Shown one piece after another: positions 1 to 62,052 of a DNA stretch of 62,052 bases; position 1 is the stretch's first letter; each line of letters opens with the position of its first letter. Source of the stretch: a virus. A program made the position numbers and the translations under genes. The DNA lies in the IMG/VR virus record IMGVR_UViG_3300021091_004741, positions 1-62,052 of that record; one strand, written 5' to 3'. The notes under the pieces are model-generated. The model made no database searches. It saw nothing but the letters and a program-made list of their open reading frames with translations, and was not told the origin of the DNA.

Positions 1-997
1 GAGTATTTGTAGGAGTTTCAGTATTAGTTGGTGTTTGAGTTGATGTCTCCGTAGGAGTATTTGTAGGAGTTACACTTGGAGTAGATGTTGGAGTTTCAGT
101 GTTAGTTGGTGTTTGAGTTGGAGTTTCCGTTGGTGTATTTGTAGGAGTTTCAGTGTTAGTTGGTGTTTGAGTTGGTGTTGGAGAAACAAGACATCCATTC
201 GGGTCTTGGCTCGTAATTACACCAGCCCCTCCTGTTACTTGATACCAAGCAACGCCATCTGAGTAGTAACCGTTAGGTACTGTTGTTGTTAGACCCGAGT
301 CAGTATAAAGAACTTCACCAATGTTTGGACCAGGTCCATCACCAGGAGCGGCATAATATGTTGTTGGAGATGTTGAATAATTAGAACATGCGTTTAAATC
401 TACTGTAGGGTCATATCCAAAAACATATTCCCAATACGCTCTTGACGATGTTGGTGTTGTTGTTGGTGTCGTTGTTGGAGTTGGTGTTTCAGTTGTTGTT
501 GATGTCTGAGTTGGTGTTTTAGTTGGTGTTTGAGTTGTTGTTTTAGTTGGTGTTTGAGTCGCGGTTGGAGTTAGTCCTATTGTGACTGAAGGTGTAACCG
601 TCGAAGTTTGAGTCTTAGTTGGTGTATTAGTTGTAGTGTTTGTTGGTGAACTTGTGTTCGTTGGTGTTACAGTTGGCGTTTGTGTTTGTGTCTCAGTCGC
701 CGTCGGTGTCAATCCCGTTGTGACGGTCGGTGTTGGAGTTTGGGTCGGTGTTATTGTCGGTGTTGGACTTAAGGTAGGGGTTGGTGTTGCTGAAGGACAC
801 GGAACTGAAATTGTACAAACATCTCCGTAGGTTGGTATGAAACATGAATATATACCATAAAAATATTGATTATCATAGTTAAAAGGTAGAACCTGTGTCC
901 CTAAATAAATTGTTCCACCTGAACAAGGGAAAAATGTTACATCAGCACTTAATCCGCTAAAATTGATACTAGAAATTTCTACACCGCAAAAGTCCAT
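1..997 (-). CDS. Pro/Thr-repeat tail-fibre or adhesin-like protein, 3' end beyond window
   Basis: I read this open frame from ATG at 997 down to the left edge without a stop, so the C-terminus is missing (at least 332 residues). An N-terminal globular part of about 75 residues with scattered cysteines is followed by a long TPT/TPTQTP low-complexity stretch. A second globular module starts near residue 185 (Trp/Tyr-rich, with an LYTDSGLTT-type strand and VPNGYYSDG turn), then PT repeats resume to the edge. Alternating small modules and PT linkers are typical of extended virion or surface proteins. It follows the minus-strand structural genes and has TATTTATT three bases before its ATG. No enzymatic motif is visible; the fibre role is inferred. 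Confidence 0.75.
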   Translation of the reverse strand, partial: MDFCGVEISSINFSGLSADVTFFPCSGGTIYLGTQVLPFNYDNQYFYGIYSCFIPTYGDVCTISVPCPSATPTPTLSPTPTITPTQTPTPTVTTGLTPTATETQTQTPTVTPTNTSSPTNTTTNTPTKTQTSTVTPSVTIGLTPTATQTPTKTTTQTPTKTPTQTSTTTETPTPTTTPTTTPTSSRAYWEYVFGYDPTVDLNACSNYSTSPTTYYAAPGDGPGPNIGEVLYTDSGLTTTVPNGYYSDGVAWYQVTGGAGVITSQDPNGCLVSPTPTQTPTNTETPTNTPTETPTQTPTNTETPTSTPSVTPTNTPTETSTQTPTNTETPTNT

Positions 998-1000
998 GAC

Positions 1001-1008
1001 AATAAATA
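1001..1008 (-). promoter_or_regulatory. TATTTATT late-promoter-like element
   Basis: TATTTATT on the minus strand, three bases before the ATG at 997. It belongs to the recurrent TATTTAT set. The promoter role is inferred from its repeated position, not measured. Confidence 0.55.
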
Positions 1009-1034
1009 GTTAATAATTAGAACTTGGATTTGTA

Positions 1035-1598
1035 CTAACAAACCCCCACATTGATAATTCGTGTACCACTAATTTGTATGAATCTTGCTCCGTCCGAAAT
1101 TGTAAAGTTTGTGCCCACAGGTGGTATTGTCAACATGGAATCCCCATAAACATGGTCCCCAATTCTAAGTTGGTCGAACGGCTTTGACATATACACCAAG
1201 ACGTTTTTAGGATTAGCAAATTGATTTACTGAATTACAAACATCTTGATACCATCCCCCTGTTCTCATATTTCTCATATAAACAGTTGTTGGTGTTTGAG
1301 TGGGCGTAGGTGTATATGTTGGTGTTGGGGTTTGTGTTATTGGTGTACAGGATAAACTGACAGTCGGAGTTACACTTGGTGTTACACTCGGAGTAGGTGT
1401 TGAAGAGGGGCACAATCCCATATTAATAATTGTTAATGGTGCACTATATCCTTCAACAATTATATTTTGAGCACAAACATATTCTGAACTAATTGTTTGT
1501 ATGGACGATACGCTAACCACACCAGTACATCCTGTATATCTGTAATACCCTTCTTGGATATTATTATAATTTGTTATATAGTAATAATAACATGACAT
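1035..1598 (-). CDS. Small PT-repeat structural protein
   Basis: 187 residues. Residues 1-65 are Tyr/Cys-rich, residues 66-105 form a TPTPSVTPSVTP-type linker, and residues 106-187 form a beta-rich module containing GGWYQDVCNSV and a Gly/Ile-rich C-terminus. The start overlaps the stop of the upstream gene (TAATG), so the two are translationally coupled. It shares the PT linker style of the gene at 1-997 and of 52007-52378. I recognise no family; a tail-fibre accessory or decoration role is inferred from neighbours and composition. Confidence 0.75.
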   Translation of the reverse strand: MSCYYYYITNYNNIQEGYYRYTGCTGVVSVSSIQTISSEYVCAQNIIVEGYSAPLTIINMGLCPSSTPTPSVTPSVTPTVSLSCTPITQTPTPTYTPTPTQTPTTVYMRNMRTGGWYQDVCNSVNQFANPKNVLVYMSKPFDQLRIGDHVYGDSMLTIPPVGTNFTISDGARFIQISGTRIINVGVC

Positions 1599-3499
1599 TA
1601 TACGCAGGGTATCGAAATGTAAACCAAATCACAAATTGGAATTACTATTCTGCAATTCAAACAATTAGGGTCCAAAAGATTATATTTGTTTTTTTGAACT
1701 CTGAAATTATGCCTTATTTGAGAAGCGTTTAGAGGTTCGGTATACATTCTAAATGCACTTATATCTCCTATCATGCTTCCACCAAAATATTCTTCCAACT
1801 TAACGTGTGTTGTAAGACCCGAATAAATCGTATGATTCAAATCATATGTCGTTAAGCATTCGGGGTCTTGTTGATAAAGAATCTCATCTATGGTTGCAGG
1901 GCAACCTCCTGAAAAAGTCAAATTATCGTGCAATCCTTGAGTACCCCCACCTAAGGAGATGTTGTATGAAACTCCGATTTGTTTTTCCTTTTCTGCATTC
2001 AAAAGTCTTGGAATAATTTCCTCGAAGTTTCTTACAACCATGAAAAGTCTTCCGTTCACATAAAATTTCATTGTGCCCAATCTATATTTTTCTTGTTCGG
2101 TCCAATTGTCATTGAAAGTTACAACTTCCGTGAATGGCGGATTATAATTTTCTTCATGGGTTAGTGGAGGTTCGATTAATGTTATACTTCTATCTTCTAT
2201 GGTTGCGAAATATTCTTCTTTGACTAAAATAGCTAAACCACCTTTGTCATATAAATCACAGGTATTGAACCATTCATTTCTTTGAAATACAGCATCAATT
2301 TGAACCCAATGTTCTACATTCGGATAAGTTGTACCACTACAGTCATAAAAAATACCTCTTGATGAACACCACTCTGTGACCGATGTTCCTGTAACATAGG
2401 TTACTCCTGTTAGACATGTTCCAGTGTGCTCACAACCTCCAGTAATCCTATATGTTTTAACGCACAGACGGGGATTACCCGTATCTCCACTCAACCTCAA
2501 AGACAAGGCATTAGAAACCCCATCATAAAGTGGGTCTTTTTCGGCGTATTCTGCATTTGATTCACATGCACACGGCTCACAACAATTACATTGTACAATT
2601 GTACCTCCCGATTGTTGGTATACTTCCATACAAGTAGAGGCGGTATTTGCAGAACTACAACAACCACAAGTATGCATACAAGTTAAACCTGAAGTCACTC
2701 TTGTATATCCTGTATCTTGTTTTGGATGTCCGTCTGGATAATGATAAAACTTATTTTCAGCTCTAGCGCCTATGTAAAAGAAAGTACCTTTGTTCTCGGG
2801 ATATCTTGCATTCAAACCAACATTTGTATCACCCGTCCATCTATACCTTAATAAAAACTCAGCAGTCCAACCTAAACTAACTCTCTGTGGAAATACTTGA
2901 TAATCGTAACCAGGGATTTTATAAAACCCTTGATAAAAACCACCATCAAATCTTATATAATATCCAATATCTCCCCCATCAGTGGCGAAGTGTAAATTAT
3001 AATTGTAAGACCCATCATTCCATAATCTATTCTGAGTTGTTGTGAATCCCGTTATTGGGTGGAGCTTCATCCTTCTATCATACTTGTATCTACTGAACTT
3101 ATCTGTAAGGTTTGTGTAAAGACCAGTTGTAATTTCGATTGTTTCCCCTGACATTTTCTTCACCAAACCATTATCTATACCAGTCAAACCCACATCACAT
3201 AATTCTGTAACTTTTGGACAAATATTAGGGTTTACGTCCAATGGATTCCAATAGTTTTCCGAGACAATAGTATCACTGCTAAAAACACATCCTGTTTGGC
3301 AAAGTGTGGTTGCAGAACTATTGAAGTCAAACCTGAATGGCATTCGATTACCGTCATCCTCTCCAATGAGTAATGGAGAAAAAATAACCTCTTGGTCGTA
3401 AGTTCTTTCATCCGACGCGAGACATATGTCAGTAATCTCGTTGACAGGCAAAAGACCCCATCTCCTATAATTGTATTGATTTATATTCTGATAAGACAT
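1598..3499 (-). CDS. Large virion structural protein with LamG-like C-terminus and Cys-rich insert
   Basis: 633 residues. The body is rich in Tyr, Trp, Gly and Thr like phage fibre or baseplate proteins. Residues about 270-320 hold a dense cysteine cluster (pairs such as CGCC, CNCC and CAC). The last 150 residues resemble a concanavalin/LamG-type module, with a FYVNGRLFM strand and a GDISAFRMYTEPL element common in phage LamG proteins, ending in Asn/Lys-rich sequence. ATG at 3499 lies 8 bases after TATTTATC. The next gene overlaps its stop. Probably a tail fibre or receptor-binding component; the exact role is inferred. Confidence 0.75.
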   Translation of the reverse strand: MSYQNINQYNYRRWGLLPVNEITDICLASDERTYDQEVIFSPLLIGEDDGNRMPFRFDFNSSATTLCQTGCVFSSDTIVSENYWNPLDVNPNICPKVTELCDVGLTGIDNGLVKKMSGETIEITTGLYTNLTDKFSRYKYDRRMKLHPITGFTTTQNRLWNDGSYNYNLHFATDGGDIGYYIRFDGGFYQGFYKIPGYDYQVFPQRVSLGWTAEFLLRYRWTGDTNVGLNARYPENKGTFFYIGARAENKFYHYPDGHPKQDTGYTRVTSGLTCMHTCGCCSSANTASTCMEVYQQSGGTIVQCNCCEPCACESNAEYAEKDPLYDGVSNALSLRLSGDTGNPRLCVKTYRITGGCEHTGTCLTGVTYVTGTSVTEWCSSRGIFYDCSGTTYPNVEHWVQIDAVFQRNEWFNTCDLYDKGGLAILVKEEYFATIEDRSITLIEPPLTHEENYNPPFTEVVTFNDNWTEQEKYRLGTMKFYVNGRLFMVVRNFEEIIPRLLNAEKEKQIGVSYNISLGGGTQGLHDNLTFSGGCPATIDEILYQQDPECLTTYDLNHTIYSGLTTHVKLEEYFGGSMIGDISAFRMYTEPLNASQIRHNFRVQKNKYNLLDPNCLNCRIVIPICDLVYISIPCV

Positions 3500-3507
3500 A
3501 AACTAAT

Positions 3508-3515
3508 GATAAATA
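3508..3515 (-). promoter_or_regulatory. TATTTATC late-promoter-like element
   Basis: TATTTATC on the minus strand, 8 bases before the ATG at 3499. It lies in a divergent intergenic region that carries a second copy facing the other way at 3529. Confidence 0.55.
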
Positions 3516-3528
3516 CCTTAAGACCTAG

Positions 3529-3536
3529 TATTTATA
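3529..3536 (+). promoter_or_regulatory. TATTTATA late-promoter-like element
   Basis: AGTATTTATA on the plus strand, 14 bases before the ATG at 3551. Its complement is TATAAATACT, the T4 late consensus, so orientation is ambiguous at this site alone. Each of the two divergent genes has its own coding-strand TATTTAT. Confidence 0.55.
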
Positions 3537-3550
3537 GTTTAAAGATTGTG

Positions 3551-4375
3551 ATGATTAAATCAGACCAAGAATATTTCAACTCACCGTATTATTTTCTTTT
3601 GAGAGATAAAGGGAATAATTATTCACTTTATTTTTCATCTGAATCAACTTTGACTGAAGCCAGAAAAAATGATGTCAATATTAAGGTTCCAAGGGAAAAA
3701 GTTGAGGCAGTAAAAAAATATTTGGAGAAACTACTTAAGACTAAAAAAACAAAATCTACTAAAGAGGTAGGTGGAGAGATAGAGGAATTAGTCACTTTAG
3801 ACGGAGCAATGTCCAACTCGAGTATTCCTATTTTAGACCCAGCATTACACCCAAGAAAAACTATGGACCAAACCGTTGCAGCATCTAGGATTACAAACGA
3901 CCCAATATCAAGAGGTTATAGAACATATTATGGTGAATCGGTTGAGGTTTCTGAAGAGGATATGTCAGGTGCTTTTGGTTATGAAGAAACCAAAGACTTA
4001 GACGGGAAAGAAACTTACAAGTATTTCAAAGACGAATTGGAAATGGAACCCGATGAGGCTAAGGAACGTACTAAACAACAAGGAAAAGACCCTTACGGAA
4101 AACGTGATAAAAAATCCAAGTTTAAAAATGACCCGAACTTTATCTCAAGACAAATCCTTCCTGAAATCCAAAAAGAAAAAGCAATTAAAATGATTGAAGA
4201 TTTTCTCATGGATAAAAAGAAAGAAAAAAAAGATAAAGGAGAAATTAATAAGAAAGAAAAAGAAGAAGTTGAAGTTTCTTCGATTTTGAAAAAAAACCTC
4301 AAATCTTTGATGAGACAAATGGATAAAGAAGGTTTATCAAAAAAGGATATTATAAAATTATTGAACAGTGAATAA
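3551..4375 (+). CDS. Unknown phage protein, charged C-terminus
   Basis: 274 residues. The frame is open further upstream, but I chose ATG 3551 because it follows TATTTATA and avoids overlap with the divergent gene. The N-terminal 30 residues are aromatic (EYFNSPYYFLLRD). The C-terminal third is a Lys/Glu-rich probable helical or coiled-coil region ending in an amphipathic helix (LSKKDIIKLLNS). No signal peptide, membrane segment or catalytic motif is seen. It heads a small co-directional group to 6174; the function is not recognised. Confidence 0.7.
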   Translation: MIKSDQEYFNSPYYFLLRDKGNNYSLYFSSESTLTEARKNDVNIKVPREKVEAVKKYLEKLLKTKKTKSTKEVGGEIEELVTLDGAMSNSSIPILDPALHPRKTMDQTVAASRITNDPISRGYRTYYGESVEVSEEDMSGAFGYEETKDLDGKETYKYFKDELEMEPDEAKERTKQQGKDPYGKRDKKSKFKNDPNFISRQILPEIQKEKAIKMIEDFLMDKKKEKKDKGEINKKEKEEVEVSSILKKNLKSLMRQMDKEGLSKKDIIKLLNSE

Positions 4376-4847
4376 GGATTTATACAATACCGTCCAAGGA
4401 GTTATTGAGTTTCCTGAAGACAAAAGGGAACACATGAAAGTATGTTTTGCTAAAGTGAAAGATGCGAATAAAAGTATTGATGGATTTATGAGAAACCAAG
4501 AACTTCAAAATCAAGAAACTATTGACTACAAACAACTAAAGAGAATTAAAAACTTTTTTGACAATTATAAAGGAAATCAAAATGAACCTTCATTCATTTT
4601 GAATGGTGGTGCAATTATGAAAAATTGGGTGGATGATGAATTAAGAAAAATGAGAGACTATGGTCATCTTACCGCAAAAAACAAAATGGATACCGGAATG
4701 GAAAACCAATTCATTGACCCACATACCAAAGACAGTATTGTAGATATGAACAGACCGTCCAAATCTCATACAAGACCAGTCGACAGATATAATGCTGCTG
4801 TCACTGAAAGCCTCAAAAGAATAAACGAATTAATAACTAAAATCTAA
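4368..4847 (+). CDS. Unknown phage protein
   Basis: 159 residues from a GTG start at 4368 that overlaps the previous stop by 8 bases; no ATG lies nearby in frame. The protein is hydrophilic and mostly helical in character, with several Asn/Lys-rich stretches and a C-terminal helix (AAVTESLKRINELITK). No family is recognised. Tight packing with 3551-4375 and 4852-5145 suggests one transcript. Confidence 0.7.
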   Translation: MNKDLYNTVQGVIEFPEDKREHMKVCFAKVKDANKSIDGFMRNQELQNQETIDYKQLKRIKNFFDNYKGNQNEPSFILNGGAIMKNWVDDELRKMRDYGHLTAKNKMDTGMENQFIDPHTKDSIVDMNRPSKSHTRPVDRYNAAVTESLKRINELITKI

Positions 4848-4851
4848 TTTT

Positions 4852-5145
4852 ATGGCAGAACAACTTTCACTAGATTTGACTCAAACAGAAAAAAATGCAC
4901 TCACCTTGATTGCAGATGTTGAGAGAGCAAAATTAATTCCTAAGAACGACTTCAATGCGGTCGGTAATCCATATTCTTCAGTGAATAGAGATGCTGTTGC
5001 CGATGGAGACTCTATGGGTAGAGGAACAGGTTCATTTTTGGACGTATACAATGTGAACGCTGGAACTATAGACGATGTTGTTGAAAGGAAAAACGAAATA
5101 AAAATCAATAAGTTTAACTCAAATAAAACCTACCCTGATTTCTAA
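4852..5145 (+). CDS. Small unknown phage protein
   Basis: 97 residues. ATG lies 4 bases after the preceding stop, and the stop overlaps the next ATG (TAATG). The N-terminus is a helix containing SLDLTQTEKNALTLI; the middle is Gly/Asp/Asn-rich and probably flexible. No known motif. Its position in a compact plus-strand group supports it as a real gene. Confidence 0.65.
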   Translation: MAEQLSLDLTQTEKNALTLIADVERAKLIPKNDFNAVGNPYSSVNRDAVADGDSMGRGTGSFLDVYNVNAGTIDDVVERKNEIKINKFNSNKTYPDF

Positions 5146-5552
5146 TGAGACTTACTGAGTCACTAAAGGGACTACTTCTTGAGATTGCTTCAATTGATAC
5201 TGTACAAAACGCAATCAAAAATAGGCAAGTCTGTGTTATATACTACGACGGAGACGAGCCAGGTGGAAGAGGTATTCGTGAGGTTGAACCAGTTGCTCTT
5301 GGTAAAAGCCAAGCAGGTAATTTGGTTATGAGAGGATGGGACAGAGAAGGTGCTTCCCACACAGCTTACAAAGGTGAACAACCCTTACCAAGTTGGAGAC
5401 TTTTCAGATTGGATAAAATTTTATCTTGTAAACCGACTGGTGAAATTTACAATCAACCAAGGCCCAACTATAATTTCAATGGAGATAAAAGTATGTCAAG
5501 TGTAATAATAATCGCTAAGTTTGACAACACTCCACAACAACAAGCAGCTTAA
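5145..5552 (+). CDS. Single-domain WYL-like protein with possible capsid-targeting N-terminus
   Basis: 135 residues. Residues 20-100 fit the WYL (SH3-like beta) pattern: a first strand VCVIYYDG, an arginine before VEPVALG, a strand NLVMRGWDREG, and a closing WRLFRLDKIL. WYL domains usually sense ligands or nucleic acid and are attached to HTH or effector domains; here none is attached. The first 13 residues (MRLTESLKGLLLE) form a short amphipathic helix ending in LxxE, like T4 internal-protein targeting peptides. Delivery with the virion is therefore possible, but this is inference. Confidence 0.6.
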   Translation: MRLTESLKGLLLEIASIDTVQNAIKNRQVCVIYYDGDEPGGRGIREVEPVALGKSQAGNLVMRGWDREGASHTAYKGEQPLPSWRLFRLDKILSCKPTGEIYNQPRPNYNFNGDKSMSSVIIIAKFDNTPQQQAA

Positions 5553-5553
5553 T

Positions 5554-6174
5554 ATGAACGAAAACGATTTAATGCAAAAACTAATCCATTCGAAAAAAAT
5601 TATGGATTTCGGTGAAGGAACAAAACCCACCAAGCGTAGTGAGACGCCTCAATCACTTTCTCGTCCAATGGTCGAGGATTTTGACATGCCGCAAGTAAAA
5701 TACAATATCCCACAAGAGTTTTTACAAGAACAACCTCAAATACCATATCTTTCCTCAGTACCAAGGGAAAATACAAAACCTGTAGGTGTTCCAACAGTTG
5801 AGGCTATCAAAAATTCTAAATTACCTGATGAGATAAAAAGATTGATGATTGAAAACCCAATCGCTCAACCTCAAAGCCAACAAGTCTCAATTTCAAATGA
5901 GTTAGTTGAGAAGGCTTCACGTTTGATGAAATCTGAATCAAGTAATTACATCCCTGAGTCTGCAAAAAACACAAAAAAAACCATAACAAACAGTTCTTCA
6001 TCGAGTGTAGACTATAATGAACTAAAAAAAATGGTTAAACTTGCAGTTGAAGAATCCCTGAGAGAAAATGGAATGTTAACCGAATCAACAGAGAAATCAA
6101 ATGAGTTTTTCTCATTTAAAGTCGGAAAACATATTTTTGAAGGAAAAGTTACAAAAATTAAAAAAGTTTCCTAA
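5554..6174 (+). CDS. Unknown phage protein, disordered middle
   Basis: 206 residues from ATG 5554, one base after the upstream stop; the frame stays open upstream but would run into the WYL gene. The N-terminal helix is MNENDLMQKLIHSKKIMD. The middle is Pro/Gln/Ser-rich and probably disordered, followed by an acidic helix (ELKKMVKLAVEESLRE). It closes with a small beta module (FFSFKVGKHIFEGKVTKIK). This layout is common in phage head-assembly or packaged proteins, but no family is recognised. Confidence 0.65.
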   Translation: MNENDLMQKLIHSKKIMDFGEGTKPTKRSETPQSLSRPMVEDFDMPQVKYNIPQEFLQEQPQIPYLSSVPRENTKPVGVPTVEAIKNSKLPDEIKRLMIENPIAQPQSQQVSISNELVEKASRLMKSESSNYIPESAKNTKKTITNSSSSSVDYNELKKMVKLAVEESLRENGMLTESTEKSNEFFSFKVGKHIFEGKVTKIKKVS

Positions 6175-6224
6175 CCCTTTTTTTATTAGGCGTAAGTTAT
6201 TATATTTTATGAATATTTTAATTT

Positions 6225-7436
6225 ATGTCAAAAATAAATGTACTAGTTGTGCCATCAGATAAAACTGGTGTCGGTAAGTTCAGGTCTGTAGACCCTCACG
6301 TTTTTTTACAAAATCAATTTCCCGAAGAATTCCATGTTGATATCATTTATGATGTTCCATATGATGATTTAACTTTTTGGAACAAATATCAAATAGTTGC
6401 TTGTCACAGGAGCTTAGGCCCTGACTTTGAGAAAGCAAATAGACTTCTTCAGATGTTATCTTCTATTGGTATTATTACTATTGTAGATATTGATGATTAT
6501 TGGATGCCAGGAAAAGAACATCCAATTCACGATGTAATTAATTTCAATAAAATCAACGAAAAAATTGTCGCTAATCTTCGTGTTGCAAACTACGTTACAA
6601 CTACAACGAGTTTATTCGCAAATGAAATAAAAAAAATTAATAAAAACGTTTTTGTATTTCCTAACGCCATCAATCCTGACGAACCACAATTCAAAGAAAA
6701 GACCGAACCATCAGAGAGATTGCGAATCGGATGGCTTGGGGGTTCTTCACACTTTCACGATTTGGAATTATTAGACAAATCATTTTCAAAATTGACAAAA
6801 TATAGCGACAAATTACAATATGTACTTTGTGGGTTTGATACAAGAGGAACCGTGACTGAAATTAATTCTCAAACTGGTGAACACAAGAAAAGAAATATAA
6901 AACCATCCGAAACCGTTTGGGCTAAGTATGAGAAGATATTTACACAAGATTTTTCCATACTTTCTGAAAATTATAAAAAATTCCTTATTGATTATACACA
7001 AGGCGACTTCCCTAATCAAGATAAAGAAGCTTACGTAAGAGTTTGGACAAAACCTGTAACATCTTACGCTAAAAATTATTCTAAGTTCGACGTTTCTCTC
7101 GCGCCAATTAAGAATACAATGTTCAATAGAATGAAATCTCAACTGAAGGTTATTGAGGCAGGTTTCTATAAAAAAGCAATAATTGCAACAAACTTAGGAC
7201 CCTACACAATAGATTTGAAACATTGTCTTCAAAATGGTAACTTTGTTGATGGTAATGCACTGTTAGTTGACGAAAATAGAAACCATTCTGATTGGGCCAA
7301 ATACATCGAGAAACTTTTGAAAAACCCTAACATGGTAACTGATATGGGTCAAAAATTATACGAAACAGTAAAAGATAAATATGATTTAAAAAAAGTGACA
7401 AAAGATAAAGCAGAATTCTACAAATCAGTTTTATGA
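6225..7436 (+). CDS. GT-B glycosyltransferase (GT4-like)
   Basis: 403 residues. The N-terminal Rossmann half has VVPSDKTGVGKFR and a TIVDIDDYW strand. The C-terminal half opens with RLRIGWLGGSSHFHD, typical of the donor-binding domain of GT4 enzymes, and includes a KVIEAGFYKKAIIATN helix-strand comparable to the EX7E region. It is the first gene of the long glycan operon and its last four bases overlap the next ATG. No clear TATTTAT lies upstream; the 50-base leader is very AT-rich. The sugar donor cannot be told from sequence. Confidence 0.85.
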   Translation: MSKINVLVVPSDKTGVGKFRSVDPHVFLQNQFPEEFHVDIIYDVPYDDLTFWNKYQIVACHRSLGPDFEKANRLLQMLSSIGIITIVDIDDYWMPGKEHPIHDVINFNKINEKIVANLRVANYVTTTTSLFANEIKKINKNVFVFPNAINPDEPQFKEKTEPSERLRIGWLGGSSHFHDLELLDKSFSKLTKYSDKLQYVLCGFDTRGTVTEINSQTGEHKKRNIKPSETVWAKYEKIFTQDFSILSENYKKFLIDYTQGDFPNQDKEAYVRVWTKPVTSYAKNYSKFDVSLAPIKNTMFNRMKSQLKVIEAGFYKKAIIATNLGPYTIDLKHCLQNGNFVDGNALLVDENRNHSDWAKYIEKLLKNPNMVTDMGQKLYETVKDKYDLKKVTKDKAEFYKSVL

Positions 7437-8134
7437 TAAACGTACCTCTCAGTAAGATATTATTTTTAGACATTGAAACGGTTGGAATAGAACCTGATTG
7501 GGACTCACTCGTAGAGAAGAGACAATCACTATCATTCCAATTTGAAAACTATTTTGATTGGTTTCAAAAAAGATTTCCAGAGGATGCCGACAAACCTGTA
7601 GGACAAATGTTTGTTAATAGAGCGGCTCTTGTTCCTGAGTTTGCAAGAATCGCGTGTGTAAGTGTTGCATTCGTGACCGATAAAGGCGAAACGAGAATCC
7701 AATCTTTCAATGACCCCGATGAAAAAAAATTACTTTCAGAACTCAAAAAGTTACTCAAGAAGGTTGGTGATTTAGGGTTTTTTCTTTGTGGTCATAATGT
7801 AAAAGGATTTGATATTCCGATGTTGGCAAAAAGAATGATAATGAACGGGATTTACCCTCCGAAGATTTTACCAGGCCACGATACTAAACCATGGGAAGTG
7901 AAGGCTTTTGATACTAAAGAGTTTTGGCAATATGGTGGTTATGGTTCAATTGCGTCTTTAGAATTAATGTGCGTTTGTTTAGGTGTTGAATCTTCCAAAA
8001 CTATGGAAGTTACTGGCAATAAAGTTCATGAAGCTTTTTGGGTAAAAAAAGATTATGAGGGTATTCAAAAATATTGTGAAAAAGATGTAAGTGTTTTAAT
8101 AGATGTAATTCATAAACTTTCAAGTTTGAGATAA
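7433..8134 (+). CDS. DEDDy-type 3'-5' exonuclease (PolB exonuclease-like)
   Basis: 233 residues. Exo I is FLDIETV (Asp13, Glu15), Exo II is CGHNVKGFDIPML near residue 118, and Exo III is YCEKDVSVLIDV near residue 215, with the Y-x3-D arrangement. These are the metal-binding carboxylates of the DnaQ superfamily, and the layout matches stand-alone exonucleases related to family-B polymerase proofreading domains. It probably acts on single-stranded DNA ends in phage DNA metabolism. It sits beside dUTPase, which fits a nucleotide/DNA role inside the glycan operon. Confidence 0.85.
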   Translation: MINVPLSKILFLDIETVGIEPDWDSLVEKRQSLSFQFENYFDWFQKRFPEDADKPVGQMFVNRAALVPEFARIACVSVAFVTDKGETRIQSFNDPDEKKLLSELKKLLKKVGDLGFFLCGHNVKGFDIPMLAKRMIMNGIYPPKILPGHDTKPWEVKAFDTKEFWQYGGYGSIASLELMCVCLGVESSKTMEVTGNKVHEAFWVKKDYEGIQKYCEKDVSVLIDVIHKLSSLR

Positions 8135-8135
8135 T

Positions 8136-8750
8136 ATGCAAATTAATAATATGAACCCAAATATATGGGCAGAAATTATGAATCAATTCGAAAAGGTTAA
8201 ACGGGAAGCGGGTTATGAACCTGAGCTTGATACAATCAAAGAGATTGAATCAAGATTAGGATTCAGCTTTGATGAACTCGACGAAGAAATAAAGAGAACC
8301 GCATCAATCATAACTATAGAAGTTGAACTTATTCATAAAGAAGCCAAGTTTCCTTCTTTTGCTTTCCCCTCCGACTCAGGGTTTGATTTATTTTCTACTC
8401 AAGAAATATCTATCGGACCGTTTGGCAGAGTAGCAATACCGACAGGTCTTAAAATTAATTTTCCAAAAGGTTTCGAGATTCAAGTTAGAACCAAAAGTGG
8501 TTTAGCTTTAAATCAAGGTTTGATGGTTTTAAATTCACCTGGAACTGTTGACCAAGGATATACAGGTGAAATTATTGTCCCTCTCTTTAACGCAAATCCA
8601 CATGAAGTTAAAATACCAATAGGCATGAAAGTAGCACAGGCTGTTTTATGTCCAGTTATTAATGGTGAAATTATAAACTTTGAAAAGGTTGATAAAATAG
8701 GTGAAAAAGACCGTGGGAACAAAGGGTTCGGAAGCACCGGTATATTTTAG
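8136..8750 (+). CDS. dut: dUTP diphosphatase with N-terminal extension
   Basis: 204 residues, longer than the usual 140-150. The five trimeric dUTPase motifs are visible: I SDSGFDLFS, II VRTKSGLALNQGL, III GTVDQGYTGEI with the uracil-site Tyr, IV KVAQAVL, V RGNKGFGSTG. The enzyme hydrolyses dUTP to dUMP and PPi, keeping uracil out of DNA and feeding dTMP synthesis. Residues 1-60 are an extra helical acidic extension of unknown role. A second ATG (8151) would shorten it only slightly. Confidence 0.93.
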   Translation: MQINNMNPNIWAEIMNQFEKVKREAGYEPELDTIKEIESRLGFSFDELDEEIKRTASIITIEVELIHKEAKFPSFAFPSDSGFDLFSTQEISIGPFGRVAIPTGLKINFPKGFEIQVRTKSGLALNQGLMVLNSPGTVDQGYTGEIIVPLFNANPHEVKIPIGMKVAQAVLCPVINGEIINFEKVDKIGEKDRGNKGFGSTGIF

Positions 8751-8754
8751 AAAA

Positions 8755-10389
8755 ATGATTACTGTAGGATATTCGACAAAAAAGTCTAAACCTGAATATA
8801 TCGAATCTTTGAAAAAGTCCTCGGGGTTCAAAAAAATAGAAATTATTGAAAAAGTCAATAATGGTGAAAAATCTTTGGCACAGATTTACAATGAAATTAT
8901 TTATGAATCAACAAATGACATTGTTGTTTTGATTCATGATGACATTTATTTTGATACGGTCAGTTGGTATCACAAACTATTAAAACATTTTGAAAAAAAG
9001 GAATATGGTATCTTAGGTGTTGCAGGAACAACCAATTTATCTGAAACGGGACAATGGTGGCAACCCGATAAAAGGCAATTCATGACGGGTATTGTCAATC
9101 ATGAGAGTGATGGTAAAAAATGGACATCAAAATACTCTGAAGATTTAAATAACAATATTAGGAGTGTTGTTATTCTTGATGGATTATTATTAGCAGTTCA
9201 TAAAAAAAGAATAAAAAAATCTTTTGTTGAAGAGTTTGATGGATTCCATTTTTATGATTTACCGTTCTGTTTAGAAAACTTCCTCGAAGGTGTAAAAATA
9301 GGGGTTTTTACAAATATTAGAATAACCCATAAATCTATCGGTATGACGAATGATAAATGGGAAATGAATCGTCAAAAATTTGTAGAAAAATATAAAAATG
9401 TTTTACCAATCAAAGCCTCTTTCGATAAAGACAGAAGAATCAAAGTTTTAATTTCTTGTCTATTTTTCAAAACTTTTACAGGCTCTGAATTATATGTATA
9501 CGAACTGGCGAAAGGCTTACAAAAACTAAATTGCTCTGTCACTATACTTTCACAAATTGGTGGACCACTCACGGATTTAGCAAAAAAACAAGGTATAAGA
9601 GTTTTACCATTCGAAGAAGCTCCTGGGTTTAAACTTGGTGACGGTGTATGGGAATTTCCTACACCCCAAGGAAATGTGAAATCCCAACCAAATGTTATGT
9701 ATCAGGTTAAGCCTGTAGATTTTGATATTATTCATATTCAACATAAACCTGTTGCCGAAAGAATAATTAGTTTCTATCCGAACATTGATAAAATATATTC
9801 TATACATTCAGAGGTAATTGAATTAGAAAACCCATTTGAACATGATTCTATCAAAAAATATATTGCCATCAGACCTGAAATAAAAAACCACTTAATTGAA
9901 AGGTTTGATATATCTGATAAAAAAATTGATGTGATTTACAATCCTATAGATAACGATAAGTTTAAACCTTCAAAACACGATTCAAAAAACTATGTTCTTT
10001 TTGTTGGGTCAATCGATTATCTAAGACGCGAAACAATTATGGATTTGATAGATTATACGAAAGAAAACAAAAAAGAATTATGGTTGGTCGGAGAAAATAA
10101 ATCAAATTATCTACAGAGTGTTTTAGAAAACCAACATGTAAAATATTTTCCCGCCACATGGAACGTAGAAAAATATATCCACGAATGTTCTGAAACCGCA
10201 GGAATACAATTAGGAAGAACAACGATTGAGGGATGGATGTCAGGAAAACCTGGATGGATTTATAAAGTAGATTCTAATGGTATCATTGAATCGAAAGAAA
10301 AATACGAAGTGCCAAATGATTTGGAAAAATATTTCACGATGAATGTTGCGGCTCAAATAAAAGATTTATATATAAAAACTTTATCATGA
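8755..10389 (+). CDS. Two-domain glycosyltransferase (GT-A fused to GT-B)
   Basis: 544 residues from ATG 8755, four bases after the dUTPase stop; an upstream GTG would force a long overlap. Residues 1-220 look like a GT-A domain: LAQIYNEII helix, then NDIVVLIHDDIYFD with the metal-binding DD, as in the Glyco_tranf_2_5 group. Residues 225-544 start a separate GT-B fold (RIKVLISCLFFKTFTGSELY) with a donor-site region YVLFVGSIDYLRRE. A bifunctional enzyme adding two sugars in sequence is the simplest reading. Its stop overlaps nadE by four bases. Confidence 0.83.
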   Translation: MITVGYSTKKSKPEYIESLKKSSGFKKIEIIEKVNNGEKSLAQIYNEIIYESTNDIVVLIHDDIYFDTVSWYHKLLKHFEKKEYGILGVAGTTNLSETGQWWQPDKRQFMTGIVNHESDGKKWTSKYSEDLNNNIRSVVILDGLLLAVHKKRIKKSFVEEFDGFHFYDLPFCLENFLEGVKIGVFTNIRITHKSIGMTNDKWEMNRQKFVEKYKNVLPIKASFDKDRRIKVLISCLFFKTFTGSELYVYELAKGLQKLNCSVTILSQIGGPLTDLAKKQGIRVLPFEEAPGFKLGDGVWEFPTPQGNVKSQPNVMYQVKPVDFDIIHIQHKPVAERIISFYPNIDKIYSIHSEVIELENPFEHDSIKKYIAIRPEIKNHLIERFDISDKKIDVIYNPIDNDKFKPSKHDSKNYVLFVGSIDYLRRETIMDLIDYTKENKKELWLVGENKSNYLQSVLENQHVKYFPATWNVEKYIHECSETAGIQLGRTTIEGWMSGKPGWIYKVDSNGIIESKEKYEVPNDLEKYFTMNVAAQIKDLYIKTLS

Positions 10390-11189
10390 ATAGAATAGTA
10401 GATTATGAACATTTGTCAGAATCAATAACAAATTGGATATCAGGATATGTACATGAAAATAATCTTAGTACATTAGTAGTTGGGGTTTCTGGTGGTATTG
10501 ATTCGGCAGTAGTATCAACTCTATGCGCGAGAACTGGTATACCAACAATCCTTTTAGGGATGCCTTTAGATTCAACACCTCAAAATACTCAACTATCTGA
10601 AAAACATATCGCTTATTTAACTTCAACGGACAAATATAATGTTCAGGGATGGCATATTGACTTATCTAAAGTTTTCCACGAATTCAAGGCTCACCCCGTA
10701 ATCAACAAAAAATACAATTCTGATTTAGCGTTTGCAAATACGAAATCCAGATTACGAATGGTCACATTGTATCAAATAGCTACATCGACACAAGGTATTG
10801 TTGTGGGTACAGGAAATAAGGTTGAAGATTTCGGAGTTGGTTTTTTCACCAAATACGGAGACGGTGGTGTTGATATTTCTCCAATAGCTGACCTATATAA
10901 AACTGAGGTAACAGAATTAGGTAAGTACTTAGGGGTTTGTCAAGAAATAATAGAGGCAGAACCCACTGACGGTTTATGGGACGACAACAGAAAAGACGAA
11001 ACTCAAATAGGTGCAACATATGATGAATTGGAATGGGTCATGGAATTGGGTCTTGATAAATTGAAAAACCAACCAACAACTGAAAAAGAAAAAGAATTAA
11101 TTCACACATATTTGAAATTCAACAACAAGAATAAACATAAAATGGAATCTATTCCGGTTTTTAATTTAAAAGAAAATAATATTATATGA
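10386..11189 (+). CDS. nadE: Ammonia-dependent NAD+ synthetase
   Basis: 267 residues, the usual length for the glutaminase-free form. The P-loop pyrophosphatase motif VGVSGGIDSA is at residues 33-42, followed by the KSRLRM helix and VVGTGNKVED, with KYGDGGVDISPIADLYKTEV downstream; these line the ATP and nicotinate-adenine dinucleotide sites. It amidates deamido-NAD+ to NAD+. Four-base overlaps on both sides embed it in the glycan operon. It may support the NAD-linked dehydrogenase and epimerase next door or replenish NAD during infection. Confidence 0.9.
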   Translation: MNRIVDYEHLSESITNWISGYVHENNLSTLVVGVSGGIDSAVVSTLCARTGIPTILLGMPLDSTPQNTQLSEKHIAYLTSTDKYNVQGWHIDLSKVFHEFKAHPVINKKYNSDLAFANTKSRLRMVTLYQIATSTQGIVVGTGNKVEDFGVGFFTKYGDGGVDISPIADLYKTEVTELGKYLGVCQEIIEAEPTDGLWDDNRKDETQIGATYDELEWVMELGLDKLKNQPTTEKEKELIHTYLKFNNKNKHKMESIPVFNLKENNII

Positions 11190-12343
11190 AATTAGGAATT
11201 ATAGGTGCAGGTAGATTAGGGTTAACTTTCGCACTTCTTTGCGAAAAAGCAGGTTACGATGTATTGGTTTCCGATGTCAGAGAAGATTATATATTCAACT
11301 TGAATCAAAAGATTTGTTTTACAAATGAACCTTTAATTCAGAAGATGTTATTTGAATCTCAAAAACTCAGTGGTACCACAAACAATATTGAGGTTATCAA
11401 ACATGCTGATTTGATTTTCACTTTTGTTTCAACACCATCTACTCTCAACGGAAACTACGATACTACAAAAGTGTTTGAAGTTTCCAATCAATTTTACACT
11501 GCATCAAGCTTAGAAATCCCCTTGAGTAATAAAAAATTTGTTGTAGGGTGTACAACAAATCCAGGCGATGTTCAACAGATACAGAACAATTTATATAAGT
11601 TTAACATACAAGTTGCATACAACCCCGAGTTCATCGCTCAGGGTGAAATTGTTCAAGGATTAGAACAATCTGACATTCTACTCATTGGAACCGAATATTC
11701 TCAGTTAGCTAATGAATTAATTCATCTTTACAAAAAAATACAAACCACCAAAGTGAATGCATTTGTTATGTCCAGTAAAGCTGCTGAGATTACCAAAATT
11801 GGTATAAATTGTTTTTTGACGACAAAAATCAGTTATGCAAATATGATGGGTGATATTCTTATGAAATCTGATTTACAAAGTGAAATTGATTTGGTCTTGG
11901 GTGCCATTGGTGGGGACACAAGAATTGGAAACAAATATCTGAAATATGGATTTGGTTTCGGGGGTCCTTGTTTACCTAGAGATAATCGTGCCCTGGGTCA
12001 CTACGCCCAAAACTTGGGAATGAAATTGAATCTTCCCCTTACCGTGGATAATTTCAACAAAGAACATGCAGAGTTTTTAAAAAATCATTTTATTTCTTTA
12101 AATCCTGATAAATCGATACCGTTTGTAATGAATTATATTACATATAAAAAGGGTACCGATATTTTGGAAGAGTCTCAACAGTTTCAACTTTGTATCGATT
12201 TATTGAACGAAGGTTACTATGTAAACGTAATTGAAATTGACGAGGTTGCTAAATCATTAGATAGCCTTAGTCAATCTTATGAAGGTAGATTAAAGTTTTT
12301 CAAAAAAGGAACAAATCCAGAAGGTTTCAAAATAAAATTATGA
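11186..12343 (+). CDS. ugd: UDP-glucose/GDP-mannose dehydrogenase family protein
   Basis: 385 residues. N-terminal NAD-binding Rossmann motif KLGIIGAGRLGLTFA; a central segment with AYNPEFIAQGEI; and the catalytic-cysteine loop FGFGGPCLPRDN near residue 260. The family oxidises the C6 alcohol of a nucleotide sugar to an acid in two NAD-dependent steps. UDP-glucose to UDP-glucuronate is most likely, but UDP-N-acetylmannosamine-type substrates cannot be excluded. The C-terminal domain is present, and four-base overlaps on both sides show co-translation. Confidence 0.88.
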   Translation: MKLGIIGAGRLGLTFALLCEKAGYDVLVSDVREDYIFNLNQKICFTNEPLIQKMLFESQKLSGTTNNIEVIKHADLIFTFVSTPSTLNGNYDTTKVFEVSNQFYTASSLEIPLSNKKFVVGCTTNPGDVQQIQNNLYKFNIQVAYNPEFIAQGEIVQGLEQSDILLIGTEYSQLANELIHLYKKIQTTKVNAFVMSSKAAEITKIGINCFLTTKISYANMMGDILMKSDLQSEIDLVLGAIGGDTRIGNKYLKYGFGFGGPCLPRDNRALGHYAQNLGMKLNLPLTVDNFNKEHAEFLKNHFISLNPDKSIPFVMNYITYKKGTDILEESQQFQLCIDLLNEGYYVNVIEIDEVAKSLDSLSQSYEGRLKFFKKGTNPEGFKIKL

Positions 12344-13071
12344 AAATAAAATTTGTTTGTTGCGTTTGGAATGCGGAAAAATACGTTACTAATTGTATAA
12401 AATCTTTGATGAATCAAAAAGACAAAGATTTCTCAGTCTATTTGATAGACGATTTGTCTAATGATAAGTCTGTAAATGTAATGCGCAATTTGATTCAAAA
12501 TGACAATAGATTCAATTTAATTGTCAACTCAGAAAAAAAATTCAAATTAAGAAATCTTGATGAACTTATATCTACGTTTGACGATGAAGATATTGTAATC
12601 GAATTGGATGGTGACGATTTTCTACTTAACCAAAACGTTGTATCCGATATCAGGGAGATTTACAAAACAGAAAAAGTTTGGTTAACAAACGGTTCTTTCA
12701 TGTATTCAAACGGTCATAAAGGATTTTCTGAAAAGTGCAATCCATCAACCGTGAGAAAAGATTTATTCCGTTTTTCACATCTTCGTACTTGGAAAACATT
12801 CTTATGGAAATCTATACCAAAATCATATTTGACTGAAGAAAATGGTAAATATTTCAAATCTGCGGCTGATGTCGCATATTCTTTTTCTTTATTAGAATTA
12901 GCGGGTGAAGAAAATTATAGATTCTTAGATAAATTGTATTACGTTTATAATGCTGAGTCACCCTACAACGACCACAAACCTGGTAGTGCAACGGGTAATG
13001 GACTTCCTGAACAAGACAGATGTTCAAACATCATAAGAAATAAACCAAAGCTTGATAAATTAATTAGATGA
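12340..13071 (+). CDS. GT2 family glycosyltransferase
   Basis: 243 residues. A GT-A N-terminus (IKFVCCVWNAEKYVTNCIKSL) leads to VYLIDDLSNDKS and then a metal-binding ELDGDDF near residue 90, in the order expected for GT2 enzymes. There is no membrane segment, so it is probably cytoplasmic. It overlaps both neighbours by four bases. Confidence 0.85.
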   Translation: MKIKFVCCVWNAEKYVTNCIKSLMNQKDKDFSVYLIDDLSNDKSVNVMRNLIQNDNRFNLIVNSEKKFKLRNLDELISTFDDEDIVIELDGDDFLLNQNVVSDIREIYKTEKVWLTNGSFMYSNGHKGFSEKCNPSTVRKDLFRFSHLRTWKTFLWKSIPKSYLTEENGKYFKSAADVAYSFSLLELAGEENYRFLDKLYYVYNAESPYNDHKPGSATGNGLPEQDRCSNIIRNKPKLDKLIR

Positions 13072-13877
13072 ATAATTTGATTTCGTGTAATTTAATGGGG
13101 GGATTAGGAAACCAAATATTCCAAGCCGCCCACGCACTTGCTCAAGGATGGAAATATAATCGCGAGGTAGTTTTTGTACCAAGGTCATGGACACCTATGC
13201 AAGGGAGACAAACTGAGAATTATTTAAACAATATTTTCAGAAACCTTAAGTTTATAGAAAATATCGATGGGTTTGAAAAAGTCAGTGAAGGACCTTGGGA
13301 ATACATCGATGTATTTCCAAAAGAACATAATTCAGTATTTGATGGATACTTTCAGAGTAGTAAAAACTTTTTAGGGTTTGATAAAAAAATTAGAGAAATA
13401 TTTCAACCGACAGAAGACTTTGTCTCCCAAATGATAGAAAAACATCCTGAACTTAAAAAAGAAAATACATTATCAATTCATATCAGACGAGGTGATTGTT
13501 TCATGAACCCTGATATTCACCCCATTGCGACTGAAAAATATGTTGAAAGAGCACTTAAAGAAATAGGAGATTACAGTCATATATTTATTTTCAGTGACGA
13601 TAAAAAATGGGTCAAAGAAACTTTGTCATTTGAAAACGTGACTTATGTTGATGATGAAGATTACAAAGAACTTTGGTTGATGTCTCTTTGTAAAAATCAC
13701 ATAATTGTAAACTCAACGTTTTCATGGTGGGGTTCATTTTTAAATAAAAATATTAATAAAAAAATTGTAGCACCTTCTATTTGGTTCGGCCCGAGAGGTC
13801 CAAGAAATTACCGAGATATTTACGAATCATATTGGAAAGTACTCGAAGTAAAATACGAAAACGGATGGTTAAATTAA
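13068..13877 (+). CDS. GT11 alpha-1,2-fucosyltransferase-like protein
   Basis: 269 residues, normal for bacterial GT11. The N-terminal GGLGNQIFQAAHALA motif, the IHIRRGD motif near residue 140 (GDP-fucose-binding arginines) and the C-terminal NSTFSWWGSFLN motif are all present and in order. The family transfers fucose from GDP-fucose to galactose-type acceptors. No GDP-fucose synthesis pair is in this window, but a GDP-mannose 3,5-epimerase is, so the true donor may be GDP-L-galactose. Confidence 0.9.
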   Translation: MNNLISCNLMGGLGNQIFQAAHALAQGWKYNREVVFVPRSWTPMQGRQTENYLNNIFRNLKFIENIDGFEKVSEGPWEYIDVFPKEHNSVFDGYFQSSKNFLGFDKKIREIFQPTEDFVSQMIEKHPELKKENTLSIHIRRGDCFMNPDIHPIATEKYVERALKEIGDYSHIFIFSDDKKWVKETLSFENVTYVDDEDYKELWLMSLCKNHIIVNSTFSWWGSFLNKNINKKIVAPSIWFGPRGPRNYRDIYESYWKVLEVKYENGWLN

Positions 13878-13879
13878 AC

Positions 13880-14674
13880 ATGTTATCAAGAAACTTTGCT
13901 CACGACAAAGGTTCTACAGCAAACAAAGCACCGATTCACATAGAATGGTGTTTCAACTCCTACGATAACCCTATCTCAGTTTATTTGGATAATGATTGGT
14001 CAAGAGGTGTTGCTGATTCTAACAACGGTAAAAAAAATTTTCTATGGTTGATTGAATCAAGAAATTTTGACGGTGGAGCTATCGATGGAATAAAAAACAA
14101 CCTTGATTCTATTTTGAACTCTTTTGAGGAAATATGGACTCACAACGATGAGTTGTTATCTCTTCATTCTAAGTTCAAATGGACACCAGCGTATGGAAGC
14201 TATATCAAAGATTTTGGATTACATCCTAAAACAAAAATGGCTTCGATGGTTACCTCTAGTAAAAGATGGACACGTCAACATGAAATACGTCATGACTTTG
14301 CGGTCAATAACCGTGATAAAATGGACGTTTATGGAAGAGGTATACAGGAAATTGCAAATAAAGAAATAGGTTTGAATGATTATCGTTTTTCTTTCGCAGT
14401 AGAAAATGATACCTATGACACATATTTTACTGAAAAAATATTAGATTGTTTTGCAACCGGTACGGTACCAATTTATATGGGAACAAAAAAAATTGTAAAT
14501 TATTTTAACCCTGAAGGTATAATCTTCTTCGAGGGTCAATTTGATATTGAGTCCTTGACTGAAGAGTTGTATAACTCTAAACTTGATGCAATAAAAGACA
14601 ATCTTGAAAGAGTTAGAAAGTATAGTATTTTAGACGATTGGATTTATGAAAATTATTTGATTAATTATGTCTAA
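13880..14674 (+). CDS. GT10 alpha-1,3/4-fucosyltransferase-like protein
   Basis: 264 residues from ATG 13880; an in-frame ATG at 13865 would overlap the GT11 stop. The C-terminal half carries the GT10 signature: RFSFAVENDTYDTYFTEKI then CFATGTVPIYMG and YFNPEGIIFFE, matching the donor-binding alpha-1,3-FucT motif (FAxEN...YxTEK...GTVPI). The N-terminal half holds WLIESRNF and an acceptor-type domain. It stands next to the GT11 gene, so two fucosyl-type linkages may be made on one glycan. Confidence 0.87.
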   Translation: MLSRNFAHDKGSTANKAPIHIEWCFNSYDNPISVYLDNDWSRGVADSNNGKKNFLWLIESRNFDGGAIDGIKNNLDSILNSFEEIWTHNDELLSLHSKFKWTPAYGSYIKDFGLHPKTKMASMVTSSKRWTRQHEIRHDFAVNNRDKMDVYGRGIQEIANKEIGLNDYRFSFAVENDTYDTYFTEKILDCFATGTVPIYMGTKKIVNYFNPEGIIFFEGQFDIESLTEELYNSKLDAIKDNLERVRKYSILDDWIYENYLINYV

Positions 14675-15337
14675 ATGAAAAATGTAATTTCAACAACTCT
14701 ATATGGTGGTGACAAAAGATACTTTCGTGGTGCGATTTATAACGCTAGATTAACAAAACAATATTTTCCTGGTTGGGAGTTCCGTGTCTATCACGAGGAT
14801 GGTATTGATAATAGATTCTTACAAGAACTATCCGAAGAAGGTGCGAACGTAATAAACGTTGGACCAACACAAATGATACCATCAGCTTGGAGATTTTTGG
14901 TTTATGATGATGAAGAAGTTAATTTTTTTATTTCGAGAGATTTAGACGACAGATTAAACAGTTATGATGCTGAACTTGTCAAGGTTTGGATACAAAGTGG
15001 TCACCCTTTTCACATTATTCGTTCTAATAGAGGTCATATGAATGAAATGCTTGCCGGTCTTTGGGGTGGCAAATCCCGTTATTTAGAAAACTTCAATATG
15101 AAGGAAGAACTACAAAACTTTTTTTTAGAAACTAGAAACAAAGAAGAAGACCAAAAATTTTTAAGATTAGTTTTTTATCCCAAAATCAGAGACATATCTG
15201 TAGTTTACGGATATGACTTTTACAATAGTCCGTATGTGGAAAATTTTCCTATAGAGTTTTTCGCAGAAGATGGTCACATAAGTTATCCTGTTGGTGAAGT
15301 TTACGAAGCTGACGATGAAAAATCTTTATTCCAATGA
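14675..15337 (+). CDS. GT-A-like glycosyltransferase, family uncertain
   Basis: 220 residues. It starts immediately at the preceding stop and overlaps the next gene by four bases. Residues 1-60 give a GT-A-like start (YFRGAIYNARLTKQYFPGW, then EFRVYHEDG). A metal-site-like ISRDLDDR lies near residue 90, followed by GHMNEMLAGLWGG, a pattern seen in small glycosyltransferases of polysaccharide clusters. It resembles no large CAZy family that I can name. The role is inferred from fold signals and context. Confidence 0.7.
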   Translation: MKNVISTTLYGGDKRYFRGAIYNARLTKQYFPGWEFRVYHEDGIDNRFLQELSEEGANVINVGPTQMIPSAWRFLVYDDEEVNFFISRDLDDRLNSYDAELVKVWIQSGHPFHIIRSNRGHMNEMLAGLWGGKSRYLENFNMKEELQNFFLETRNKEEDQKFLRLVFYPKIRDISVVYGYDFYNSPYVENFPIEFFAEDGHISYPVGEVYEADDEKSLFQ

Positions 15338-16038
15338 AAAATATTTGTTTAATCAGACAACCCGCAGGTATTGGTGATATTTTTTTCACACAAAAAATTG
15401 CCAAAGATTATATCTCAAAAGGATACCAAGTCATCTGGCCTGTCATTCCACAATTTGAGTTTATTAAAGATTACATAAAAATTGATAATCTTATATTTGT
15501 TAACGAAAGAGATGATTTTCCACACAGAAACGTTTATGCTGAAGGATATTCTAAACCTTTCATGATTAATAAAAATGATATATATCTACCAATTCAACAT
15601 TTCGATAGACATTATCAAGGTCCTGTAATGCATGCAAAATATAAACTTTTAGGAATAGACTTTTCCGATTGGGTGGATTATTTCACATTTGATAGAAATA
15701 TTGAGAGAGAACAAAAATTGATTGATTATTTTGGTGTCTCTGACAAAGAGTTCGTATTTGTGAATAGAATGTTTGGTTCTCCACCCGATTCGAAACCTTG
15801 TCCACACATGGGTCAATATAAAAATGGTGTAGAAATGATTTATTTGGGATGGGACAACCTTTTCGATTGGATTGGATTATTAATTAAAGCAAAACACATT
15901 TATACTGTAGAAACTTCAATTCTGTATATTATAAGCAAATTGGGGTTAAAAAATGTTACAGTATATTCAAGACATAGTCCCGCGAGTTTCCATCAAGTCG
16001 AACATTTGTTTGATAAAGATTTAAATTATATAAAATGA
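15334..16038 (+). CDS. GT9/heptosyltransferase-like GT-B protein
   Basis: 234 residues. The N-terminus (NICLIRQPAGIGDIFFTQK) resembles the GDxxxxxP-like opening of heptosyltransferases and related GT-B proteins. The C-terminal half has a strand-helix order with IYTVETSILYIISKLG, comparable to their donor site. It is shorter than typical GT9 (about 340), so it may be a reduced version. Four-base overlaps tie it to both neighbours. Confidence 0.6.
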   Translation: MKNICLIRQPAGIGDIFFTQKIAKDYISKGYQVIWPVIPQFEFIKDYIKIDNLIFVNERDDFPHRNVYAEGYSKPFMINKNDIYLPIQHFDRHYQGPVMHAKYKLLGIDFSDWVDYFTFDRNIEREQKLIDYFGVSDKEFVFVNRMFGSPPDSKPCPHMGQYKNGVEMIYLGWDNLFDWIGLLIKAKHIYTVETSILYIISKLGLKNVTVYSRHSPASFHQVEHLFDKDLNYIK

Positions 16039-16418
16039 CACAAATACCGGTAAGTATTGGAGAATTGATAGACAAGTTGTCCATTCTCCAAATTAAGAAA
16101 AATAAAATATCAAATCCTGAAAAATTGGTTCAGGTAAAAAAAGAATTTGAACTTCTTTACAATCAATCGGCAGGATACCTCAATGACATTCAGATTGAAA
16201 ATCTGTATCACGAACTTGTCAAGGTCAATACCTATCTTTGGGATATTGAAGACCGATTAAGAGTTTTAGAATCAGAAGTTAGATTTGAAGGTGAGTTTAT
16301 CGAAGTCGCAAGGAAAGTTTATATCACTAATGATAAAAGATTTGAATTAAAAAATCAGATTAATGCACTGACTGATTCTGAAATCATAGAAGTTAAGGAA
16401 TATATAAAATATCAATAG
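16035..16418 (+). CDS. DUF6165-like small protein of polysaccharide clusters
   Basis: 127 residues, all helical. The opening IPVSIGELIDKLSILQIKK matches the VSxGExxDKLxILxIK pattern of DUF6165, a family usually found in LPS or capsule clusters with no known activity. A central ELVKVNTYLWDIEDRLR segment is also typical. No catalytic motif is visible, so a structural or regulatory helper of the glycan pathway is a guess. It overlaps the preceding gene by four bases. Confidence 0.7.
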   Translation: MTQIPVSIGELIDKLSILQIKKNKISNPEKLVQVKKEFELLYNQSAGYLNDIQIENLYHELVKVNTYLWDIEDRLRVLESEVRFEGEFIEVARKVYITNDKRFELKNQINALTDSEIIEVKEYIKYQ

Positions 16419-16419
16419 T

Positions 16420-17085
16420 ATGATAGAAAATATCAAAGAAGTTTTAAAAAATTATTTTGAAGACGAGAATAAAACTTACGGGTCTCCAAGTTTTGAAACA
16501 GGTTATCCCGAAAGAGACGTAAATTGGATGAAAAAAAATTTAATTCCTCGAATTAAAACCCTCATCAACAAAAACGTGCATAAAAATTGTTTGGATGTAG
16601 GATGTGCTTTCGGATATTTTTCCAAGGTTCTATCTGAGACTTTTGACAAAACCTATGGAATAGATTTATCAAATAATAGAATTGATTATGCAAAGAAATA
16701 CGAGTCAGAAAGTTTGAAATTTATACAATCAGACCTGACTGAAAGTTTCAAAGATAAATTTCCAATCAAATTTGACTTTATGTTTACGAATGCCGTATTA
16801 CCACATATCCCGTTGGAATTTAAATCTGAAGTTTTCAAAAACTTAGCAGAGGTTGCAAATTCGGGTTGTATTTTTGTAATGTATGATGGTATGTTGAATG
16901 ACAACAACAAAAATAAACATGATGATAATACACAAGCTAATTTTGAGGGTTGGTCGGGTGAAGAAGCAATCAGAGTTGTATTCATAAGTGAAAAATGGAT
17001 ACTAGAAAACGCTACTGATTGGGAAATATTACAAATAAATAATGTTGGTCAAGCAACTGAAGAAATAATTTTAAAAAGAAAATAA
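16420..17085 (+). CDS. Class I SAM-dependent methyltransferase
   Basis: 221 residues. SAM motif I is CLDVGCAFGYFSKVL near residue 53, followed by the acidic loop GIDLSNNRI and motif III-like FDFMFTNAVLPHIP. This is the Methyltransf_11/23/25 layout. The substrate is unknown; methylation of a sugar in the operon's glycan is the best contextual guess. It lies one base after the DUF6165-like gene. Confidence 0.85.
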   Translation: MIENIKEVLKNYFEDENKTYGSPSFETGYPERDVNWMKKNLIPRIKTLINKNVHKNCLDVGCAFGYFSKVLSETFDKTYGIDLSNNRIDYAKKYESESLKFIQSDLTESFKDKFPIKFDFMFTNAVLPHIPLEFKSEVFKNLAEVANSGCIFVMYDGMLNDNNKNKHDDNTQANFEGWSGEEAIRVVFISEKWILENATDWEILQINNVGQATEEIILKRK

Positions 17086-17086
17086 A

Positions 17087-17743
17087 ATGAGTTTATTTGG
17101 CGCTTTTTGGGATAAAGACCCAAATCCAGTCGGAACAGAGAACTTTGGAAATAATAGAGGTTTGTTCTATAATTTAAATTGGACTCCAAAAGGAGTATTA
17201 CATGTTGGGGCATGGGACGCTTGGGAAGCAAAACAATATGCACAATACTGTGGGTCTAATGTAGTTTTTTTAGAAGCTCACCCAAAATCATACGAAACTT
17301 TCAAATCCGAAATTGAAAAGCATCAACAAAAGATTTTCAATTATGCCGCTTGGAATGTTGATGATTTAGAAATGGATTTATACTGTCCTCCAAACAACCA
17401 AGACTCGAGTTCATTGATTTTCAAAAATGGTCATTCCATAAAAACCAATACAATTACTCTTAAAAGTTTATTTCAAAGAAATAGTTTAAATTTTTCTGAT
17501 TTTGATTTGTTGAACGTTGATACAGAGGGTGCAGAAATACAAGTTTTAGAAGGTTTAGGTGATGAAATTATTAATTTCAAGTACGTCCTTTTAGAAATTT
17601 CCGATTTGGGTTCTTCGGAAGAATCATTATTAAATGATTATATGAACTCAAAAAACTTTTCATTTTTTAAAGACAGCACATCACACATAAGTTCAGTTAC
17701 TAGAAAAAGATTTTGTGATAGATTGTTCAGAAATAATTTATGA
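17087..17743 (+). CDS. FkbM family methyltransferase
   Basis: 218 residues. A glycine-rich GVLHVGAWDAWEAKQYA motif binds SAM, VVFLEAHPKSYETF gives the acidic residue, and the family hallmark LLNVDTEGAEIQVLEG lies near residue 145. FkbM enzymes O-methylate sugars or polyketides. It is the second methyltransferase in a row, separated by one base from the first and overlapping the next gene by four, consistent with methyl capping of the glycan. Confidence 0.9.
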   Translation: MSLFGAFWDKDPNPVGTENFGNNRGLFYNLNWTPKGVLHVGAWDAWEAKQYAQYCGSNVVFLEAHPKSYETFKSEIEKHQQKIFNYAAWNVDDLEMDLYCPPNNQDSSSLIFKNGHSIKTNTITLKSLFQRNSLNFSDFDLLNVDTEGAEIQVLEGLGDEIINFKYVLLEISDLGSSEESLLNDYMNSKNFSFFKDSTSHISSVTRKRFCDRLFRNNL

Positions 17744-18570
17744 AAACAACCGCAATTCTGCCATCGAGAAATGATAACTATGGTGATAACTTATCACACA
17801 GAGCATCTATGTCTTTAAGTTCAATGATTGAATCTCATGATGAGGTAGTTTTTGTAGAATGGAAAATCAAAAACAATGATTCATTATTTTCATCAATCAA
17901 AAATAAATTACCTCATCAGGGCAAATTAAAGTATGTTCCTGTATCCTCTTGTTTTCTGAAAGAACATTACTCTGACATTTATCAGTATACAATAATTGAG
18001 TCAATTGCCAGAAATATTGCAATCAGAAGAGCATCAAACGATTATATAATTTCAACCAATATTGATATTTTGGTCAATGATTTGAACAAGAATATTTTAT
18101 CGGAAAATACTTTTTTTACAGTACCGCGAAGGGACATTCCTCAAGATTTACACTTACAGTTCGATGACTATCAAGACTTACACAAACATATTAACCGTGA
18201 CAAAGATTCATTTAGACCAAAAGAACGAATTAATTCAAAAGACGATATATGGTCTTTAATAAACTGTTGTGGAGATTACCAAATTGGACATAGAAATGTT
18301 TGGTATAAAATGAAAGGATTTGAAGAATCGATACTATTCGGTTGTGGAATAGATACAAACGTGATGAAAAAAGCATCCTTCTTTTCCCAAATAAAAGTTT
18401 TAGACCATTATATTTTTCATCTCAACCATGGAAAAAATAGTCAAATTGATAATGATGAAATACAACCCCCAATATCAAATCAGAACTCTATCATAAGAGA
18501 CTTTATTGAATCATCTAATCCTGACACCTGGGGGATGTCAGATAAAGATTTACCCATAGAAATATTATGA
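17740..18570 (+). CDS. GT-A glycosyltransferase-like protein
   Basis: 276 residues. The N-terminus TTAILPSRNDNYGD is GT2-like. The stretch IARNIAIRRASNDYIISTNID follows the pattern (ARN..i..A..dyi...D.D) of galactosyl-type GT-A enzymes with a metal-binding DxD-equivalent. A later WYKMKGFEESILFGCGID segment matches the acceptor-side GFDE region of the same group. Four-base overlaps on both sides. Confidence 0.75.
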   Translation: MKTTAILPSRNDNYGDNLSHRASMSLSSMIESHDEVVFVEWKIKNNDSLFSSIKNKLPHQGKLKYVPVSSCFLKEHYSDIYQYTIIESIARNIAIRRASNDYIISTNIDILVNDLNKNILSENTFFTVPRRDIPQDLHLQFDDYQDLHKHINRDKDSFRPKERINSKDDIWSLINCCGDYQIGHRNVWYKMKGFEESILFGCGIDTNVMKKASFFSQIKVLDHYIFHLNHGKNSQIDNDEIQPPISNQNSIIRDFIESSNPDTWGMSDKDLPIEIL

Positions 18571-19202
18571 AAAGTATTTTAATAATTGGTGGTGCTGCAG
18601 GTGCTAGAATTGCCACTAACATTTTCAAAAAAACACACCCATATTTTTTTATTTATTATGTTGAGTGTTTTGCTGAGGAAATAATTTCAAATCGTTTATA
18701 TTCGACAGTTGAAAAATCTTTGGAACATCTCAAACAAACTGATGTCGAATATTTTATCGCAACCGGTGATAACAAACTCAGAAGAAAACATTATGAGATG
18801 ATAAAAGATTATACCAACAAGGAACCAATCAATTGTATTCACCCATCAGCCGTTGTCGAAGCAAAAAAAATTGGATTTGGAAATCTGATTTGTCCCAAAG
18901 CTGTTGTACACATGGATTCGATTATTGGAAATGGGACAATAATCAACACATCAGCAGTCATTGAACATGACTGTGTAATTCAGGACTTTGCTCAAGTTTC
19001 TCCAAACGCCACCCTTTGTGGATATGTTGTAATCGGAGAAAATTGTTTTATAAGTGCAGGTAGCACCATAATTCCAAAAATACTTATCGGAAATAACTCT
19101 ACTGTCGCAGCTGGTGCGGTCGTGAAAGAAAACGTTCCTGAAAATGTAATGGTGGCAGGTATTCCATCAAGAATAAAAAAGAACTATAATGAAAAACTTT
19201 AG
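18567..19202 (+). CDS. NeuD/PglD-like sugar O- or N-acyltransferase
   Basis: 211 residues. The N-terminal 75 residues form a small Rossmann-like domain (ILIIGGAAGARIATN). Residues 95-205 are left-handed beta-helix hexapeptide repeats, with HxxxxIGNGTIINTSAVIEHD and a closing VAAGAVVKENVPENVMVAGIPSR. The predicted catalytic His lies in the AVIEHDC turn. This architecture is that of acetyl-CoA-dependent acyltransferases of amino sugars. The next gene encodes the aminotransferase that would supply the amino group. Confidence 0.85.
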   Translation: MKSILIIGGAAGARIATNIFKKTHPYFFIYYVECFAEEIISNRLYSTVEKSLEHLKQTDVEYFIATGDNKLRRKHYEMIKDYTNKEPINCIHPSAVVEAKKIGFGNLICPKAVVHMDSIIGNGTIINTSAVIEHDCVIQDFAQVSPNATLCGYVVIGENCFISAGSTIIPKILIGNNSTVAAGAVVKENVPENVMVAGIPSRIKKNYNEKL

Positions 19203-20337
19203 CATACCAATTTTTCGATTGAACTTCGATTTTTTTTCTAAAATTAAGTTCCTCAAAGGTGCTTGGGATATATTAACATCGGACCGTCCACTTGGTGAAT
19301 CAAAATACGTAAAACTATTCGAGGAAAGATTTTCGAATATGTCAGAAACAAAATATGCAATTGCAGTTTCCAATGGAACTGTTGCAATTGAATTAGCTTT
19401 GAAATCACTCGGAGTCAAAGGAAAAAAAGTTTTGATGCCCTCTAATACCTTTTTCGCTACAAGTGTTGCAGTCACAAATGCTGGAGGCGAAATAGAACTT
19501 GTTGATATGGACCCAAGGTCTTTTTCTTTGAGTTATGAAGATTTGAAAACCAAAATATCATCCGAAATCGGTGCAGTTATAATAGTTCATATAGGTGGAA
19601 TTATATCTGATAAGATTTATAAAATTAAAGAACTTTGTAAGTTACACGATGTTCCATTAATTGAAGATGCCGCTCATGCACATTTCTCTTCCTATGGAAC
19701 TTACCGCGCAGGGTCTATAGGTGAAATAGGGTGTTTCTCATTTTTCCCCACAAAAGTCATGACAACTGGTGAAGGTGGTATGATAACCACAAATAACAAA
19801 GAACTTTATGAAAAAATGAAATCTTTGAAAAACTTTGGAAGAGATATAAATGACGCAGGAATAATTGTTAACGAAGAAGGAAATAATTTTAAAATAAATG
19901 AATTTACTGGTTTACTCGGTTGTGTTGAATTGGATAGAGTTCATAATAGAATTGAAAGAAGAAATGAGCTTTTGGAGGTTTATCAAAAAGAATTAGAAAA
20001 AACAAAATACAAAATTATAAAACAGAAAAAAAGAAGTTCTTGTGCGTATTACAAAGCAATCATAGTTACACCTATGGACGGTATTTGGTTGAAAAAATAT
20101 TGTAAAGAAAAAAACATCACTTTTACTGGTGAAGTCTACAGAATACCAATACATGAACAACCATTATACAAGGACAAATTTTCCTATGTAAATTTACCGA
20201 ACACTGATTATTATTCTAAACATCACGTATGTCCTCCTCTTTACCCCGAGTTGGGTTTTGATGAAGTCAAATATATCTGTGATGTAATGAAACAAGCTTT
20301 GGTAGATTATGAAAAACAGAGTAGCGAAATTAGTTGA
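19189..20337 (+). CDS. DegT/DnrJ/EryC1/StrS family PLP-dependent sugar aminotransferase
   Basis: 382 residues, normal length. Visible are SNGTVAIELALKSLG (phosphate site), IEDAAHAHFSSY with the PLP-stacking Asp, and FFPTKVMTTGEGGMI containing the Schiff-base lysine. The enzyme would aminate a keto nucleotide sugar using glutamate. It overlaps the acyltransferase by 14 bases and the dehydrogenase by 29, so the three probably act on one amino-sugar branch. The enzyme making the keto-sugar was not identified unless it is the next gene. Confidence 0.9.
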   Translation: MKNFSIPIFRLNFDFFSKIKFLKGAWDILTSDRPLGESKYVKLFEERFSNMSETKYAIAVSNGTVAIELALKSLGVKGKKVLMPSNTFFATSVAVTNAGGEIELVDMDPRSFSLSYEDLKTKISSEIGAVIIVHIGGIISDKIYKIKELCKLHDVPLIEDAAHAHFSSYGTYRAGSIGEIGCFSFFPTKVMTTGEGGMITTNNKELYEKMKSLKNFGRDINDAGIIVNEEGNNFKINEFTGLLGCVELDRVHNRIERRNELLEVYQKELEKTKYKIIKQKKRSSCAYYKAIIVTPMDGIWLKKYCKEKNITFTGEVYRIPIHEQPLYKDKFSYVNLPNTDYYSKHHVCPPLYPELGFDEVKYICDVMKQALVDYEKQSSEIS

Positions 20338-21346
20338 GATAAGAAAAATAGAAATCTTCGAGGAAGATATTCCTAAATTAAATAAGGGTCAGATATTGGT
20401 TGCCATGAAATCAGTTGGGATTTGTGGCTCGGATATGCATTATTTTAAAGAAGGGGGTTTAGGTTCTTTTAAAGCACCCCTACCTATGTACATGGGTCAT
20501 GAACCTTCAGGTATTGTTATTGACTATAATGGGTCTCAAAAGTTTAAGGATGGTGACAGAGTAGCTGTTGAACCAGGTATGCCCTGTATTACTTCTTATT
20601 GGTCTTTGAAGGGTAAACATAACCTTTGTGATAAAGGCACTTTTATGGGTGCAAACGCTCAAGGAGCTTTCGCAGACTATGTTATAGTTGAAGAATTACA
20701 ATTGGTAAAATTACCAGAATCAATGTCATTCAACTTAGGTAGTTTAATGGAGCCGTTAGGTGTTTGTTTACATACTGCGAACTTATTAGAACCGAAGTTT
20801 ACCGAATCTGCAACAATATTTGGGGCTGGTCCTATTGGTTTGTGTATGTTTTCAATACTAAAAAAGATGGGATTGAAGAACATTTTCATGGTGGACAAAA
20901 TCCCTTTCAGAGTTGAGTTTGCTAAGTCTTTCGGAGCAAAAGACGCATTTCTTCTCGCGGATGATTACAATAAAAAAATCAAAAGTGCAACTGATGGTTT
21001 TGGAACAAATCTAACAATTGATACAGGTGGTACTTCAGAATCAATTGATGGTTGTATAAACGTAGCGTCGGTCAATGGTAGAGTCGCTTTAATTGGTATA
21101 CCTGAAGCAGACTCAGTCAACTACAACCCACACAGAATGAGAACAAAAGAATTAACTATTAAGAACGTGAGAAGGTCTAATCAGACTTTAGATGATTGTA
21201 TTGTTAATTACTACGATGATTGTGAGATTGAAAAAATAATCTCACATGAATATGATTTTGAGAACATACAAAAAGCATTCGAAATGGTTGCGGATTATCG
21301 AGATAATATATTAAAATGTATCATTAAAAATAATAATCAATTATGA
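20309..21346 (+). CDS. Medium-chain zinc-type dehydrogenase (sorbitol/threonine DH-like)
   Basis: 345 residues. The catalytic-zinc ligands are visible (VGICGSDMHY and MGHEPSG), as is the NAD-binding ATIFGAGPIGLCMF. The structural-zinc loop normally holds four cysteines; here PGMPCITSYWSLKGKHNLC keeps only two, so that zinc is probably lost. The enzyme would oxidise an alcohol or reduce a ketone on a sugar or polyol. Its start overlaps the aminotransferase, suggesting it prepares the keto substrate. Confidence 0.85.
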   Translation: MKNRVAKLVEIRKIEIFEEDIPKLNKGQILVAMKSVGICGSDMHYFKEGGLGSFKAPLPMYMGHEPSGIVIDYNGSQKFKDGDRVAVEPGMPCITSYWSLKGKHNLCDKGTFMGANAQGAFADYVIVEELQLVKLPESMSFNLGSLMEPLGVCLHTANLLEPKFTESATIFGAGPIGLCMFSILKKMGLKNIFMVDKIPFRVEFAKSFGAKDAFLLADDYNKKIKSATDGFGTNLTIDTGGTSESIDGCINVASVNGRVALIGIPEADSVNYNPHRMRTKELTIKNVRRSNQTLDDCIVNYYDDCEIEKIISHEYDFENIQKAFEMVADYRDNILKCIIKNNNQL

Positions 21347-22065
21347 GAAAGATTCTGAGTATAGATGGATTCAGATATAAAACGGAGGAAAGATTAAATG
21401 AAATTAAAAACACTCTGAGATGGAACTCTAAGTTTTTTGATATCATACATGTGTGGTGTCAAGAAGTTTTGGATTATGAGAAATTCGAAGAGTTTCACTC
21501 TGAAAAAATTATTGTCCATAATTTGAACAGAACGGATATGATTTCCATGAAGGATTTATATGATTTTACAAACGAAGTATCGACTGACGAAGATTTCAAA
21601 TTCTTCGCCAATTCGGATACCACATTTGGAGAACAAATTATGGAATATAATTGCCCTGATGATTGGTTTATACTTTTCACCAATCGGTCAATGAGAGACC
21701 CACAAATAGGTCAAAACCCTGAAGCATATCAATTGTCTGAAGATGATGGTTTGATTCTTTTCAATAGAGATGGTATATTAGATACTAATTGGTTTCAAAA
21801 TGATGAATCAATTAAACCATTTGCAATATCTGCACACTGTGGATGGTCATGGAAAACCAAAAAAGAAATGCCAAAAGGAAATTGTTATTTGGGAACACAA
21901 GGAGGAGAAAATTGTTTTTTGAATCAAATCATTTCATCAGGATTTATTCCCAAAGCCGGTGTAGTAAAATACCCCACTTTCCACAATCATAGAACAAATG
22001 AAAAAACAGAAAGGTTTCAGTCAATCACGACGGGACCTAGATTAACTCAATCAAGTTATTTGTAA
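21343..22065 (+). CDS. Glycan-operon protein, GT-A-like
   Basis: 240 residues. A SDTTFG element near residue 88 resembles the DxD region of GT-A enzymes, and aromatic, Gly-rich segments (AHCGWSWKT, GTQGGENCFLNQI) follow. I do not recognise the family with certainty. It overlaps the dehydrogenase by four bases and is followed after three bases by the next gene, so it belongs to the same transcript. Confidence 0.5.
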   Translation: MRKILSIDGFRYKTEERLNEIKNTLRWNSKFFDIIHVWCQEVLDYEKFEEFHSEKIIVHNLNRTDMISMKDLYDFTNEVSTDEDFKFFANSDTTFGEQIMEYNCPDDWFILFTNRSMRDPQIGQNPEAYQLSEDDGLILFNRDGILDTNWFQNDESIKPFAISAHCGWSWKTKKEMPKGNCYLGTQGGENCFLNQIISSGFIPKAGVVKYPTFHNHRTNEKTERFQSITTGPRLTQSSYL

Positions 22066-22068
22066 AAT

Positions 22069-22677
22069 ATGATATTCAACAAAAATTATACAAATCATTC
22101 ACGATGGAATGATTTATCAGACAAACACAAAAATACTTTAACGATACCAAATCTTTTTGCAAATATTCTCCACGAGTATCAGGACAAGATTCCTGATACA
22201 CAAAATCTGAGAAGTGCAATTGAAACTTGGACTTTTGACGCGAAGACAACATCAATTTTAGCAAATCATTTTGATATTGTTTTTACTGTAGAATTATACC
22301 CTGACGTTAACCCATATGACCAAATCAGTTATAGAGAGATTCATGAAGGATATTCAAAAGATTACGATAACATAACTTTTCTATATGGTCCCTTGAATGA
22401 AGTAATTCCAGAGATTTTATCTGAACTACCAGATGAGAGATTTATGTTCCTTTTGGATTTTCATCGAAACTCTACAAACCCAATCAAAGATGAAATTGAA
22501 ACAATAAAAAAATACAGTAGAAATAAAAATCACGTCTTTTTGATTGATGATTGTAATTTCTTGGGTACTTTGAATTTCCCAACACCACAAGAATTGAAAG
22601 AACTTTTGTACTCAATAAATCCTGAATATACACTTGTGGAAATAAATGATGGAAATAAAATAATGTTAGTATACTGA
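22069..22677 (+). CDS. Possible divergent methyltransferase-like protein
   Basis: 202 residues. The alternation of strands and helices (FDIVFTVELYPD, RFMFLLDFHRN, HVFLIDDCNFLG) suggests a Rossmann-like fold such as a class I methyltransferase, and FTVELYP could be the acidic loop. The glycine-rich motif I is not evident, so SAM binding is doubtful. It shares one base with the next start. Activity unknown. Confidence 0.45.
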   Translation: MIFNKNYTNHSRWNDLSDKHKNTLTIPNLFANILHEYQDKIPDTQNLRSAIETWTFDAKTTSILANHFDIVFTVELYPDVNPYDQISYREIHEGYSKDYDNITFLYGPLNEVIPEILSELPDERFMFLLDFHRNSTNPIKDEIETIKKYSRNKNHVFLIDDCNFLGTLNFPTPQELKELLYSINPEYTLVEINDGNKIMLVY

Positions 22678-23612
22678 TGAAAAAATTTATTATTACAACG
22701 ACAATTAACGAACCAACAGAAGCGACACACAAGTTCTGTGAGATTGCAGATAAGAAAGATTTCAAGTTCGTTATTATCGGAGACCTCAAAACTCCACATG
22801 ACAAATACAATAAACTCGTATCCAAACACGATAACGTTTTATATCTCAGTCCTGAGGACCAAGAAAAAATATACCCTGAACTTTCTGAAAAAATTGGATG
22901 GAGAACAATTCAGAGAAGAAATATTGGTTTTGTCTATGCTTACCAACAAGGCGCAGAAATAGTCGCGACAATTGATGATGACAATATCCCCTACGAAAAC
23001 TGGGGTGATAATATTATGATTGGAAAAGAAGTTGAAGTTGACCTATTCGAAAATACATCATGTCCATATTTCGATGCAATTTCAGTTACCAATCATAATG
23101 ACCTTTGGCACAGAGGTTTCCCAATCGAATATTTAAATGTTAAAAATCACTCTGAATACAAAGGGAAAGTCAAAATGATTCCACTTGTACAAGCGGAGTT
23201 TTGGGATGGTGACCCTGATATCGATGCAATCTGTAGACTCAGTAAAAAACCAATTGTCAAGTTTGAACCCTTCGAACCTTTTACAACAAGACAACTGTCA
23301 CCCTTCAACTCACAAAATACTTTCTTACATAGAAGTGTTTTGAAACACTACTCAGTGTTCCCATATGTTGGAAGGATGGATGACATTTGGGGTTCCTACG
23401 TGATGCAATATCATTTTCCAAACTCTGTTCTTTATACAAAAGCATCAGTATATCAAGCAAGAAACCCACAAGACTTGGTAAAAAACTTGGAAAATGAAAT
23501 TATAGGATACAGAAACACATTAAACTTTTTAAATAATATTCAAGACTACAGGAATTTACTTCCACAAGAAACTTTATCATATTTTAACATATATCAAACT
23601 TATTTCAAATGA
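22677..23612 (+). CDS. STELLO/DUF288- or RGP-like glycosyltransferase
   Basis: 311 residues. The opening FIITTTINEPTEA, then RRNIGFVYAYQQGAEIVATI and DDDNIPYENWGD with a DDD metal site, resembles the STELLO/DUF288 and reversibly-glycosylated-polypeptide enzymes known mainly from eukaryotes. A later QNTFLHRSVL and GRMDDIWGSYVMQ fit the acceptor half. It overlaps the epimerase by four bases. Either a glycosyltransferase or a sugar mutase is possible; the family assignment is from memory of motifs. Confidence 0.6.
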   Translation: MKKFIITTTINEPTEATHKFCEIADKKDFKFVIIGDLKTPHDKYNKLVSKHDNVLYLSPEDQEKIYPELSEKIGWRTIQRRNIGFVYAYQQGAEIVATIDDDNIPYENWGDNIMIGKEVEVDLFENTSCPYFDAISVTNHNDLWHRGFPIEYLNVKNHSEYKGKVKMIPLVQAEFWDGDPDIDAICRLSKKPIVKFEPFEPFTTRQLSPFNSQNTFLHRSVLKHYSVFPYVGRMDDIWGSYVMQYHFPNSVLYTKASVYQARNPQDLVKNLENEIIGYRNTLNFLNNIQDYRNLLPQETLSYFNIYQTYFK

Positions 23613-24700
23613 AAAAAATACTAGTACTCGGTGGTGGTGGTTTCATAGGAGGTCATCTCAGTAAAAGATTAAAAGAAGAAGGTAATCACGTACGAATCTG
23701 TGATATAAAAAAACATGAATATTTTTTCCACGATGAAATCTGTCATGAGTTCATATTGGGGGATTTAACAGACCCTAAAGTTGTTGAACTTGTAATCGAG
23801 GAAGGAGTTGATGAAGTATATCAATTAGCCGCAGATATGGGTGGAGCACTGTATATTTTCACGGGTGAAAATGATGCAGCGGTGATGTATAACTCAGCAA
23901 CTATCAACTTGAATGTTGCTAAAGAATGTGTAAAGAAAAAAGTTAAGAAAGTTTTCTATTCATCTTCAGCATGTATGTACCCCGAACATAATCAAATGGA
24001 CCCAAACAATCCTAATTGTGAAGAAAGTTCCGCATATCCTGCTAATCCTGATTCAGAATATGGTTGGGAAAAACTTTTCTCTGAAAGATTATATTTGGCT
24101 TTTCATAGGAATCACGGTTTGAACGTAAGAGTGGCAAGGTTTCATAATATCTTTGGTCCACAAGGCACGTGGCAAGGTGGTCGAGAAAAATCTCCTGCCG
24201 CCATGTGTAGAAAAGCAGCCGATACCGCTGAAGGTGGTGAAATTGAGGTTTGGGGAAATGGTTTACAAACTAGGTCTTTCCTATATGTAGATGAATGTGT
24301 TGAAGCGGTTCTACATTTGATGGATTCAGATTTTACAGGTCCCGTAAACATAGGTAGTGAAGAAATGGTCACAATTAACGACTTAGCTAAAATGGCAATC
24401 AAAATCTCCAACAAAAACTTAAGTATTACAAACTTAGAAGGAGAGGCATTTCAGAAAAAATATGGATTCAAATGTCCTTTGGGTGTTAAGGGAAGAAATT
24501 CAGATAATAAATTATACAAAGAGAAAATCGGATGGGAAAGTGAAAAAACTTTGTTAGAAGGTATGACAAAAACCTATAAATGGATTAAATCTCAAGTTGA
24601 TAAAAAAGAAAAAGAAACACCTTGGATTTATGAAAGTCCTGATGGGAAAACCATCTACAAAAGAGAACCAGGTTCCTTGGACAGGACCTTAATAAAATAA
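23609..24700 (+). CDS. GDP-mannose 3,5-epimerase-like SDR (plant GME type)
   Basis: 363 residues. Extended-SDR hallmarks: GGGGFIGGHL near residue 10, SSSACMYPE around the catalytic Ser, and YGWEKLFSE with the catalytic Tyr-x3-Lys. The segments AADMGGALYIFT, RFHNIFGPQGTWQGGREK, NGLQTRSFLYVDECVE and GVKGRNSDN match the plant GDP-D-mannose 3,5-epimerase pattern almost block for block, including the two cysteines of the active-site region. That enzyme gives GDP-L-galactose (and GDP-L-gulose). A related GDP-sugar epimerase remains possible. Confidence 0.88.
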   Translation: MKKILVLGGGGFIGGHLSKRLKEEGNHVRICDIKKHEYFFHDEICHEFILGDLTDPKVVELVIEEGVDEVYQLAADMGGALYIFTGENDAAVMYNSATINLNVAKECVKKKVKKVFYSSSACMYPEHNQMDPNNPNCEESSAYPANPDSEYGWEKLFSERLYLAFHRNHGLNVRVARFHNIFGPQGTWQGGREKSPAAMCRKAADTAEGGEIEVWGNGLQTRSFLYVDECVEAVLHLMDSDFTGPVNIGSEEMVTINDLAKMAIKISNKNLSITNLEGEAFQKKYGFKCPLGVKGRNSDNKLYKEKIGWESEKTLLEGMTKTYKWIKSQVDKKEKETPWIYESPDGKTIYKREPGSLDRTLIK

Positions 24701-24703
24701 AAT

Positions 24704-25441
24704 ATGGCGAGAGAACAAAGAAGGAAACTTCCAACCCCGACACCAACGGAGGATGGAATTATTCCTAAAACAAAAAAACAGATAATCTGCTCCTTAATAA
24801 AAAAGAAAACCAAACAAAAATTTTTATCCGAAAGTCAAAAAAAATACTATGAAATACTAACTCAAAATCAAATAGCCATTTGTTCAGGACCTGCGGGTGT
24901 GGGCAAAAGTTATATCGCTATGAAATGTGCCGTTGATTTGTTGGTAGACCCTAATACACCATACGAGAAAATTATAATTGTTAGGCCCGCTGTTGAGGCC
25001 GAAGAAAAATTAGGAAGTCTACCTGGTGGTGTTGAAGAAAAATTGGACCCTTATATTTTCCCGTCTTACTATCTTTTGAACAAAATAATTGGTAAGGATA
25101 TGCGAGAGAAGTTGAAAGATTTCGAAGCCATAGAAGTTTTCGCACTTGCTTACATGAGAGGTATGAACATAGATAATTCAATTTTAATTTTTGAAGAAGC
25201 TCAAAACTCAACACCTTCTCAGATGAAATTATTATTGACTAGAATTGGATTCAATTCTAAATTCTTCATCTCAGGTGATTTGGAACAGTTTGACAGACAT
25301 AAGGACAAAACTCATACAGGTCTATGGGATGTTATCACTAAGTTTCAAGACACAGAAGATATAGGTATTTTTGAATTTCATTCCAATGACATTGTTAGAA
25401 ATCCTCTAATTACCAAAATATTACAAAAATATGAAGAATGA
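24704..25441 (+). CDS. phoH: PhoH-like ATPase
   Basis: 245 residues. Walker A is CSGPAGVGKSYIAMK, then IIIVRPAVEAEEKLG-SLPGG, and Walker B is NSILIFEEAQN, followed by SGDLEQFDR. This is the standard PhoH core, often carried by large phages; a role in RNA or nucleic-acid metabolism is suspected but unproven. The N-terminal 40 residues are basic. It lies three bases after the epimerase and overlaps the next gene by four. Confidence 0.93.
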   Translation: MAREQRRKLPTPTPTEDGIIPKTKKQIICSLIKKKTKQKFLSESQKKYYEILTQNQIAICSGPAGVGKSYIAMKCAVDLLVDPNTPYEKIIIVRPAVEAEEKLGSLPGGVEEKLDPYIFPSYYLLNKIIGKDMREKLKDFEAIEVFALAYMRGMNIDNSILIFEEAQNSTPSQMKLLLTRIGFNSKFFISGDLEQFDRHKDKTHTGLWDVITKFQDTEDIGIFEFHSNDIVRNPLITKILQKYEE

Positions 25442-26025
25442 GAATCGGTATCGAAATTAATGGTGTTTTAAGAGATACTCTGAAAAAAATTCAGCAAGAG
25501 TACGAAAAATGGTATATCGAAAATCCGTTCCGAGAAGATACAGATTTTGAATATAAAGTAATTTCCGACTTAAACTCCTTGGATATTTTCAAACATTTGA
25601 CTTTTCCAAATAAAGAAGAACTTTATCATTTCTTATACCAAGAACATACAATGGAAATATTCGGTCATGCGGGTTCGATTGAGTACAATAGTATGAATGA
25701 TTTGAATGACTTCTATTTGGACTTCAGAGACTCTCATGACATATTAATTGTTTCAGATGAGATTGGTAAATCGAAACCTGCGTCTCTTTTTTTTCTATCC
25801 AAGTTTGGATGTTTGATTGAATCAGTTAAGTTTTACAGCGAATCTACAATAAATTCACTTTGGGACTCCGTTGATATTTTACTTACTGCAAATCCCTCTC
25901 TATTATTGAATCATCCCTCCAATAAAATTGTGATTAAATATATTACCGAATATAATACAGAAATTAAAATTGACTCGGAAATATTTTCCATAAAAGAACT
26001 TAAGAATATAATAGAAAAATTATGA
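25438..26025 (+). CDS. Degenerate HAD/deoxyribonucleotidase-like protein
   Basis: 195 residues. MRIGIEINGVLRDTL sits where HAD 5'-nucleotidases carry DxDGVLxDT, so the nucleophile Asp is Glu and the acid/base Asp is Asn. A later IVSDEIGKSKPASLFFLSKFG keeps the motif II/III-like Ser and Lys, and LWDSVDILLTANP resembles motif IV. The fold is probably kept but phosphatase activity is doubtful. It overlaps phoH and the following gene by four bases each. Confidence 0.6.
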   Translation: MRIGIEINGVLRDTLKKIQQEYEKWYIENPFREDTDFEYKVISDLNSLDIFKHLTFPNKEELYHFLYQEHTMEIFGHAGSIEYNSMNDLNDFYLDFRDSHDILIVSDEIGKSKPASLFFLSKFGCLIESVKFYSESTINSLWDSVDILLTANPSLLLNHPSNKIVIKYITEYNTEIKIDSEIFSIKELKNIIEKL

Positions 26026-26309
26026 TAAAAGTTTTAGGTGAGAACTACTTCATTGACTTAGACCAAGTAGAAACTTATTTGGACATTAGTGAAGAACCCT
26101 CTACTGAGGAAAAAAATCCAAATACCTCCGAAATGAAAATAAATGTGATAAAATTTGAACTTGTCAAAATGTTATTCGAAACTATCTTGACTGAACAAGA
26201 TATAATAGATGACAAATTAGGTATCAAAACTGTATCCAACAATACCAGTGTGCCTTTCAAAATAGCATTCAATACTTTGTTAAATAAAAAATTAATCAAT
26301 CACTATTAA
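26022..26309 (+). CDS. Small unknown phage protein
   Basis: 95 residues. A beta-like N-terminus (VLGENYFIDLDQVETYLDI), a short acidic linker, and a C-terminal helical domain (VIKFELVKMLFETIL). No motif is recognised. The four-base overlap with the HAD-like gene and one-base gap to the glycosyltransferase at 26311 support it as a real coding sequence. Confidence 0.65.
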   Translation: MIKVLGENYFIDLDQVETYLDISEEPSTEEKNPNTSEMKINVIKFELVKMLFETILTEQDIIDDKLGIKTVSNNTSVPFKIAFNTLLNKKLINHY

Positions 26310-26310
26310 T

Positions 26311-27363
26311 ATGGAAAATCAACTAAAAGAAAAAATTCAACAATCCATAGATAATCTAAGAAATAAAAAAGCTAGGATTTACTTTTTGGTACAAGATACA
26401 AAAGGTAATGCAAAAGCATCTGTAAGGTTAATCTATCAGATGGCTAAAACGTTATTGGATAATAATTTCAATCCCATCATGCTTCACGAAAAAAATGATT
26501 ATTCGGGAGTTGTTGCTTGGTTAGATGAAGAATATATGAATTTGTCTCATAAATCAATCGAAGGACAGAATCTTGAAATTACTCCTGAGGATTTCATAGT
26601 CATACCCGAAATATTTGGATATGTTATGGAACAAATCAAAAACCTCCCTTGTGGTAAAATTGTTTTAACACAACAATACTCAAATATGTTAGAAACTTTA
26701 CAACCTGGTCAAACTTGGGCTCAGTATGGTTTTTTCAAATGTATAACAACCTCTAATTCTCAAAAGGAATATATTGAGAGAGTCATGAGACAAGCTAGTT
26801 TTGACGTTATCGAACCGTTAATCGGTGAGGAGTTCAAACCAAAGGACATACCTCCCATGCCAATTATTGGTGTTCACACAAAAGACCAATCGGATACCAT
26901 CAGTTTAATTAAAACATTTTATCTCAAGTTTCCGCAATATAGATGGTTTTCTTTCAGAGACCTCAGAGGACTTTCTGAAAAAGAGTTTGCTAATTCTTTG
27001 AGGGATTGTTTTGTAACAGTTTGGATTGATACCAAGTCAGCCTTCGGTACATTTCCGTTGGAATCTATGAAAAGTAATGTCCCCGTAATTGGCATCACTC
27101 CTGACCTGAGACCTGATTGGATGACCGAAGACAACGGAATATGGATAAATAATCCAACACTTTTAGCTGATGTACTTGCTGATTTCATTCAAAATTGGTT
27201 AGAGGACAACATCTCACCTGAACTTTACACACACGGTGAAAAAACCGTTTCAAGATATTCAGACAAAAATAAATTCGAGAGCACAGTTATTAGTCAATTC
27301 CAACAATATTTGACAACACGTGCTGATTCATTCCAAGAACAAATATCAAAAACAGAAGAATAA
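26311..27363 (+). CDS. GT-B glycosyltransferase-like protein
   Basis: 350 residues. The N-terminal RIYFLVQDTKGNAKASVRLI and IVIPEIFGYVMEQIK segments and the C-terminal SAFGTFPLESMKSNVPVIG resemble the GT4 donor-site arrangement, in which the glutamate of PLESM would contact the nucleotide sugar, followed by GIWINNPTLLADVL. It resumes the glycan theme after phoH. It is followed one base later by another glycosyltransferase. Confidence 0.75.
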   Translation: MENQLKEKIQQSIDNLRNKKARIYFLVQDTKGNAKASVRLIYQMAKTLLDNNFNPIMLHEKNDYSGVVAWLDEEYMNLSHKSIEGQNLEITPEDFIVIPEIFGYVMEQIKNLPCGKIVLTQQYSNMLETLQPGQTWAQYGFFKCITTSNSQKEYIERVMRQASFDVIEPLIGEEFKPKDIPPMPIIGVHTKDQSDTISLIKTFYLKFPQYRWFSFRDLRGLSEKEFANSLRDCFVTVWIDTKSAFGTFPLESMKSNVPVIGITPDLRPDWMTEDNGIWINNPTLLADVLADFIQNWLEDNISPELYTHGEKTVSRYSDKNKFESTVISQFQQYLTTRADSFQEQISKTEE

Positions 27364-27364
27364 T

Positions 27365-28171
27365 ATGAAAAACACTTCAAGCATATCAATAATTTTACCC
27401 TTGAAATCGGCTAAGGTAAAAGATTTCAAAGAATATTTCCTTAAAGCAATTACCTCACTCACAATACAACAAGAACCTATTGACGAGCTTGTGATTGTAC
27501 ATACCGCAGAGGAATCATTAATTGAAATAATTAATAATTTTGATTTCAGCGGAATTACGGTAAACAAAATACTTTGGGACAAAACTCCAAATTACTCAGA
27601 CCAAGTCAATCTTGGTATAAAATCAGCAAAGAGTGAATGGGTTTCGTTATTCGAGTTTGATGATGAGTATGCAAGTATTTGGTTTAAGAATGTGAAAAAA
27701 TATATTTCCTCGTTTCCATCAGTTCAAATGTTTCTACCTGTAGTTGTAGAAACAGATGAGAAAGGAATTTTTGCTGGTTTTACAAATGAAGCTACTTTTG
27801 CTGCTAACTTTACTCAAGAAATGGGGGTCCTTACAAACGAAACACTTCATGATTATCAAAACTTCCAAACCGCAGGCTCAGTCTTTAAAAAAGAAATTAT
27901 CGATGATTTTGGAGGATTCAAATCTTCAATTAAATTAACTTTTGTTTATGAATTTCTTTTGAGACTTACTTATAATTCAGTTTCTATCATGACAGTTCCT
28001 CGATTGGGTTATAAGCACACCAATCTTAGAGAAGGTTCAATTTTTTGGAACTATAAGTTTGGACAAGAAACGATGCTCGAGGATGAAGTTAAGTTTTGGG
28101 TACAAACCGCGAAAAAAGAATATTTTTTTTCTGACGATAGAGTCATAAAATATCAAAAAGAAAATGCATAA
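27365..28171 (+). CDS. GT2-like glycosyltransferase
   Basis: 268 residues from ATG 27365, one base after the previous stop; the frame is open further upstream but would overlap that gene. The GT-A start (ISIILPLKSAKVKDF) continues through LVIVHTAEES to WVSLFEFDDEY near residue 100, the likely metal site. Later FGGFKSSIKLTFVYEFLLRL fits the GT2 acceptor half. It is the last glycosyltransferase of the operon and abuts the sigma gene directly. Confidence 0.78.
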   Translation: MKNTSSISIILPLKSAKVKDFKEYFLKAITSLTIQQEPIDELVIVHTAEESLIEIINNFDFSGITVNKILWDKTPNYSDQVNLGIKSAKSEWVSLFEFDDEYASIWFKNVKKYISSFPSVQMFLPVVVETDEKGIFAGFTNEATFAANFTQEMGVLTNETLHDYQNFQTAGSVFKKEIIDDFGGFKSSIKLTFVYEFLLRLTYNSVSIMTVPRLGYKHTNLREGSIFWNYKFGQETMLEDEVKFWVQTAKKEYFFSDDRVIKYQKENA

Positions 28172-28918
28172 ATGCAAGAAACTATTTCTGCACAAACAGA
28201 AAATGTTTCATCTAAGAAAAGAGGTAGAAAGGCAGTTAAAGAAAATTATTTCGATGTTAGAGAAGAAACCGCAGTTAGAAAATTTTTAGTTGCGGAATCA
28301 ATGGACGAAAAGAATAAAATTTATAACCAATTTTTAAGAGCGCCTCTTGATAAGATGATTTCTTCTATTATCAGACGGTACAAACTGTATCGAAAAGATA
28401 TGGATTTCAATGAGATTCATACAGATACACATTCGTTTTTAATGACCAAAGTTGATAAGTTCAGACCGTCAAAAAATAAAAAAGCTTATTCTTATTTTGG
28501 AACAATTTGTAAGAATTATTTGATGGGTCAAATCATCAAAGACCAAAAAGAGACGAACAGAAAAATATCTTACGAGGACATTTCTTCAACTTTAGAGGAG
28601 AGACCAGATTTAATCTATAGAATTGATGATGAGGTTTTAGATTATGATTATGTAATTATTGAATATATTAAAGAACTTAAAGAATATCTCGAAGTGGAAA
28701 CTTTGAATGATAATGAAAAAAAATTAGGATACGCTTTGATTGACTTATTTGACAATTACCAAACTATTTTTTCAGGTGCCGAAAATAATAAGTTCAATAA
28801 AAATATCATTTTGTTATCACTCAGAGAAATGACAAATCTGAGTACAAAAGAAATTAGAAGCTCAATCAAAAAGTTTAAAAAACTATACAACAGTATTCAA
28901 TACAGATTGAAAAATTAA
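28172..28918 (+). CDS. 55: T4 gp55-like late-transcription sigma factor
   Basis: 248 residues. The N-terminal 30 residues are basic and Ser-rich. The segment FLRAPLDKMISSIIRRYKLY resembles gp55 and sigma region 2.1, and KKAYSYFGTICKNYLMGQII resembles region 2.2-2.3, the part that grips the RNA polymerase clamp and reads the -10 element. The C-terminal third has LSLREMTNLSTKEIRSSIKK, an HTH-like helix pair. In T4, gp55 directs host polymerase to an extended TATA-like late promoter with no -35. A recurrent TATTTAT element in this window is the natural partner. Confidence 0.75.
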   Translation: MQETISAQTENVSSKKRGRKAVKENYFDVREETAVRKFLVAESMDEKNKIYNQFLRAPLDKMISSIIRRYKLYRKDMDFNEIHTDTHSFLMTKVDKFRPSKNKKAYSYFGTICKNYLMGQIIKDQKETNRKISYEDISSTLEERPDLIYRIDDEVLDYDYVIIEYIKELKEYLEVETLNDNEKKLGYALIDLFDNYQTIFSGAENNKFNKNIILLSLREMTNLSTKEIRSSIKKFKKLYNSIQYRLKN

Positions 28919-28925
28919 TTTTAAG

Positions 28926-28933
28926 TATTTATA
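28926..28933 (+). promoter_or_regulatory. TATTTATA late-promoter-like element
   Basis: AGTATTTATA directly after the sigma-factor gene and three bases before the ATG at 28937. It probably starts transcription of the baseplate group. Confidence 0.55.
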
Positions 28934-28936
28934 GAT

Positions 28937-29302
28937 ATGCCAAGACCTCAAAGAAAAGAAATAAATTTTACTAAGGATTCTATATTAGCTCTCATGCAAG
29001 AGATTTATAATGAACTTGTTGAGCAGAGACAAACGGCAATCAGAATTCAAAACAAAATGTTGACCATGTTGAAAGACCCTGAAGACATGACAACAATTGG
29101 TCCTGTTATTGAAAAACAACAAAAAATTGTAAACGATTGTGTTGAGAAAAAAATTAGCTTGTCGAAATTACAATCGAGTATTTGGGAGAAATCCAACTCA
29201 AGTGATGAATCTTTTACCCTCTCGGATTTAGACGATGACTTAATACAGAATCTTATTGAAAAGGATGTTTCTAATGACGAAGAAACATACAAAATGAGAT
29301 AA
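28937..29302 (+). CDS. Small helical phage protein
   Basis: 121 residues, helical and charged. A central coiled-coil-like stretch (ILALMQEIYNELVEQRQTAI) and an acidic C-terminus (LSDLDDDLIQNLIEKD). No family is recognised. It lies just ahead of a large structural protein (one-base gap), so a tail or baseplate assembly role is likely by position only. Confidence 0.65.
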   Translation: MPRPQRKEINFTKDSILALMQEIYNELVEQRQTAIRIQNKMLTMLKDPEDMTTIGPVIEKQQKIVNDCVEKKISLSKLQSSIWEKSNSSDESFTLSDLDDDLIQNLIEKDVSNDEETYKMR

Positions 29303-29303
29303 G

Positions 29304-31394
29304 ATGCAAGCTTTAGATTTAGAAAACTCATATGACTCGGCGAAGAAAAAAATAAACTCCGCCAAAACTTTACGTGATGTAAACTCTGCAGCAAATGACC
29401 TTCAAACAAGTGCAGGAAATTCCTTTTCTCAAGCAAATGATGCAATATCATCCCAATTAGATAATATAAAAGAACTACAGAAGAGGTTCGAAAGAAATGT
29501 CCCGACTTCCATGGACCAGATTCTCGAAATGATTGGTCTCACCAAAGGGAATGGTTCAGATACCCTCAGATACCTCAAGAGAAAAGTAATTTTGGCTGCA
29601 GCAACTATTGAACCACAGTTAGCTGAGATTATGAAAAAAGAGGTTGTGAAAGCTTTAGGTTGCGCAGAAGAACAACAATACGTCGGACTACCAGTTTCAG
29701 GACTGACAAGAACTCCCCTGAAACTTCAACCTCCTCAAATAGGTTTTTACATACCAGCACAATCAATTGATATATTTGGTCAACTTAAGACTACACTGAA
29801 CTCAAAATTGGGGAAAATATTTTATGAAAGACAAACACCTTCGGGGAGTGTTACATTCAAGCCATTCGGAGGGAATGTTCCCTTTCCGATGAATAAAATG
29901 TTGAACGAAATGATGCAAAATGACAACAATGGTAGGTCATTCAATGATATAATCGGCAAATTTTATCAAGGTGAATCAACACAGCCTCTTTTCGATGTTA
30001 TATATTCCAACACAAATGACGTTGGTGTATCAGGAGATTATTTCAGAACCGTATTGTTAAATAAAGAAGCGGGTGTTGGTAATGTAGCCAATACAGTTGG
30101 TCAATTTATTAATGATTATTATTCTAGTATTAAACTAGTAGAACCAGCCAACATCACAGCCAGATTGACAAACTTATTGACAGGTGCGGTTGACATGCAA
30201 GCTAAACTTGGTTACAAACAATTAGAGAATAATTCCAAGTTTATGTTAATAGTTCAAAGAATCTTGGGTTTATGTTTTGATAGTCGAAGGTCAATAGATG
30301 TAAGTGGAATTGCTAAGGTTGCTGAACTTGACGGAATAGATGACAGTTTTTATAGACTGAATGAAATAGATTTAAGGAATATTGACAATCAAATTACCAA
30401 TGTACAAAATGGTGTTGTTGAATACGTTGATTGCGGTAATGTAAAATTACCTGTAGATTTTGAAAATCTTACAAATCAATTAGAAGAATTCAAACTACAA
30501 TTTACAGGCAAAACTACAAATCAAGTTGTTTTGAAAATGGAAGAAATACTTGATTCGATTGCAGAAAACCCACAATGGAAATTAAAAGTGCCGTCAGGAG
30601 TTGATATTAAATTACAACTCAACTTAAACATAATAAAACAAATACCGAAAGCAATTGCTGCTGAGCTTCTGTCACCAAAAAATATATTTCCTATTTTCAT
30701 AATGTTGTCAATTGTTCAGGAGCAAGCCAAAAACTCGTACACACAGGCCCTCGGACAGATACCTGAAGGAACAATAGAAACCTCAGCAATGACTCTTAAC
30801 ATTCAAGTTAATAATACAATTAATAGCCCTTCGGATTTTTTACAAAAGTTCAAAAGTTTTTGTGTCGAAATCATATCACAAATACAAGCGATTTTTTTAA
30901 AACAACTATTCGAAATCCTGAAACGAGACATAATCAATTTACTAAATGTAATATTGAAAGATATGCAGAAAAACGCAAGTTTAAAAAAACTTGCAATACT
31001 TCTTAGGTTGGTTACTATCGGAGTGGTGTTTGTAAAATTAGTTATAGATTATAAAAAATGTAAATCACTCGTAGATGAGATTTTAGCGTTATTGACATTA
31101 ATTGGTGGTGGATTGAAACCTTTCTCCCTTCCACTTTGGGCTCAATTCGCATCACAAGGATTACCTGGCACAGATTCCAACAGAGCTCTCATGAACGCAA
31201 TTGAGGAAATGCAAGCCTTGGGTATGCCTACCGGTCCATTACCCGATGGTTCACCTAATATGATGTTACAATTCGGTAAATCTTTATTATCAGGAGCAGA
31301 AAGAGAAAATTCAGAAAACGGAAAACTTGAAGCGAGTGTAATTGTACCGCCTTTGACGGGGGGTGTTTTAAAAATTTTTGGAAAATCAGTTTAA
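29304..31394 (+). CDS. Large tail/baseplate-type structural protein
   Basis: 696 residues. The N-terminal 120 residues are helical. The middle is mixed, and residues about 460-610 carry two strongly hydrophobic helices (NIFPIFIMLSIVQ and RLVTIGVVFVKLVIDY). The C-terminus has a Gly/Pro-rich tail (MPTGPLPDGSPNM) and a closing VPPLTGGVLKIFG. I recognise no named family. Its position before the OB-fold baseplate protein and its size suggest a baseplate or tail component; the hydrophobic helices could also fit a membrane-contacting protein. Confidence 0.65.
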   Translation: MQALDLENSYDSAKKKINSAKTLRDVNSAANDLQTSAGNSFSQANDAISSQLDNIKELQKRFERNVPTSMDQILEMIGLTKGNGSDTLRYLKRKVILAAATIEPQLAEIMKKEVVKALGCAEEQQYVGLPVSGLTRTPLKLQPPQIGFYIPAQSIDIFGQLKTTLNSKLGKIFYERQTPSGSVTFKPFGGNVPFPMNKMLNEMMQNDNNGRSFNDIIGKFYQGESTQPLFDVIYSNTNDVGVSGDYFRTVLLNKEAGVGNVANTVGQFINDYYSSIKLVEPANITARLTNLLTGAVDMQAKLGYKQLENNSKFMLIVQRILGLCFDSRRSIDVSGIAKVAELDGIDDSFYRLNEIDLRNIDNQITNVQNGVVEYVDCGNVKLPVDFENLTNQLEEFKLQFTGKTTNQVVLKMEEILDSIAENPQWKLKVPSGVDIKLQLNLNIIKQIPKAIAAELLSPKNIFPIFIMLSIVQEQAKNSYTQALGQIPEGTIETSAMTLNIQVNNTINSPSDFLQKFKSFCVEIISQIQAIFLKQLFEILKRDIINLLNVILKDMQKNASLKKLAILLRLVTIGVVFVKLVIDYKKCKSLVDEILALLTLIGGGLKPFSLPLWAQFASQGLPGTDSNRALMNAIEEMQALGMPTGPLPDGSPNMMLQFGKSLLSGAERENSENGKLEASVIVPPLTGGVLKIFGKSV

Positions 31395-31395
31395 T

Positions 31396-31599
31396 ATGGA
31401 AAAAGAAAAATTAGATAAAATTATTGAAGAACAAAAAAACTTGAAAGATTTACCAAATCAAAAATTAATTGAGTTGATGGATTTATTATCTACTGACTTT
31501 GATGAAACTAAAAAGATTTTGATTAACCAAACTATCTATTTAGACAATTTGGAAATACTTTATAATAATGTTCTGAAGGAATATCAAAATAGAGCATAA
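31396..31599 (+). CDS. Very small helical protein
   Basis: 67 residues from ATG 31396, one base after the preceding stop. It is almost entirely helical and Glu/Lys/Leu-rich (KLIELMDLLSTDFDETKK), as in a small coiled-coil chaperone. Its last base overlaps the start of the baseplate gene (TAATG), so it may be an assembly helper for it; this is inference. Confidence 0.6.
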   Translation: MEKEKLDKIIEEQKNLKDLPNQKLIELMDLLSTDFDETKKILINQTIYLDNLEILYNNVLKEYQNRA

Positions 31600-33392
31600 T
31601 GCAATTACAGGACAATTCAATATTATTTCAAGCATTAGTTTTGGATAACCAAGACCCTCTCATGCTTGGAAGAATAAGAGCTGTAAGGTTAATAGATAAT
31701 ATTGATGACGTATTGAAGTCAATAACAAATCCAAACTGGAATCCACAAAAGGATTTATGGACAATTAGAGACCCTTTTGTATGGGCACCCCTGATTCCAT
31801 ATTTTAATTATTCGGTTCCAAAGCAAGATGAATTAGTGTTGGGTCTTTTCGCGAACAGTGATGTCAAATATATTAACCAATACTACATTCAATCTACGTT
31901 TTATTCCCCAACAGCCACAGGATTCCAATATTATCAGGGTGCAAATAAGTTTACTGCGACAGGTATACAAATTGCAAATCCAAAACCATTAAAGACTTTC
32001 ACACCTTCGGGTGTCACATATTCCGACAAAGGAGTACATAAAGGAGTTTTTCCTGAACCCACAGACAACTCTTTGCTCGGTAGAGGTAGTGCAGATGTTA
32101 TTGTGAAGGAGGAAGAAGTATTAATTAGAGCAGGAAAATTTAAAGGCGCAACTTTACAACCTAATGTCCCACCAACAGCTAACCAACAAAGAGCCTTTCT
32201 TCAACTTTCAAGATTTCCAAAATCTACGATAGACAATCCACCGAAAACTGCTTTTGAACTCAAAGAAATTGTAGTGGGTGTGAATTATCTAATTGAGTAT
32301 AATATCTTGAATCCTGAAAATGTTCAAGACAAGTTTACTGGTCGTATTTCATTGTATCAATTAGGAAGAGGAACTGAAACTAATTCCAAACAACTTACAG
32401 TTGACTCTAAAGTTCCTGATTCTTTGAAATCTCTTGTGATGTATGAAGATTTCACTGCATTATCAAGCGGAGATACTATCAATTTCATTAATGATTTTAT
32501 CAAAAATTGTAATGAAAATAATATTTCGAAAACAACAGGAAAAGTTCTTTTTCCGAATTCAACCTTGAAGTTTCCGTTTTATTACAGACCTGATAATGTC
32601 TTTTATGACCTAATGATTAGCCCCGACTCTAATGTATCAAAATTGAGGTCTTACGGTACACAATTTTGTTTATCAGACACCTGTACTGTTGACATCAAAG
32701 TTGTGAACATTGAGACATCACAAATTGTTGTTGCGAAATCTTCTACAGGTCCACAATCAAATCTGAATCAGATTTATAGTGATGTAATTCAACAAGTTAC
32801 AACAGGATTGACATCGAATGGTTATAGTCTTATAACTCTACCAACTATCAATCAATTAGATGGAACCATAATTTCACCCGCACCATCGAATACTCAAATC
32901 ATAAAAAGAAACTTAACTTTGATTTTTAATGGTATAAAATTGAATCCTGCGATGGTACCAGGATTTTCATTGGTTTATGCTCAAGGTAAGACAGGTCCTG
33001 TAATAGACAATCAGACAAGGAAAATAGAATCACAAAAAACTATTGTTTCACAAAACACTGTTGCAGCTTTAGGTAGTGACAAAATTTATTTATTATCATA
33101 CACTTCACAAAAACAAGGAAAAGCAAAAATTAATTTTGACGATACTCTCTACGGAATACCAAGCACCATTTTTACAAAAGAAATTGCTAAGAAAACTTCG
33201 AGTATGGTTAGAGGAGAAGAATTGATAGAACTTTTAAATCTTATTGTTAGATTCTTGTTGACACACACGCACGCATTTCCAGGAATGCCACCTGTCCCAA
33301 TAACACAAGATGGGTCAACAGCTCAAAAATTACTTACCGAAATGCAAAATGCCCTCAATAAGGTTTTGAATAAAGATATAAGAATTAATTGA
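31599..33392 (+). CDS. Baseplate protein with gp5/VgrG-like OB-fold N-terminus
   Basis: 597 residues. Residues 1-110 fit an OB-fold of the gp5/VgrG kind: LMLGRIRAVRL, then WAPLIPYF and VPKQDELVLGLF, strands that fit the gRVrV...WVP...PE.GdeV pattern. The rest is beta-rich. Near the C-terminus THTHAFPGMPP is reminiscent of metal-binding His turns in phage baseplate spikes. No lysozyme domain is seen, unlike T4 gp5. Probably part of the central baseplate hub. Confidence 0.7.
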   Translation: MQLQDNSILFQALVLDNQDPLMLGRIRAVRLIDNIDDVLKSITNPNWNPQKDLWTIRDPFVWAPLIPYFNYSVPKQDELVLGLFANSDVKYINQYYIQSTFYSPTATGFQYYQGANKFTATGIQIANPKPLKTFTPSGVTYSDKGVHKGVFPEPTDNSLLGRGSADVIVKEEEVLIRAGKFKGATLQPNVPPTANQQRAFLQLSRFPKSTIDNPPKTAFELKEIVVGVNYLIEYNILNPENVQDKFTGRISLYQLGRGTETNSKQLTVDSKVPDSLKSLVMYEDFTALSSGDTINFINDFIKNCNENNISKTTGKVLFPNSTLKFPFYYRPDNVFYDLMISPDSNVSKLRSYGTQFCLSDTCTVDIKVVNIETSQIVVAKSSTGPQSNLNQIYSDVIQQVTTGLTSNGYSLITLPTINQLDGTIISPAPSNTQIIKRNLTLIFNGIKLNPAMVPGFSLVYAQGKTGPVIDNQTRKIESQKTIVSQNTVAALGSDKIYLLSYTSQKQGKAKINFDDTLYGIPSTIFTKEIAKKTSSMVRGEELIELLNLIVRFLLTHTHAFPGMPPVPITQDGSTAQKLLTEMQNALNKVLNKDIRIN

Positions 33393-33400
33393 TATTTATT
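33393..33400 (+). promoter_or_regulatory. TATTTATT late-promoter-like element
   Basis: GATATTTATT begins at the stop of the baseplate gene and lies 12 bases before the ATG at 33413. A purine-rich AAAAAGGA follows it, one of few possible ribosome-binding sequences here. Confidence 0.5.
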
Positions 33401-33412
33401 TAAAAAGGATAA

Positions 33413-34915
33413 ATGTCAATTTTAAGGTCATACATAGATAAGAATAATACAATTATATCTAATACCTTCATCAACACAGCAAGGAATCCTGTGATTGAAC
33501 TTAATTTTGGAGCATCAGATTTTATTGTTCCTAATTATGGTTTTACAAGATATATCTTTGATTTTGATTTAGCTTTACTTGAACAGAATATTGCAACAGG
33601 AGTTATTTCAACAGGATGTACCTCAGCAATGACTCACACCTTAAAAATGACCAATACATCTTCTTTTGACAATGAACTATTAAATACATTCATGTCAAAC
33701 TCAAGAAGAAGAGCAACTTCATTTGATTTGATATTATTCAGGATTCCCAAATCATCGGGTTCAACAGGTAATCCACAATTTTGGGATGAGGGTGTTGGTT
33801 ATGATTATACTGACTTCGATTTATCTGAGGGAAGTCCTAGTGGACAACAAACACCTCTTACTCTTGTAGATTCCAGAGCCTTTTCAACAAGACCATCAAA
33901 TTGGTATCAAACCACAACCATTTCAGGGTGGTCACAAACCGGCATCTATGATAATAAGAATCAAGGTACGGTTAATTTTTCAGGTCTTACAATCGTAGCA
34001 AGACAACACTTTGACCAAGGTAATGAAGACATCAATATGAACATGACCTCAGAAATTAATGGTATATTAAATGGTACAATTACTGGAGTTACTGGTTGGG
34101 GTCTCGCATACCTTCCACAAATAGAAAACATTACAGGATTAACTGACAGTTATAGTGTTGCTTTCTTTTCAAAATATACTCAAACTTTTTATCAACCTTA
34201 TCTATTGACAAATTATAATGATTTGATTTTGGACGACAGAAATATGTTCTTAAAGAATCAAGTGAATAATTTGTATCTATACGTCTATCAAAACGGAGAT
34301 TTTGTCAATTTAGATTCGACACCATTTGTTAGAATCGAGGATAGAAATGGTGACGTGGTGCCAGGTATGGCCTCATTGACAACTTGTTTGACAACTAAAG
34401 GTGTTTATGAAGTAATCGTCCCTAATGGTTTTACAGGTTCTCCTACACCTTGTCAATACTTTGATATTTGGTCAGGTCTTACAATCAACGGACAATCATT
34501 ACCAAACGTCATCAACAATTTTACACTTCAACAATATCAGGCAGGTATTCAAATTGGTTCTAGTTCTCAAGAACCAATAAAGTTTGGATTTGATTTCTAC
34601 GGAATATTACAGAATGAGCAAATACTTAACAGTGATATCAGAAAAGTTGGTGTTACAATTAAGAAAGCCTACACAGGTCAGCAACCCCTTTTAAATGTTT
34701 CTGCATTTTACAGGGTTTATGTCAAAGAAGGAACAACTGAGGTTCAAGTCCAAGATTGGACTCCAATTAATAGAACTCCTAATGAGTATTACTTTATATT
34801 TGATATGAGAGACAAAATACCAAATCAATATTATGTAGATATCCAAGTGAATACTTCGGGAGAAAGAGATACTTATAAGAAACAATTAACATTCGATATA
34901 GTAAATAAAAAATAA
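33413..34915 (+). CDS. Virion structural protein (baseplate or fibre)
   Basis: 500 residues, Asn/Thr/Gly/Tyr-rich and predicted mostly beta. Recognisable stretches are GFTRYIFDFDLALLEQ near residue 45 and repeated aromatic turns such as FWDEGVGYDYTDFD. No catalytic motif and no signal peptide. The composition matches tail-fibre or baseplate proteins, and it follows the OB-fold hub gene on the same strand with a TATTTATT between them. Confidence 0.68.
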   Translation: MSILRSYIDKNNTIISNTFINTARNPVIELNFGASDFIVPNYGFTRYIFDFDLALLEQNIATGVISTGCTSAMTHTLKMTNTSSFDNELLNTFMSNSRRRATSFDLILFRIPKSSGSTGNPQFWDEGVGYDYTDFDLSEGSPSGQQTPLTLVDSRAFSTRPSNWYQTTTISGWSQTGIYDNKNQGTVNFSGLTIVARQHFDQGNEDINMNMTSEINGILNGTITGVTGWGLAYLPQIENITGLTDSYSVAFFSKYTQTFYQPYLLTNYNDLILDDRNMFLKNQVNNLYLYVYQNGDFVNLDSTPFVRIEDRNGDVVPGMASLTTCLTTKGVYEVIVPNGFTGSPTPCQYFDIWSGLTINGQSLPNVINNFTLQQYQAGIQIGSSSQEPIKFGFDFYGILQNEQILNSDIRKVGVTIKKAYTGQQPLLNVSAFYRVYVKEGTTEVQVQDWTPINRTPNEYYFIFDMRDKIPNQYYVDIQVNTSGERDTYKKQLTFDIVNKK

Positions 34916-34916
34916 A

Positions 34917-35390
34917 ATGACTAAAGTAATTAAATTATCTGAATCTGATTTGAACAGATTGGTAAAAAAAGTAATTAACGAAACATCAGCTCAACGGACT
35001 GGAAATTATATGTTCTTCTCAAATCTTCAGCAGATGATGAGACAATGTGAACTACTTTTAGACTTAGACCCACTGATGCTGGATGAGATTTTACAGAATG
35101 GTCACGATTGGGCAGATGACCACGTGGCTGAAGCAAAGACAAATATGGACCAAGTTTTTGATTTTATGATGAACGAAAAAAACAAAATGAATCAATATCT
35201 TGAATACGAAGATATTCATGAGGGAAGAAAGAAAACGGGTACTAAATTATGTTCGAGAGGCAAGGCAGCTGCGAAGGCAAAGTTCAAGGTCTATCCTTCG
35301 GCTTACGCTAATGGTTATGCAGTACAAGTTTGTAAAGGTAAAATGCCTGGTTTGGATGGAAAAAAACATTGCTCAGGTGCTTATTGTTAA
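34917..35390 (+). CDS. Small packaged/structural protein with basic Cys module
   Basis: 157 residues. The N-terminus (KLSESDLNRLVKKVINE) is an amphipathic helix ending in VINE, close to the (L/I)xxE cleavage pattern of T4-type prohead protease. Residues 40-105 are helical. The C-terminal 48 residues are a basic module with three cysteines (KLCSRGKAAAKAKFKVYPSA, then VQVCKGKMPG and KKHCSGAYC), of a kind seen in marine T4-like phages. Lys/Arg richness suggests contact with packaged DNA; inferred. Confidence 0.65.
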   Translation: MTKVIKLSESDLNRLVKKVINETSAQRTGNYMFFSNLQQMMRQCELLLDLDPLMLDEILQNGHDWADDHVAEAKTNMDQVFDFMMNEKNKMNQYLEYEDIHEGRKKTGTKLCSRGKAAAKAKFKVYPSAYANGYAVQVCKGKMPGLDGKKHCSGAYC

Positions 35391-35413
35391 TCTAAAAACT
35401 TTTCATATATTTG
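35384..35413 (+). promoter_or_regulatory. Bacteroidetes primary-sigma-type promoter
   Basis: TTG at 35384-35386, 19 bases, then TATATTTG at 35406-35413, which fits the Bacteroidetes -33/-7 pattern (TTTG...TAnnTTTG). The ATG at 35418 follows after only four bases, so the start of transcription would fall near the first codon. Confidence 0.6.
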
Positions 35414-35417
35414 ATTA

Positions 35418-35828
35418 ATGAGACCAAAAGTTGTCGGCTTTATACCCCGCCTTTTATACCGAATGTTTCTCAAACTTAAAGAACGGTTTGACCCAAGACC
35501 ACCGATTACTAATGAAGAGAAATCTTCAGTAGAAATATGTAATAGACTGATAGAGAAGGAATCTTCAAAACTCACATTTGCACCAAAATCTTACAAGAGA
35601 TTCATAAAAAATGATGATTTTAATATGTTCATCGTTATCGAGAACAGAACAGTAAATCTTATAAACCACGTATATAGTTACAGTGTTTTCATAGAAAACG
35701 ATGAATTATATTCTGATTTGGTGAATAAGTTTGATGAAGAATTAGAAAACAGAAGACAAGAATTGGAAAACGAAATTAAGAATAATATTCAACACTCCCT
35801 ACAGAATATCCTTGAAAAGATTGTTTAA
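35418..35828 (+). CDS. Unknown phage protein behind a host-type promoter
   Basis: 136 residues. A basic N-terminus (MRPKVVGFIPRLLYRMFLK) could be a membrane-associating amphipathic helix, then a mixed domain, then a C-terminal coiled coil (FDEELENRRQELENEIKNN). No family is recognised. Unlike most phage genes here it follows TTG-N19-TATATTTG rather than TATTTAT, which suggests early expression by host polymerase. Its stop overlaps the convergent gene by four bases. Confidence 0.68.
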   Translation: MRPKVVGFIPRLLYRMFLKLKERFDPRPPITNEEKSSVEICNRLIEKESSKLTFAPKSYKRFIKNDDFNMFIVIENRTVNLINHVYSYSVFIENDELYSDLVNKFDEELENRRQELENEIKNNIQHSLQNILEKIV

Positions 35829-36682
35829 TATCTTCCCGTAAAATATACGTAAAGTACTTCAGGAATCTTCACACACATTTTTTTCAATCCAGCTTGATTG
35901 ATACAAGGTATGGGTTCCAAATTGGCAACTCGTCTTTTAATTTCAATAGGAGCCCCTTTGATTTTACTATATATTTGTTCTACAGGATACAACCTTTCAG
36001 ACTCATAAACCTCTTTCAGAACTCTTTTGATAATTCTCTGTAAAGACTCATTTTTGGATTTATACGAAACCATTTTGGGTTTGTTTCCTGTACCTGCTTT
36101 CGAATGGGTTTTTTCTGCTCTTCTTTTTTGAGCACATGCAGCTTTTTTTTGAGAAGCTGACATTTTTGAAGCAACCCCTGCGGCTCTACATTTCGGATAA
36201 CCTTTATCACTTGCACTTGGTCTTCCACAAGGGGGGTGACCGCCACCTTCTTTTTTTCTACAAATATTAACCCAAGGACCACTAGGTTGTTTACTCCCTT
36301 TAGGTTTTTTCTTTTTACCAAACCAAACTGCCAAATCTTCTTTGATGAGTTGTTCTTCAATTGTCTGTAAAGGGTCTACCCCAACCTGTGCTAAGTTAGC
36401 TCCCTCTTCATCGTTTGAATTCTTGTAGAACTTTTTCAAATACATCGCTACTGAAGAAAGTTCATCTGTAATCTTCTCTATTTTTTCTCTTTCTTGAGGA
36501 GTTTCCAAATAATCACCATCCGCTTCTTCATAAGCGAGTTTAGCGTTATCATAATCGTAAACCTTTTCTACGAAAGGACCCAATTGGTCTTTTTTCCATA
36601 TCTGTGGTGCTAAAATGACTGGTACTTTAAACTTACCTGCTGATGCTGATGTGGTTGCTTCTCTTATAGAAAGTTTTTTCAT
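35825..36682 (-). CDS. Structural/packaged protein with Cys-Gly-rich basic module
   Basis: 285 residues. The N-terminus (SIREATTSASAGKFKVPVIL) resembles N-termini of other T4-like phage structural proteins. The middle is acidic and helical. Residues about 130-205 form a basic module with regularly placed cysteines (GPWVNICRKKEGGGHPPCGR, then YPKCRAAGVA and KKAACAQKRRAEK), a possible zinc site. The end has an amphipathic ESLQRIIKRVLKEVYE. TATTTATG lies 7 bases before the ATG. DNA contact in the capsid is inferred. Confidence 0.68.
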   Translation of the reverse strand: MKKLSIREATTSASAGKFKVPVILAPQIWKKDQLGPFVEKVYDYDNAKLAYEEADGDYLETPQEREKIEKITDELSSVAMYLKKFYKNSNDEEGANLAQVGVDPLQTIEEQLIKEDLAVWFGKKKKPKGSKQPSGPWVNICRKKEGGGHPPCGRPSASDKGYPKCRAAGVASKMSASQKKAACAQKRRAEKTHSKAGTGNKPKMVSYKSKNESLQRIIKRVLKEVYESERLYPVEQIYSKIKGAPIEIKRRVANLEPIPCINQAGLKKMCVKIPEVLYVYFTGRY

Positions 36683-36689
36683 ATCTTTA

Positions 36690-36697
36690 CATAAATA
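36690..36697 (-). promoter_or_regulatory. TATTTATG late-promoter-like element
   Basis: AGATATTTATG on the minus strand, 7 bases before the ATG at 36682, within the 30-base divergent gap to the plus-strand gene at 36713. Confidence 0.5.
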
Positions 36698-36712
36698 TCT
36701 AAAAGTTCGAAT

Positions 36713-36919
36713 ATGGAAAATACCAATGATAATTTATTATACGGTACAGTAAACTTGCAAGAACCTGATGATTTTTCAAAGTTTGTAGACAACCTTGATT
36801 ATCCTCAAGCTGTTTTCATTCTGACACAATCAATAGAATATGCACTATCTCATGGTATCTATAACATGAAGGAAATTGAACTTCTTTCTAAATCACTAAG
36901 AATTATTTTAAAAAAATAA
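36713..36919 (+). CDS. Very small unknown phage protein
   Basis: 68 residues: a short beta-like start (LLYGTVNLQEPDDFSKFV) then two helices (YPQAVFILTQSIEYALSHG). No family is recognised. It is divergent from 35825-36682 and followed 35 bases later by a secreted-type protein. The coherent amphipathic pattern and tight spacing make it likely real. Confidence 0.6.
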   Translation: MENTNDNLLYGTVNLQEPDDFSKFVDNLDYPQAVFILTQSIEYALSHGIYNMKEIELLSKSLRIILKK

Positions 36920-36942
36920 TTTTTTATTTCCACAATCTATTA

Positions 36943-36950
36943 TATCTTTG
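36943..36950 (+). promoter_or_regulatory. Possible -7 element, host type
   Basis: TATCTTTG fits TAnnTTTG and lies four bases before the ATG at 36955. No TTTG or TTG is seen at the expected -33 distance, so this is a partial match. Confidence 0.35.
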
Positions 36951-36954
36951 TGTT

Positions 36955-37266
36955 ATGAAAAAAATATTATCTTTAATACTATTTTGTTTACTTCATACAG
37001 TAGTTTTTTCTCAAACACCACCAAAGGGTGAACCAAAAGATTTTTACAATGAATACAAAAAAGAAATGGATTCGTTAAGTAAACTATCTGGTAAGGTAGT
37101 GACAGGGTATCTTCTCACAACATCAGGAAATAAAAAACAACTCACAATCTTTTACATCGAAAACGATTCGCTCAAAAGTATGATTTTAGATACAACGAGC
37201 CGTCAAAGTCCATACCGTGGTACCAAGAGGACTGTAGACTCTGTAAGTAAGGTTCTTCATAGATGA
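36955..37266 (+). CDS. Small secreted protein with Sec signal peptide
   Basis: 103 residues. A clear signal peptide (MKKILSLILFCLLHTVVFSQ) with positive n-region, hydrophobic core and a Bacteroidetes-like FSQ end. The mature part is about 83 residues, with a beta-like module (VVTGYLLTTSGNKKQLTIFY). It is unusual among these phage genes in having an export signal. Its last 81 bases overlap the convergent gene 37186-38364. It could modify the infected cell envelope; function unknown. Confidence 0.62.
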   Translation: MKKILSLILFCLLHTVVFSQTPPKGEPKDFYNEYKKEMDSLSKLSGKVVTGYLLTTSGNKKQLTIFYIENDSLKSMILDTTSRQSPYRGTKRTVDSVSKVLHR

Positions 37267-38364
37267 GTCTTTTGTTATTATTATTGACCCTCCTCTTCTT
37301 CCTGCAAAATCTGCATCAGTATTGTCACCTTTGATTGGTAATTTATCAAATGTGTACCACTTTATTTGTTTTGCATTTGTTTCGTAATCTTTACTCCATT
37401 TGATATTGACCGCAGCACCTAATATGTCCTTTATTCCTTGGTTCGGAGTCAACTTATTCAGAACATAATCAGTTGAAATAGGTTTTAGGTCTTGTGGAAA
37501 AGGTAATGGTGGTTTTCCGTTGTACGCATTACCTAAGAACGTCGCTAAATATATTGACCAATATTCTCCTGGCACACCAACAAATCCAGTTGAATACGTT
37601 TTGTCTCCTGTAGTTATTGTTAACATATCAGGTACATCTGCAGGTATAAAAACAAACTTCAATTTTTGACCATCAGGTAACTGACTTATATCTATCGTTT
37701 TTTCAACAAAAACAAAATTATTTTCTTTTTTTGCTTGTCCACCTTTACCCTCATCTTTGAAATTACATATTTTTCTAATTTCTTCTTCTTTTTCTCCTTG
37801 GGCTAGAATATTAAAAGTAACGTACTGATGTTTTGTATATTCGGAACTATTAGCTAACTTTCTTATATCATCTATACTCATTTGTGGGTTAATTTTCCAA
37901 TCAGGACCTTGAGCGCCTAAATCTCTCACAACTATTTCTACATTTTTAGGTAGTTTATCAACTAAATAGTTTCTCAAAGTTTCCGCCCTCAATTTCGACA
38001 ATTGTCCCTCAGGAAGTTTTTTCTCAGGTATGTAATCAATTTTAGGGTCGCCAGTCGATGGATATTTTTCCCTATCATAATTTGTAACCTTGGATTCTGA
38101 GGATACTATTTCAACCTTAGTTCTTTGATTTTTCGGAAAAGTTTGTAAATAATTATTTATTTGATTTATAATACTGTCAACCTGTTCTTTATTAAACTGT
38201 GAATATTTTCCACCCTGAAATGAATTATTTGGCAGTGTTAATGTTATAGGCTTTGATATTGTTTGTTGTTCTGATAACAAATAATGTTTCTTTGTTCTAC
38301 TTTCATGTAGTGAGAGTATTCTATACTTTTCCTCAAAGGGAATATGGAATCCTGTTTTAATCAT
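37186..38364 (-). CDS. OmpA-like-domain phage protein
   Basis: 392 residues. The N-terminal 35 residues (FHIPFEEKYRILSLHESRTK) are not a signal peptide. Residues about 60-160 resemble an OmpA C-terminal peptidoglycan-binding domain: helix VDSIINQINNYLQTF, strand TKVEIVSSES, then LSKLRAETLRNYLVDKL matching the LSxxRAxxVxxyL motif. The remainder is beta-rich and unassigned. A virion protein that touches peptidoglycan, or a head/tail component, is possible. It lies behind the capsid terminator with TATTTATT three bases before ATG. Confidence 0.62.
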   Translation of the reverse strand: MIKTGFHIPFEEKYRILSLHESRTKKHYLLSEQQTISKPITLTLPNNSFQGGKYSQFNKEQVDSIINQINNYLQTFPKNQRTKVEIVSSESKVTNYDREKYPSTGDPKIDYIPEKKLPEGQLSKLRAETLRNYLVDKLPKNVEIVVRDLGAQGPDWKINPQMSIDDIRKLANSSEYTKHQYVTFNILAQGEKEEEIRKICNFKDEGKGGQAKKENNFVFVEKTIDISQLPDGQKLKFVFIPADVPDMLTITTGDKTYSTGFVGVPGEYWSIYLATFLGNAYNGKPPLPFPQDLKPISTDYVLNKLTPNQGIKDILGAAVNIKWSKDYETNAKQIKWYTFDKLPIKGDNTDADFAGRRGGSIIITKDSSMKNLTYRVYSPLGTTVWTLTARCI

Positions 38365-38367
38365 ATT

Positions 38368-38375
38368 AATAAATA
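38368..38375 (-). promoter_or_regulatory. TATTTATT late-promoter-like element
   Basis: AGATATTTATT on the minus strand, between the capsid terminator (38385-38406) and the ATG at 38364, three bases from the start. The terminator-element-start order argues that it is a promoter. Confidence 0.62.
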
Positions 38376-38384
38376 TCTAATAAT

Positions 38385-38406
38385 AAAAAAGGGTCCCGAA
38401 GGACCC
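38385..38406 (-). terminator. Intrinsic terminator after major capsid gene
   Basis: On the minus strand GGGTCC-TTCG-GGACCC forms a perfect 6-bp stem with a TTCG tetraloop, followed by TTTTTT. It lies 24 bases after the capsid stop. Confidence 0.88.
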
Positions 38407-38429
38407 TTTTATATTTAGGTTAGACCATA

Positions 38430-40235
38430 TTATCTCAACTCTCTCAAATCAAATGTTCTAACTCCGTCAACTGTGATTCTACCATAGAAACGGTTGTTAA
38501 CCATTTTCTTAGCGTATCTAGTCATGATACCCTTGATAGGTGTAAAGTTGAATGGATTGTACATTGTTGGAGTAAGTTGTAATGGTACATATGGAGCGTA
38601 GATGTAACCTGTATCAAGTAAAGATGTACCTTTGTGTCCCAATAACACTTGGTTTGGTGGGAAATAAGGGTCTCTATAAACTTGATATCTACCAGCTAAA
38701 GTACCGATTCTTTCAATACCCATGTTGTACTGGTCTTGCTCAGGAGCTGCGTTTGAAACGTGGAAATACTCCAAGTCATCAAAAATAGCACTGATTTCAG
38801 AAGATACAACAATCCAATTAGCACCACCTCTTAAGGTAGATTTGTGGATTTGAGCTGAAATTTGGTTGATAGCTGTTATAAGCGTTTGGTTCCAGTCTTT
38901 CTGAGTATAAGGAACAGCACCTGTACCTAATCTCTTCCAACCGTTGTAATCCCATCTTAAGTTCCAAGCCGCACCTTTCCTAAGGTCTCTCAAGATTTCT
39001 CTATCGATTTCAGCTGCAACTTGCTCAGACAATAAAGCTGTCAATTCAGCTTCAGCGTCGATGTTGTGGAATGCTGCAACGTCTTGTGCCATTTCAGGAG
39101 ACCATTGAGCTCTTAATTTTCTTTCAGTTACAGAAACTGTTACTGACATAAGGTCAAATGAAACCTCACCAATTCTATCTTCGAATTCCAAGTTTTTGTA
39201 AATTCTGTACTTAGCAGTGAACGCGTTGTCAAATGCTGTTGAAGATGAGAATGTTGAACCTGTGTAACCGTCCATTGAACCTCCACAAGTTACACATACA
39301 GGTACCTGTAAGTCAACTTCTAAAAAGATTTTTCCATCAGGTGTACAAAGGTCGTCATATTGACCACCATCAGTTTTAGAATTGGGGAATATTGCAGTTG
39401 TGTTGTTATTACCATACTGAACAATTCCTTTACCATATCTTTGAGTTACTACTCTGAAAAGATAAGGGTTGGATGTGTTTGCCGATGTTGTGGTGTTACC
39501 TGCAACTCCGTAAATAGTCAAATCAGACAAGAAAGCTTCGTTGTCCATTGGTTGACCATCAGGACCGATAAGCTTACCTGCACCGTCAGATGCAAAACCT
39601 GTCATTTCGATAAGTACTTTTCTATAGTCGCTATAAGTGTAAGCTGAAGCGGTTAAAGTGTCCACTAACCAAGAAACAGTACGTACACTAGCAGTAATAG
39701 CTGAATACTGTCCTTTAGAGTAGTCAAATAGACCTGGTGGGTCTAAAGCTGGTTCATTACCTTCATAAAATCTATCATAAAGGTCTTTTTGTGTGTTATA
39801 GTCATATCCTGATTGTGGTGTCTGGTCAGCAGCAGCGTTCGGAGAACCATACGGTGGGTAGTGAATACCAGTGGTTGCCAAATTGTCTGGGTCAGTATAT
39901 GCCTGAATGTTTGGTACAAAGTAGAACAATTTACCGATTGGTAAGTTCATAGCTTGTACAGATACGATGTCATTAGCTAATAACTTAGAGAAAACTCTTC
40001 TTACGATTGGAAAAACAACAGTTTCGAATGCACCTGTGTCGGATGTAGATGCAGCCTCGTTGATTAAGAAAGAAGCTTGGTTTTCATAAAGTTGAGCTAC
40101 GTTTTCTCTCATGTGACCTTTAAGACCCTCTAAGAATCCTAATTTGTCCCATTTGTTGATTGTGTCTTCTTTGATAACTTTAAGGTGCTTAAGACCGATG
40201 TTACCAACAAGACCTGATTCTAATAATGCTCCCAT
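38430..40235 (-). CDS. 23: Major capsid protein, T4 gp23-like
   Basis: 601 residues, slightly longer than T4 gp23 (521). The HK97-fold core shows the gp23 signature: LRAQWSPEMAQDVAAFHNID then AEAELTALLSEQVAAEIDRE. The C-terminus has MTRYAKKMVNNRFYGRI, also typical. Residues 1-60 would be the delta domain: FLINE60-A61 fits the (L/I)xxE site of T4-type prohead protease, close to the T4 cut at 65. It forms the head lattice. No TATTTAT lies directly upstream, so it may be read from the scaffold promoter. Confidence 0.95.
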   Translation of the reverse strand: MGALLESGLVGNIGLKHLKVIKEDTINKWDKLGFLEGLKGHMRENVAQLYENQASFLINEAASTSDTGAFETVVFPIVRRVFSKLLANDIVSVQAMNLPIGKLFYFVPNIQAYTDPDNLATTGIHYPPYGSPNAAADQTPQSGYDYNTQKDLYDRFYEGNEPALDPPGLFDYSKGQYSAITASVRTVSWLVDTLTASAYTYSDYRKVLIEMTGFASDGAGKLIGPDGQPMDNEAFLSDLTIYGVAGNTTTSANTSNPYLFRVVTQRYGKGIVQYGNNNTTAIFPNSKTDGGQYDDLCTPDGKIFLEVDLQVPVCVTCGGSMDGYTGSTFSSSTAFDNAFTAKYRIYKNLEFEDRIGEVSFDLMSVTVSVTERKLRAQWSPEMAQDVAAFHNIDAEAELTALLSEQVAAEIDREILRDLRKGAAWNLRWDYNGWKRLGTGAVPYTQKDWNQTLITAINQISAQIHKSTLRGGANWIVVSSEISAIFDDLEYFHVSNAAPEQDQYNMGIERIGTLAGRYQVYRDPYFPPNQVLLGHKGTSLLDTGYIYAPYVPLQLTPTMYNPFNFTPIKGIMTRYAKKMVNNRFYGRITVDGVRTFDLRELR

Positions 40236-40275
40236 TTTGATTGGTTTTTATTTTTTATTTATTTTTTGTTTTTTA

Positions 40276-42075
40276 TTAACCTAATTTACTCATTAAGTCT
40301 CTCATTCTTATGAATTGAGGATTTTCGTAGGTTTTAGATTCAATAAGTGAAGTTGAAGAACCTGTTGAAACAGTTTTATCTAACTTAGGTGCAACTGATT
40401 CATTTATTGATTTTGATTCTCTTCCACCCAACTCATCCTTCAAAGATTTGTAAAGATTTTTTGATTCTTTTAAAGTTTCAACATCATCAAATCTTCTAAG
40501 AATATTGATTTTTTCTTTTTTGGTGGTTGAATGTTCAGTGAACAATCTAGTTGCGTAAGCTAAGTTCGAATTGAAGATAGCAACTTCATTAAGTTTTTCT
40601 CTAAAAATATTTAATGCTTTTCTATATTCTTCATTTTTCTCTCTCAACATTGATACTTCTGATTCCAAGGATTCAACTTTTACTCCGTTATTACCGTAAA
40701 CATAATTTCTATTGTTAGTAATACCTTTTCTTAGTCCTCTTCCTTCTTTTGAACCCATGCCATAAGTTCTTGCAGCTTCGTGGGTTTCTCTTTTTTCGAA
40801 ACCAGCGTCATCTCTACGAGCCTTAGTGGTTTTAAGGTGTTTTGAAGCAATTTTACCATGCTTCATTGATAACCTTTCATCCTCTTTGTCTTTGTATCCT
40901 TGACCTTCTTTTGTTTCTGCTTTAACAACTTTTGACTTGCCTTCCATATTTTCACCTTTTTTGTACTCGAACTTAGCCTTACCTGTACCCATGGTTTTTG
41001 GACCTTCTTTTTTGTCCTCTTTGAAACCACCAGTAACTTTGTCCTTGTAAGAAAATTTAGGACCGTGACCAATTCCAGTACCTTTAGGTTTTACTGTCAT
41101 ATTTTTACCCTCTTTCGTTTCAGATTTTTTAACCTTCTTGTGGTCGTATGCTTCTTCCAATGATTCATCCATATCTCCGTCATGAGTTTCGTCCATAGCA
41201 TCTTCATCATCTTCGCACATCTTGTCGTCCTCGTCCATAGCGTCTTCATCATCTTCGTCCATCATTCCGTGATGAGTTTCGTCCATAGCATCCTCATCAT
41301 GAGTTTCGTCCATAGCGTCTTCATCATCTTCGTCCATCATTCCGTGATGAGTTTCGTCCATAGCATCTTCGTCATGAGTTTCGTCCATAGCGTCTTCATC
41401 ATCTTCGTCCATCATTCCGTGATGAGTTTCGTCCATAGCGTCTTCATCATCTTCGTCAAACTGAATTTCATAAACAACTTCTTCCTCCATGGAATTACCC
41501 ATCTCCTCTGTGTCAAAATCTTTTACGTCCATTAAATCCACTTCATCAGTGTCTTTGTTTGCGAAAATAGCGTCAATGACATCATCGATTGCTTCGGTTT
41601 TTTCGTTTCTCATTTCTTTGATTGTTTTTTTCTTTGATTCAGATTCACCAAGCTTCACAAGGTATTCTACATCAGCATCATTGTCCATTAGGTGTACGTT
41701 ATCACCGTCTTTTTTCACGATGATACCATCTTCTTCACCCATAGCTTTAAAAACCTTAAGAATTTCTTCGTCAGAAGCGTTAGTCAAATCTATTGGAAGT
41801 TCTTCAGATTCAACATCGAAATCGATGTCTTCATCTTCAGGATTATCTACAGTCATATCAACTTCTGTATCGCCATCAGGTTTTACATCTGTTTCAATTT
41901 CTGCGTCTGCATCAACCTCATCGTCGGATTGTTCCGAAAGAGATTCTTTTACTAACTGATTGATTTCTTCCTTCATTGTAGAAGCAAGTATTCCTTTTGC
42001 ATTTTCGGCGATAGCTTCTTCAACTTGTTTCATTTGAATGAACGCCTCTTCAACTAGCTTATTTTTTTCTTGCAT
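40276..42075 (-). CDS. Prohead scaffold/core protein (gp22 position) with acidic repeats
   Basis: 599 residues. Residues 1-200 are acidic and helical (QMKQVEEAIAENAKGILAST, then long Asp/Glu runs). Residues about 204-305 are a tandem repeat built on DEDAMDETH with HHGMM spacers, seven copies of EDAMDE. Residues 310-450 are basic (Lys/Gly-rich), and residues 450-560 form a coiled coil (SLESEVSMLREKNEEYRKAL). It sits between protease and capsid genes exactly where T4 encodes the scaffold gp22. The repeat inflates it well beyond gp22 (269 residues). Confidence 0.8.
   Translation of the reverse strand: MQEKNKLVEEAFIQMKQVEEAIAENAKGILASTMKEEINQLVKESLSEQSDDEVDADAEIETDVKPDGDTEVDMTVDNPEDEDIDFDVESEELPIDLTNASDEEILKVFKAMGEEDGIIVKKDGDNVHLMDNDADVEYLVKLGESESKKKTIKEMRNEKTEAIDDVIDAIFANKDTDEVDLMDVKDFDTEEMGNSMEEEVVYEIQFDEDDEDAMDETHHGMMDEDDEDAMDETHDEDAMDETHHGMMDEDDEDAMDETHDEDAMDETHHGMMDEDDEDAMDEDDKMCEDDEDAMDETHDGDMDESLEEAYDHKKVKKSETKEGKNMTVKPKGTGIGHGPKFSYKDKVTGGFKEDKKEGPKTMGTGKAKFEYKKGENMEGKSKVVKAETKEGQGYKDKEDERLSMKHGKIASKHLKTTKARRDDAGFEKRETHEAARTYGMGSKEGRGLRKGITNNRNYVYGNNGVKVESLESEVSMLREKNEEYRKALNIFREKLNEVAIFNSNLAYATRLFTEHSTTKKEKINILRRFDDVETLKESKNLYKSLKDELGGRESKSINESVAPKLDKTVSTGSSTSLIESKTYENPQFIRMRDLMSKLG
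41160..41462 (-). repeat. In-frame tandem repeat encoding acidic DEDAMDETH units
   Basis: The DNA shows near-identical copies of a unit coding for DEDDEDAMDETH and DEDAMDETHHGMM. The combined 75-bp unit is seen twice in succession with partial copies on both sides. All lengths keep the frame, so copy number can change without disrupting the scaffold gene. Confidence 0.9.
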
Positions 42076-42096
42076 GAAAATTGTATTAATTTATCT

Positions 42097-42104
42097 AATA
42101 AATA
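42097..42104 (-). promoter_or_regulatory. TATTTATT late-promoter-like element (scaffold proximal)
   Basis: ACTATTTATTAG on the minus strand, 21 bases before the scaffold ATG at 42075. A near-identical copy lies 80 bases upstream. Confidence 0.58.
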
Positions 42105-42177
42105 GTATCAAATAAGAAAAAGTTTATTTTTTGATATCACAAAAAACATATATCTCAGTAGTGGGTAATTAATTTCT

Positions 42178-42185
42178 AATAAATA
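42178..42185 (-). promoter_or_regulatory. TATTTATT late-promoter-like element (scaffold distal)
   Basis: A second ACTATTTATTAG, between the terminator at 42198-42222 and the proximal copy. The duplicate may strengthen scaffold and capsid transcription. Confidence 0.58.
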
Positions 42186-42197
42186 GTTCCATAAAAT

Positions 42198-42222
42198 AAA
42201 AAAAGTGGTCAGAGACCACTTT
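42198..42222 (-). terminator. Intrinsic terminator
   Basis: On the minus strand AAAGTGGTC-TCT-GACCACTTT is a perfect 9-bp stem with a 3-base loop and continues as a T-run. It closes the protease/DUF4494-like unit before the scaffold promoters. Confidence 0.88.
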
Positions 42223-42226
42223 CATA

Positions 42227-42439
42227 TTATTTTTCGATTACTTCATCGATTTTACTTTCGGATACCGAAGTTATCCTCCATTCGTAAGAAAAACTTTCAT
42301 ATCGCTTAGTGACCTTAGCTTCAACATCGGTTACTGAAAATCCTCTTACTAATTTTTCTTCTCTAATTTTTTTAATTTTTCCTGTATTCTCATCAGCTAA
42401 TTCGTACTGAATTTTTGCTACAAAATATTTTTCGTCCAT
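42227..42439 (-). CDS. Small DUF4494-like protein
   Basis: 70 residues. The pattern YFVAKIQYELADENTGK, then EEKLVRGFSVTDVEAKVTKR and a closing EWRITSVSESK, resembles DUF4494, small proteins common in Bacteroidetes. The function is unknown. It sits between protease and scaffold genes, where T4 carries the small core genes 67 and 68, so a prohead-core role is possible by position only. It ends directly before a strong terminator. Confidence 0.6.
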   Translation of the reverse strand: MDEKYFVAKIQYELADENTGKIKKIREEKLVRGFSVTDVEAKVTKRYESFSYEWRITSVSESKIDEVIEK

Positions 42440-42445
42440 AAATAA

Positions 42446-43168
42446 TTATTTTCCTAAATAATCCGTAAGTTTTCTCATTAAATCAATAGATTTGTTAGCG
42501 TCTCCACTAATATCCGAAGATTTTATTTTCTTTTCCTCTTCTATGTTTTCTTCGTATTTGTTTCTATCTTCAGGATTATCAAAAAGATAGGCGCCTGGTG
42601 TAGATGGCGATGAAACTAAATCAAAACATATCAATTCAAAATCATCTTGAACTTCATTTCTTTCTCCCACTTTTTTTAAAGAACCAACTCCTCTCGAAGA
42701 TATACCCATTGTTACTCCTTGTCTCATTAGATTTGCTGCAACATCTCCTTTACTCGAAACTATACCTCTTTCATGGAATCCTGGACTTGTCAAAAGTTTC
42801 AATTTACCCATGAGAATATTCTTGTCCCACCAAATATCAGTTATAATATGTGATACTCTATCCAAATCAATAAGCGATGATTCGGGGTGGTTCAATTCAG
42901 AAGTTGAAAGTCCTTTATCAATTATATTTTTGTATCTATCGGCTTCCCTTTTCAAGATTGGTTCAGGATAAGTTCTTCCATTTCTGTTTGGTACATTGTA
43001 CTTTTGTAAAACTGCATAAAACTCGAAAGGGTTTCTATAATCTAATTTCGATGATTCTTGAAGAACTTTAGCATTCAATTCATTTTTTGGAGAAATCCAA
43101 CCTGCATCCATCTCGACTAAAATCCCATGACCTAACTCATGAGCTTCTAATATTCTTAATTCTTTCAT
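42446..43168 (-). CDS. 21: Prohead core protease, T4 gp21-like (S80)
   Basis: 240 residues. Family blocks: VPNRNGRTYPEPILKREADR, SELNHPESSLID containing the catalytic His, ILMGKLKLL, and VTMGISSRGVGSL containing the catalytic Ser, then LISFDLV-like ICFDLVSSPSTPGA. It would cleave scaffold and capsid at (L/I)xxE sites during head maturation; the capsid here has LINE at 57-60. The last 35 residues are an acidic, probably self-removed tail. TATTTATC lies 12 bases before the ATG. Confidence 0.92.
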   Translation of the reverse strand: MKELRILEAHELGHGILVEMDAGWISPKNELNAKVLQESSKLDYRNPFEFYAVLQKYNVPNRNGRTYPEPILKREADRYKNIIDKGLSTSELNHPESSLIDLDRVSHIITDIWWDKNILMGKLKLLTSPGFHERGIVSSKGDVAANLMRQGVTMGISSRGVGSLKKVGERNEVQDDFELICFDLVSSPSTPGAYLFDNPEDRNKYEENIEEEKKIKSSDISGDANKSIDLMRKLTDYLGK

Positions 43169-43180
43169 TTAATCTTTTCT

Positions 43181-43188
43181 GATAAATA
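43181..43188 (-). promoter_or_regulatory. TATTTATC late-promoter-like element
   Basis: ATATTTATCAG on the minus strand, 12 bases before the protease ATG at 43168. Confidence 0.55.
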
Positions 43189-43207
43189 TAATCAAGTGGA
43201 TTGTTTA

Positions 43208-43645
43208 TTAAGATTGTGGTTTTTTGGTATAATGAAATTCAAAATATTTGTTTTTATCAATGTTGTTCTGATAAATTGATTTCACAATTTTTTTAATTGA
43301 TTCTTTGGTTTCAAATGATTTGAAATCTAACTCATCGTTTGTGTAGAGATTAATTTCCAAATTGAAAAAAGATTTTTTTCCATATAAGATACCACTAGTT
43401 CTTAAGTCTAAGTCAACTATAGTTTCTTGTCTGAATTGATTTGTATTTATTGAATTGAAAACTGTGTGTTTGATTTCTCTATTAAGATTACAAACAATTC
43501 TATTCCAATTTTCTAATTCTTCTTTTGGTGTCACCCAAGATTGAATGTTTACGAATATTGATTTGAGATTTTTAGAATCGACTGTACCATATACAGATTT
43601 TATTGTGTTGTACAGATTTAGTTTTACGCTCTTGCCTTTTTTCAT
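43208..43645 (-). CDS. Unknown phage protein in head module
   Basis: 145 residues. A basic start (MKKGKSVKLNLYNTIKSVYG), an FVNIQSWVTPKEELENW segment, then a beta-rich part (DLDLRTSGILYGKKSFFNLE) and a helical C-terminus. No family is recognised. It is located between protease and the bS21 gene on the late strand. The whole reading frame has the AT-rich codon use of its neighbours. Confidence 0.65.
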   Translation of the reverse strand: MKKGKSVKLNLYNTIKSVYGTVDSKNLKSIFVNIQSWVTPKEELENWNRIVCNLNREIKHTVFNSINTNQFRQETIVDLDLRTSGILYGKKSFFNLEINLYTNDELDFKSFETKESIKKIVKSIYQNNIDKNKYFEFHYTKKPQS

Positions 43646-43728
43646 TAAGTTTCATATTACTATTAGTTTATTTTTTATAAAAATAGTAGTAGTTTTACTT
43701 AATGTCAAAAATTTGAACAAATTAAGAA

Positions 43729-43736
43729 TATTTCTA
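43729..43736 (+). promoter_or_regulatory. Variant TATTTCTA element before bS21 gene
   Basis: TATTTCTA, one base off the TATTTATA consensus, lies four bases before the bS21 ATG at 43741, the same spacing as several consensus sites. Confidence 0.35.
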
Positions 43737-43740
43737 GTAT

Positions 43741-43932
43741 ATGATTATTATCGAAATAAAAAACAACGAAAACTTAGAAAGAGCATTAAAGACACTCAAA
43801 TCCAAAGTAATTAAAACTAAACAAAATCAACTCCTTTTAAAAAAAAAGGAATATACTAAACCTTCCGTTGTAAAAAGAACCGCTAAGTTAAAAGCTATTT
43901 TTTTAGAAAGGAAAAAAAAACAATTAGATTGA
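43741..43932 (+). CDS. rpsU: Phage-encoded ribosomal protein bS21
   Basis: 63 residues, the usual length for Bacteroidetes bS21. The start MIIIEIKNNENLERALKTLK matches the IxVxxxExxxxALxxfK opening. The block EYTKPSVVKRTAKLKAIF matches the (F/Y)xKPSxxKRxxKxKAI signature, and the end is very basic. bS21 sits on the 30S platform near the anti-Shine-Dalgarno end of 16S rRNA. Phage copies are thought to replace the host protein. It is the only plus-strand gene inside the head module and overlaps the convergent gene by 9 bases. Confidence 0.88.
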   Translation: MIIIEIKNNENLERALKTLKSKVIKTKQNQLLLKKKEYTKPSVVKRTAKLKAIFLERKKKQLD

Positions 43933-44625
43933 TTCTTCTAATTTTTTCAATTTCAAATAAGTTATTTGGTCAAACTTTTCTTTACTAACTCTTTCCAAAG
44001 TTTCGGAGATTCTATCTCTGATTTCTGAGTCATTCTCATTCTTCATAATAGATTTCAATTTCAGGATAGTATTTTCTCTGAGAGATTCAAACTTTGTTTT
44101 TAAATTATCTGTGTCCTCAGACAATAGTTGTATGAACTCCTTTTTGGTGTTTTCATCAAAAGATTCCAAATAATTCGAAATTGTTTGATTTGCGATTTTC
44201 ACCATTGATTTAATTGGAATATTAACAGCTTCAATTATTTTATGACTTTTCTTAGATGTTAAAACTTTAATAATGTTCTTTTTAGATTCGATTCTCTCGT
44301 GCAAATCAGTTTTATTTATATAAACTAAATTGTCAATATCTTGGTATCCATTTACAACAGTTCTATCAGAACTTGTATTGATTTTAGTTGTGGATAGAAG
44401 TTTCCTAATTAAAAAAATACCTTCGGATAAAAAATCTTTTGCATCATTTTCACTGAAATCTTGCGGGCTACTCAATTGGTCATAAATTGAATATATCTTT
44501 GATATATTCTTATTGTTCAGGATGTTCTGTTTAAACTCCTTCAAAGTTTTTTTGAACTCAGTCTCATTCCTATAAGACTCTAACAAGTTGTTTTCTATAA
44601 CCGATTTTATTTGCCCGAATGTCAT
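43924..44625 (-). CDS. Helical phage protein, probable head-assembly factor
   Basis: 233 residues, almost all helix, Lys/Glu/Asn/Ser-rich. The N-terminus (MTFGQIKSVIENNLLESY) is of a kind seen at the start of uncharacterised proteins next to portal genes in T4-like phages. The C-terminal half is coiled-coil-like (RDRISETLERVSKEKFDQI). It is transcribed toward the protease after the portal gene. TATTTATA lies 14 bases before the ATG. The function is inferred from position. Confidence 0.65.
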   Translation of the reverse strand: MTFGQIKSVIENNLLESYRNETEFKKTLKEFKQNILNNKNISKIYSIYDQLSSPQDFSENDAKDFLSEGIFLIRKLLSTTKINTSSDRTVVNGYQDIDNLVYINKTDLHERIESKKNIIKVLTSKKSHKIIEAVNIPIKSMVKIANQTISNYLESFDENTKKEFIQLLSEDTDNLKTKFESLRENTILKLKSIMKNENDSEIRDRISETLERVSKEKFDQITYLKLKKLEESI

Positions 44626-44639
44626 CTTGGTATTTTTCC

Positions 44640-44647
44640 TATAAATA
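44640..44647 (-). promoter_or_regulatory. TATTTATA late-promoter-like element
   Basis: AATATTTATAGG on the minus strand, 14 bases before the ATG at 44625, immediately after the portal stop. Confidence 0.55.
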
Positions 44648-46486
44648 TTATGAATTTAATAACTTATCTAACTCTTTTTCAATTTCTCCCAAAGATTCTT
44701 GAGCATGTCCTAATTGTAAAACTTTTCTTCCTTCAATCATGTTATTTTCCACTAAAATATTCAAACTATCCATTCTACTTTCAGGAGCTAATTCAGGCTC
44801 ACCTGCTGGTGGTGTTTCTAGTGTAGGTGCGGCTGGTTCAGGTAAAGCAGCACCGGCTTCAGGTGCAGGTCCAAGTTCCTCAGCACCACCTGGTGTTGTA
44901 GATGCACCCACGGAGGATGTTGCTCCGGTCGCACTACCATAAAGTTTGTCAATATTATCAAAGAGACCAGATTTAGTAATTACAGTTGGTGTTGCCTTTA
45001 ATTCCTCACCTACGGCTCTTTCAATTCTTTGTTGTTGTAAATCAAGTCTGATTTCATCGTCTGACCAACCAAAGATGTGTTTCTTTGCCCATGTAGAAGA
45101 TGTTGCCTGTATTCCATTTCCTGGGTCAGAAACCAAATCTTTATAAAGTAAGATTTTTTCTTTCCATACTTCCACAGTCAACAGGTCTGCCTGTTTTGAT
45201 GGGTTTGTAAGTCCTAATGTGAAGTTTGTAAGTTCGTCTTCAAAACCCAACAAAAATAAATGTATGATTGCAATTTTATTTAGTTCTTGCAACATACTTT
45301 TTTGGATTCTGTTAATCGTTCTAGCAAAACGAATATCTTGTAATGAAAGATTTTTTCCATCCCCGACAACCTCTTCAAAACCTAAAAACGCTTTTGGTAC
45401 ACGTAAGGCTGTTAATAATTTCTTTTGTATATATTCGATATCGGCAATCTCTGATAAGTTTTGAGCACCCTGTAGTGTATCAATTGGACTTGGTGCAGCT
45501 GGGTCTCGGACTGGAACAAAGTAATCTTGGTCTACAGCCATTTGATTGAATCTCATGTCTACATTTCCAGTTTTACTATCTACAATTTGTTCTCTCTTAA
45601 ACTTATTTGCAACGCGTTGTACGTATGCTTCAACATCATCATCGTTCATATTACCCACAAAAACCTTAAATATTCTTCTTTCAGGGGCTCTTGAAGTTCT
45701 ATAAATTAACATCGCATCCTCAGAAAGCAAAAGTTGTTTCCATATTCTTCTAGCTTTTTCCAACATTGAAGTTCCATAGGGTAATTTTCTATCATCACCC
45801 AATAATCTGAAGTGTGCAATCTCCCAAGATTGGAACTCCATATTTTTGTTTTTCCATGTGAAATGAAGAGCCTTTTTCTGACTGTCTAATTCTTTTGTAA
45901 TGTCAATAGAAATTTTTTGACTCACCCCAACCTCATGTCTTTCTATTTCGATTGTTGGTAATTGTTGACAACCAACAACACCTTTCTCAGGGTCCAATTT
46001 CAGATAAACAAAGTTATCACCATACTTACATGTATTTCTTGTCCACATAGGTAAGTTAGTGTTGATATCCAAGTTGTTGTTAAATAAATCAGCTAAAACA
46101 CCTTTGATTCTTTTTGACTCGGAATATATTTGTAAAATGAAACCATCCTCATTTGTGGTTGTACATTCCTCAGCGTAAATGTCCAAGGCTGCAGATATTT
46201 CAGGAGTGTATTCCATTGACTCATAATCGTATTGAGCCGACAACCTTGATGGTTCATAATAAATGGCTTGTGAGTATAAATTATTTTCAACCTTTGCCCA
46301 TTGATTTGTAAGATAATAAGTTTGTTGTGCCTGAAGTTTTTCAGACTCATATTCTTGTTTACTTTTTGTTCTTAATAATTCTTTTTTATCAAACTTGAAT
46401 GTTGGATAATCTTGATTTAATAAAGAATTAGGACCAAAAGTTTGGGATAGTCGTTGCCAAACCGTTAAATTTTGATTTTCTGCCAT
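44648..46486 (-). CDS. 20: Portal protein, T4 gp20-like
   Basis: 612 residues (T4 gp20 is 524). Core blocks: YEPSRLSAQYDYESMEYTP, EISAALDIYAEECTT, NTCKYGDNFVYLKLDPEKGV, LPYGTSMLEKARRIWKQLLL and EDAMLIYRTSRAPERRIF are strongly gp20-like, as is the LSLQDIRFARTINRIQ helix. An extra C-terminal Pro/Ala/Glu-rich linker (about residues 520-570) leads to a helical tail. It forms the ring for DNA entry and tail attachment. TATTTATA lies 28 bases upstream. Confidence 0.95.
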   Translation of the reverse strand: MAENQNLTVWQRLSQTFGPNSLLNQDYPTFKFDKKELLRTKSKQEYESEKLQAQQTYYLTNQWAKVENNLYSQAIYYEPSRLSAQYDYESMEYTPEISAALDIYAEECTTTNEDGFILQIYSESKRIKGVLADLFNNNLDINTNLPMWTRNTCKYGDNFVYLKLDPEKGVVGCQQLPTIEIERHEVGVSQKISIDITKELDSQKKALHFTWKNKNMEFQSWEIAHFRLLGDDRKLPYGTSMLEKARRIWKQLLLSEDAMLIYRTSRAPERRIFKVFVGNMNDDDVEAYVQRVANKFKREQIVDSKTGNVDMRFNQMAVDQDYFVPVRDPAAPSPIDTLQGAQNLSEIADIEYIQKKLLTALRVPKAFLGFEEVVGDGKNLSLQDIRFARTINRIQKSMLQELNKIAIIHLFLLGFEDELTNFTLGLTNPSKQADLLTVEVWKEKILLYKDLVSDPGNGIQATSSTWAKKHIFGWSDDEIRLDLQQQRIERAVGEELKATPTVITKSGLFDNIDKLYGSATGATSSVGASTTPGGAEELGPAPEAGAALPEPAAPTLETPPAGEPELAPESRMDSLNILVENNMIEGRKVLQLGHAQESLGEIEKELDKLLNS

Positions 46487-46514
46487 GATACAATTTAACC
46501 ATTTACGTCAATAA

Positions 46515-46522
46515 TATAAATA
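46515..46522 (-). promoter_or_regulatory. TATTTATA late-promoter-like element
   Basis: ACTATTTATAT on the minus strand, one base after the terminase stop and 28 bases before the portal ATG at 46486. Confidence 0.52.
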
Positions 46523-46523
46523 G

Positions 46524-48281
46524 TTATTTTGCACCGAATAACCACCCATAGGTTTTATAATCTTGACGTGACGCACCATTCTGATAGGAGTTTTGTCTTC
46601 CCATCTGTGGGACCATTGGGTTAAAAAAGTTTGAACTATTTTTGTTTTCATTGATGGACGTTGCCCATGAGTTCAACATAGCTTTTGTATGGTTCACATT
46701 CTTCTGTATGGATTGGAAAGATTTCTCTCCGACGTATATAGCCATGGAAATTGCCATGATACAATCATCGTGTTGTCCCTTTTGGTGGTCAGGTCTTCCA
46801 TTAAGGTAAATGAATGTATTCATCTCATTATAAGTTCTGTGAGAATATATTTTGAAATCGTGTCTAATTGCTTCTTCAAAAGCAGCAATTATTTGAACTC
46901 TTTTAGTATTGAAATTGATACCAGGTATTTTATCCTGTATTTTGGGGTCCCATTTCCATTTCTTATTTGGGTCTAAATTATCTACATACAATCCATGTTC
47001 ATAGTTCATTTCTTGTAACTTTCTCGCGGTTGAAACACCCATACCTCCCGTGATATCTATAACTCCATAGGCGTTATACATAGAACCCCATTTATACCCA
47101 ATCTCCGCCAATACATCAGGTGGAATCTTCCCAACATACTCCAAGACTTGTTCTCTTTCATCAAAATCAATTATTTGTATACTAGAATAATCTTCTGAAT
47201 CTCCTCTCGATACGTCAAGTCCCATAATATATTTGTGACCTCCAACAGGTTCTTTGAAAATCCAAAGCGCAGAACCCATAAGTTTGGCTTGTGGTTCTCT
47301 TAATTGGTTTTTGGAAATTTTCTGCATAATATCCGGCTCAAAAACATTGTCTCCTGAACCAAGAAAATTACATTCTAATTCTTGTGCTACTTTTCTTTTA
47401 TCAAACTTCAATTTTTTTACCATTCCTTCGAACCAAGAGGAGCAAGGTTTGTATCCTTGTTCAATATATTTTTTTAATTCACTATGGTCTCTATCGTATG
47501 GATTATCAATAGATAAATCAACAACAATGTCTTTGGGATAATCTTCTCTATTGAGAAGATAATGAACTAAATCATTTGTTTTGACCATGTAAAGGTCTTT
47601 CGTATATCTTGGGTCTCTATACCAAAACATCTGAGAGATTTTAAATTCATTCATCCCTCTAAGAGCTTGATTGTAGATATCATAATAAATTGCATCATAG
47701 CCGTTTGGTGTGGAAATAACAATAACTTTACCACCTGTGGAAAGTGAGGCCATACACGCTGACCAAAAGTCATCATCCCCCTCTATGAATGCCGCCTCGT
47801 CAAAAATAAGAATCGTAGGTGTATAACCTCTCAAGGCATCTTTAGAAGTTGCTACTGCTTTTACTTCACAATCATTCGTGAGTTTGAAATGTCTTTGTGA
47901 GTTTTTTTCTTGTGAAAAACCAACACCAACCCATGCTGGCCATTGTTCTGTGAAACTTCTAACTTTATTAGCGAACTCAACTGATGTATCAAGTTTGTTC
48001 GCAATTATTAATATTTTTTCAGGTTTTTGTTTTTTGGCAAAAACTAATTTTTTCGAAGCCCAAGCTGCGGTAACTGTAGAAACACCAGCCTGTCTATATT
48101 TTAATGCAATATTTTCATTGAAAGAATCGTAATCTTCAATCAAAGATATTTGGTCTGGAAATAAATCTAAAGGGACGTATTTGGAAACTGTGTTGTCGTA
48201 GGTTTGTAAATACGTACGAAGTGCATAAGGAGTGTTCCTCATACACTTGGTACCTTCGATAATTACTTGTTCTTTAGTCAC
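46524..48281 (-). CDS. 17: Large terminase subunit, T4 gp17-like
   Basis: 585 residues (T4 gp17 is 610). ATPase: a Walker A-like LKYRQAGVSTVTAAWA near residue 62, Walker B TILIFDEAAFIEGDDDFW, and the coupling motif VIVISTPNG. Nuclease (RNase H-like): MGLDVSRGDSEDYSSIQI gives the first catalytic Asp, AYGVIDITGGMG the second region, and a DDCIMA near the end the last. It packages DNA through the portal. It lies six bases after the 48288-49571 gene, without its own TATTTAT. Confidence 0.95.
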   Translation of the reverse strand: MTKEQVIIEGTKCMRNTPYALRTYLQTYDNTVSKYVPLDLFPDQISLIEDYDSFNENIALKYRQAGVSTVTAAWASKKLVFAKKQKPEKILIIANKLDTSVEFANKVRSFTEQWPAWVGVGFSQEKNSQRHFKLTNDCEVKAVATSKDALRGYTPTILIFDEAAFIEGDDDFWSACMASLSTGGKVIVISTPNGYDAIYYDIYNQALRGMNEFKISQMFWYRDPRYTKDLYMVKTNDLVHYLLNREDYPKDIVVDLSIDNPYDRDHSELKKYIEQGYKPCSSWFEGMVKKLKFDKRKVAQELECNFLGSGDNVFEPDIMQKISKNQLREPQAKLMGSALWIFKEPVGGHKYIMGLDVSRGDSEDYSSIQIIDFDEREQVLEYVGKIPPDVLAEIGYKWGSMYNAYGVIDITGGMGVSTARKLQEMNYEHGLYVDNLDPNKKWKWDPKIQDKIPGINFNTKRVQIIAAFEEAIRHDFKIYSHRTYNEMNTFIYLNGRPDHQKGQHDDCIMAISMAIYVGEKSFQSIQKNVNHTKAMLNSWATSINENKNSSNFFNPMVPQMGRQNSYQNGASRQDYKTYGWLFGAK

Positions 48282-48287
48282 AAAAAG

Positions 48288-49571
48288 TTATTTGGGTCTC
48301 GAAATTCCCAAACTCGATAAGAAGTCGTCCATATCATCTTCATCATCTTCTGAACCGCCAGAACTTTCATAATCTCTCTTGAGTTCCATGGCTTCCTTCA
48401 TTATTTCTTTGAACTTAGATGTCGCTCTCTGAATCTTTTGTTGGTCTTCAGAAATTGCATTACCTATAAGTTCCAAAAATTCTTGAGCAGGAATTTGGTA
48501 GAGTTGTATTTCAAACCAGTTTATCAAACCTTTATTACTTGAGTCGAACATCTCATCAGGTAAAGCAAACCTAATCTTTTCAACTATTTCAGGCCCGAGT
48601 CTAAGTTGCATCGGTTCATTTGAAAGAATATCAACTTGAGATTTTACTTTTTCTCTCATCGAAGGGTCTTGTGGAAGACCAAATCTAGCATTAGCAGCTT
48701 TCACACCTTTGATAATTTCGTGTGTCAAAATTGGGAATATTAACCCTTCAGCAACAATTTTAGTGTCTGGTTTTTCTTCACCTCCACCTTCATCGTCATC
48801 TTCTCCATCGGCGTCTTGTAATTCTACTTTTCCAGCAACACCATTTCCTGTGGCACTCATTTGTTCAATCATCTGTTCCATACTGAAATAAAGGAAGTCA
48901 TTAATTGCCATGATTCCTAAATAAGCCGGATAGAGTTTAGCATTAATACTATCCAATTCTCTCTTTATATCAGGTTTTTGAAAAAGATAATGTCCTTTTT
49001 TTGCAGCACCTTGAACAATCGCATTTATAAGATTTCTTTTATGTTTCTCTAATTCTAATTCTTCTTGAGGAGTTAAATCTTCGATGTCAAAACTCGGAAG
49101 TTGCATTTCCTTTTCGTCCTCTTCTTCGTCTTCTTCTTCGTCACCTTCTTCATCAGGTTCATATCTGAAATTAGAAACGTCTATCGGTTCTCTGTTTAAC
49201 GAAGCTTCAATTTGATACCAATCTTCAGGTACCTCAGTTTCGTCTAAAGCCGCTTTCACAGCTAATTGTTCAAGTTCCTCTCTGTGTCTTGCTTCAATTT
49301 GAATAATCATAGGGACTTTATTCATTTCCTCCCTATATATTCTCTGAATAATATTCGGAGTCATTCTTTCGAGTCCACGAGCTTGTCTCAGTTTATCAAC
49401 CACTTTCTTAAATCTACTCATAGCAATTCTTTGCACGTCTTGTTCTTTTTTCTTAAAAGCAGGATTTTGAGCGTACAAATTTTCAGGACTTCCTAATTTT
49501 CTTTCGAGATTAGGGTCCATTCTTTCGGGGTAGTTACCGTAGTCTAATTGTTCTTTTAACTTATTTGCCAT
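48288..49571 (-). CDS. Acidic helical protein upstream of terminase
   Basis: 427 residues. The N-terminal 130 residues are helical and charged (VDKLRQARGLERMTPNIIQR). An Asp/Glu run at about 140-155 follows (GDEEEDEEEDEKE). The middle part is helical (YPAYLGIMAINDFLYFSMEQ), with a second acidic Gly-rich linker, and the C-terminus is also acidic (GSEDDEDDMDDFLSSLG). It is not recognised; T4 has small terminase gp16 in this position, but length and motifs differ. It overlaps the next upstream gene by 11 bases. Confidence 0.65.
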   Translation of the reverse strand: MANKLKEQLDYGNYPERMDPNLERKLGSPENLYAQNPAFKKKEQDVQRIAMSRFKKVVDKLRQARGLERMTPNIIQRIYREEMNKVPMIIQIEARHREELEQLAVKAALDETEVPEDWYQIEASLNREPIDVSNFRYEPDEEGDEEEDEEEDEKEMQLPSFDIEDLTPQEELELEKHKRNLINAIVQGAAKKGHYLFQKPDIKRELDSINAKLYPAYLGIMAINDFLYFSMEQMIEQMSATGNGVAGKVELQDADGEDDDEGGGEEKPDTKIVAEGLIFPILTHEIIKGVKAANARFGLPQDPSMREKVKSQVDILSNEPMQLRLGPEIVEKIRFALPDEMFDSSNKGLINWFEIQLYQIPAQEFLELIGNAISEDQQKIQRATSKFKEIMKEAMELKRDYESSGGSEDDEDDMDDFLSSLGISRPK

Positions 49572-50388
49572 GTTTAAGTAATGAAGTTATTGATTTAATT
49601 ACTTTGTCTTTAGCTTCTTCAGGTGAGATGTCTTGTTTGCCTGCTCTAGGAGCTTCTTTTTCACCTGGATGAGGATTTTTACCTGGTCTAATTTTCGGTT
49701 TGGTGGGACCAGGTCTTTCTTTCGTACCAGGTTTTTCTTTTGGTTTTGTGGGTGCAGTAGCAGGACCTTGTTCTTCAAGATATTTCATCAAGTCCCCTTT
49801 TGTAATTCTTGGAGGTAAGTTTCTTTCTACTATTTTCATAATCTCGTTTTCTAAAAATAAAGATACCGGATTTTTTCCTTCCTTCAAAGATTTTTTAACG
49901 TCTTTGACACATCTTTCATACTTGTTCATTTCTTTAGCGTTCCACTGACTTCTTTCCCTACTTCCAAATTCTTTACCCAACTGTGCGGTACATATTGCCC
50001 AAGGATTTTGTTCTTTTTTCTTTGATTCTGTAATTCCTACAGAGCCTAAGTTTTTGTTTTTTGGATTCGTATCATCATCCTCACCATCATTGGTCTCGTC
50101 ACTTTGGTCCTCTGGCGGTTTTTGACCCGTAATTTTCTGAGTCAAATCCTGTTGAACTAAGTCTGTATCATCATCTTCTTTAACATCACCCTTTTTTTCG
50201 TAAACTTCAAATGGTTTTTTTTCCGCTTTGAGTTTCTGTATTGTACTTGAATCTCCTGCGGAAACCATCGTGACTTCACTAACCAATTTTTTGTGAAGTA
50301 CGTTAATTTGAGATTCAGTAAGTTTTGATACAGTCTTGGCTGATAATCCCTTTTCAATTAATTGGTAAGCTTTAATGTTAGTTTTCAT
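49561..50388 (-). CDS. Unknown phage protein with Pro/Lys-rich tail
   Basis: 275 residues. The N-terminus is helical (AYQLIEKGLSAKTVSKLTES), followed by a charged disordered stretch. A central module (NPWAICTAQLGKEFGSRER with a conserved-looking Trp/Cys, then NKYERCVKDVKKSLKEGK) is of a type seen in phage structural proteins. The end is a Pro/Gly/Lys-rich tail and a short helix. It overlaps 48288-49571 by 11 bases and 50378-50776 by 11 bases. Packaging or head assembly is a guess from position. Confidence 0.62.
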   Translation of the reverse strand: MKTNIKAYQLIEKGLSAKTVSKLTESQINVLHKKLVSEVTMVSAGDSSTIQKLKAEKKPFEVYEKKGDVKEDDDTDLVQQDLTQKITGQKPPEDQSDETNDGEDDDTNPKNKNLGSVGITESKKKEQNPWAICTAQLGKEFGSRERSQWNAKEMNKYERCVKDVKKSLKEGKNPVSLFLENEIMKIVERNLPPRITKGDLMKYLEEQGPATAPTKPKEKPGTKERPGPTKPKIRPGKNPHPGEKEAPRAGKQDISPEEAKDKVIKSITSLLKHGK

Positions 50389-50776
50389 AAACTACTTTCT
50401 TTTCAAATTCCAAAATCAAATCTCTTTCATAGAGTTTGTTTTTTATTTCCTGTTCACTCTGTCCAAATCTAAAAACCAATCTTTTCTTTCCCATTACTTC
50501 GTCAGGTTCCCAGGCTAATGCAACCACATTATCGATTGCATCTATCATACAAAAAAAATCGGAGTTCTGAATCAAATCTAATTTTACATCAGTATTTCTT
50601 AGAACTCCTACCTTTTTGATATATTTTAATTCGGGTGGAAGAGGATAACCATTTGATGGTCTATTTTCCCACGACTCCCCCCAAACATCTTCAACATCAT
50701 CAGAAAATATGAATTCGTATAAATTGTCACCTTTGTAGTCAGGTCCTAATCCATTGACGAATATCAGATAACTCAT
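50378..50776 (-). CDS. Unknown conserved-looking phage protein
   Basis: 132 residues, a compact alpha/beta domain: YLIFVNGLGPDYKGDNLYEF start, VWGESWENRPSNGYPLPP turn, then two strand pairs (FFCMIDAIDNVVALAWEPD) and a terminal helix. There is no catalytic signature. It overlaps both neighbours (11 and 4 bases), so it is translated as part of the terminase-proximal unit. Confidence 0.65.
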   Translation of the reverse strand: MSYLIFVNGLGPDYKGDNLYEFIFSDDVEDVWGESWENRPSNGYPLPPELKYIKKVGVLRNTDVKLDLIQNSDFFCMIDAIDNVVALAWEPDEVMGKKRLVFRFGQSEQEIKNKLYERDLILEFEKKVVYEN

Positions 50777-51987
50777 ACTAATAATCCTTCAGGTGAAATC
50801 TTTGTTTGTTTACCTTTTGATTCGAAAATTAAATTGTTCTTATTTGTTTTTCCGATAAATCTTGAGTTAATATTTTCTTCTAAAAACTTCTGAGAAGCTT
50901 CTTTTTGTTCATTAGTTTCAGACATTTCGGAAACTAATTTCATAATTTTTTCGATATCTCCCTTTCTTTCTTTGATTCTTTTTTGGTTTTTTTCTTGTCT
51001 TTCCAAGATTTCTCTTTTTGTAAGTTCAAAATATTTCGAAATTACTTTATCTACTTTTGACTCACCAAAAATACCGTCCATGATTGCCCCCATTCCGAAA
51101 TCCATTTCTCCCATTTCTTTACCTTCAGGAGCTGTCATATCAGGAAGTGGTTCAGCTTCAGGTGCCATTTGTTCTTCACCACCCAAATCAGGTAATTCAT
51201 CTCCTTCTTCTCTTCCCTCAGCATCTTCGAACTTTGATAAGATATCCTCTTTATCTTCATCACTTAAACTTCCTAAATCTAAAGATGAAAGAACCATATT
51301 AATCACATATTTAATATCTTCAGAAGTCATTCCGTCTTTAGCTTCCAATGCTCTAACTTTCTGAGTCAATTTTCCAGTAAGTTTTTGAATTGATTTGAAG
51401 GTTACTTCTTCTTCGTCTTTTTCCATTTCTTCTCCCGCAGGCATTTCTGTACCCATATCCATAGGTTCAGAATCTGCTGGAGGTAAATCCGCCATAGGAG
51501 CTTCTTCACCACCCGTAGGTGCTGCTTCAGGTGAAGGAGGAAGTTCTGGTGAAGGAACCGCTGGTGGAGCTACAGGAGCTTCAGCCTCAGGGGCATCTTC
51601 AACAGGTTTTGGAGTTTTGAGAACAAACTTTTTTTGTTCACCGAAAAGAGCAACCCCCTCTTCATTTTCCACTAATCTGTTTATTTCTTTTGCTAAAAGA
51701 TTCAATCTTTTGAAAGCCTGAGAATACGATGAATAATATTTTCTATTTTTCATCGGCTCAATATAATCTGTTTCAGATTCGGAAATTGTTTTCTTGATAA
51801 TATAACCTTGTCTCTCTTTTACAATATGGTAATCACTACCATCTGCCATTACAATTTTGTATTCAGATTTAGACGTTTCGTTTATATTAGAGGGTAGCGA
51901 CTCGTTGAAACGAGCGATTTCCATAATTCTTTTTAATTTTTCTTGGCCTTGAAGTTTTTCACTTCCGAGTGGTTTTAAGTCTGCCAT
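50773..51987 (-). CDS. Acidic, Pro/Ala-rich phage protein
   Basis: 404 residues. Residues 1-120 form a small domain (EYKIVMADGSDYHIVKERQG strand pair and a helix). Residues 125-195 are a Pro/Ala/Glu linker. A helical block (SIQKLTGKLTQKVRALEAKD) is followed by a second acidic linker and a coiled-coil C-terminus (KREILERQEKNQKRIKER). This resembles core or scaffold-like virion proteins in build, but no family is recognised. It is the first long gene of the unit running into the terminase. Confidence 0.65.
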   Translation of the reverse strand: MADLKPLGSEKLQGQEKLKRIMEIARFNESLPSNINETSKSEYKIVMADGSDYHIVKERQGYIIKKTISESETDYIEPMKNRKYYSSYSQAFKRLNLLAKEINRLVENEEGVALFGEQKKFVLKTPKPVEDAPEAEAPVAPPAVPSPELPPSPEAAPTGGEEAPMADLPPADSEPMDMGTEMPAGEEMEKDEEEVTFKSIQKLTGKLTQKVRALEAKDGMTSEDIKYVINMVLSSLDLGSLSDEDKEDILSKFEDAEGREEGDELPDLGGEEQMAPEAEPLPDMTAPEGKEMGEMDFGMGAIMDGIFGESKVDKVISKYFELTKREILERQEKNQKRIKERKGDIEKIMKLVSEMSETNEQKEASQKFLEENINSRFIGKTNKNNLIFESKGKQTKISPEGLLV

Positions 51988-52006
51988 AGTTATGTTAGTT
52001 TTTTTT

Positions 52007-52378
52007 TTAATTATTTAATCCATTGAATCCACCTAAAGTGATTGCGTTTAATTGTGCAACTGGTCGTCCATCGGCATCAGTAAAGATTGGATGTGGTGCA
52101 TAGGCTCCACTAAAATCAGCACTACCACCACTAAAATTACCTAATATAGCCAGAGAATATTCGTATTGTTGGTCTGCACTTACTCCTGTAAAAGGATACT
52201 GTGATGGAGTTGGAGTAGGGGTAGTTGTTGGTGTAGGCGTTTGGGTTGTAGTGGGTGAAGGCGTTACTCCTCCAGTACCCGTTTGGGTTGTAGTAGGTGT
52301 AGGCGTTACTGCCGCAGTACCAGTTTGGGTGTTAGTCGGAGTTATAGTCGGAGTTATAGTTGGTGTTGGTGTTGCCAT
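52007..52378 (-). CDS. Short PT-repeat protein with C-terminal globular module
   Basis: 123 residues. Residues 1-60 are nearly pure TPT/TTQTGT repeats; residues 61-123 form a compact module (YPFTGVSADQQYEYSLAILG then AYAPHPIFTDADGRPVAQ). There is no signal peptide. The repeat style is the same as at 1-997 and 1035-1598, about 50 kb away, so it may belong to the same virion appendage or serve as a decoration. TATTTATA lies 12 bases before the ATG. Confidence 0.68.
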   Translation of the reverse strand: MATPTPTITPTITPTNTQTGTAAVTPTPTTTQTGTGGVTPSPTTTQTPTPTTTPTPTPSQYPFTGVSADQQYEYSLAILGNFSGGSADFSGAYAPHPIFTDADGRPVAQLNAITLGGFNGLNN

Positions 52379-52390
52379 CTAATTTTTCTT

Positions 52391-52398
52391 TATAAATA
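52391..52398 (-). promoter_or_regulatory. TATTTATA late-promoter-like element
   Basis: TATATTTATAAAG on the minus strand, 12 bases before the ATG at 52378. Confidence 0.55.
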
Positions 52399-52417
52399 TA
52401 CCACCGAGCCAAATAAT

Positions 52418-53173
52418 TTAAATTACCAAATAAGATATTACTCCTTCTTGAAGTTTTTGTTCTATGGATAATTCTTTGTCGGTGAGTTTGTTGAGTGAAT
52501 CGAAAAGTTTTTCAATATGTCCTGACCTACGCAAATATTTGAAAACTAAGTTCTCATAGGACAATTCACCCTCTTTTTCCAATCCGCATTGTCTATATTC
52601 TTTCAATTTGTCCTTGAGTTTTTCTATTGTTTCAATCTTTTCTTCCTTTACGGCTTTATCAATTTTTTCTGTCCAATTGGAAATTTTATTTTTCAAAATC
52701 TCTTCGTCGATTTCTGCTTTCAATTTCTTTGGTTTACTCAACCACTCATTATTCATTACTGAATATAAACCTGAGCTTACGTGTAACTCGTCTATATCCT
52801 GAGCATAAAGTTCAACATAATAACCAAAAATCTTTATGTCATGTTTTTCATTAAACACTTGTTTTTTAAGATTATATAATTCTTTATATAAATCGGCTTC
52901 TTTCTCATATTGTTGTAAATCAACAAGGATGTGCAAATCGAAGTCCGAGAACTCTGACCAATTGAAGTTTGCTAGTGAACCTGTCAATACGATGTCTTCT
53001 ACAAAAACATCTTCACCTAAGAAATCGATGAACTTTTCCGCTATTTTCAACAAAGCTTGTCTGACTTTGGGAATCATTACTGCATCGTTGGGTTCCTCAG
53101 GGTTTTCCCAAACTTTCGGATTCAAAGTCGATTTGATTGTGAAACTATCTAAAATCTTTTGTAGATTACTCAT
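52418..53173 (-). CDS. Nucleotidyltransferase-fold protein (pol beta superfamily)
   Basis: 251 residues. DIVLTGSLANFNWSEFSDFD carries the GS...DxD pattern of the minimal nucleotidyltransferase core, with two metal-binding aspartates and a third probably in YVELYAQDID. The C-terminal half is helical. Such proteins are found in large T4-like phages; the substrate (RNA end, protein or antibiotic-like small molecule) is unknown. TATTTATT lies four bases before the ATG. Confidence 0.75.
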   Translation of the reverse strand: MSNLQKILDSFTIKSTLNPKVWENPEEPNDAVMIPKVRQALLKIAEKFIDFLGEDVFVEDIVLTGSLANFNWSEFSDFDLHILVDLQQYEKEADLYKELYNLKKQVFNEKHDIKIFGYYVELYAQDIDELHVSSGLYSVMNNEWLSKPKKLKAEIDEEILKNKISNWTEKIDKAVKEEKIETIEKLKDKLKEYRQCGLEKEGELSYENLVFKYLRRSGHIEKLFDSLNKLTDKELSIEQKLQEGVISYLVI

Positions 53174-53177
53174 TTGT

Positions 53178-53185
53178 AATAAATA
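53178..53185 (-). promoter_or_regulatory. TATTTATT late-promoter-like element
   Basis: AAGTATTTATT on the minus strand, four bases before the ATG at 53173. Confidence 0.55.
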
Positions 53186-53194
53186 CTTGAACCT

Positions 53195-53437
53195 TTATAG
53201 TTTTTTGTATTTATATTTCTTTGCAATTTCAGTAGTAAAAAACTTTCCTTGAGAATCGGCTTTTCTGAACTTGGTATATTCCATATGTGGAACATCACTG
53301 TATTGATATTTCATACCGTTATTAAACTCAACAACCAAATTTTTGGTATCAGTATCATATTCCGTTTTTTTAATGTTTGAGGATTTGATTTCGTTAATAA
53401 TTTTAGAACCTTGTATTTCTTCACGGATGATAGCCAT
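53195..53437 (-). CDS. KTSC-domain protein
   Basis: 80 residues. The pattern SSNIKKTEYDTDTKNLVVEF, then MKYQYSDVPHMEYTKFRKA and SQGKFFTTEI, fits the KTSC domain (a small beta domain named for its Lys-Thr-Ser-Cys residues; the Cys is absent here). The domain is common in phages and bacteria, with an RNA-linked role suspected. TATTTATA lies 44 bases upstream, directly after a terminator. Confidence 0.75.
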   Translation of the reverse strand: MAIIREEIQGSKIINEIKSSNIKKTEYDTDTKNLVVEFNNGMKYQYSDVPHMEYTKFRKADSQGKFFTTEIAKKYKYKKL

Positions 53438-53481
53438 AATTGTAATTTTTATAAACTAATATTATAATCAGTCAATACAAT

Positions 53482-53489
53482 TATAAATA
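53482..53489 (-). promoter_or_regulatory. TATTTATA late-promoter-like element
   Basis: CTATTTATAATTG on the minus strand, one base beyond the terminator at 53490-53517 and 44 bases before the ATG at 53437. Confidence 0.6.
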
Positions 53490-53517
53490 GAAAACCCCCG
53501 TCAAGAGGACGAGGGTT
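53490..53517 (-). terminator. Intrinsic terminator after hsp20
   Basis: On the minus strand AACCCTCGTC-CTCTT-GACGGGGGTT forms a 10-bp stem (one T-G pair) followed by TT and C. It lies 22 bases after the Hsp20 stop. Confidence 0.85.
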
Positions 53518-53539
53518 ATTACAGAAAAAATTAACAACA

Positions 53540-53935
53540 TTACAGAAGACTAATTCTTTTCTTTTCTTGTTTTTTGAAATTGGGAACAAATACTGTGAGT
53601 ATTCCGTCTTCAACAGTCGCCTCAATTTGTGAAGGGTCATAATTTGTACCAATCTTGAATTGTTTGTCGATTACTTTTGTTTTTTCTTTTCCATCGATTT
53701 TATAAGTTCTTTTACCATCAATGTGAAGAACTCCATCTTCCATTTCAACCTTCAGATTGGTTTTGTTGTACCCTGGAACCTCAAAAAACAAATAAGCACC
53801 ATCTTTAGTGTTATTAATCTCATAATTTTCATCACCATCTGACTTACTGATGACTGAGGTTTTGTAGTGATAATTTGAATTGTTTCCGATAATGTCTTCG
53901 AAAAGTCTGCTAATTTCACTGTTAGATAAAATCAT
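53540..53935 (-). CDS. Hsp20/alpha-crystallin small heat-shock protein
   Basis: 131 residues. The alpha-crystallin domain spans about residues 35-125: AYLFFEVPGYNKTNLKVEME then VLHIDGKRTYKI, ending in VEDGILTVFVPNF, matching the conserved (V/I)xDGxLxVxxP block. A short helical N-terminus and a C-terminal KRISLL (IxL-like) are present. It binds unfolding proteins without ATP. T4-like marine phages often carry one. It is divergent from the Clp unfoldase gene across a 164-base region with two dyads. Confidence 0.92.
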   Translation of the reverse strand: MILSNSEISRLFEDIIGNNSNYHYKTSVISKSDGDENYEINNTKDGAYLFFEVPGYNKTNLKVEMEDGVLHIDGKRTYKIDGKEKTKVIDKQFKIGTNYDPSQIEATVEDGILTVFVPNFKKQEKKRISLL

Positions 53936-54028
53936 AGTTTGTTATTTTTTAAAGTTTATTATTTTTATACTTATGAGTCAAATAAAATGCCAGTGATATA
54001 ATTAAGACATCATGACATACAAAAAAAA

Positions 54029-54036
54029 TATTTATG
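54029..54036 (+). promoter_or_regulatory. TATTTATG element upstream of clp gene
   Basis: ATATTTATG on the plus strand, 63 bases before the ATG at 54100. It overlaps the first dyad (54035-54047), so a bound repressor could block it. Confidence 0.45.
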
Positions 54037-54047
54037 ACAATTTGTCA
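54035..54047. promoter_or_regulatory. Dyad TGACAA-T-TTGTCA, possible operator
   Basis: A perfect 6-bp inverted repeat with a 1-base centre in the divergent hsp20/clp region, overlapping a TATTTAT element. A similar TGACAA...TTGTCA with a 4-base centre lies inside the tmRNA gene at 58955-58970. No regulator is identified. Confidence 0.45.
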
Positions 54048-54059
54048 AATTATTTGTTT

Positions 54060-54079
54060 ATGTATTGTTTTTGATACAT
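54060..54079. promoter_or_regulatory. Second dyad ATGTAT...ATACAT
   Basis: A 6-bp inverted repeat with an 8-base centre, between the first dyad and the clp start. It could be an operator half-site pair or an RNA hairpin in the leader. Confidence 0.4.
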
Positions 54080-54099
54080 CTTTGTGAAAAATAAATACT

Positions 54100-56115
54100 A
54101 TGCACGAACTTATGGATGACGATGAAAAAATGATGAGCAAGAAGCAAAAACCAAGCTCAGACAGTTCTACACCTGTATTAGATAATTTTAGTAGAGACCT
54201 CAACAAACTCGCTGATGAAGATAAACTCGACCCTGTAATTGGTAGAGATAGGGAGATTCTCAGAATCGCACAGATTCTATCTCGTAGAAAGAAGAATAAT
54301 CCTATTATCATCGGTGAACCTGGTTGTGGTAAAACCGCAATTATTGAAGGACTCGCAATGAAGATTGTCAGAGGTAATTGCCCAAGAAACCTAATTGACA
54401 AACGTATCGTAAATCTCGATTTGACCTCAGTGGTTGCGGGTACAAAATACCGTGGTCAATTTGAAGAAAGAATGAAGGTCATAATTGAAGAACTCCAAGC
54501 TAACCCGAATATTATCGTTTTCATTGATGAGATTCACACTCTTGTCGGTTCAGGTAATTCAGCTGGTTCAATGGATGGTTCTAATATTTTTAAACCAGCT
54601 TTATCCCGTGGTGAAATTCAAGTCATTGGAGCAACCACTCTCGATGAATTCCGTAAGAATATTGAAAAAGATGGAGCTCTTGAACGTAGATTCCAAAAAG
54701 TGATTGTTGAACCTTCAAGTGTTATAGAGACGATTACAATTCTCAAAAATATCAGAGACAAATATGAAACTTTCCATAAAGTATCATATTCAGACGAGAT
54801 AATCGAAACTTGTGTAAAATTAGCTGACCGCTATATCACAGATAGAGAGTTTCCTGATAAAGCTTTTGATATTTTAGATGAGGTAGGAGCACGTATGCAA
54901 ACTGAAATAAAGGTTCCTGAAGCAATTGAAGAACTTAAAAAGAAAGCAGCTGAAATTAAACAAATGAAAATGGATGTCGTAAAAAAACAGAATTACGAAC
55001 AAGCAGCAGAACTAAGGGATAGAGAAAAAAAGATTCTTACCAAACTTGACCATGAGAAAACCAAGTTTGAAGAACAACTCATCAAAGACAAACAAAAAAT
55101 ATCCCTCGATGATGTCTATGATGTGGTATCTAATATGACAAAAATACCTGTTAACAAAATGTCTGTTGATGACACTAAAACTCTTATCAATTTGGATAAG
55201 ACTTTAATGGAAAAAGTCATAGGTCAAGACGAAGTAATTAAGAAAGTAGTCAAGTCTATCAAGAGAAATAGATTAGGTATCAAAGACCCTAACAGACCAA
55301 TTGGTTCATTTGTATTTTTAGGTTCTACAGGTGTAGGTAAAACTCACTTCGCTAAACAACTTGCTAAAGAAATGTTTGGCACCGAAGATTCACTTATTCG
55401 TGTTGATATGAGTGAGTATCAAGAAAAGCACACCATATCAAAATTGGTTGGAGCACCCCCTGGTTACGTTGGATATGATGAAGGTGGTCAGTTGACAGAA
55501 AAGGTAAAAAACAAGCCATACTCTGTGATTCTTTTCGATGAGGTTGAAAAAGCGCATAAAGATGTTTTTACTGTTCTTCTTCAGATTTTGGATGATGGAC
55601 ACGTTACCGATAGTTTGGGTAGAAAAATCAATTTCAAAAACACCCTCATCATTTTAACATCCAACTTGGGTGTTAAGAAATTACAAGATTTCGGAACAGG
55701 TATTGGATTCAGTAGTAATACATATTCAAACGAGGAAGCTAAAAAACAAATGTTAGTCAAGGAGATGAAGAACTTCTTTAGTCCCGAGTTTATCAATCGA
55801 ATAGACGATACAGTTATTTTCAATACTTTGACCTCAGAAAATATCAAACAAATCACGAAGATTGAGTTGAATAAACTTGTAAGTAGACTGAGTGAAATGA
55901 AATACAATTTCATCTACGATGATACTTTGGTAGAGTTTCTATCTAAAGCAGGTTTTGATGAGTTATACGGCGCAAGACCTCTAAAAAGAGCAATACAAGA
56001 TAAAGTCGAGGATTTGATTTCCGAGGAGGTCCTCACCGGTAAATTAGTAGAAAACAAAACCTACGAAATTAAAGTAGATGGAGAAAATCTAAAAATTCAG
56101 AAAAAAGGGAGATAA
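54100..56115 (+). CDS. Clp-type AAA+ unfoldase lacking N-domain (ClpC/ClpA-like)
   Basis: 671 residues. AAA-1: IIIGEPGCGKTAIIEG (Walker A), VFIDEIHTLVG (Walker B). A short middle region with KKQNYEQAAELRDREKK is a UVR-type coiled coil, as in ClpC/ClpE. AAA-2: FLGSTGVGKTHFAK and SVILFDEVEKAHKD. After AAA-2 Walker B, GTGIGFSSN supplies an IGF-type loop, the ClpP-binding signature absent from ClpB. No Clp-N repeats precede AAA-1 (only about 40 acidic residues). It may feed chosen proteins to host ClpP. Its stop lies in the terminator loop. Confidence 0.9.
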   Translation: MHELMDDDEKMMSKKQKPSSDSSTPVLDNFSRDLNKLADEDKLDPVIGRDREILRIAQILSRRKKNNPIIIGEPGCGKTAIIEGLAMKIVRGNCPRNLIDKRIVNLDLTSVVAGTKYRGQFEERMKVIIEELQANPNIIVFIDEIHTLVGSGNSAGSMDGSNIFKPALSRGEIQVIGATTLDEFRKNIEKDGALERRFQKVIVEPSSVIETITILKNIRDKYETFHKVSYSDEIIETCVKLADRYITDREFPDKAFDILDEVGARMQTEIKVPEAIEELKKKAAEIKQMKMDVVKKQNYEQAAELRDREKKILTKLDHEKTKFEEQLIKDKQKISLDDVYDVVSNMTKIPVNKMSVDDTKTLINLDKTLMEKVIGQDEVIKKVVKSIKRNRLGIKDPNRPIGSFVFLGSTGVGKTHFAKQLAKEMFGTEDSLIRVDMSEYQEKHTISKLVGAPPGYVGYDEGGQLTEKVKNKPYSVILFDEVEKAHKDVFTVLLQILDDGHVTDSLGRKINFKNTLIILTSNLGVKKLQDFGTGIGFSSNTYSNEEAKKQMLVKEMKNFFSPEFINRIDDTVIFNTLTSENIKQITKIELNKLVSRLSEMKYNFIYDDTLVEFLSKAGFDELYGARPLKRAIQDKVEDLISEEVLTGKLVENKTYEIKVDGENLKIQKKGR

Positions 56116-56127
56116 TCCCTTTTTTTT
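56101..56127 (+). terminator. Intrinsic terminator overlapping clp stop codon
   Basis: AAAAAAGGGA-GATAA-TCCCTTTTTT followed by more T. The TAA of the clp gene lies in the loop, and TATTTATT of the next gene begins two bases after the hairpin ends. Confidence 0.85.
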
Positions 56128-56128
56128 G

Positions 56129-56136
56129 TATTTATT
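56129..56136 (+). promoter_or_regulatory. TATTTATT late-promoter-like element
   Basis: GTATTTATTAG immediately after the clp terminator and three bases before the ATG at 56140. The clearest terminator-element-start case in the window. Confidence 0.62.
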
Positions 56137-56139
56137 AGT

Positions 56140-56787
56140 ATGAAACCCTTAATCTCGGTTCTTAAAGAAACTGTTATTGAAAAATCAAATTTGGACGATG
56201 TTTTAGAAATGTTTAAAAAAAATCTTCGACCAGAGTTTAAATACGTGACAGAAAGAATTGAAAATTTTGTAAGAGGGTTTATTCAGAAAAGAGGTTATAA
56301 TGTAAAATTTCTAAACGCATGTACGTCTTATGCTGGCGTGAGGACTAAAGATACAATTATAATTTGTTCTCCAAATAAGATGATGACTCTTGGTGATTTT
56401 CTTTACACAATATTCCACGAGATACGTCACGAACAACAAATATCCACCATTAAGATGCCAAACCCTTTATCAGATATGGATTTGGATGATTTCGAAAATC
56501 TATATAAACAGTATTGGGAAATGGAATTAGATGCCGACCAATACGCAAAAAACATGTTAGTGAAAATAGCAGAAAAATTAGGGTTGACAAGAGACGAAGC
56601 TAAATCAATTTTAAAATTATCGGGAAATATAGAAGAGTATCCTCAGAGGTCGGATATGACAAGAAAACAAATCAGAGGAATAATTGATAACATCAAACAA
56701 ATGAGAGCTTCAGGTCAAAAATATGAGGACATTAAAGACCATCCTTTCATCAAAATGCACTTAAGTAAATTAGAGAGATTTATTTAG
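56140..56787 (+). CDS. Putative HExxH zinc metalloprotease
   Basis: 215 residues. IFHEIRHEQQ carries HExxH (His-Glu-x-x-His), followed about 45 residues later by YWEMELDADQYAKNML, whose Glu/Asp could be the third zinc ligand (ExxxDxxA pattern of phage and host zincins). The N-terminus is a helical basic part. The C-terminus is helical (YEDIKDHPFIKMHLSKLERF). It ends 4 bases inside the convergent peptidase gene. Protease activity is inferred from the motif. Confidence 0.7.
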   Translation: MKPLISVLKETVIEKSNLDDVLEMFKKNLRPEFKYVTERIENFVRGFIQKRGYNVKFLNACTSYAGVRTKDTIIICSPNKMMTLGDFLYTIFHEIRHEQQISTIKMPNPLSDMDLDDFENLYKQYWEMELDADQYAKNMLVKIAEKLGLTRDEAKSILKLSGNIEEYPQRSDMTRKQIRGIIDNIKQMRASGQKYEDIKDHPFIKMHLSKLERFI

Positions 56788-57620
56788 AATACAAACTTAA
56801 TTTGGTTGTGTACCTTTCTCTGTTTGTAATATAATTTATTTCCCAATTTTTCAATCATTTCTTTTCCAATTTTAATTCCATTCAGTACATCTTCAACCAC
56901 AACATATTCTTCTTTGGTGTGATAGTCATAGTAACCGATTGAAAAATTGATACAAGAAAAATCGAATTTACTTCTCAACGCATAGACATCTGTATACGGA
57001 TGGGTCATATACTCCATATCTTCATTTACCATTTGTTTTTTGAAGACCTTATCAATAGTTTCGAAAAAGGTGCTTTTTCTATCAAACAGAGGTTGTCCTG
57101 AACAAGTTTCAGTAATCATCCAATTTTCAGGAGCGTCAAACTGAATACCATAACCGACGTTATCAAAAAACTTTGTGTCTGATTGCCTTGAGCCGTGACA
57201 ACCAGTTTCTTCGGAAACAAAAAACGCCGCTTTCAAATTGTCCATCTCTTTAAGAAGAGTTAAACATGCAAAAACACCAGCCTTGTCATCACCACCAATA
57301 CCAGTAGGATTTCCAAAATCATTGTAGGCTTTATATGCCAACTTAATTTGACCTTGAGCATTTGGTCGATATTCCTCACGAATATTAATTTTGTCAATAT
57401 TGTGTACAGTATCAGTATGAGATATAACACATGGATAATAGAAATCTTCAGTCAACATACCTGTGGTTTTTGTTGCATAAACATTACCGTGAGAATCTTC
57501 ATAATAATCAATATTATTTTTTTCTAACCACTCACAAATGAACATAATCATCAAAGTTTCATTATAGGTTTTGGTGGGCACACTTAAGACGTTCTTTAGA
57601 AGTTGTGTATCTATTTTCAT
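56784..57620 (-). CDS. M20/M42-like zinc aminopeptidase-type protein
   Basis: 278 residues, shorter than typical M20 (about 400), so the lid domain is reduced or absent. Metal ligands in order: VISHTDTVH (HxD), GIGGDDKAGVFACL (bridging Asp), FVSEETGCHGS (catalytic Glu-Glu), then GIQFDAPEN (Asp). A late MTHPYTDVYAL may provide the last His. Family members trim peptides, often tripeptides. A phage role is unknown; recycling peptides made by the Clp unfoldase is one guess. Confidence 0.78.
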   Translation of the reverse strand: MKIDTQLLKNVLSVPTKTYNETLMIMFICEWLEKNNIDYYEDSHGNVYATKTTGMLTEDFYYPCVISHTDTVHNIDKINIREEYRPNAQGQIKLAYKAYNDFGNPTGIGGDDKAGVFACLTLLKEMDNLKAAFFVSEETGCHGSRQSDTKFFDNVGYGIQFDAPENWMITETCSGQPLFDRKSTFFETIDKVFKKQMVNEDMEYMTHPYTDVYALRSKFDFSCINFSIGYYDYHTKEEYVVVEDVLNGIKIGKEMIEKLGNKLYYKQRKVHNQIKFVF

Positions 57621-57632
57621 CTTGCAAATATA

Positions 57633-58682
57633 TTACAAATTATATAATTCCCCAAATTGAAATAACTCGGGCTGATACAAAAGATTATAAAAATTTTGTT
57701 CACTGAGTTTGACCTCTTTTTTTTTCAGACCTTTCCTGATGGAAACAATTATCTTATTTGTTTCAGGTTCTAATTTTTCAATTTTAACATCTGTTAGTTT
57801 GGATTTGTCTTTGGGTAAAGGGAACCACTCACCAATTTCAAATTTCGATGATATGCGTTTTACCATTTTAAAGTATTCTTCTAAATTAGGAAACTTGTCA
57901 GAGTCATAGATTTCATCGATGAGATTATCTAAGTCTATTGATACTTGATTGTTGAATCCTTCTTTATCAAAATTTTTATCGTCACTGAGCTCCCAAATGT
58001 TTTCAGACCACCTACCCATATCATAATCTAAACCTTGAAATGCCATCTCCACCAATTTTTTTGGTGGTAAGTCGAGTGAACCCAACTTCGCATACAATCC
58101 GAATAAATTAACCGCAGTAGTTATAATTGATTCATCAACTAAACGAAAGTCCAAATCTTCTCCGAAGTTAGCTAACTCATCATTAATCATTTTTTCTGCT
58201 GAAATTTGCATTTCATCATTCCTTTCACTTGCATACTCCCTGACAATTTTATCAAAAACTTTTGGGAAAAGATTTTTTAGTTTTTTCGAAAATTGCTCTC
58301 TTGACCTACCATCCTCTACATCAAATTCAGCAGAATGTATAATTTTTCCTATTTGTTCTAACTTCTCTTCATTATCAATATCAAAGTAATACCAAGGACC
58401 ATATCCTTGAATAAAATCATCCTCTGAAGTATATCTATCATAAACTTCCGAATTATTATATGGATTCATAATCTGAAGATAAAAGGATATATCATCTTGG
58501 TTCAATCCTATTGTTTTTAAAAAATCTTCGTCATCATCAAATTTAATTTTTAATTCACTTTGAGCAGGCGACGCAGGATTATATTTTTTGACTTCTATTG
58601 ATGGGTCCGAGCTTTCGAGTTCAAGAATATCAATCTTGCCTCTCATAAACTCGCGTAGCTTCTTTACAAAGAATAATGACAT
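57633..58682 (-). CDS. Unknown phage protein at right end
   Basis: 349 residues. A basic start (MSLFFVKKLREFMRGKIDIL), then acidic alpha/beta segments (DDISFYLQIMNPYNNSEVYD, WYYFDIDNEEKLEQIGKIIH), a helical middle, and a C-terminal basic strand pair (NKIIVSIRKGLKKKEVKLSE). No family is recognised. TATTTATA lies 6 bases before the ATG, so it is the last gene with a phage-type signal before the composition changes. Confidence 0.68.
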   Translation of the reverse strand: MSLFFVKKLREFMRGKIDILELESSDPSIEVKKYNPASPAQSELKIKFDDDEDFLKTIGLNQDDISFYLQIMNPYNNSEVYDRYTSEDDFIQGYGPWYYFDIDNEEKLEQIGKIIHSAEFDVEDGRSREQFSKKLKNLFPKVFDKIVREYASERNDEMQISAEKMINDELANFGEDLDFRLVDESIITTAVNLFGLYAKLGSLDLPPKKLVEMAFQGLDYDMGRWSENIWELSDDKNFDKEGFNNQVSIDLDNLIDEIYDSDKFPNLEEYFKMVKRISSKFEIGEWFPLPKDKSKLTDVKIEKLEPETNKIIVSIRKGLKKKEVKLSEQNFYNLLYQPELFQFGELYNL

Positions 58683-58688
58683 AACTTT

Positions 58689-58696
58689 TATAAATA
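58689..58696 (-). promoter_or_regulatory. TATTTATA late-promoter-like element, rightmost copy
   Basis: AAGTATTTATAAAAG on the minus strand, 6 bases before the ATG at 58682. No copy before a gene was found to the right of it. Confidence 0.55.
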
Positions 58697-58780
58697 CTTT
58701 TTCATCTTTATTTTCATCCCATTAAAAAAAACACACACATCAAGAGACATATCAAGAGGATTCAATATTTGAAATGTTCA

Positions 58781-58802
58781 AACCGAACCTTCATAATCGG
58801 TT
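58781..58802. other. Inverted repeat AACCGA...TCGGTT
   Basis: A 6-bp inverted repeat with a 10-base centre, in the gap between the last phage gene and the tmRNA promoter. It has no T-run, so it is more likely an operator or a remnant than a terminator. Confidence 0.35.
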
Positions 58803-58813
58803 CTATTGGTAAT

Positions 58814-58844
58814 TTTGGTTTTTTGTGAATTATTTATATATTTG
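58814..58844 (+). promoter_or_regulatory. Bacteroidetes primary-sigma promoter of tmRNA gene
   Basis: TTTG at 58814-58817, 19 bases, then TATATTTG at 58837-58844: an exact match to TTTG-N19-21-TAnnTTTG. Transcription would start near 58851, about 15 bases ahead of the mature tmRNA 5' end. Confidence 0.8.
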
Positions 58845-58865
58845 TACTTTGTTATTTGAAATTAT

Positions 58866-59287
58866 GGGGAAGTAAAGGCATCGATTGGCGTGTTTAGATA
58901 TAGGTGGCACGTAGGAGCTGAATTAACTCCTCAAAAACTGATTTGAAAAAAAAATGACAATACTTTGTCAAAAATGGCTCTTCTTGGCTTAATTGTTGAG
59001 GAAGCTGTTGTCGAAGCTTAGTAGTTTTGACAACGTCGGGTCGGTAAGGACACGTAACCTAGGAACAGAAGTCCATGAGGTTTGACAAATACCACGTGAT
59101 TAAGTTCAGAAAATTTGTCAGGAGGTGTTTTCGGTTCAATCCGATTTAATAGGAACCGACCACAGTTGTGAGTTCTGATGGAAAAATAAGAACTTTCTAT
59201 TTGTTGATTGAGAACCAATCAAATAAACGTGTAGTCACTTATAGTTATCGCGAACAAGACACGGGTTCGACTCCCGTCTTCTCCACC
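58866..59287 (+). ncRNA. ssrA: tmRNA (transfer-messenger RNA)
   Basis: The 5' end GGGGAAG pairs with CTTCTCC at 59278-59284 as the acceptor stem. GGCATCGATTGG fits the tmRNA D-arm analogue. ACGGG-TTCGACT-CCCGT at 59263-59277 is the T arm. A P2 helix (TATAGGTG 58899-58906 with CACTTATA 59236-59243) and pseudoknot 1 (AGGAG/CTCCT plus TGAATTA/TGATTTG) are visible. The 3' end is ACC followed by G, so full CCA is not encoded. The tag frame is uncertain; one reading (58957-58992) ends FLA-stop, unlike the usual YALAA. It rescues stalled ribosomes and tags products for proteolysis. Confidence 0.9.
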
Positions 59288-59305
59288 GTAGACTTTTTTA
59301 TTTAG

Positions 59306-59332
59306 AAAGGGGTACCTCAGGTATCCCTTTTT
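59306..59332 (+). terminator. Intrinsic terminator after tmRNA
   Basis: AAAGGGGTACC-TCA-GGTATCCCTTT forms an 11-bp stem (one G-T pair) with a 3-base loop and a T-run. It starts 19 bases after the tmRNA 3' end. Confidence 0.87.
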
Positions 59333-59334
59333 AA

Positions 59335-59367
59335 TTTGACTTGTTAAAGATTTATTAATATATTTTG
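59335..59367 (+). promoter_or_regulatory. Probable Bacteroidetes promoter of TonB receptor gene
   Basis: TTTG at 59335-59338, 20 bases, then TATATTTTG at 59359-59367, one base longer than TAnnTTTG. Transcription would give a leader of about 140 bases. Confidence 0.5.
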
Positions 59368-59512
59368 ACAGGCTTTGGGTGATTCAGGTATAGTTATGAA
59401 TAGAGGTTTTTTTATGAAGTCTTATTATCGACAATTCAATTTCGAGAATACAATTCCCGTTGGCGCACTGCTTTCGGGATTTTTTATTTATAAACCAATA
59501 AACAAAAACAAC

Positions 59513-62052
59513 ATGAAAAAAACAATCATGATGTCACTTTTATCCTTATTCGTGACTCTCGCATCTTTCGGGCAAATTACAACTTCTGCCCTGTCTGGTG
59601 TCGTGAAAAATGAAAAAGGAGATGCTCTAGCGGGAGCGTCAGTACACGTAGTTCACCAACCAACTGGTTCTGAATATCGTGCTACTACAAACAAAGTGGG
59701 TTCATTTACCCTTCCTGCTGTGCGTCCTGGTGGTCCTTATGTGGTTCACGTTTCAAACGTGGGTTACAAAATGCAAGAACTTACCGATATTAACACAAAC
59801 CTTGGTATCACAACTACCTTGAATATTGTGTTGATTGAAGATGCTAAGGTCTTGTCTGAGGTAGTTGTAAGTACAAACAGAAACAACGTCTTCAGTAAGG
59901 ACAGAACAGGTTCGTCACAACAGTTTGGAAGAAGAGAACTTACCTCTGTTCCCATTACTGGTGCAAGAACAATTGACGGAATCACCAAGTACAACCCGAT
60001 GGGTGACGGTCGTTCATTCGGAGCTGCTGATAGCAGACTGAACAACTTCACTATCGACGGTTCTCAGTTCAACAATGGTTTCGGTCTTGGTTCTTCAGCT
60101 CAGGCTGGTGGTAGAACTGGTTCAACAGCAATCTCTTTGGATGCGATTGACCAACTTCAAATCAACGTCGCTCCATTTGACATTCGTCAGAGTGGTTTCG
60201 TTGGTGCTGGTATCAATGCTGTAACAAGAAGTGGTACCAACAAAGTTGAAGGTTCTTATTATCAGTTTAACAGAGACAACCAACGTTATGTTGGTAACAA
60301 CGCAAAAGGAACAACTGTAACGGCTTCCAAGTTTCAGGAAACAACAAGAGGTTTCAGATTGGGTGCTCCAATTATCAAAAACAAGTTATTCATTTTTGGT
60401 AACTACGAGACACTTGAAAAGACTGAACCTGGTACAACTTGGATTTCACAAGGGTCTCCTTTGGCTGGTTCTCAAATCTCAAGAGTTTTGTATTCTGATA
60501 TGAAAACTCTTTCTGATTTCATGAGAACAAATTTTAATTATGAGACGGGTCCTTGGGAAGGGTACAACAACTCAAACAAGTCTGAGAAATTTCTCGTGAG
60601 AGCAGACTGGAACATCAACGACAAACACAAATTGACAGCTCGTTATGTGTGGCACAACTCTGATGCGGAAATCAACATTTCCAATTCTCAGTCAGCGGGT
60701 GCTGGTAACAGAACCACACAATTCAACGCTATGTCATTTAAGAACAGTGGTTACATCATCATGGATAACACCCGTTCAAGTGTATTGGAGTTGAACTCAA
60801 AGTTCTCTAACACTCTCCACAACAATTTGATTGTCGGTTATGACAAACAAATCGAAAACAGAGCATATCTTTCAAAAGTTTTCCCAACTATTGATATCAT
60901 GAATGGTACAGCAACTTACACTTCAGTAGGTTTCGACCCATTCACTCCAAGTAACAAGTTGGACTACAACACTTTCCACATCACAAACAACTTGACCAAG
61001 TTTTTGGACAAACATACAGTTGTGGCTGGTGTTAATTTTGAAAAATATCGTTCTAATAACTTATTCTATCCCGCTTCGAACGGTGTGTATATCTTCAATT
61101 CTCTTGCAGATTTTTACACAGCAGCTAATCAATCATTAACAAACGGTGGTAGACCTTCAACTCTTGCTCCTGCAAGATTCCAACTTCGCTATTCAGCACT
61201 TCCTGGTGGAATCGAACCATTGCAAGTTTTGAAAACTTCTCGTCTTGACCTTTATGTTCAGGATGAGTATCAGTACAACGCTAACTTGAAACTTACCGGT
61301 GGTTTGAGAGTAGCTATTATTGGATTTGAAAACACTGCACTCGAAAACAAAGCTGTTACAGCAATGACTTTCGCTGGTGGTGAGAAATTCAACACAAGTG
61401 TATTACCAAAAACTCAGGTTCTTTTCGAACCAAGATTTGGTTTCAACTACAATCACAAAGGTCAGAATGATTTACAAGTAAGAGGTGGTTCAGGTGTATT
61501 CACAGGAAGACCTCCTTATGTATTCGTATCTAATCAAGTGGGTAATAATGGTGTTTTGACAGGATTTATTGATGTATCAGGTGCGGCAGCTGCAAACTAC
61601 GGTTTTACAGCTAACCCCAACCAATACTTCATTCCTTCTACACCAACGCTTCCTTCTACTTTTGACTTAGCTTTCACTGACCCTAACTACAAGTTCCCTC
61701 AAGTATGGAAATCTAACCTTGCTGCAGACAAGAAGTTACCATACGGATTTATCGGAACTGTGGAACTTATGTACAACAGATTTGTAAACGCAGTTCATTA
61801 TTACAACGCTAACTTGGATGTTCCTGTGGGAGTGTTCAATGGTCCTGACAAGAGACCCGTATTCGCAAGAAACGACGCTGGCGTAAGAGTAAATGACAAC
61901 GTATCAATGGGTGCAGTTTTAACGAACAGAAACGGAGCGTTTAACACATCCGCAACTGTGGAGTTAAAATATCCTGTACAGAAAGGTCTTTGGGGTTCAC
62001 TCGCTTGGACCACATCACTTTCAAAAGATTACATGAGTGCTGGTTCGATTGC
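59513..62052 (+). CDS. TonB-dependent outer-membrane receptor with carboxypeptidase-regulatory domain, 3' end beyond window
   Basis: At least 846 residues, still open at the right edge. The signal peptide (MKKTIMMSLLSLFVTLASFG) is followed by a carboxypeptidase-regulatory-like beta sandwich (residues about 24-105; SALSGVVKNEKGDALAGASV). Then comes a plug-like region with NFTIDGSQFNNGFGLG, and a long barrel rich in Asn/Tyr/Gly. This is the build of Bacteroidetes SusC/oar-type receptors that import large substrates. Base and codon use are less AT-rich than the phage part. No SusD-like gene is visible in the window. It is likely host DNA. Confidence 0.88.
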   Translation, partial: MKKTIMMSLLSLFVTLASFGQITTSALSGVVKNEKGDALAGASVHVVHQPTGSEYRATTNKVGSFTLPAVRPGGPYVVHVSNVGYKMQELTDINTNLGITTTLNIVLIEDAKVLSEVVVSTNRNNVFSKDRTGSSQQFGRRELTSVPITGARTIDGITKYNPMGDGRSFGAADSRLNNFTIDGSQFNNGFGLGSSAQAGGRTGSTAISLDAIDQLQINVAPFDIRQSGFVGAGINAVTRSGTNKVEGSYYQFNRDNQRYVGNNAKGTTVTASKFQETTRGFRLGAPIIKNKLFIFGNYETLEKTEPGTTWISQGSPLAGSQISRVLYSDMKTLSDFMRTNFNYETGPWEGYNNSNKSEKFLVRADWNINDKHKLTARYVWHNSDAEINISNSQSAGAGNRTTQFNAMSFKNSGYIIMDNTRSSVLELNSKFSNTLHNNLIVGYDKQIENRAYLSKVFPTIDIMNGTATYTSVGFDPFTPSNKLDYNTFHITNNLTKFLDKHTVVAGVNFEKYRSNNLFYPASNGVYIFNSLADFYTAANQSLTNGGRPSTLAPARFQLRYSALPGGIEPLQVLKTSRLDLYVQDEYQYNANLKLTGGLRVAIIGFENTALENKAVTAMTFAGGEKFNTSVLPKTQVLFEPRFGFNYNHKGQNDLQVRGGSGVFTGRPPYVFVSNQVGNNGVLTGFIDVSGAAAANYGFTANPNQYFIPSTPTLPSTFDLAFTDPNYKFPQVWKSNLAADKKLPYGFIGTVELMYNRFVNAVHYYNANLDVPVGVFNGPDKRPVFARNDAGVRVNDNVSMGAVLTNRNGAFNTSATVELKYPVQKGLWGSLAWTTSLSKDYMSAGSI

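What the first reader, a model, noticed from the sequence alone, without database searches (positions are those of the whole stretch)
28172..28918. gp55-like late sigma factor encoded directly before the first TATTTATA-led baseplate unit
The protein has gp55-like region 2 helices (PLDKMISSII and KKAYSYFGTICK), and its stop is followed within 8 bases by TATTTATA. T4 late transcription needs gp55 plus a single TATA-like box without a -35. Here the cognate box appears to be read in the reversed sense, which would be a new specificity of the family on a Bacteroidetes polymerase.
Basis: partly seen in the sequence, partly recalled or inferred. Interest (0 to 1): 0.75.

Follow-up and report, generated by a model that had tools for sequence, protein, structure and literature searches.

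The report
Hidden T4-type late sigma, new promoter
A large, uncultured relative of phage T4 that probably infects Bacteroidetes bacteria carries a hard-to-recognise relative of T4's late-gene switch protein (gp55), and its genome is dotted with a matching start signal, TATTTAT, that differs from T4's TATAAATA and often sits so close to the gene that the message seems to have no leader at all.

Summary
Confirmed and extended. The ORF at 28172-28918 is a genuine gp55 homologue. T4 gp55 finds its orthologue by phmmer (E 1.4e-4), a family profile's top PDB hit is gp55, and the AlphaFold model superposes on gp55 (Z 10.7, 121 residues). Unlike gp55 it has an extra C-terminal helical domain and no acidic clamp-binding tail.

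TATTTAT is the most enriched heptamer upstream of genes in the window and in two ~310-kb relatives (98 of 331 genes in one, 3.4 expected; reverse complement 16). Box presence is conserved per gene (Fisher 2e-23). The box at 28926 is present in all 81 loci examined. T4 run through the same code returns ATAAATA. The box has no -35, precedes T4-late homologues (5 of 8) but no early ones (0 of 9), and lies 4-6 nt from ATG at 44% of sites, predicting leaderless late mRNAs.

"Reversed sense" is misleading: TATTTAT(A) is TATAAATA changed at -10/-9, keeping the flipped A-12 and A-8. Flavobacterium phage immuto has the same sigma and box without an RpoD-like sigma; RM378 has a diverged sigma with TATTTAA. 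That this sigma reads the box is inferred. The baseplate label rests on synteny only. New variant of a known kind.

The parts
28172..28918 (+). gp55-like sigma factor gene (248 aa)
   Evidence: T4 gp55 phmmer to the G001 orthologue E 1.4e-4; top PDB profile hit gp55; fold match
28244..28636 (+). sigma region 2 domain plus long helix (residues 25-155), superposes on T4 gp55 residues 10-139
   Evidence: Z 10.7, rmsd 3.9 over 121 residues
28637..28915 (+). extra C-terminal all-helical domain (residues 156-248), absent from T4 gp55, ending in a helix-turn-helix-like pair; weakly sigma4-like
   Evidence: best Z 5-6, suggestive only
28926..28932 (+). TATTTAT box of the unit that follows the sigma gene, 4 nt before ATG
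   Evidence: 81/81 loci
28937..29302 (+). first gene of the box-led unit (121 aa, MPRPQRKEINF...), conserved, function unknown; tail/baseplate by synteny only
3509..3515 (-). TATTTAT box before gene 1598-3499
3529..3535 (+). TATTTAT box, divergent to the previous one, 15 nt before an ATG at about 3551
33393..33399 (+). TATTTAT box before gene 33413-34915 (d 13)
   Evidence: conserved in G001 and G002
36691..36697 (-). TATTTAT box before gene 35825-36682
38369..38375 (-). TATTTAT box before gene 37186-38364 (d 4, predicted leaderless)
42098..42104 (-). TATTTAT box before gene 40276-42075, followed by the major head protein gene 38430-40235
43182..43188 (-). TATTTAT box before the head maturation protease gene 42446-43168 (T4 gp21 homologue)
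44641..44647 (-). TATTTAT box before gene 43924-44625
46516..46522 (-). TATTTAT box before the portal gene 44648-46486 (T4 gp20 homologue)
52392..52398 (-). TATTTAT box before gene 52007-52378
53179..53185 (-). TATTTAT box before gene 52418-53173 (d 5, predicted leaderless)
56129..56135 (+). TATTTAT box before gene 56140-56787 (d 4, predicted leaderless)
58690..58696 (-). TATTTAT box before gene 57633-58682
35406..35413 (+). contrast: host-type TAnnTTTG box (TATATTTG) 4 nt before gene 35418-35828
57625..57632 (-). contrast: host-type TAnnTTTG box 4 nt before gene 56784-57620 (peptidase)

Best explanation
The ORF encodes a gp55-homologous late sigma factor of a Far-T4-like jumbo phage. It binds the host's RNA polymerase core through a sigma region-2 domain (inferred). 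It directs the core to single-element late promoters whose non-template strand reads TATTTAT(A/T), without a -35 element. T4's box TATAAATA and this box share T-13 A-12 T-11 and A-8 T-7 and differ at -10/-9. The specificity change would lie in the shallow pocket for base -9 (T4 N13/H95; the H95 equivalent is Tyr here and Phe in distant relatives), while the tyrosine that stacks on A-12 (T4 Y97) is invariant. Many boxes lie 4-6 nt before ATG, so transcription should start at or next to the A of ATG and give leaderless late mRNAs; a second class has short leaders of roughly 10 nt. Shown here: homology, fold, box enrichment, orientation, conservation, lack of -35, spacing classes. Inferred: that this protein reads the box, timing, start sites, use of host core, independence from the sliding clamp.
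For: Protein: T4 gp55 by phmmer hits the orthologue in G001, E 1.4e-4. PHROG 234 (late sigma factor) matches this gene, and not the RpoD-like sigma, in G001 and G002 (E 0.004 and 5.7e-4), and 6 of 75 relatives. gp55 is the top PDB profile hit, ungapped over region 2 (E 0.071). AlphaFold model matches gp55 at Z 10.7, rmsd 3.9, 121 residues. Box: top heptamer of all in window, G001 and G002. Orthologue conservation [[111,4],[9,37]], Fisher 2e-23. Box after the sigma gene in 81/81 loci. T4 control gives ATAAATA. No TTG at -23/-22 upstream, against 51% of TAnnTTTG promoters. Late homologues gp13, 18, 20, 21, 25 box-led; none of nine early ones. Spacing: 88 of 198 sites at 4-6 nt, 9 at 7-12, 50 at 13-16; TAnnTTTG sites share the 4-5 nt minimum, which equals the published start-site geometry in F. 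johnsoniae (PMC6847099). Spacing class is conserved per gene. Co-occurrence: immuto, G004 and G005 have the gp55-like gene and TATTTAT enrichment but no sigma-70 region 2 match. RM378's diverged homologue goes with TATTTAA.
Against: No expression, binding or start-site data exist for any of these phages. The single-sequence Pfam match is weak (Sigma70_r2 E 0.055), though T4 gp55 itself scores only 14.5 bits there. The A3 profile does not find gp55 in T4. The large relatives also encode an RpoD-like sigma that could read the box. LR756508 has a homologue but no TATTTAT enrichment in the half of the genome examined. The clamp-binding tail of gp55 is missing and no clamp family matched.
Confidence: 0.8

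Rival explanations
1. TATTTAT is a phage promoter but is read by the second, RpoD-like phage sigma (266 aa, regions 2-3-4) found in the large relatives; the gp55-like protein does something else.
For: G001, G002 and G003 each encode an RpoD-like sigma with strong Sigma70_r2 matches; RM378 also has an annotated sigma factor.
Against: A sigma with region 4 should show a -35 and TATTTAT sites show none. immuto, G004 and G005 have TATTTAT enrichment and the gp55-like gene but no Sigma70_r2 match. The late homologues carry the box, as gp55 logic predicts.
Confidence: 0.1
2. TATTTAT is not a promoter but an RNA-level signal (ribosome recruitment or mRNA processing) placed just before start codons.
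For: It sits very close to ATG (4-6 nt at 44% of sites) in a phage without evident Shine-Dalgarno enrichment.
Against: The spacing is bimodal (4-6 and 13-16 with a gap) and TAnnTTTG promoters share the same minimum. Box presence separates late from early homologues. The T4 promoter word, recovered by the same code, differs at only two positions.
Confidence: 0.06
3. TATTTAT is a variant -7 box of the host's own sigma (TAnnTTTG), so no phage sigma is needed.
For: Same spacing to ATG as TAnnTTTG boxes.
Against: TATTTAT lacks the TTTG of the -7 box and the -33 TTG that 51% of the TAnnTTTG sites carry. The two boxes mark largely different genes: both in only 4 of 331 genes in G001 (99 and 30 in all).
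Confidence: 0.04

Closest known systems
T4 gp55 late sigma factor and TATAAATA late promoter (PMC2988020, PMC7892883; PHROG 234)
   Same: Sigma region-2 fold with long fourth helix; single -10-like box without -35; box precedes head and tail genes; A-12-stacking Tyr (T4 Y97) conserved; A-12 and A-8 of the box kept.
   Different: Box TATTTAT instead of TATAAATA; extra ~90-residue C-terminal domain; no hydrophobic-acidic clamp-binding C-terminus; boxes often 4-6 nt from ATG (T4: 11-80 nt); next to a structural unit, not in T4's gene 55 context.
Far-T4 phages (PMC4360716) and Rhodothermus phage RM378
   Same: gp23/gp20/gp21/gp17 homologues, major head protein about 15% longer than T4's (601 aa), PhoH; RM378 carries a diverged gp55-like gene.
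   Different: The Far-T4 paper reported no T4 core transcription-regulation genes; one is identified here. RM378's box is TATTTAA.
Bacteroidetes primary sigma promoters (-33 TTTG, -7 TAnnTTTG; PMC6847099, PMC7366714)
   Same: Present in the same phage genomes with the same box-to-ATG minimum, which suggests the same core polymerase.
   Different: TATTTAT promoters lack the -33 element and the TTTG; leaderless mRNAs are rare in the hosts (5.5% in F. psychrophilum, PMC9723704).

Membership tests
gp55-type late sigma factors | Sequence and fold homology to gp55 over the sigma R2 domain | tested here: met
   phmmer E 1.4e-4; profile top hit; Z 10.7 over 121 residues
gp55-type late sigma factors | Promoter is a single -10-like box without -35 | tested here: met
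   against TAnnTTTG sites in the same genomes
gp55-type late sigma factors | Recognises TATAAATA | tested here: not met
   TATTTAT sense 98/3.4, ATAAATA 16/3.4 in G001; T4 the reverse. So: gp55 homologue with a different box, not gp55 in the strict sense
gp55-type late sigma factors | C-terminal hydrophobic-acidic sliding-clamp-binding motif | tested here: not met
   Family C-terminus is basic (consensus KKLYxxIQxKMKN). The protein ends in an extra helical domain
gp55-type late sigma factors | Works with gp45 clamp and gp33 | tested here: inconclusive
   No passing PF02916, PF09116 or PF02768 match in G001/G002; diverged clamps could be missed; gp33 not tested
gp55-type late sigma factors | Binds host core RNAP and initiates late transcription | not testable with these tools
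   Phage RNAP beta not found (PF00562), consistent with use of host core
Sigma-70 family with region 4 | C-terminal sigma4 domain reading a -35 | tested here: inconclusive
   C-terminal domain resembles sigma4 only weakly (Z about 5) and promoters show no -35
Far-T4 phages | Diverged gp23/gp20/gp17 with longer major head protein and PhoH | tested here: met
   no tree against the published Far-T4 contigs was built

The most novel reading that the evidence does not exclude
A whole clade of Far-T4 phages runs a re-coded late programme: a gp55 homologue with its own C-terminal domain in place of the clamp tail reads TATTTAT without replication-clamp tethering and launches nearly half of its late mRNAs leaderless, in hosts that hardly use leaderless mRNAs.
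Probability: 0.35. Interest if true: 0.85.

Novelty: new variant of a known kind. Interest (0 to 1): 0.72.

Why it matters
Far-T4 phages are widespread uncultured aquatic phages, and their transcription programme was a stated blank: the Far-T4 paper found no T4 core transcription genes (PMC4360716). This identifies the missing late sigma, its promoter code, and over 150 predicted late promoters in two genomes. It offers a natural series of box changes (TATAAATA, TATTTAT, TATTTAA) along one sigma lineage for studying how -10 recognition evolves. It predicts leaderless late mRNAs in Bacteroidetes hosts that rarely use them. A cultured phage-host pair (immuto on Flavobacterium sp. LMO8) makes it directly testable.

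Tried and rejected
Reversed reading of the T4 box: rejected as an explanation; two central substitutions suffice and sense orientation is clear against the T4 control. Chance: rejected. Baseplate identity of the genes after the sigma: no Pfam support, no informative PHROG match, and no phmmer support from immuto. Cellular origin: no relative of the protein in genome contigs. A profile of all 75 homologues found no gp55 in PDB or in T4, so the link to gp55 rests on the close-family profile, T4 gp55 phmmer, PHROG 234 and the fold. Enrichment without correction for upstream base composition was misleading in G004, G005 and Mel-JY01 and was replaced by a Markov background. A weak A/T patch 14-17 nt upstream of the box recurs in G001 and G002 and partly in immuto and G004, but not in T4 or RM378; left unexplained.

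Full report
Observation. The ORF at 28172-28918 (+) encodes 248 aa and contains the quoted region-2-like peptides. Its stop ends at 28918, TATTTATA occupies 28926-28933, and the next gene starts at 28937. The window is a 62,052-base virus record of a T4-superfamily phage: portal, head maturation protease, major head protein and terminase match head-and-packaging PHROGs, and T4 gp17, gp20, gp21 and gp23 align to them directly. The closest cultured phages by major head protein include Flavobacterium phage immuto; RM378 is a more distant one. A 601-aa head protein and PhoH (24704-25441) fit the Far-T4 description (PMC4360716).

Protein identity. Alone, the protein gives only a weak Sigma70_r2 match (E 0.055). 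T4 gp55 itself scores 14.5 bits against that model in its genome and our orthologue 13 bits, so weakness is normal for this family. Eighty close relatives (77-85% identity) were collected from viral contigs, plus a distant group at about 25% identity. A profile of 43 close relatives has T4 gp55 (7d7c_F) as its best match in all PDB sequences, ungapped across the core of region 2, E 0.071. PHROG 234, the gp55 family, matches 6 of 75 homologues. In the two large relatives it matches exactly this gene and not the RpoD-like sigma. T4 gp55 as a single query finds the G001 orthologue among 331 proteins at E 1.4e-4. The AlphaFold model (pLDDT 77) matches sigma factors. gp55 is the best compact match: Z 10.7, rmsd 3.9 over 121 of 137 residues, model residues 25-155. 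Residues 156-248 form a separate helical domain (pLDDT 87) that T4 gp55 lacks. It resembles sigma region 4 only weakly (Z about 5). The clamp-binding acidic tail of gp55 is absent.

The box. Genes were called with one simple rule in the window, in two large relatives (G001, 321 kb; G002, 309 kb) and in T4. Among all heptamers in the 40 nt before ATG, TATTTAT is first in the window (13 of 62 genes, 0.58 expected), G001 (98 of 331, 3.4) and G002 (73 of 351, 5.1); the reverse complement gives 3, 16 and 18. It stays first against an order-3 Markov background of the upstream regions. The same code on T4 returns ATAAATA (21 against 1.3), with TATTTAT at 6 against 1.3. Box presence is conserved between orthologues: G001/G002 table [[111,4],[9,37]], Fisher 2e-23; window/G001 [[34,1],[0,12]]. 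The box after the sigma gene is present in 81 of 81 loci in 41 distinct contexts.

It behaves as a promoter without -35. Host-type TAnnTTTG boxes in the same genomes carry TTG 22-23 nt upstream at 51% of sites; TATTTAT sites do not (5% or less at any offset). Box-to-ATG distances are bimodal: 88 of 198 at 4-6 nt, 9 at 7-12, 50 at 13-16. TAnnTTTG boxes share the 4-5 nt minimum. In F. johnsoniae the -7 element occupies -12 to -5 (PMC6847099), so 4 nt puts the start at the A of ATG. The spacing class is kept between orthologues (11 leaderless-leaderless, 12 short-short, 2 switches between these classes). T4 late boxes lie 11-80 nt from ATG. Leaderless mRNAs are 5.5% in F. psychrophilum (PMC9723704), and 3.7% of B. 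thetaiotaomicron 5' UTRs are shorter than 10 nt (PMC7366714).

Late genes. In G001 the box precedes homologues of gp13, gp18, gp20, gp21 and gp25 (5 of 8 late genes matched; gp3, gp17 and gp23 have none directly) and none of nine early or middle ones (gp61, gp41, gp43, gp47, gp55, rI.-1, nudE, td, rnh); Fisher 0.009. The early/late assignment is T4's. The two major misses in the window, head protein and terminase, follow other genes closely and may be read from upstream boxes (inference).

Which sigma reads it. G001 and G002 also encode an RpoD-like sigma. Phage immuto, G004 and G005 have the gp55-like gene and TATTTAT enrichment but no Sigma70_r2 match. RM378 has a diverged gp55-like gene and TATTTAA as its top word (39 against 7.2). 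LR756508 has a homologue without TATTTAT enrichment in the half examined. This association, the missing -35 and the late-gene placement favour the gp55-like protein; it is not proof.

Specificity. T4 gp55 inserts A-12, A-9 and A-8 into pockets using Y97, N13/H95 and T99 (PMC7892883). In the ungapped alignment Y97 equals Y108, invariant in 75 homologues; H95 equals Tyr here and Phe in the distant group; T99 equals Gly here and Ser/Thr there. TATTTAT(A) differs from TATAAATA only at -10/-9 and keeps A-12 and A-8. A changed -9 pocket is therefore the simplest model (inference). Position numbers are by homology with T4, since the box seems 1-2 nt nearer the start here. The 'reversed' reading is not needed.

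Open points. No RNA or biochemical data. No clamp or phage RNAP beta was found by the profiles tried, which is weak evidence. The host is inferred from TAnnTTTG promoters and from cultured relatives. No earlier report of this box was found in the open-access papers searched; subscription papers were not covered.

Noticed in passing
window 58866-59288 +: A complete tmRNA gene (Rfam RF00023, 78.5 bits; tag peptide VEEAVVEA by ARAGORN) in the phage.
   Followed up: partly
L164 and L166 (G002, G001), reverse strand about 1330-2127: RpoD-like 266-aa sigma encoded by the large relatives, followed by a hairpin plus T-run whose stem-loop contains TATTTAT.
   Followed up: partly
upstream of TATTTAT boxes, -17 to -14 from box start, G001 and G002; partly immuto and G004: Weak A/T patch (76-96% A+T) at a fixed distance, not seen in T4 or RM378.
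   Followed up: partly
RM378 (NC_004735), L271-L277: Box TTATTTAA followed by an A-run 10-13 nt from the box start, upstream of many genes; TATTTAA occurs 61 times in the genome, 39 of them within 60 nt upstream of genes in sense.
   Followed up: partly
window 6225-28171 +: Long colinear gene run, variable between relatives over 10386-23612; the two genes just before the sigma gene have weak glycosyltransferase matches, and the sigma gene ends the run.
   Followed up: no
window 54100-56115 + and 53540-53935 -: ATP-dependent (Lon-like) protease and Hsp20-like genes in the phage.
   Followed up: no
PP395634.1 Mel-JY01 (L204-L213): A phage recorded from Microcystis shares this Far-T4-like core, the gp55-like gene and a mild TATTTAT enrichment; recorded host is cyanobacterial, not Bacteroidetes.
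   Followed up: partly
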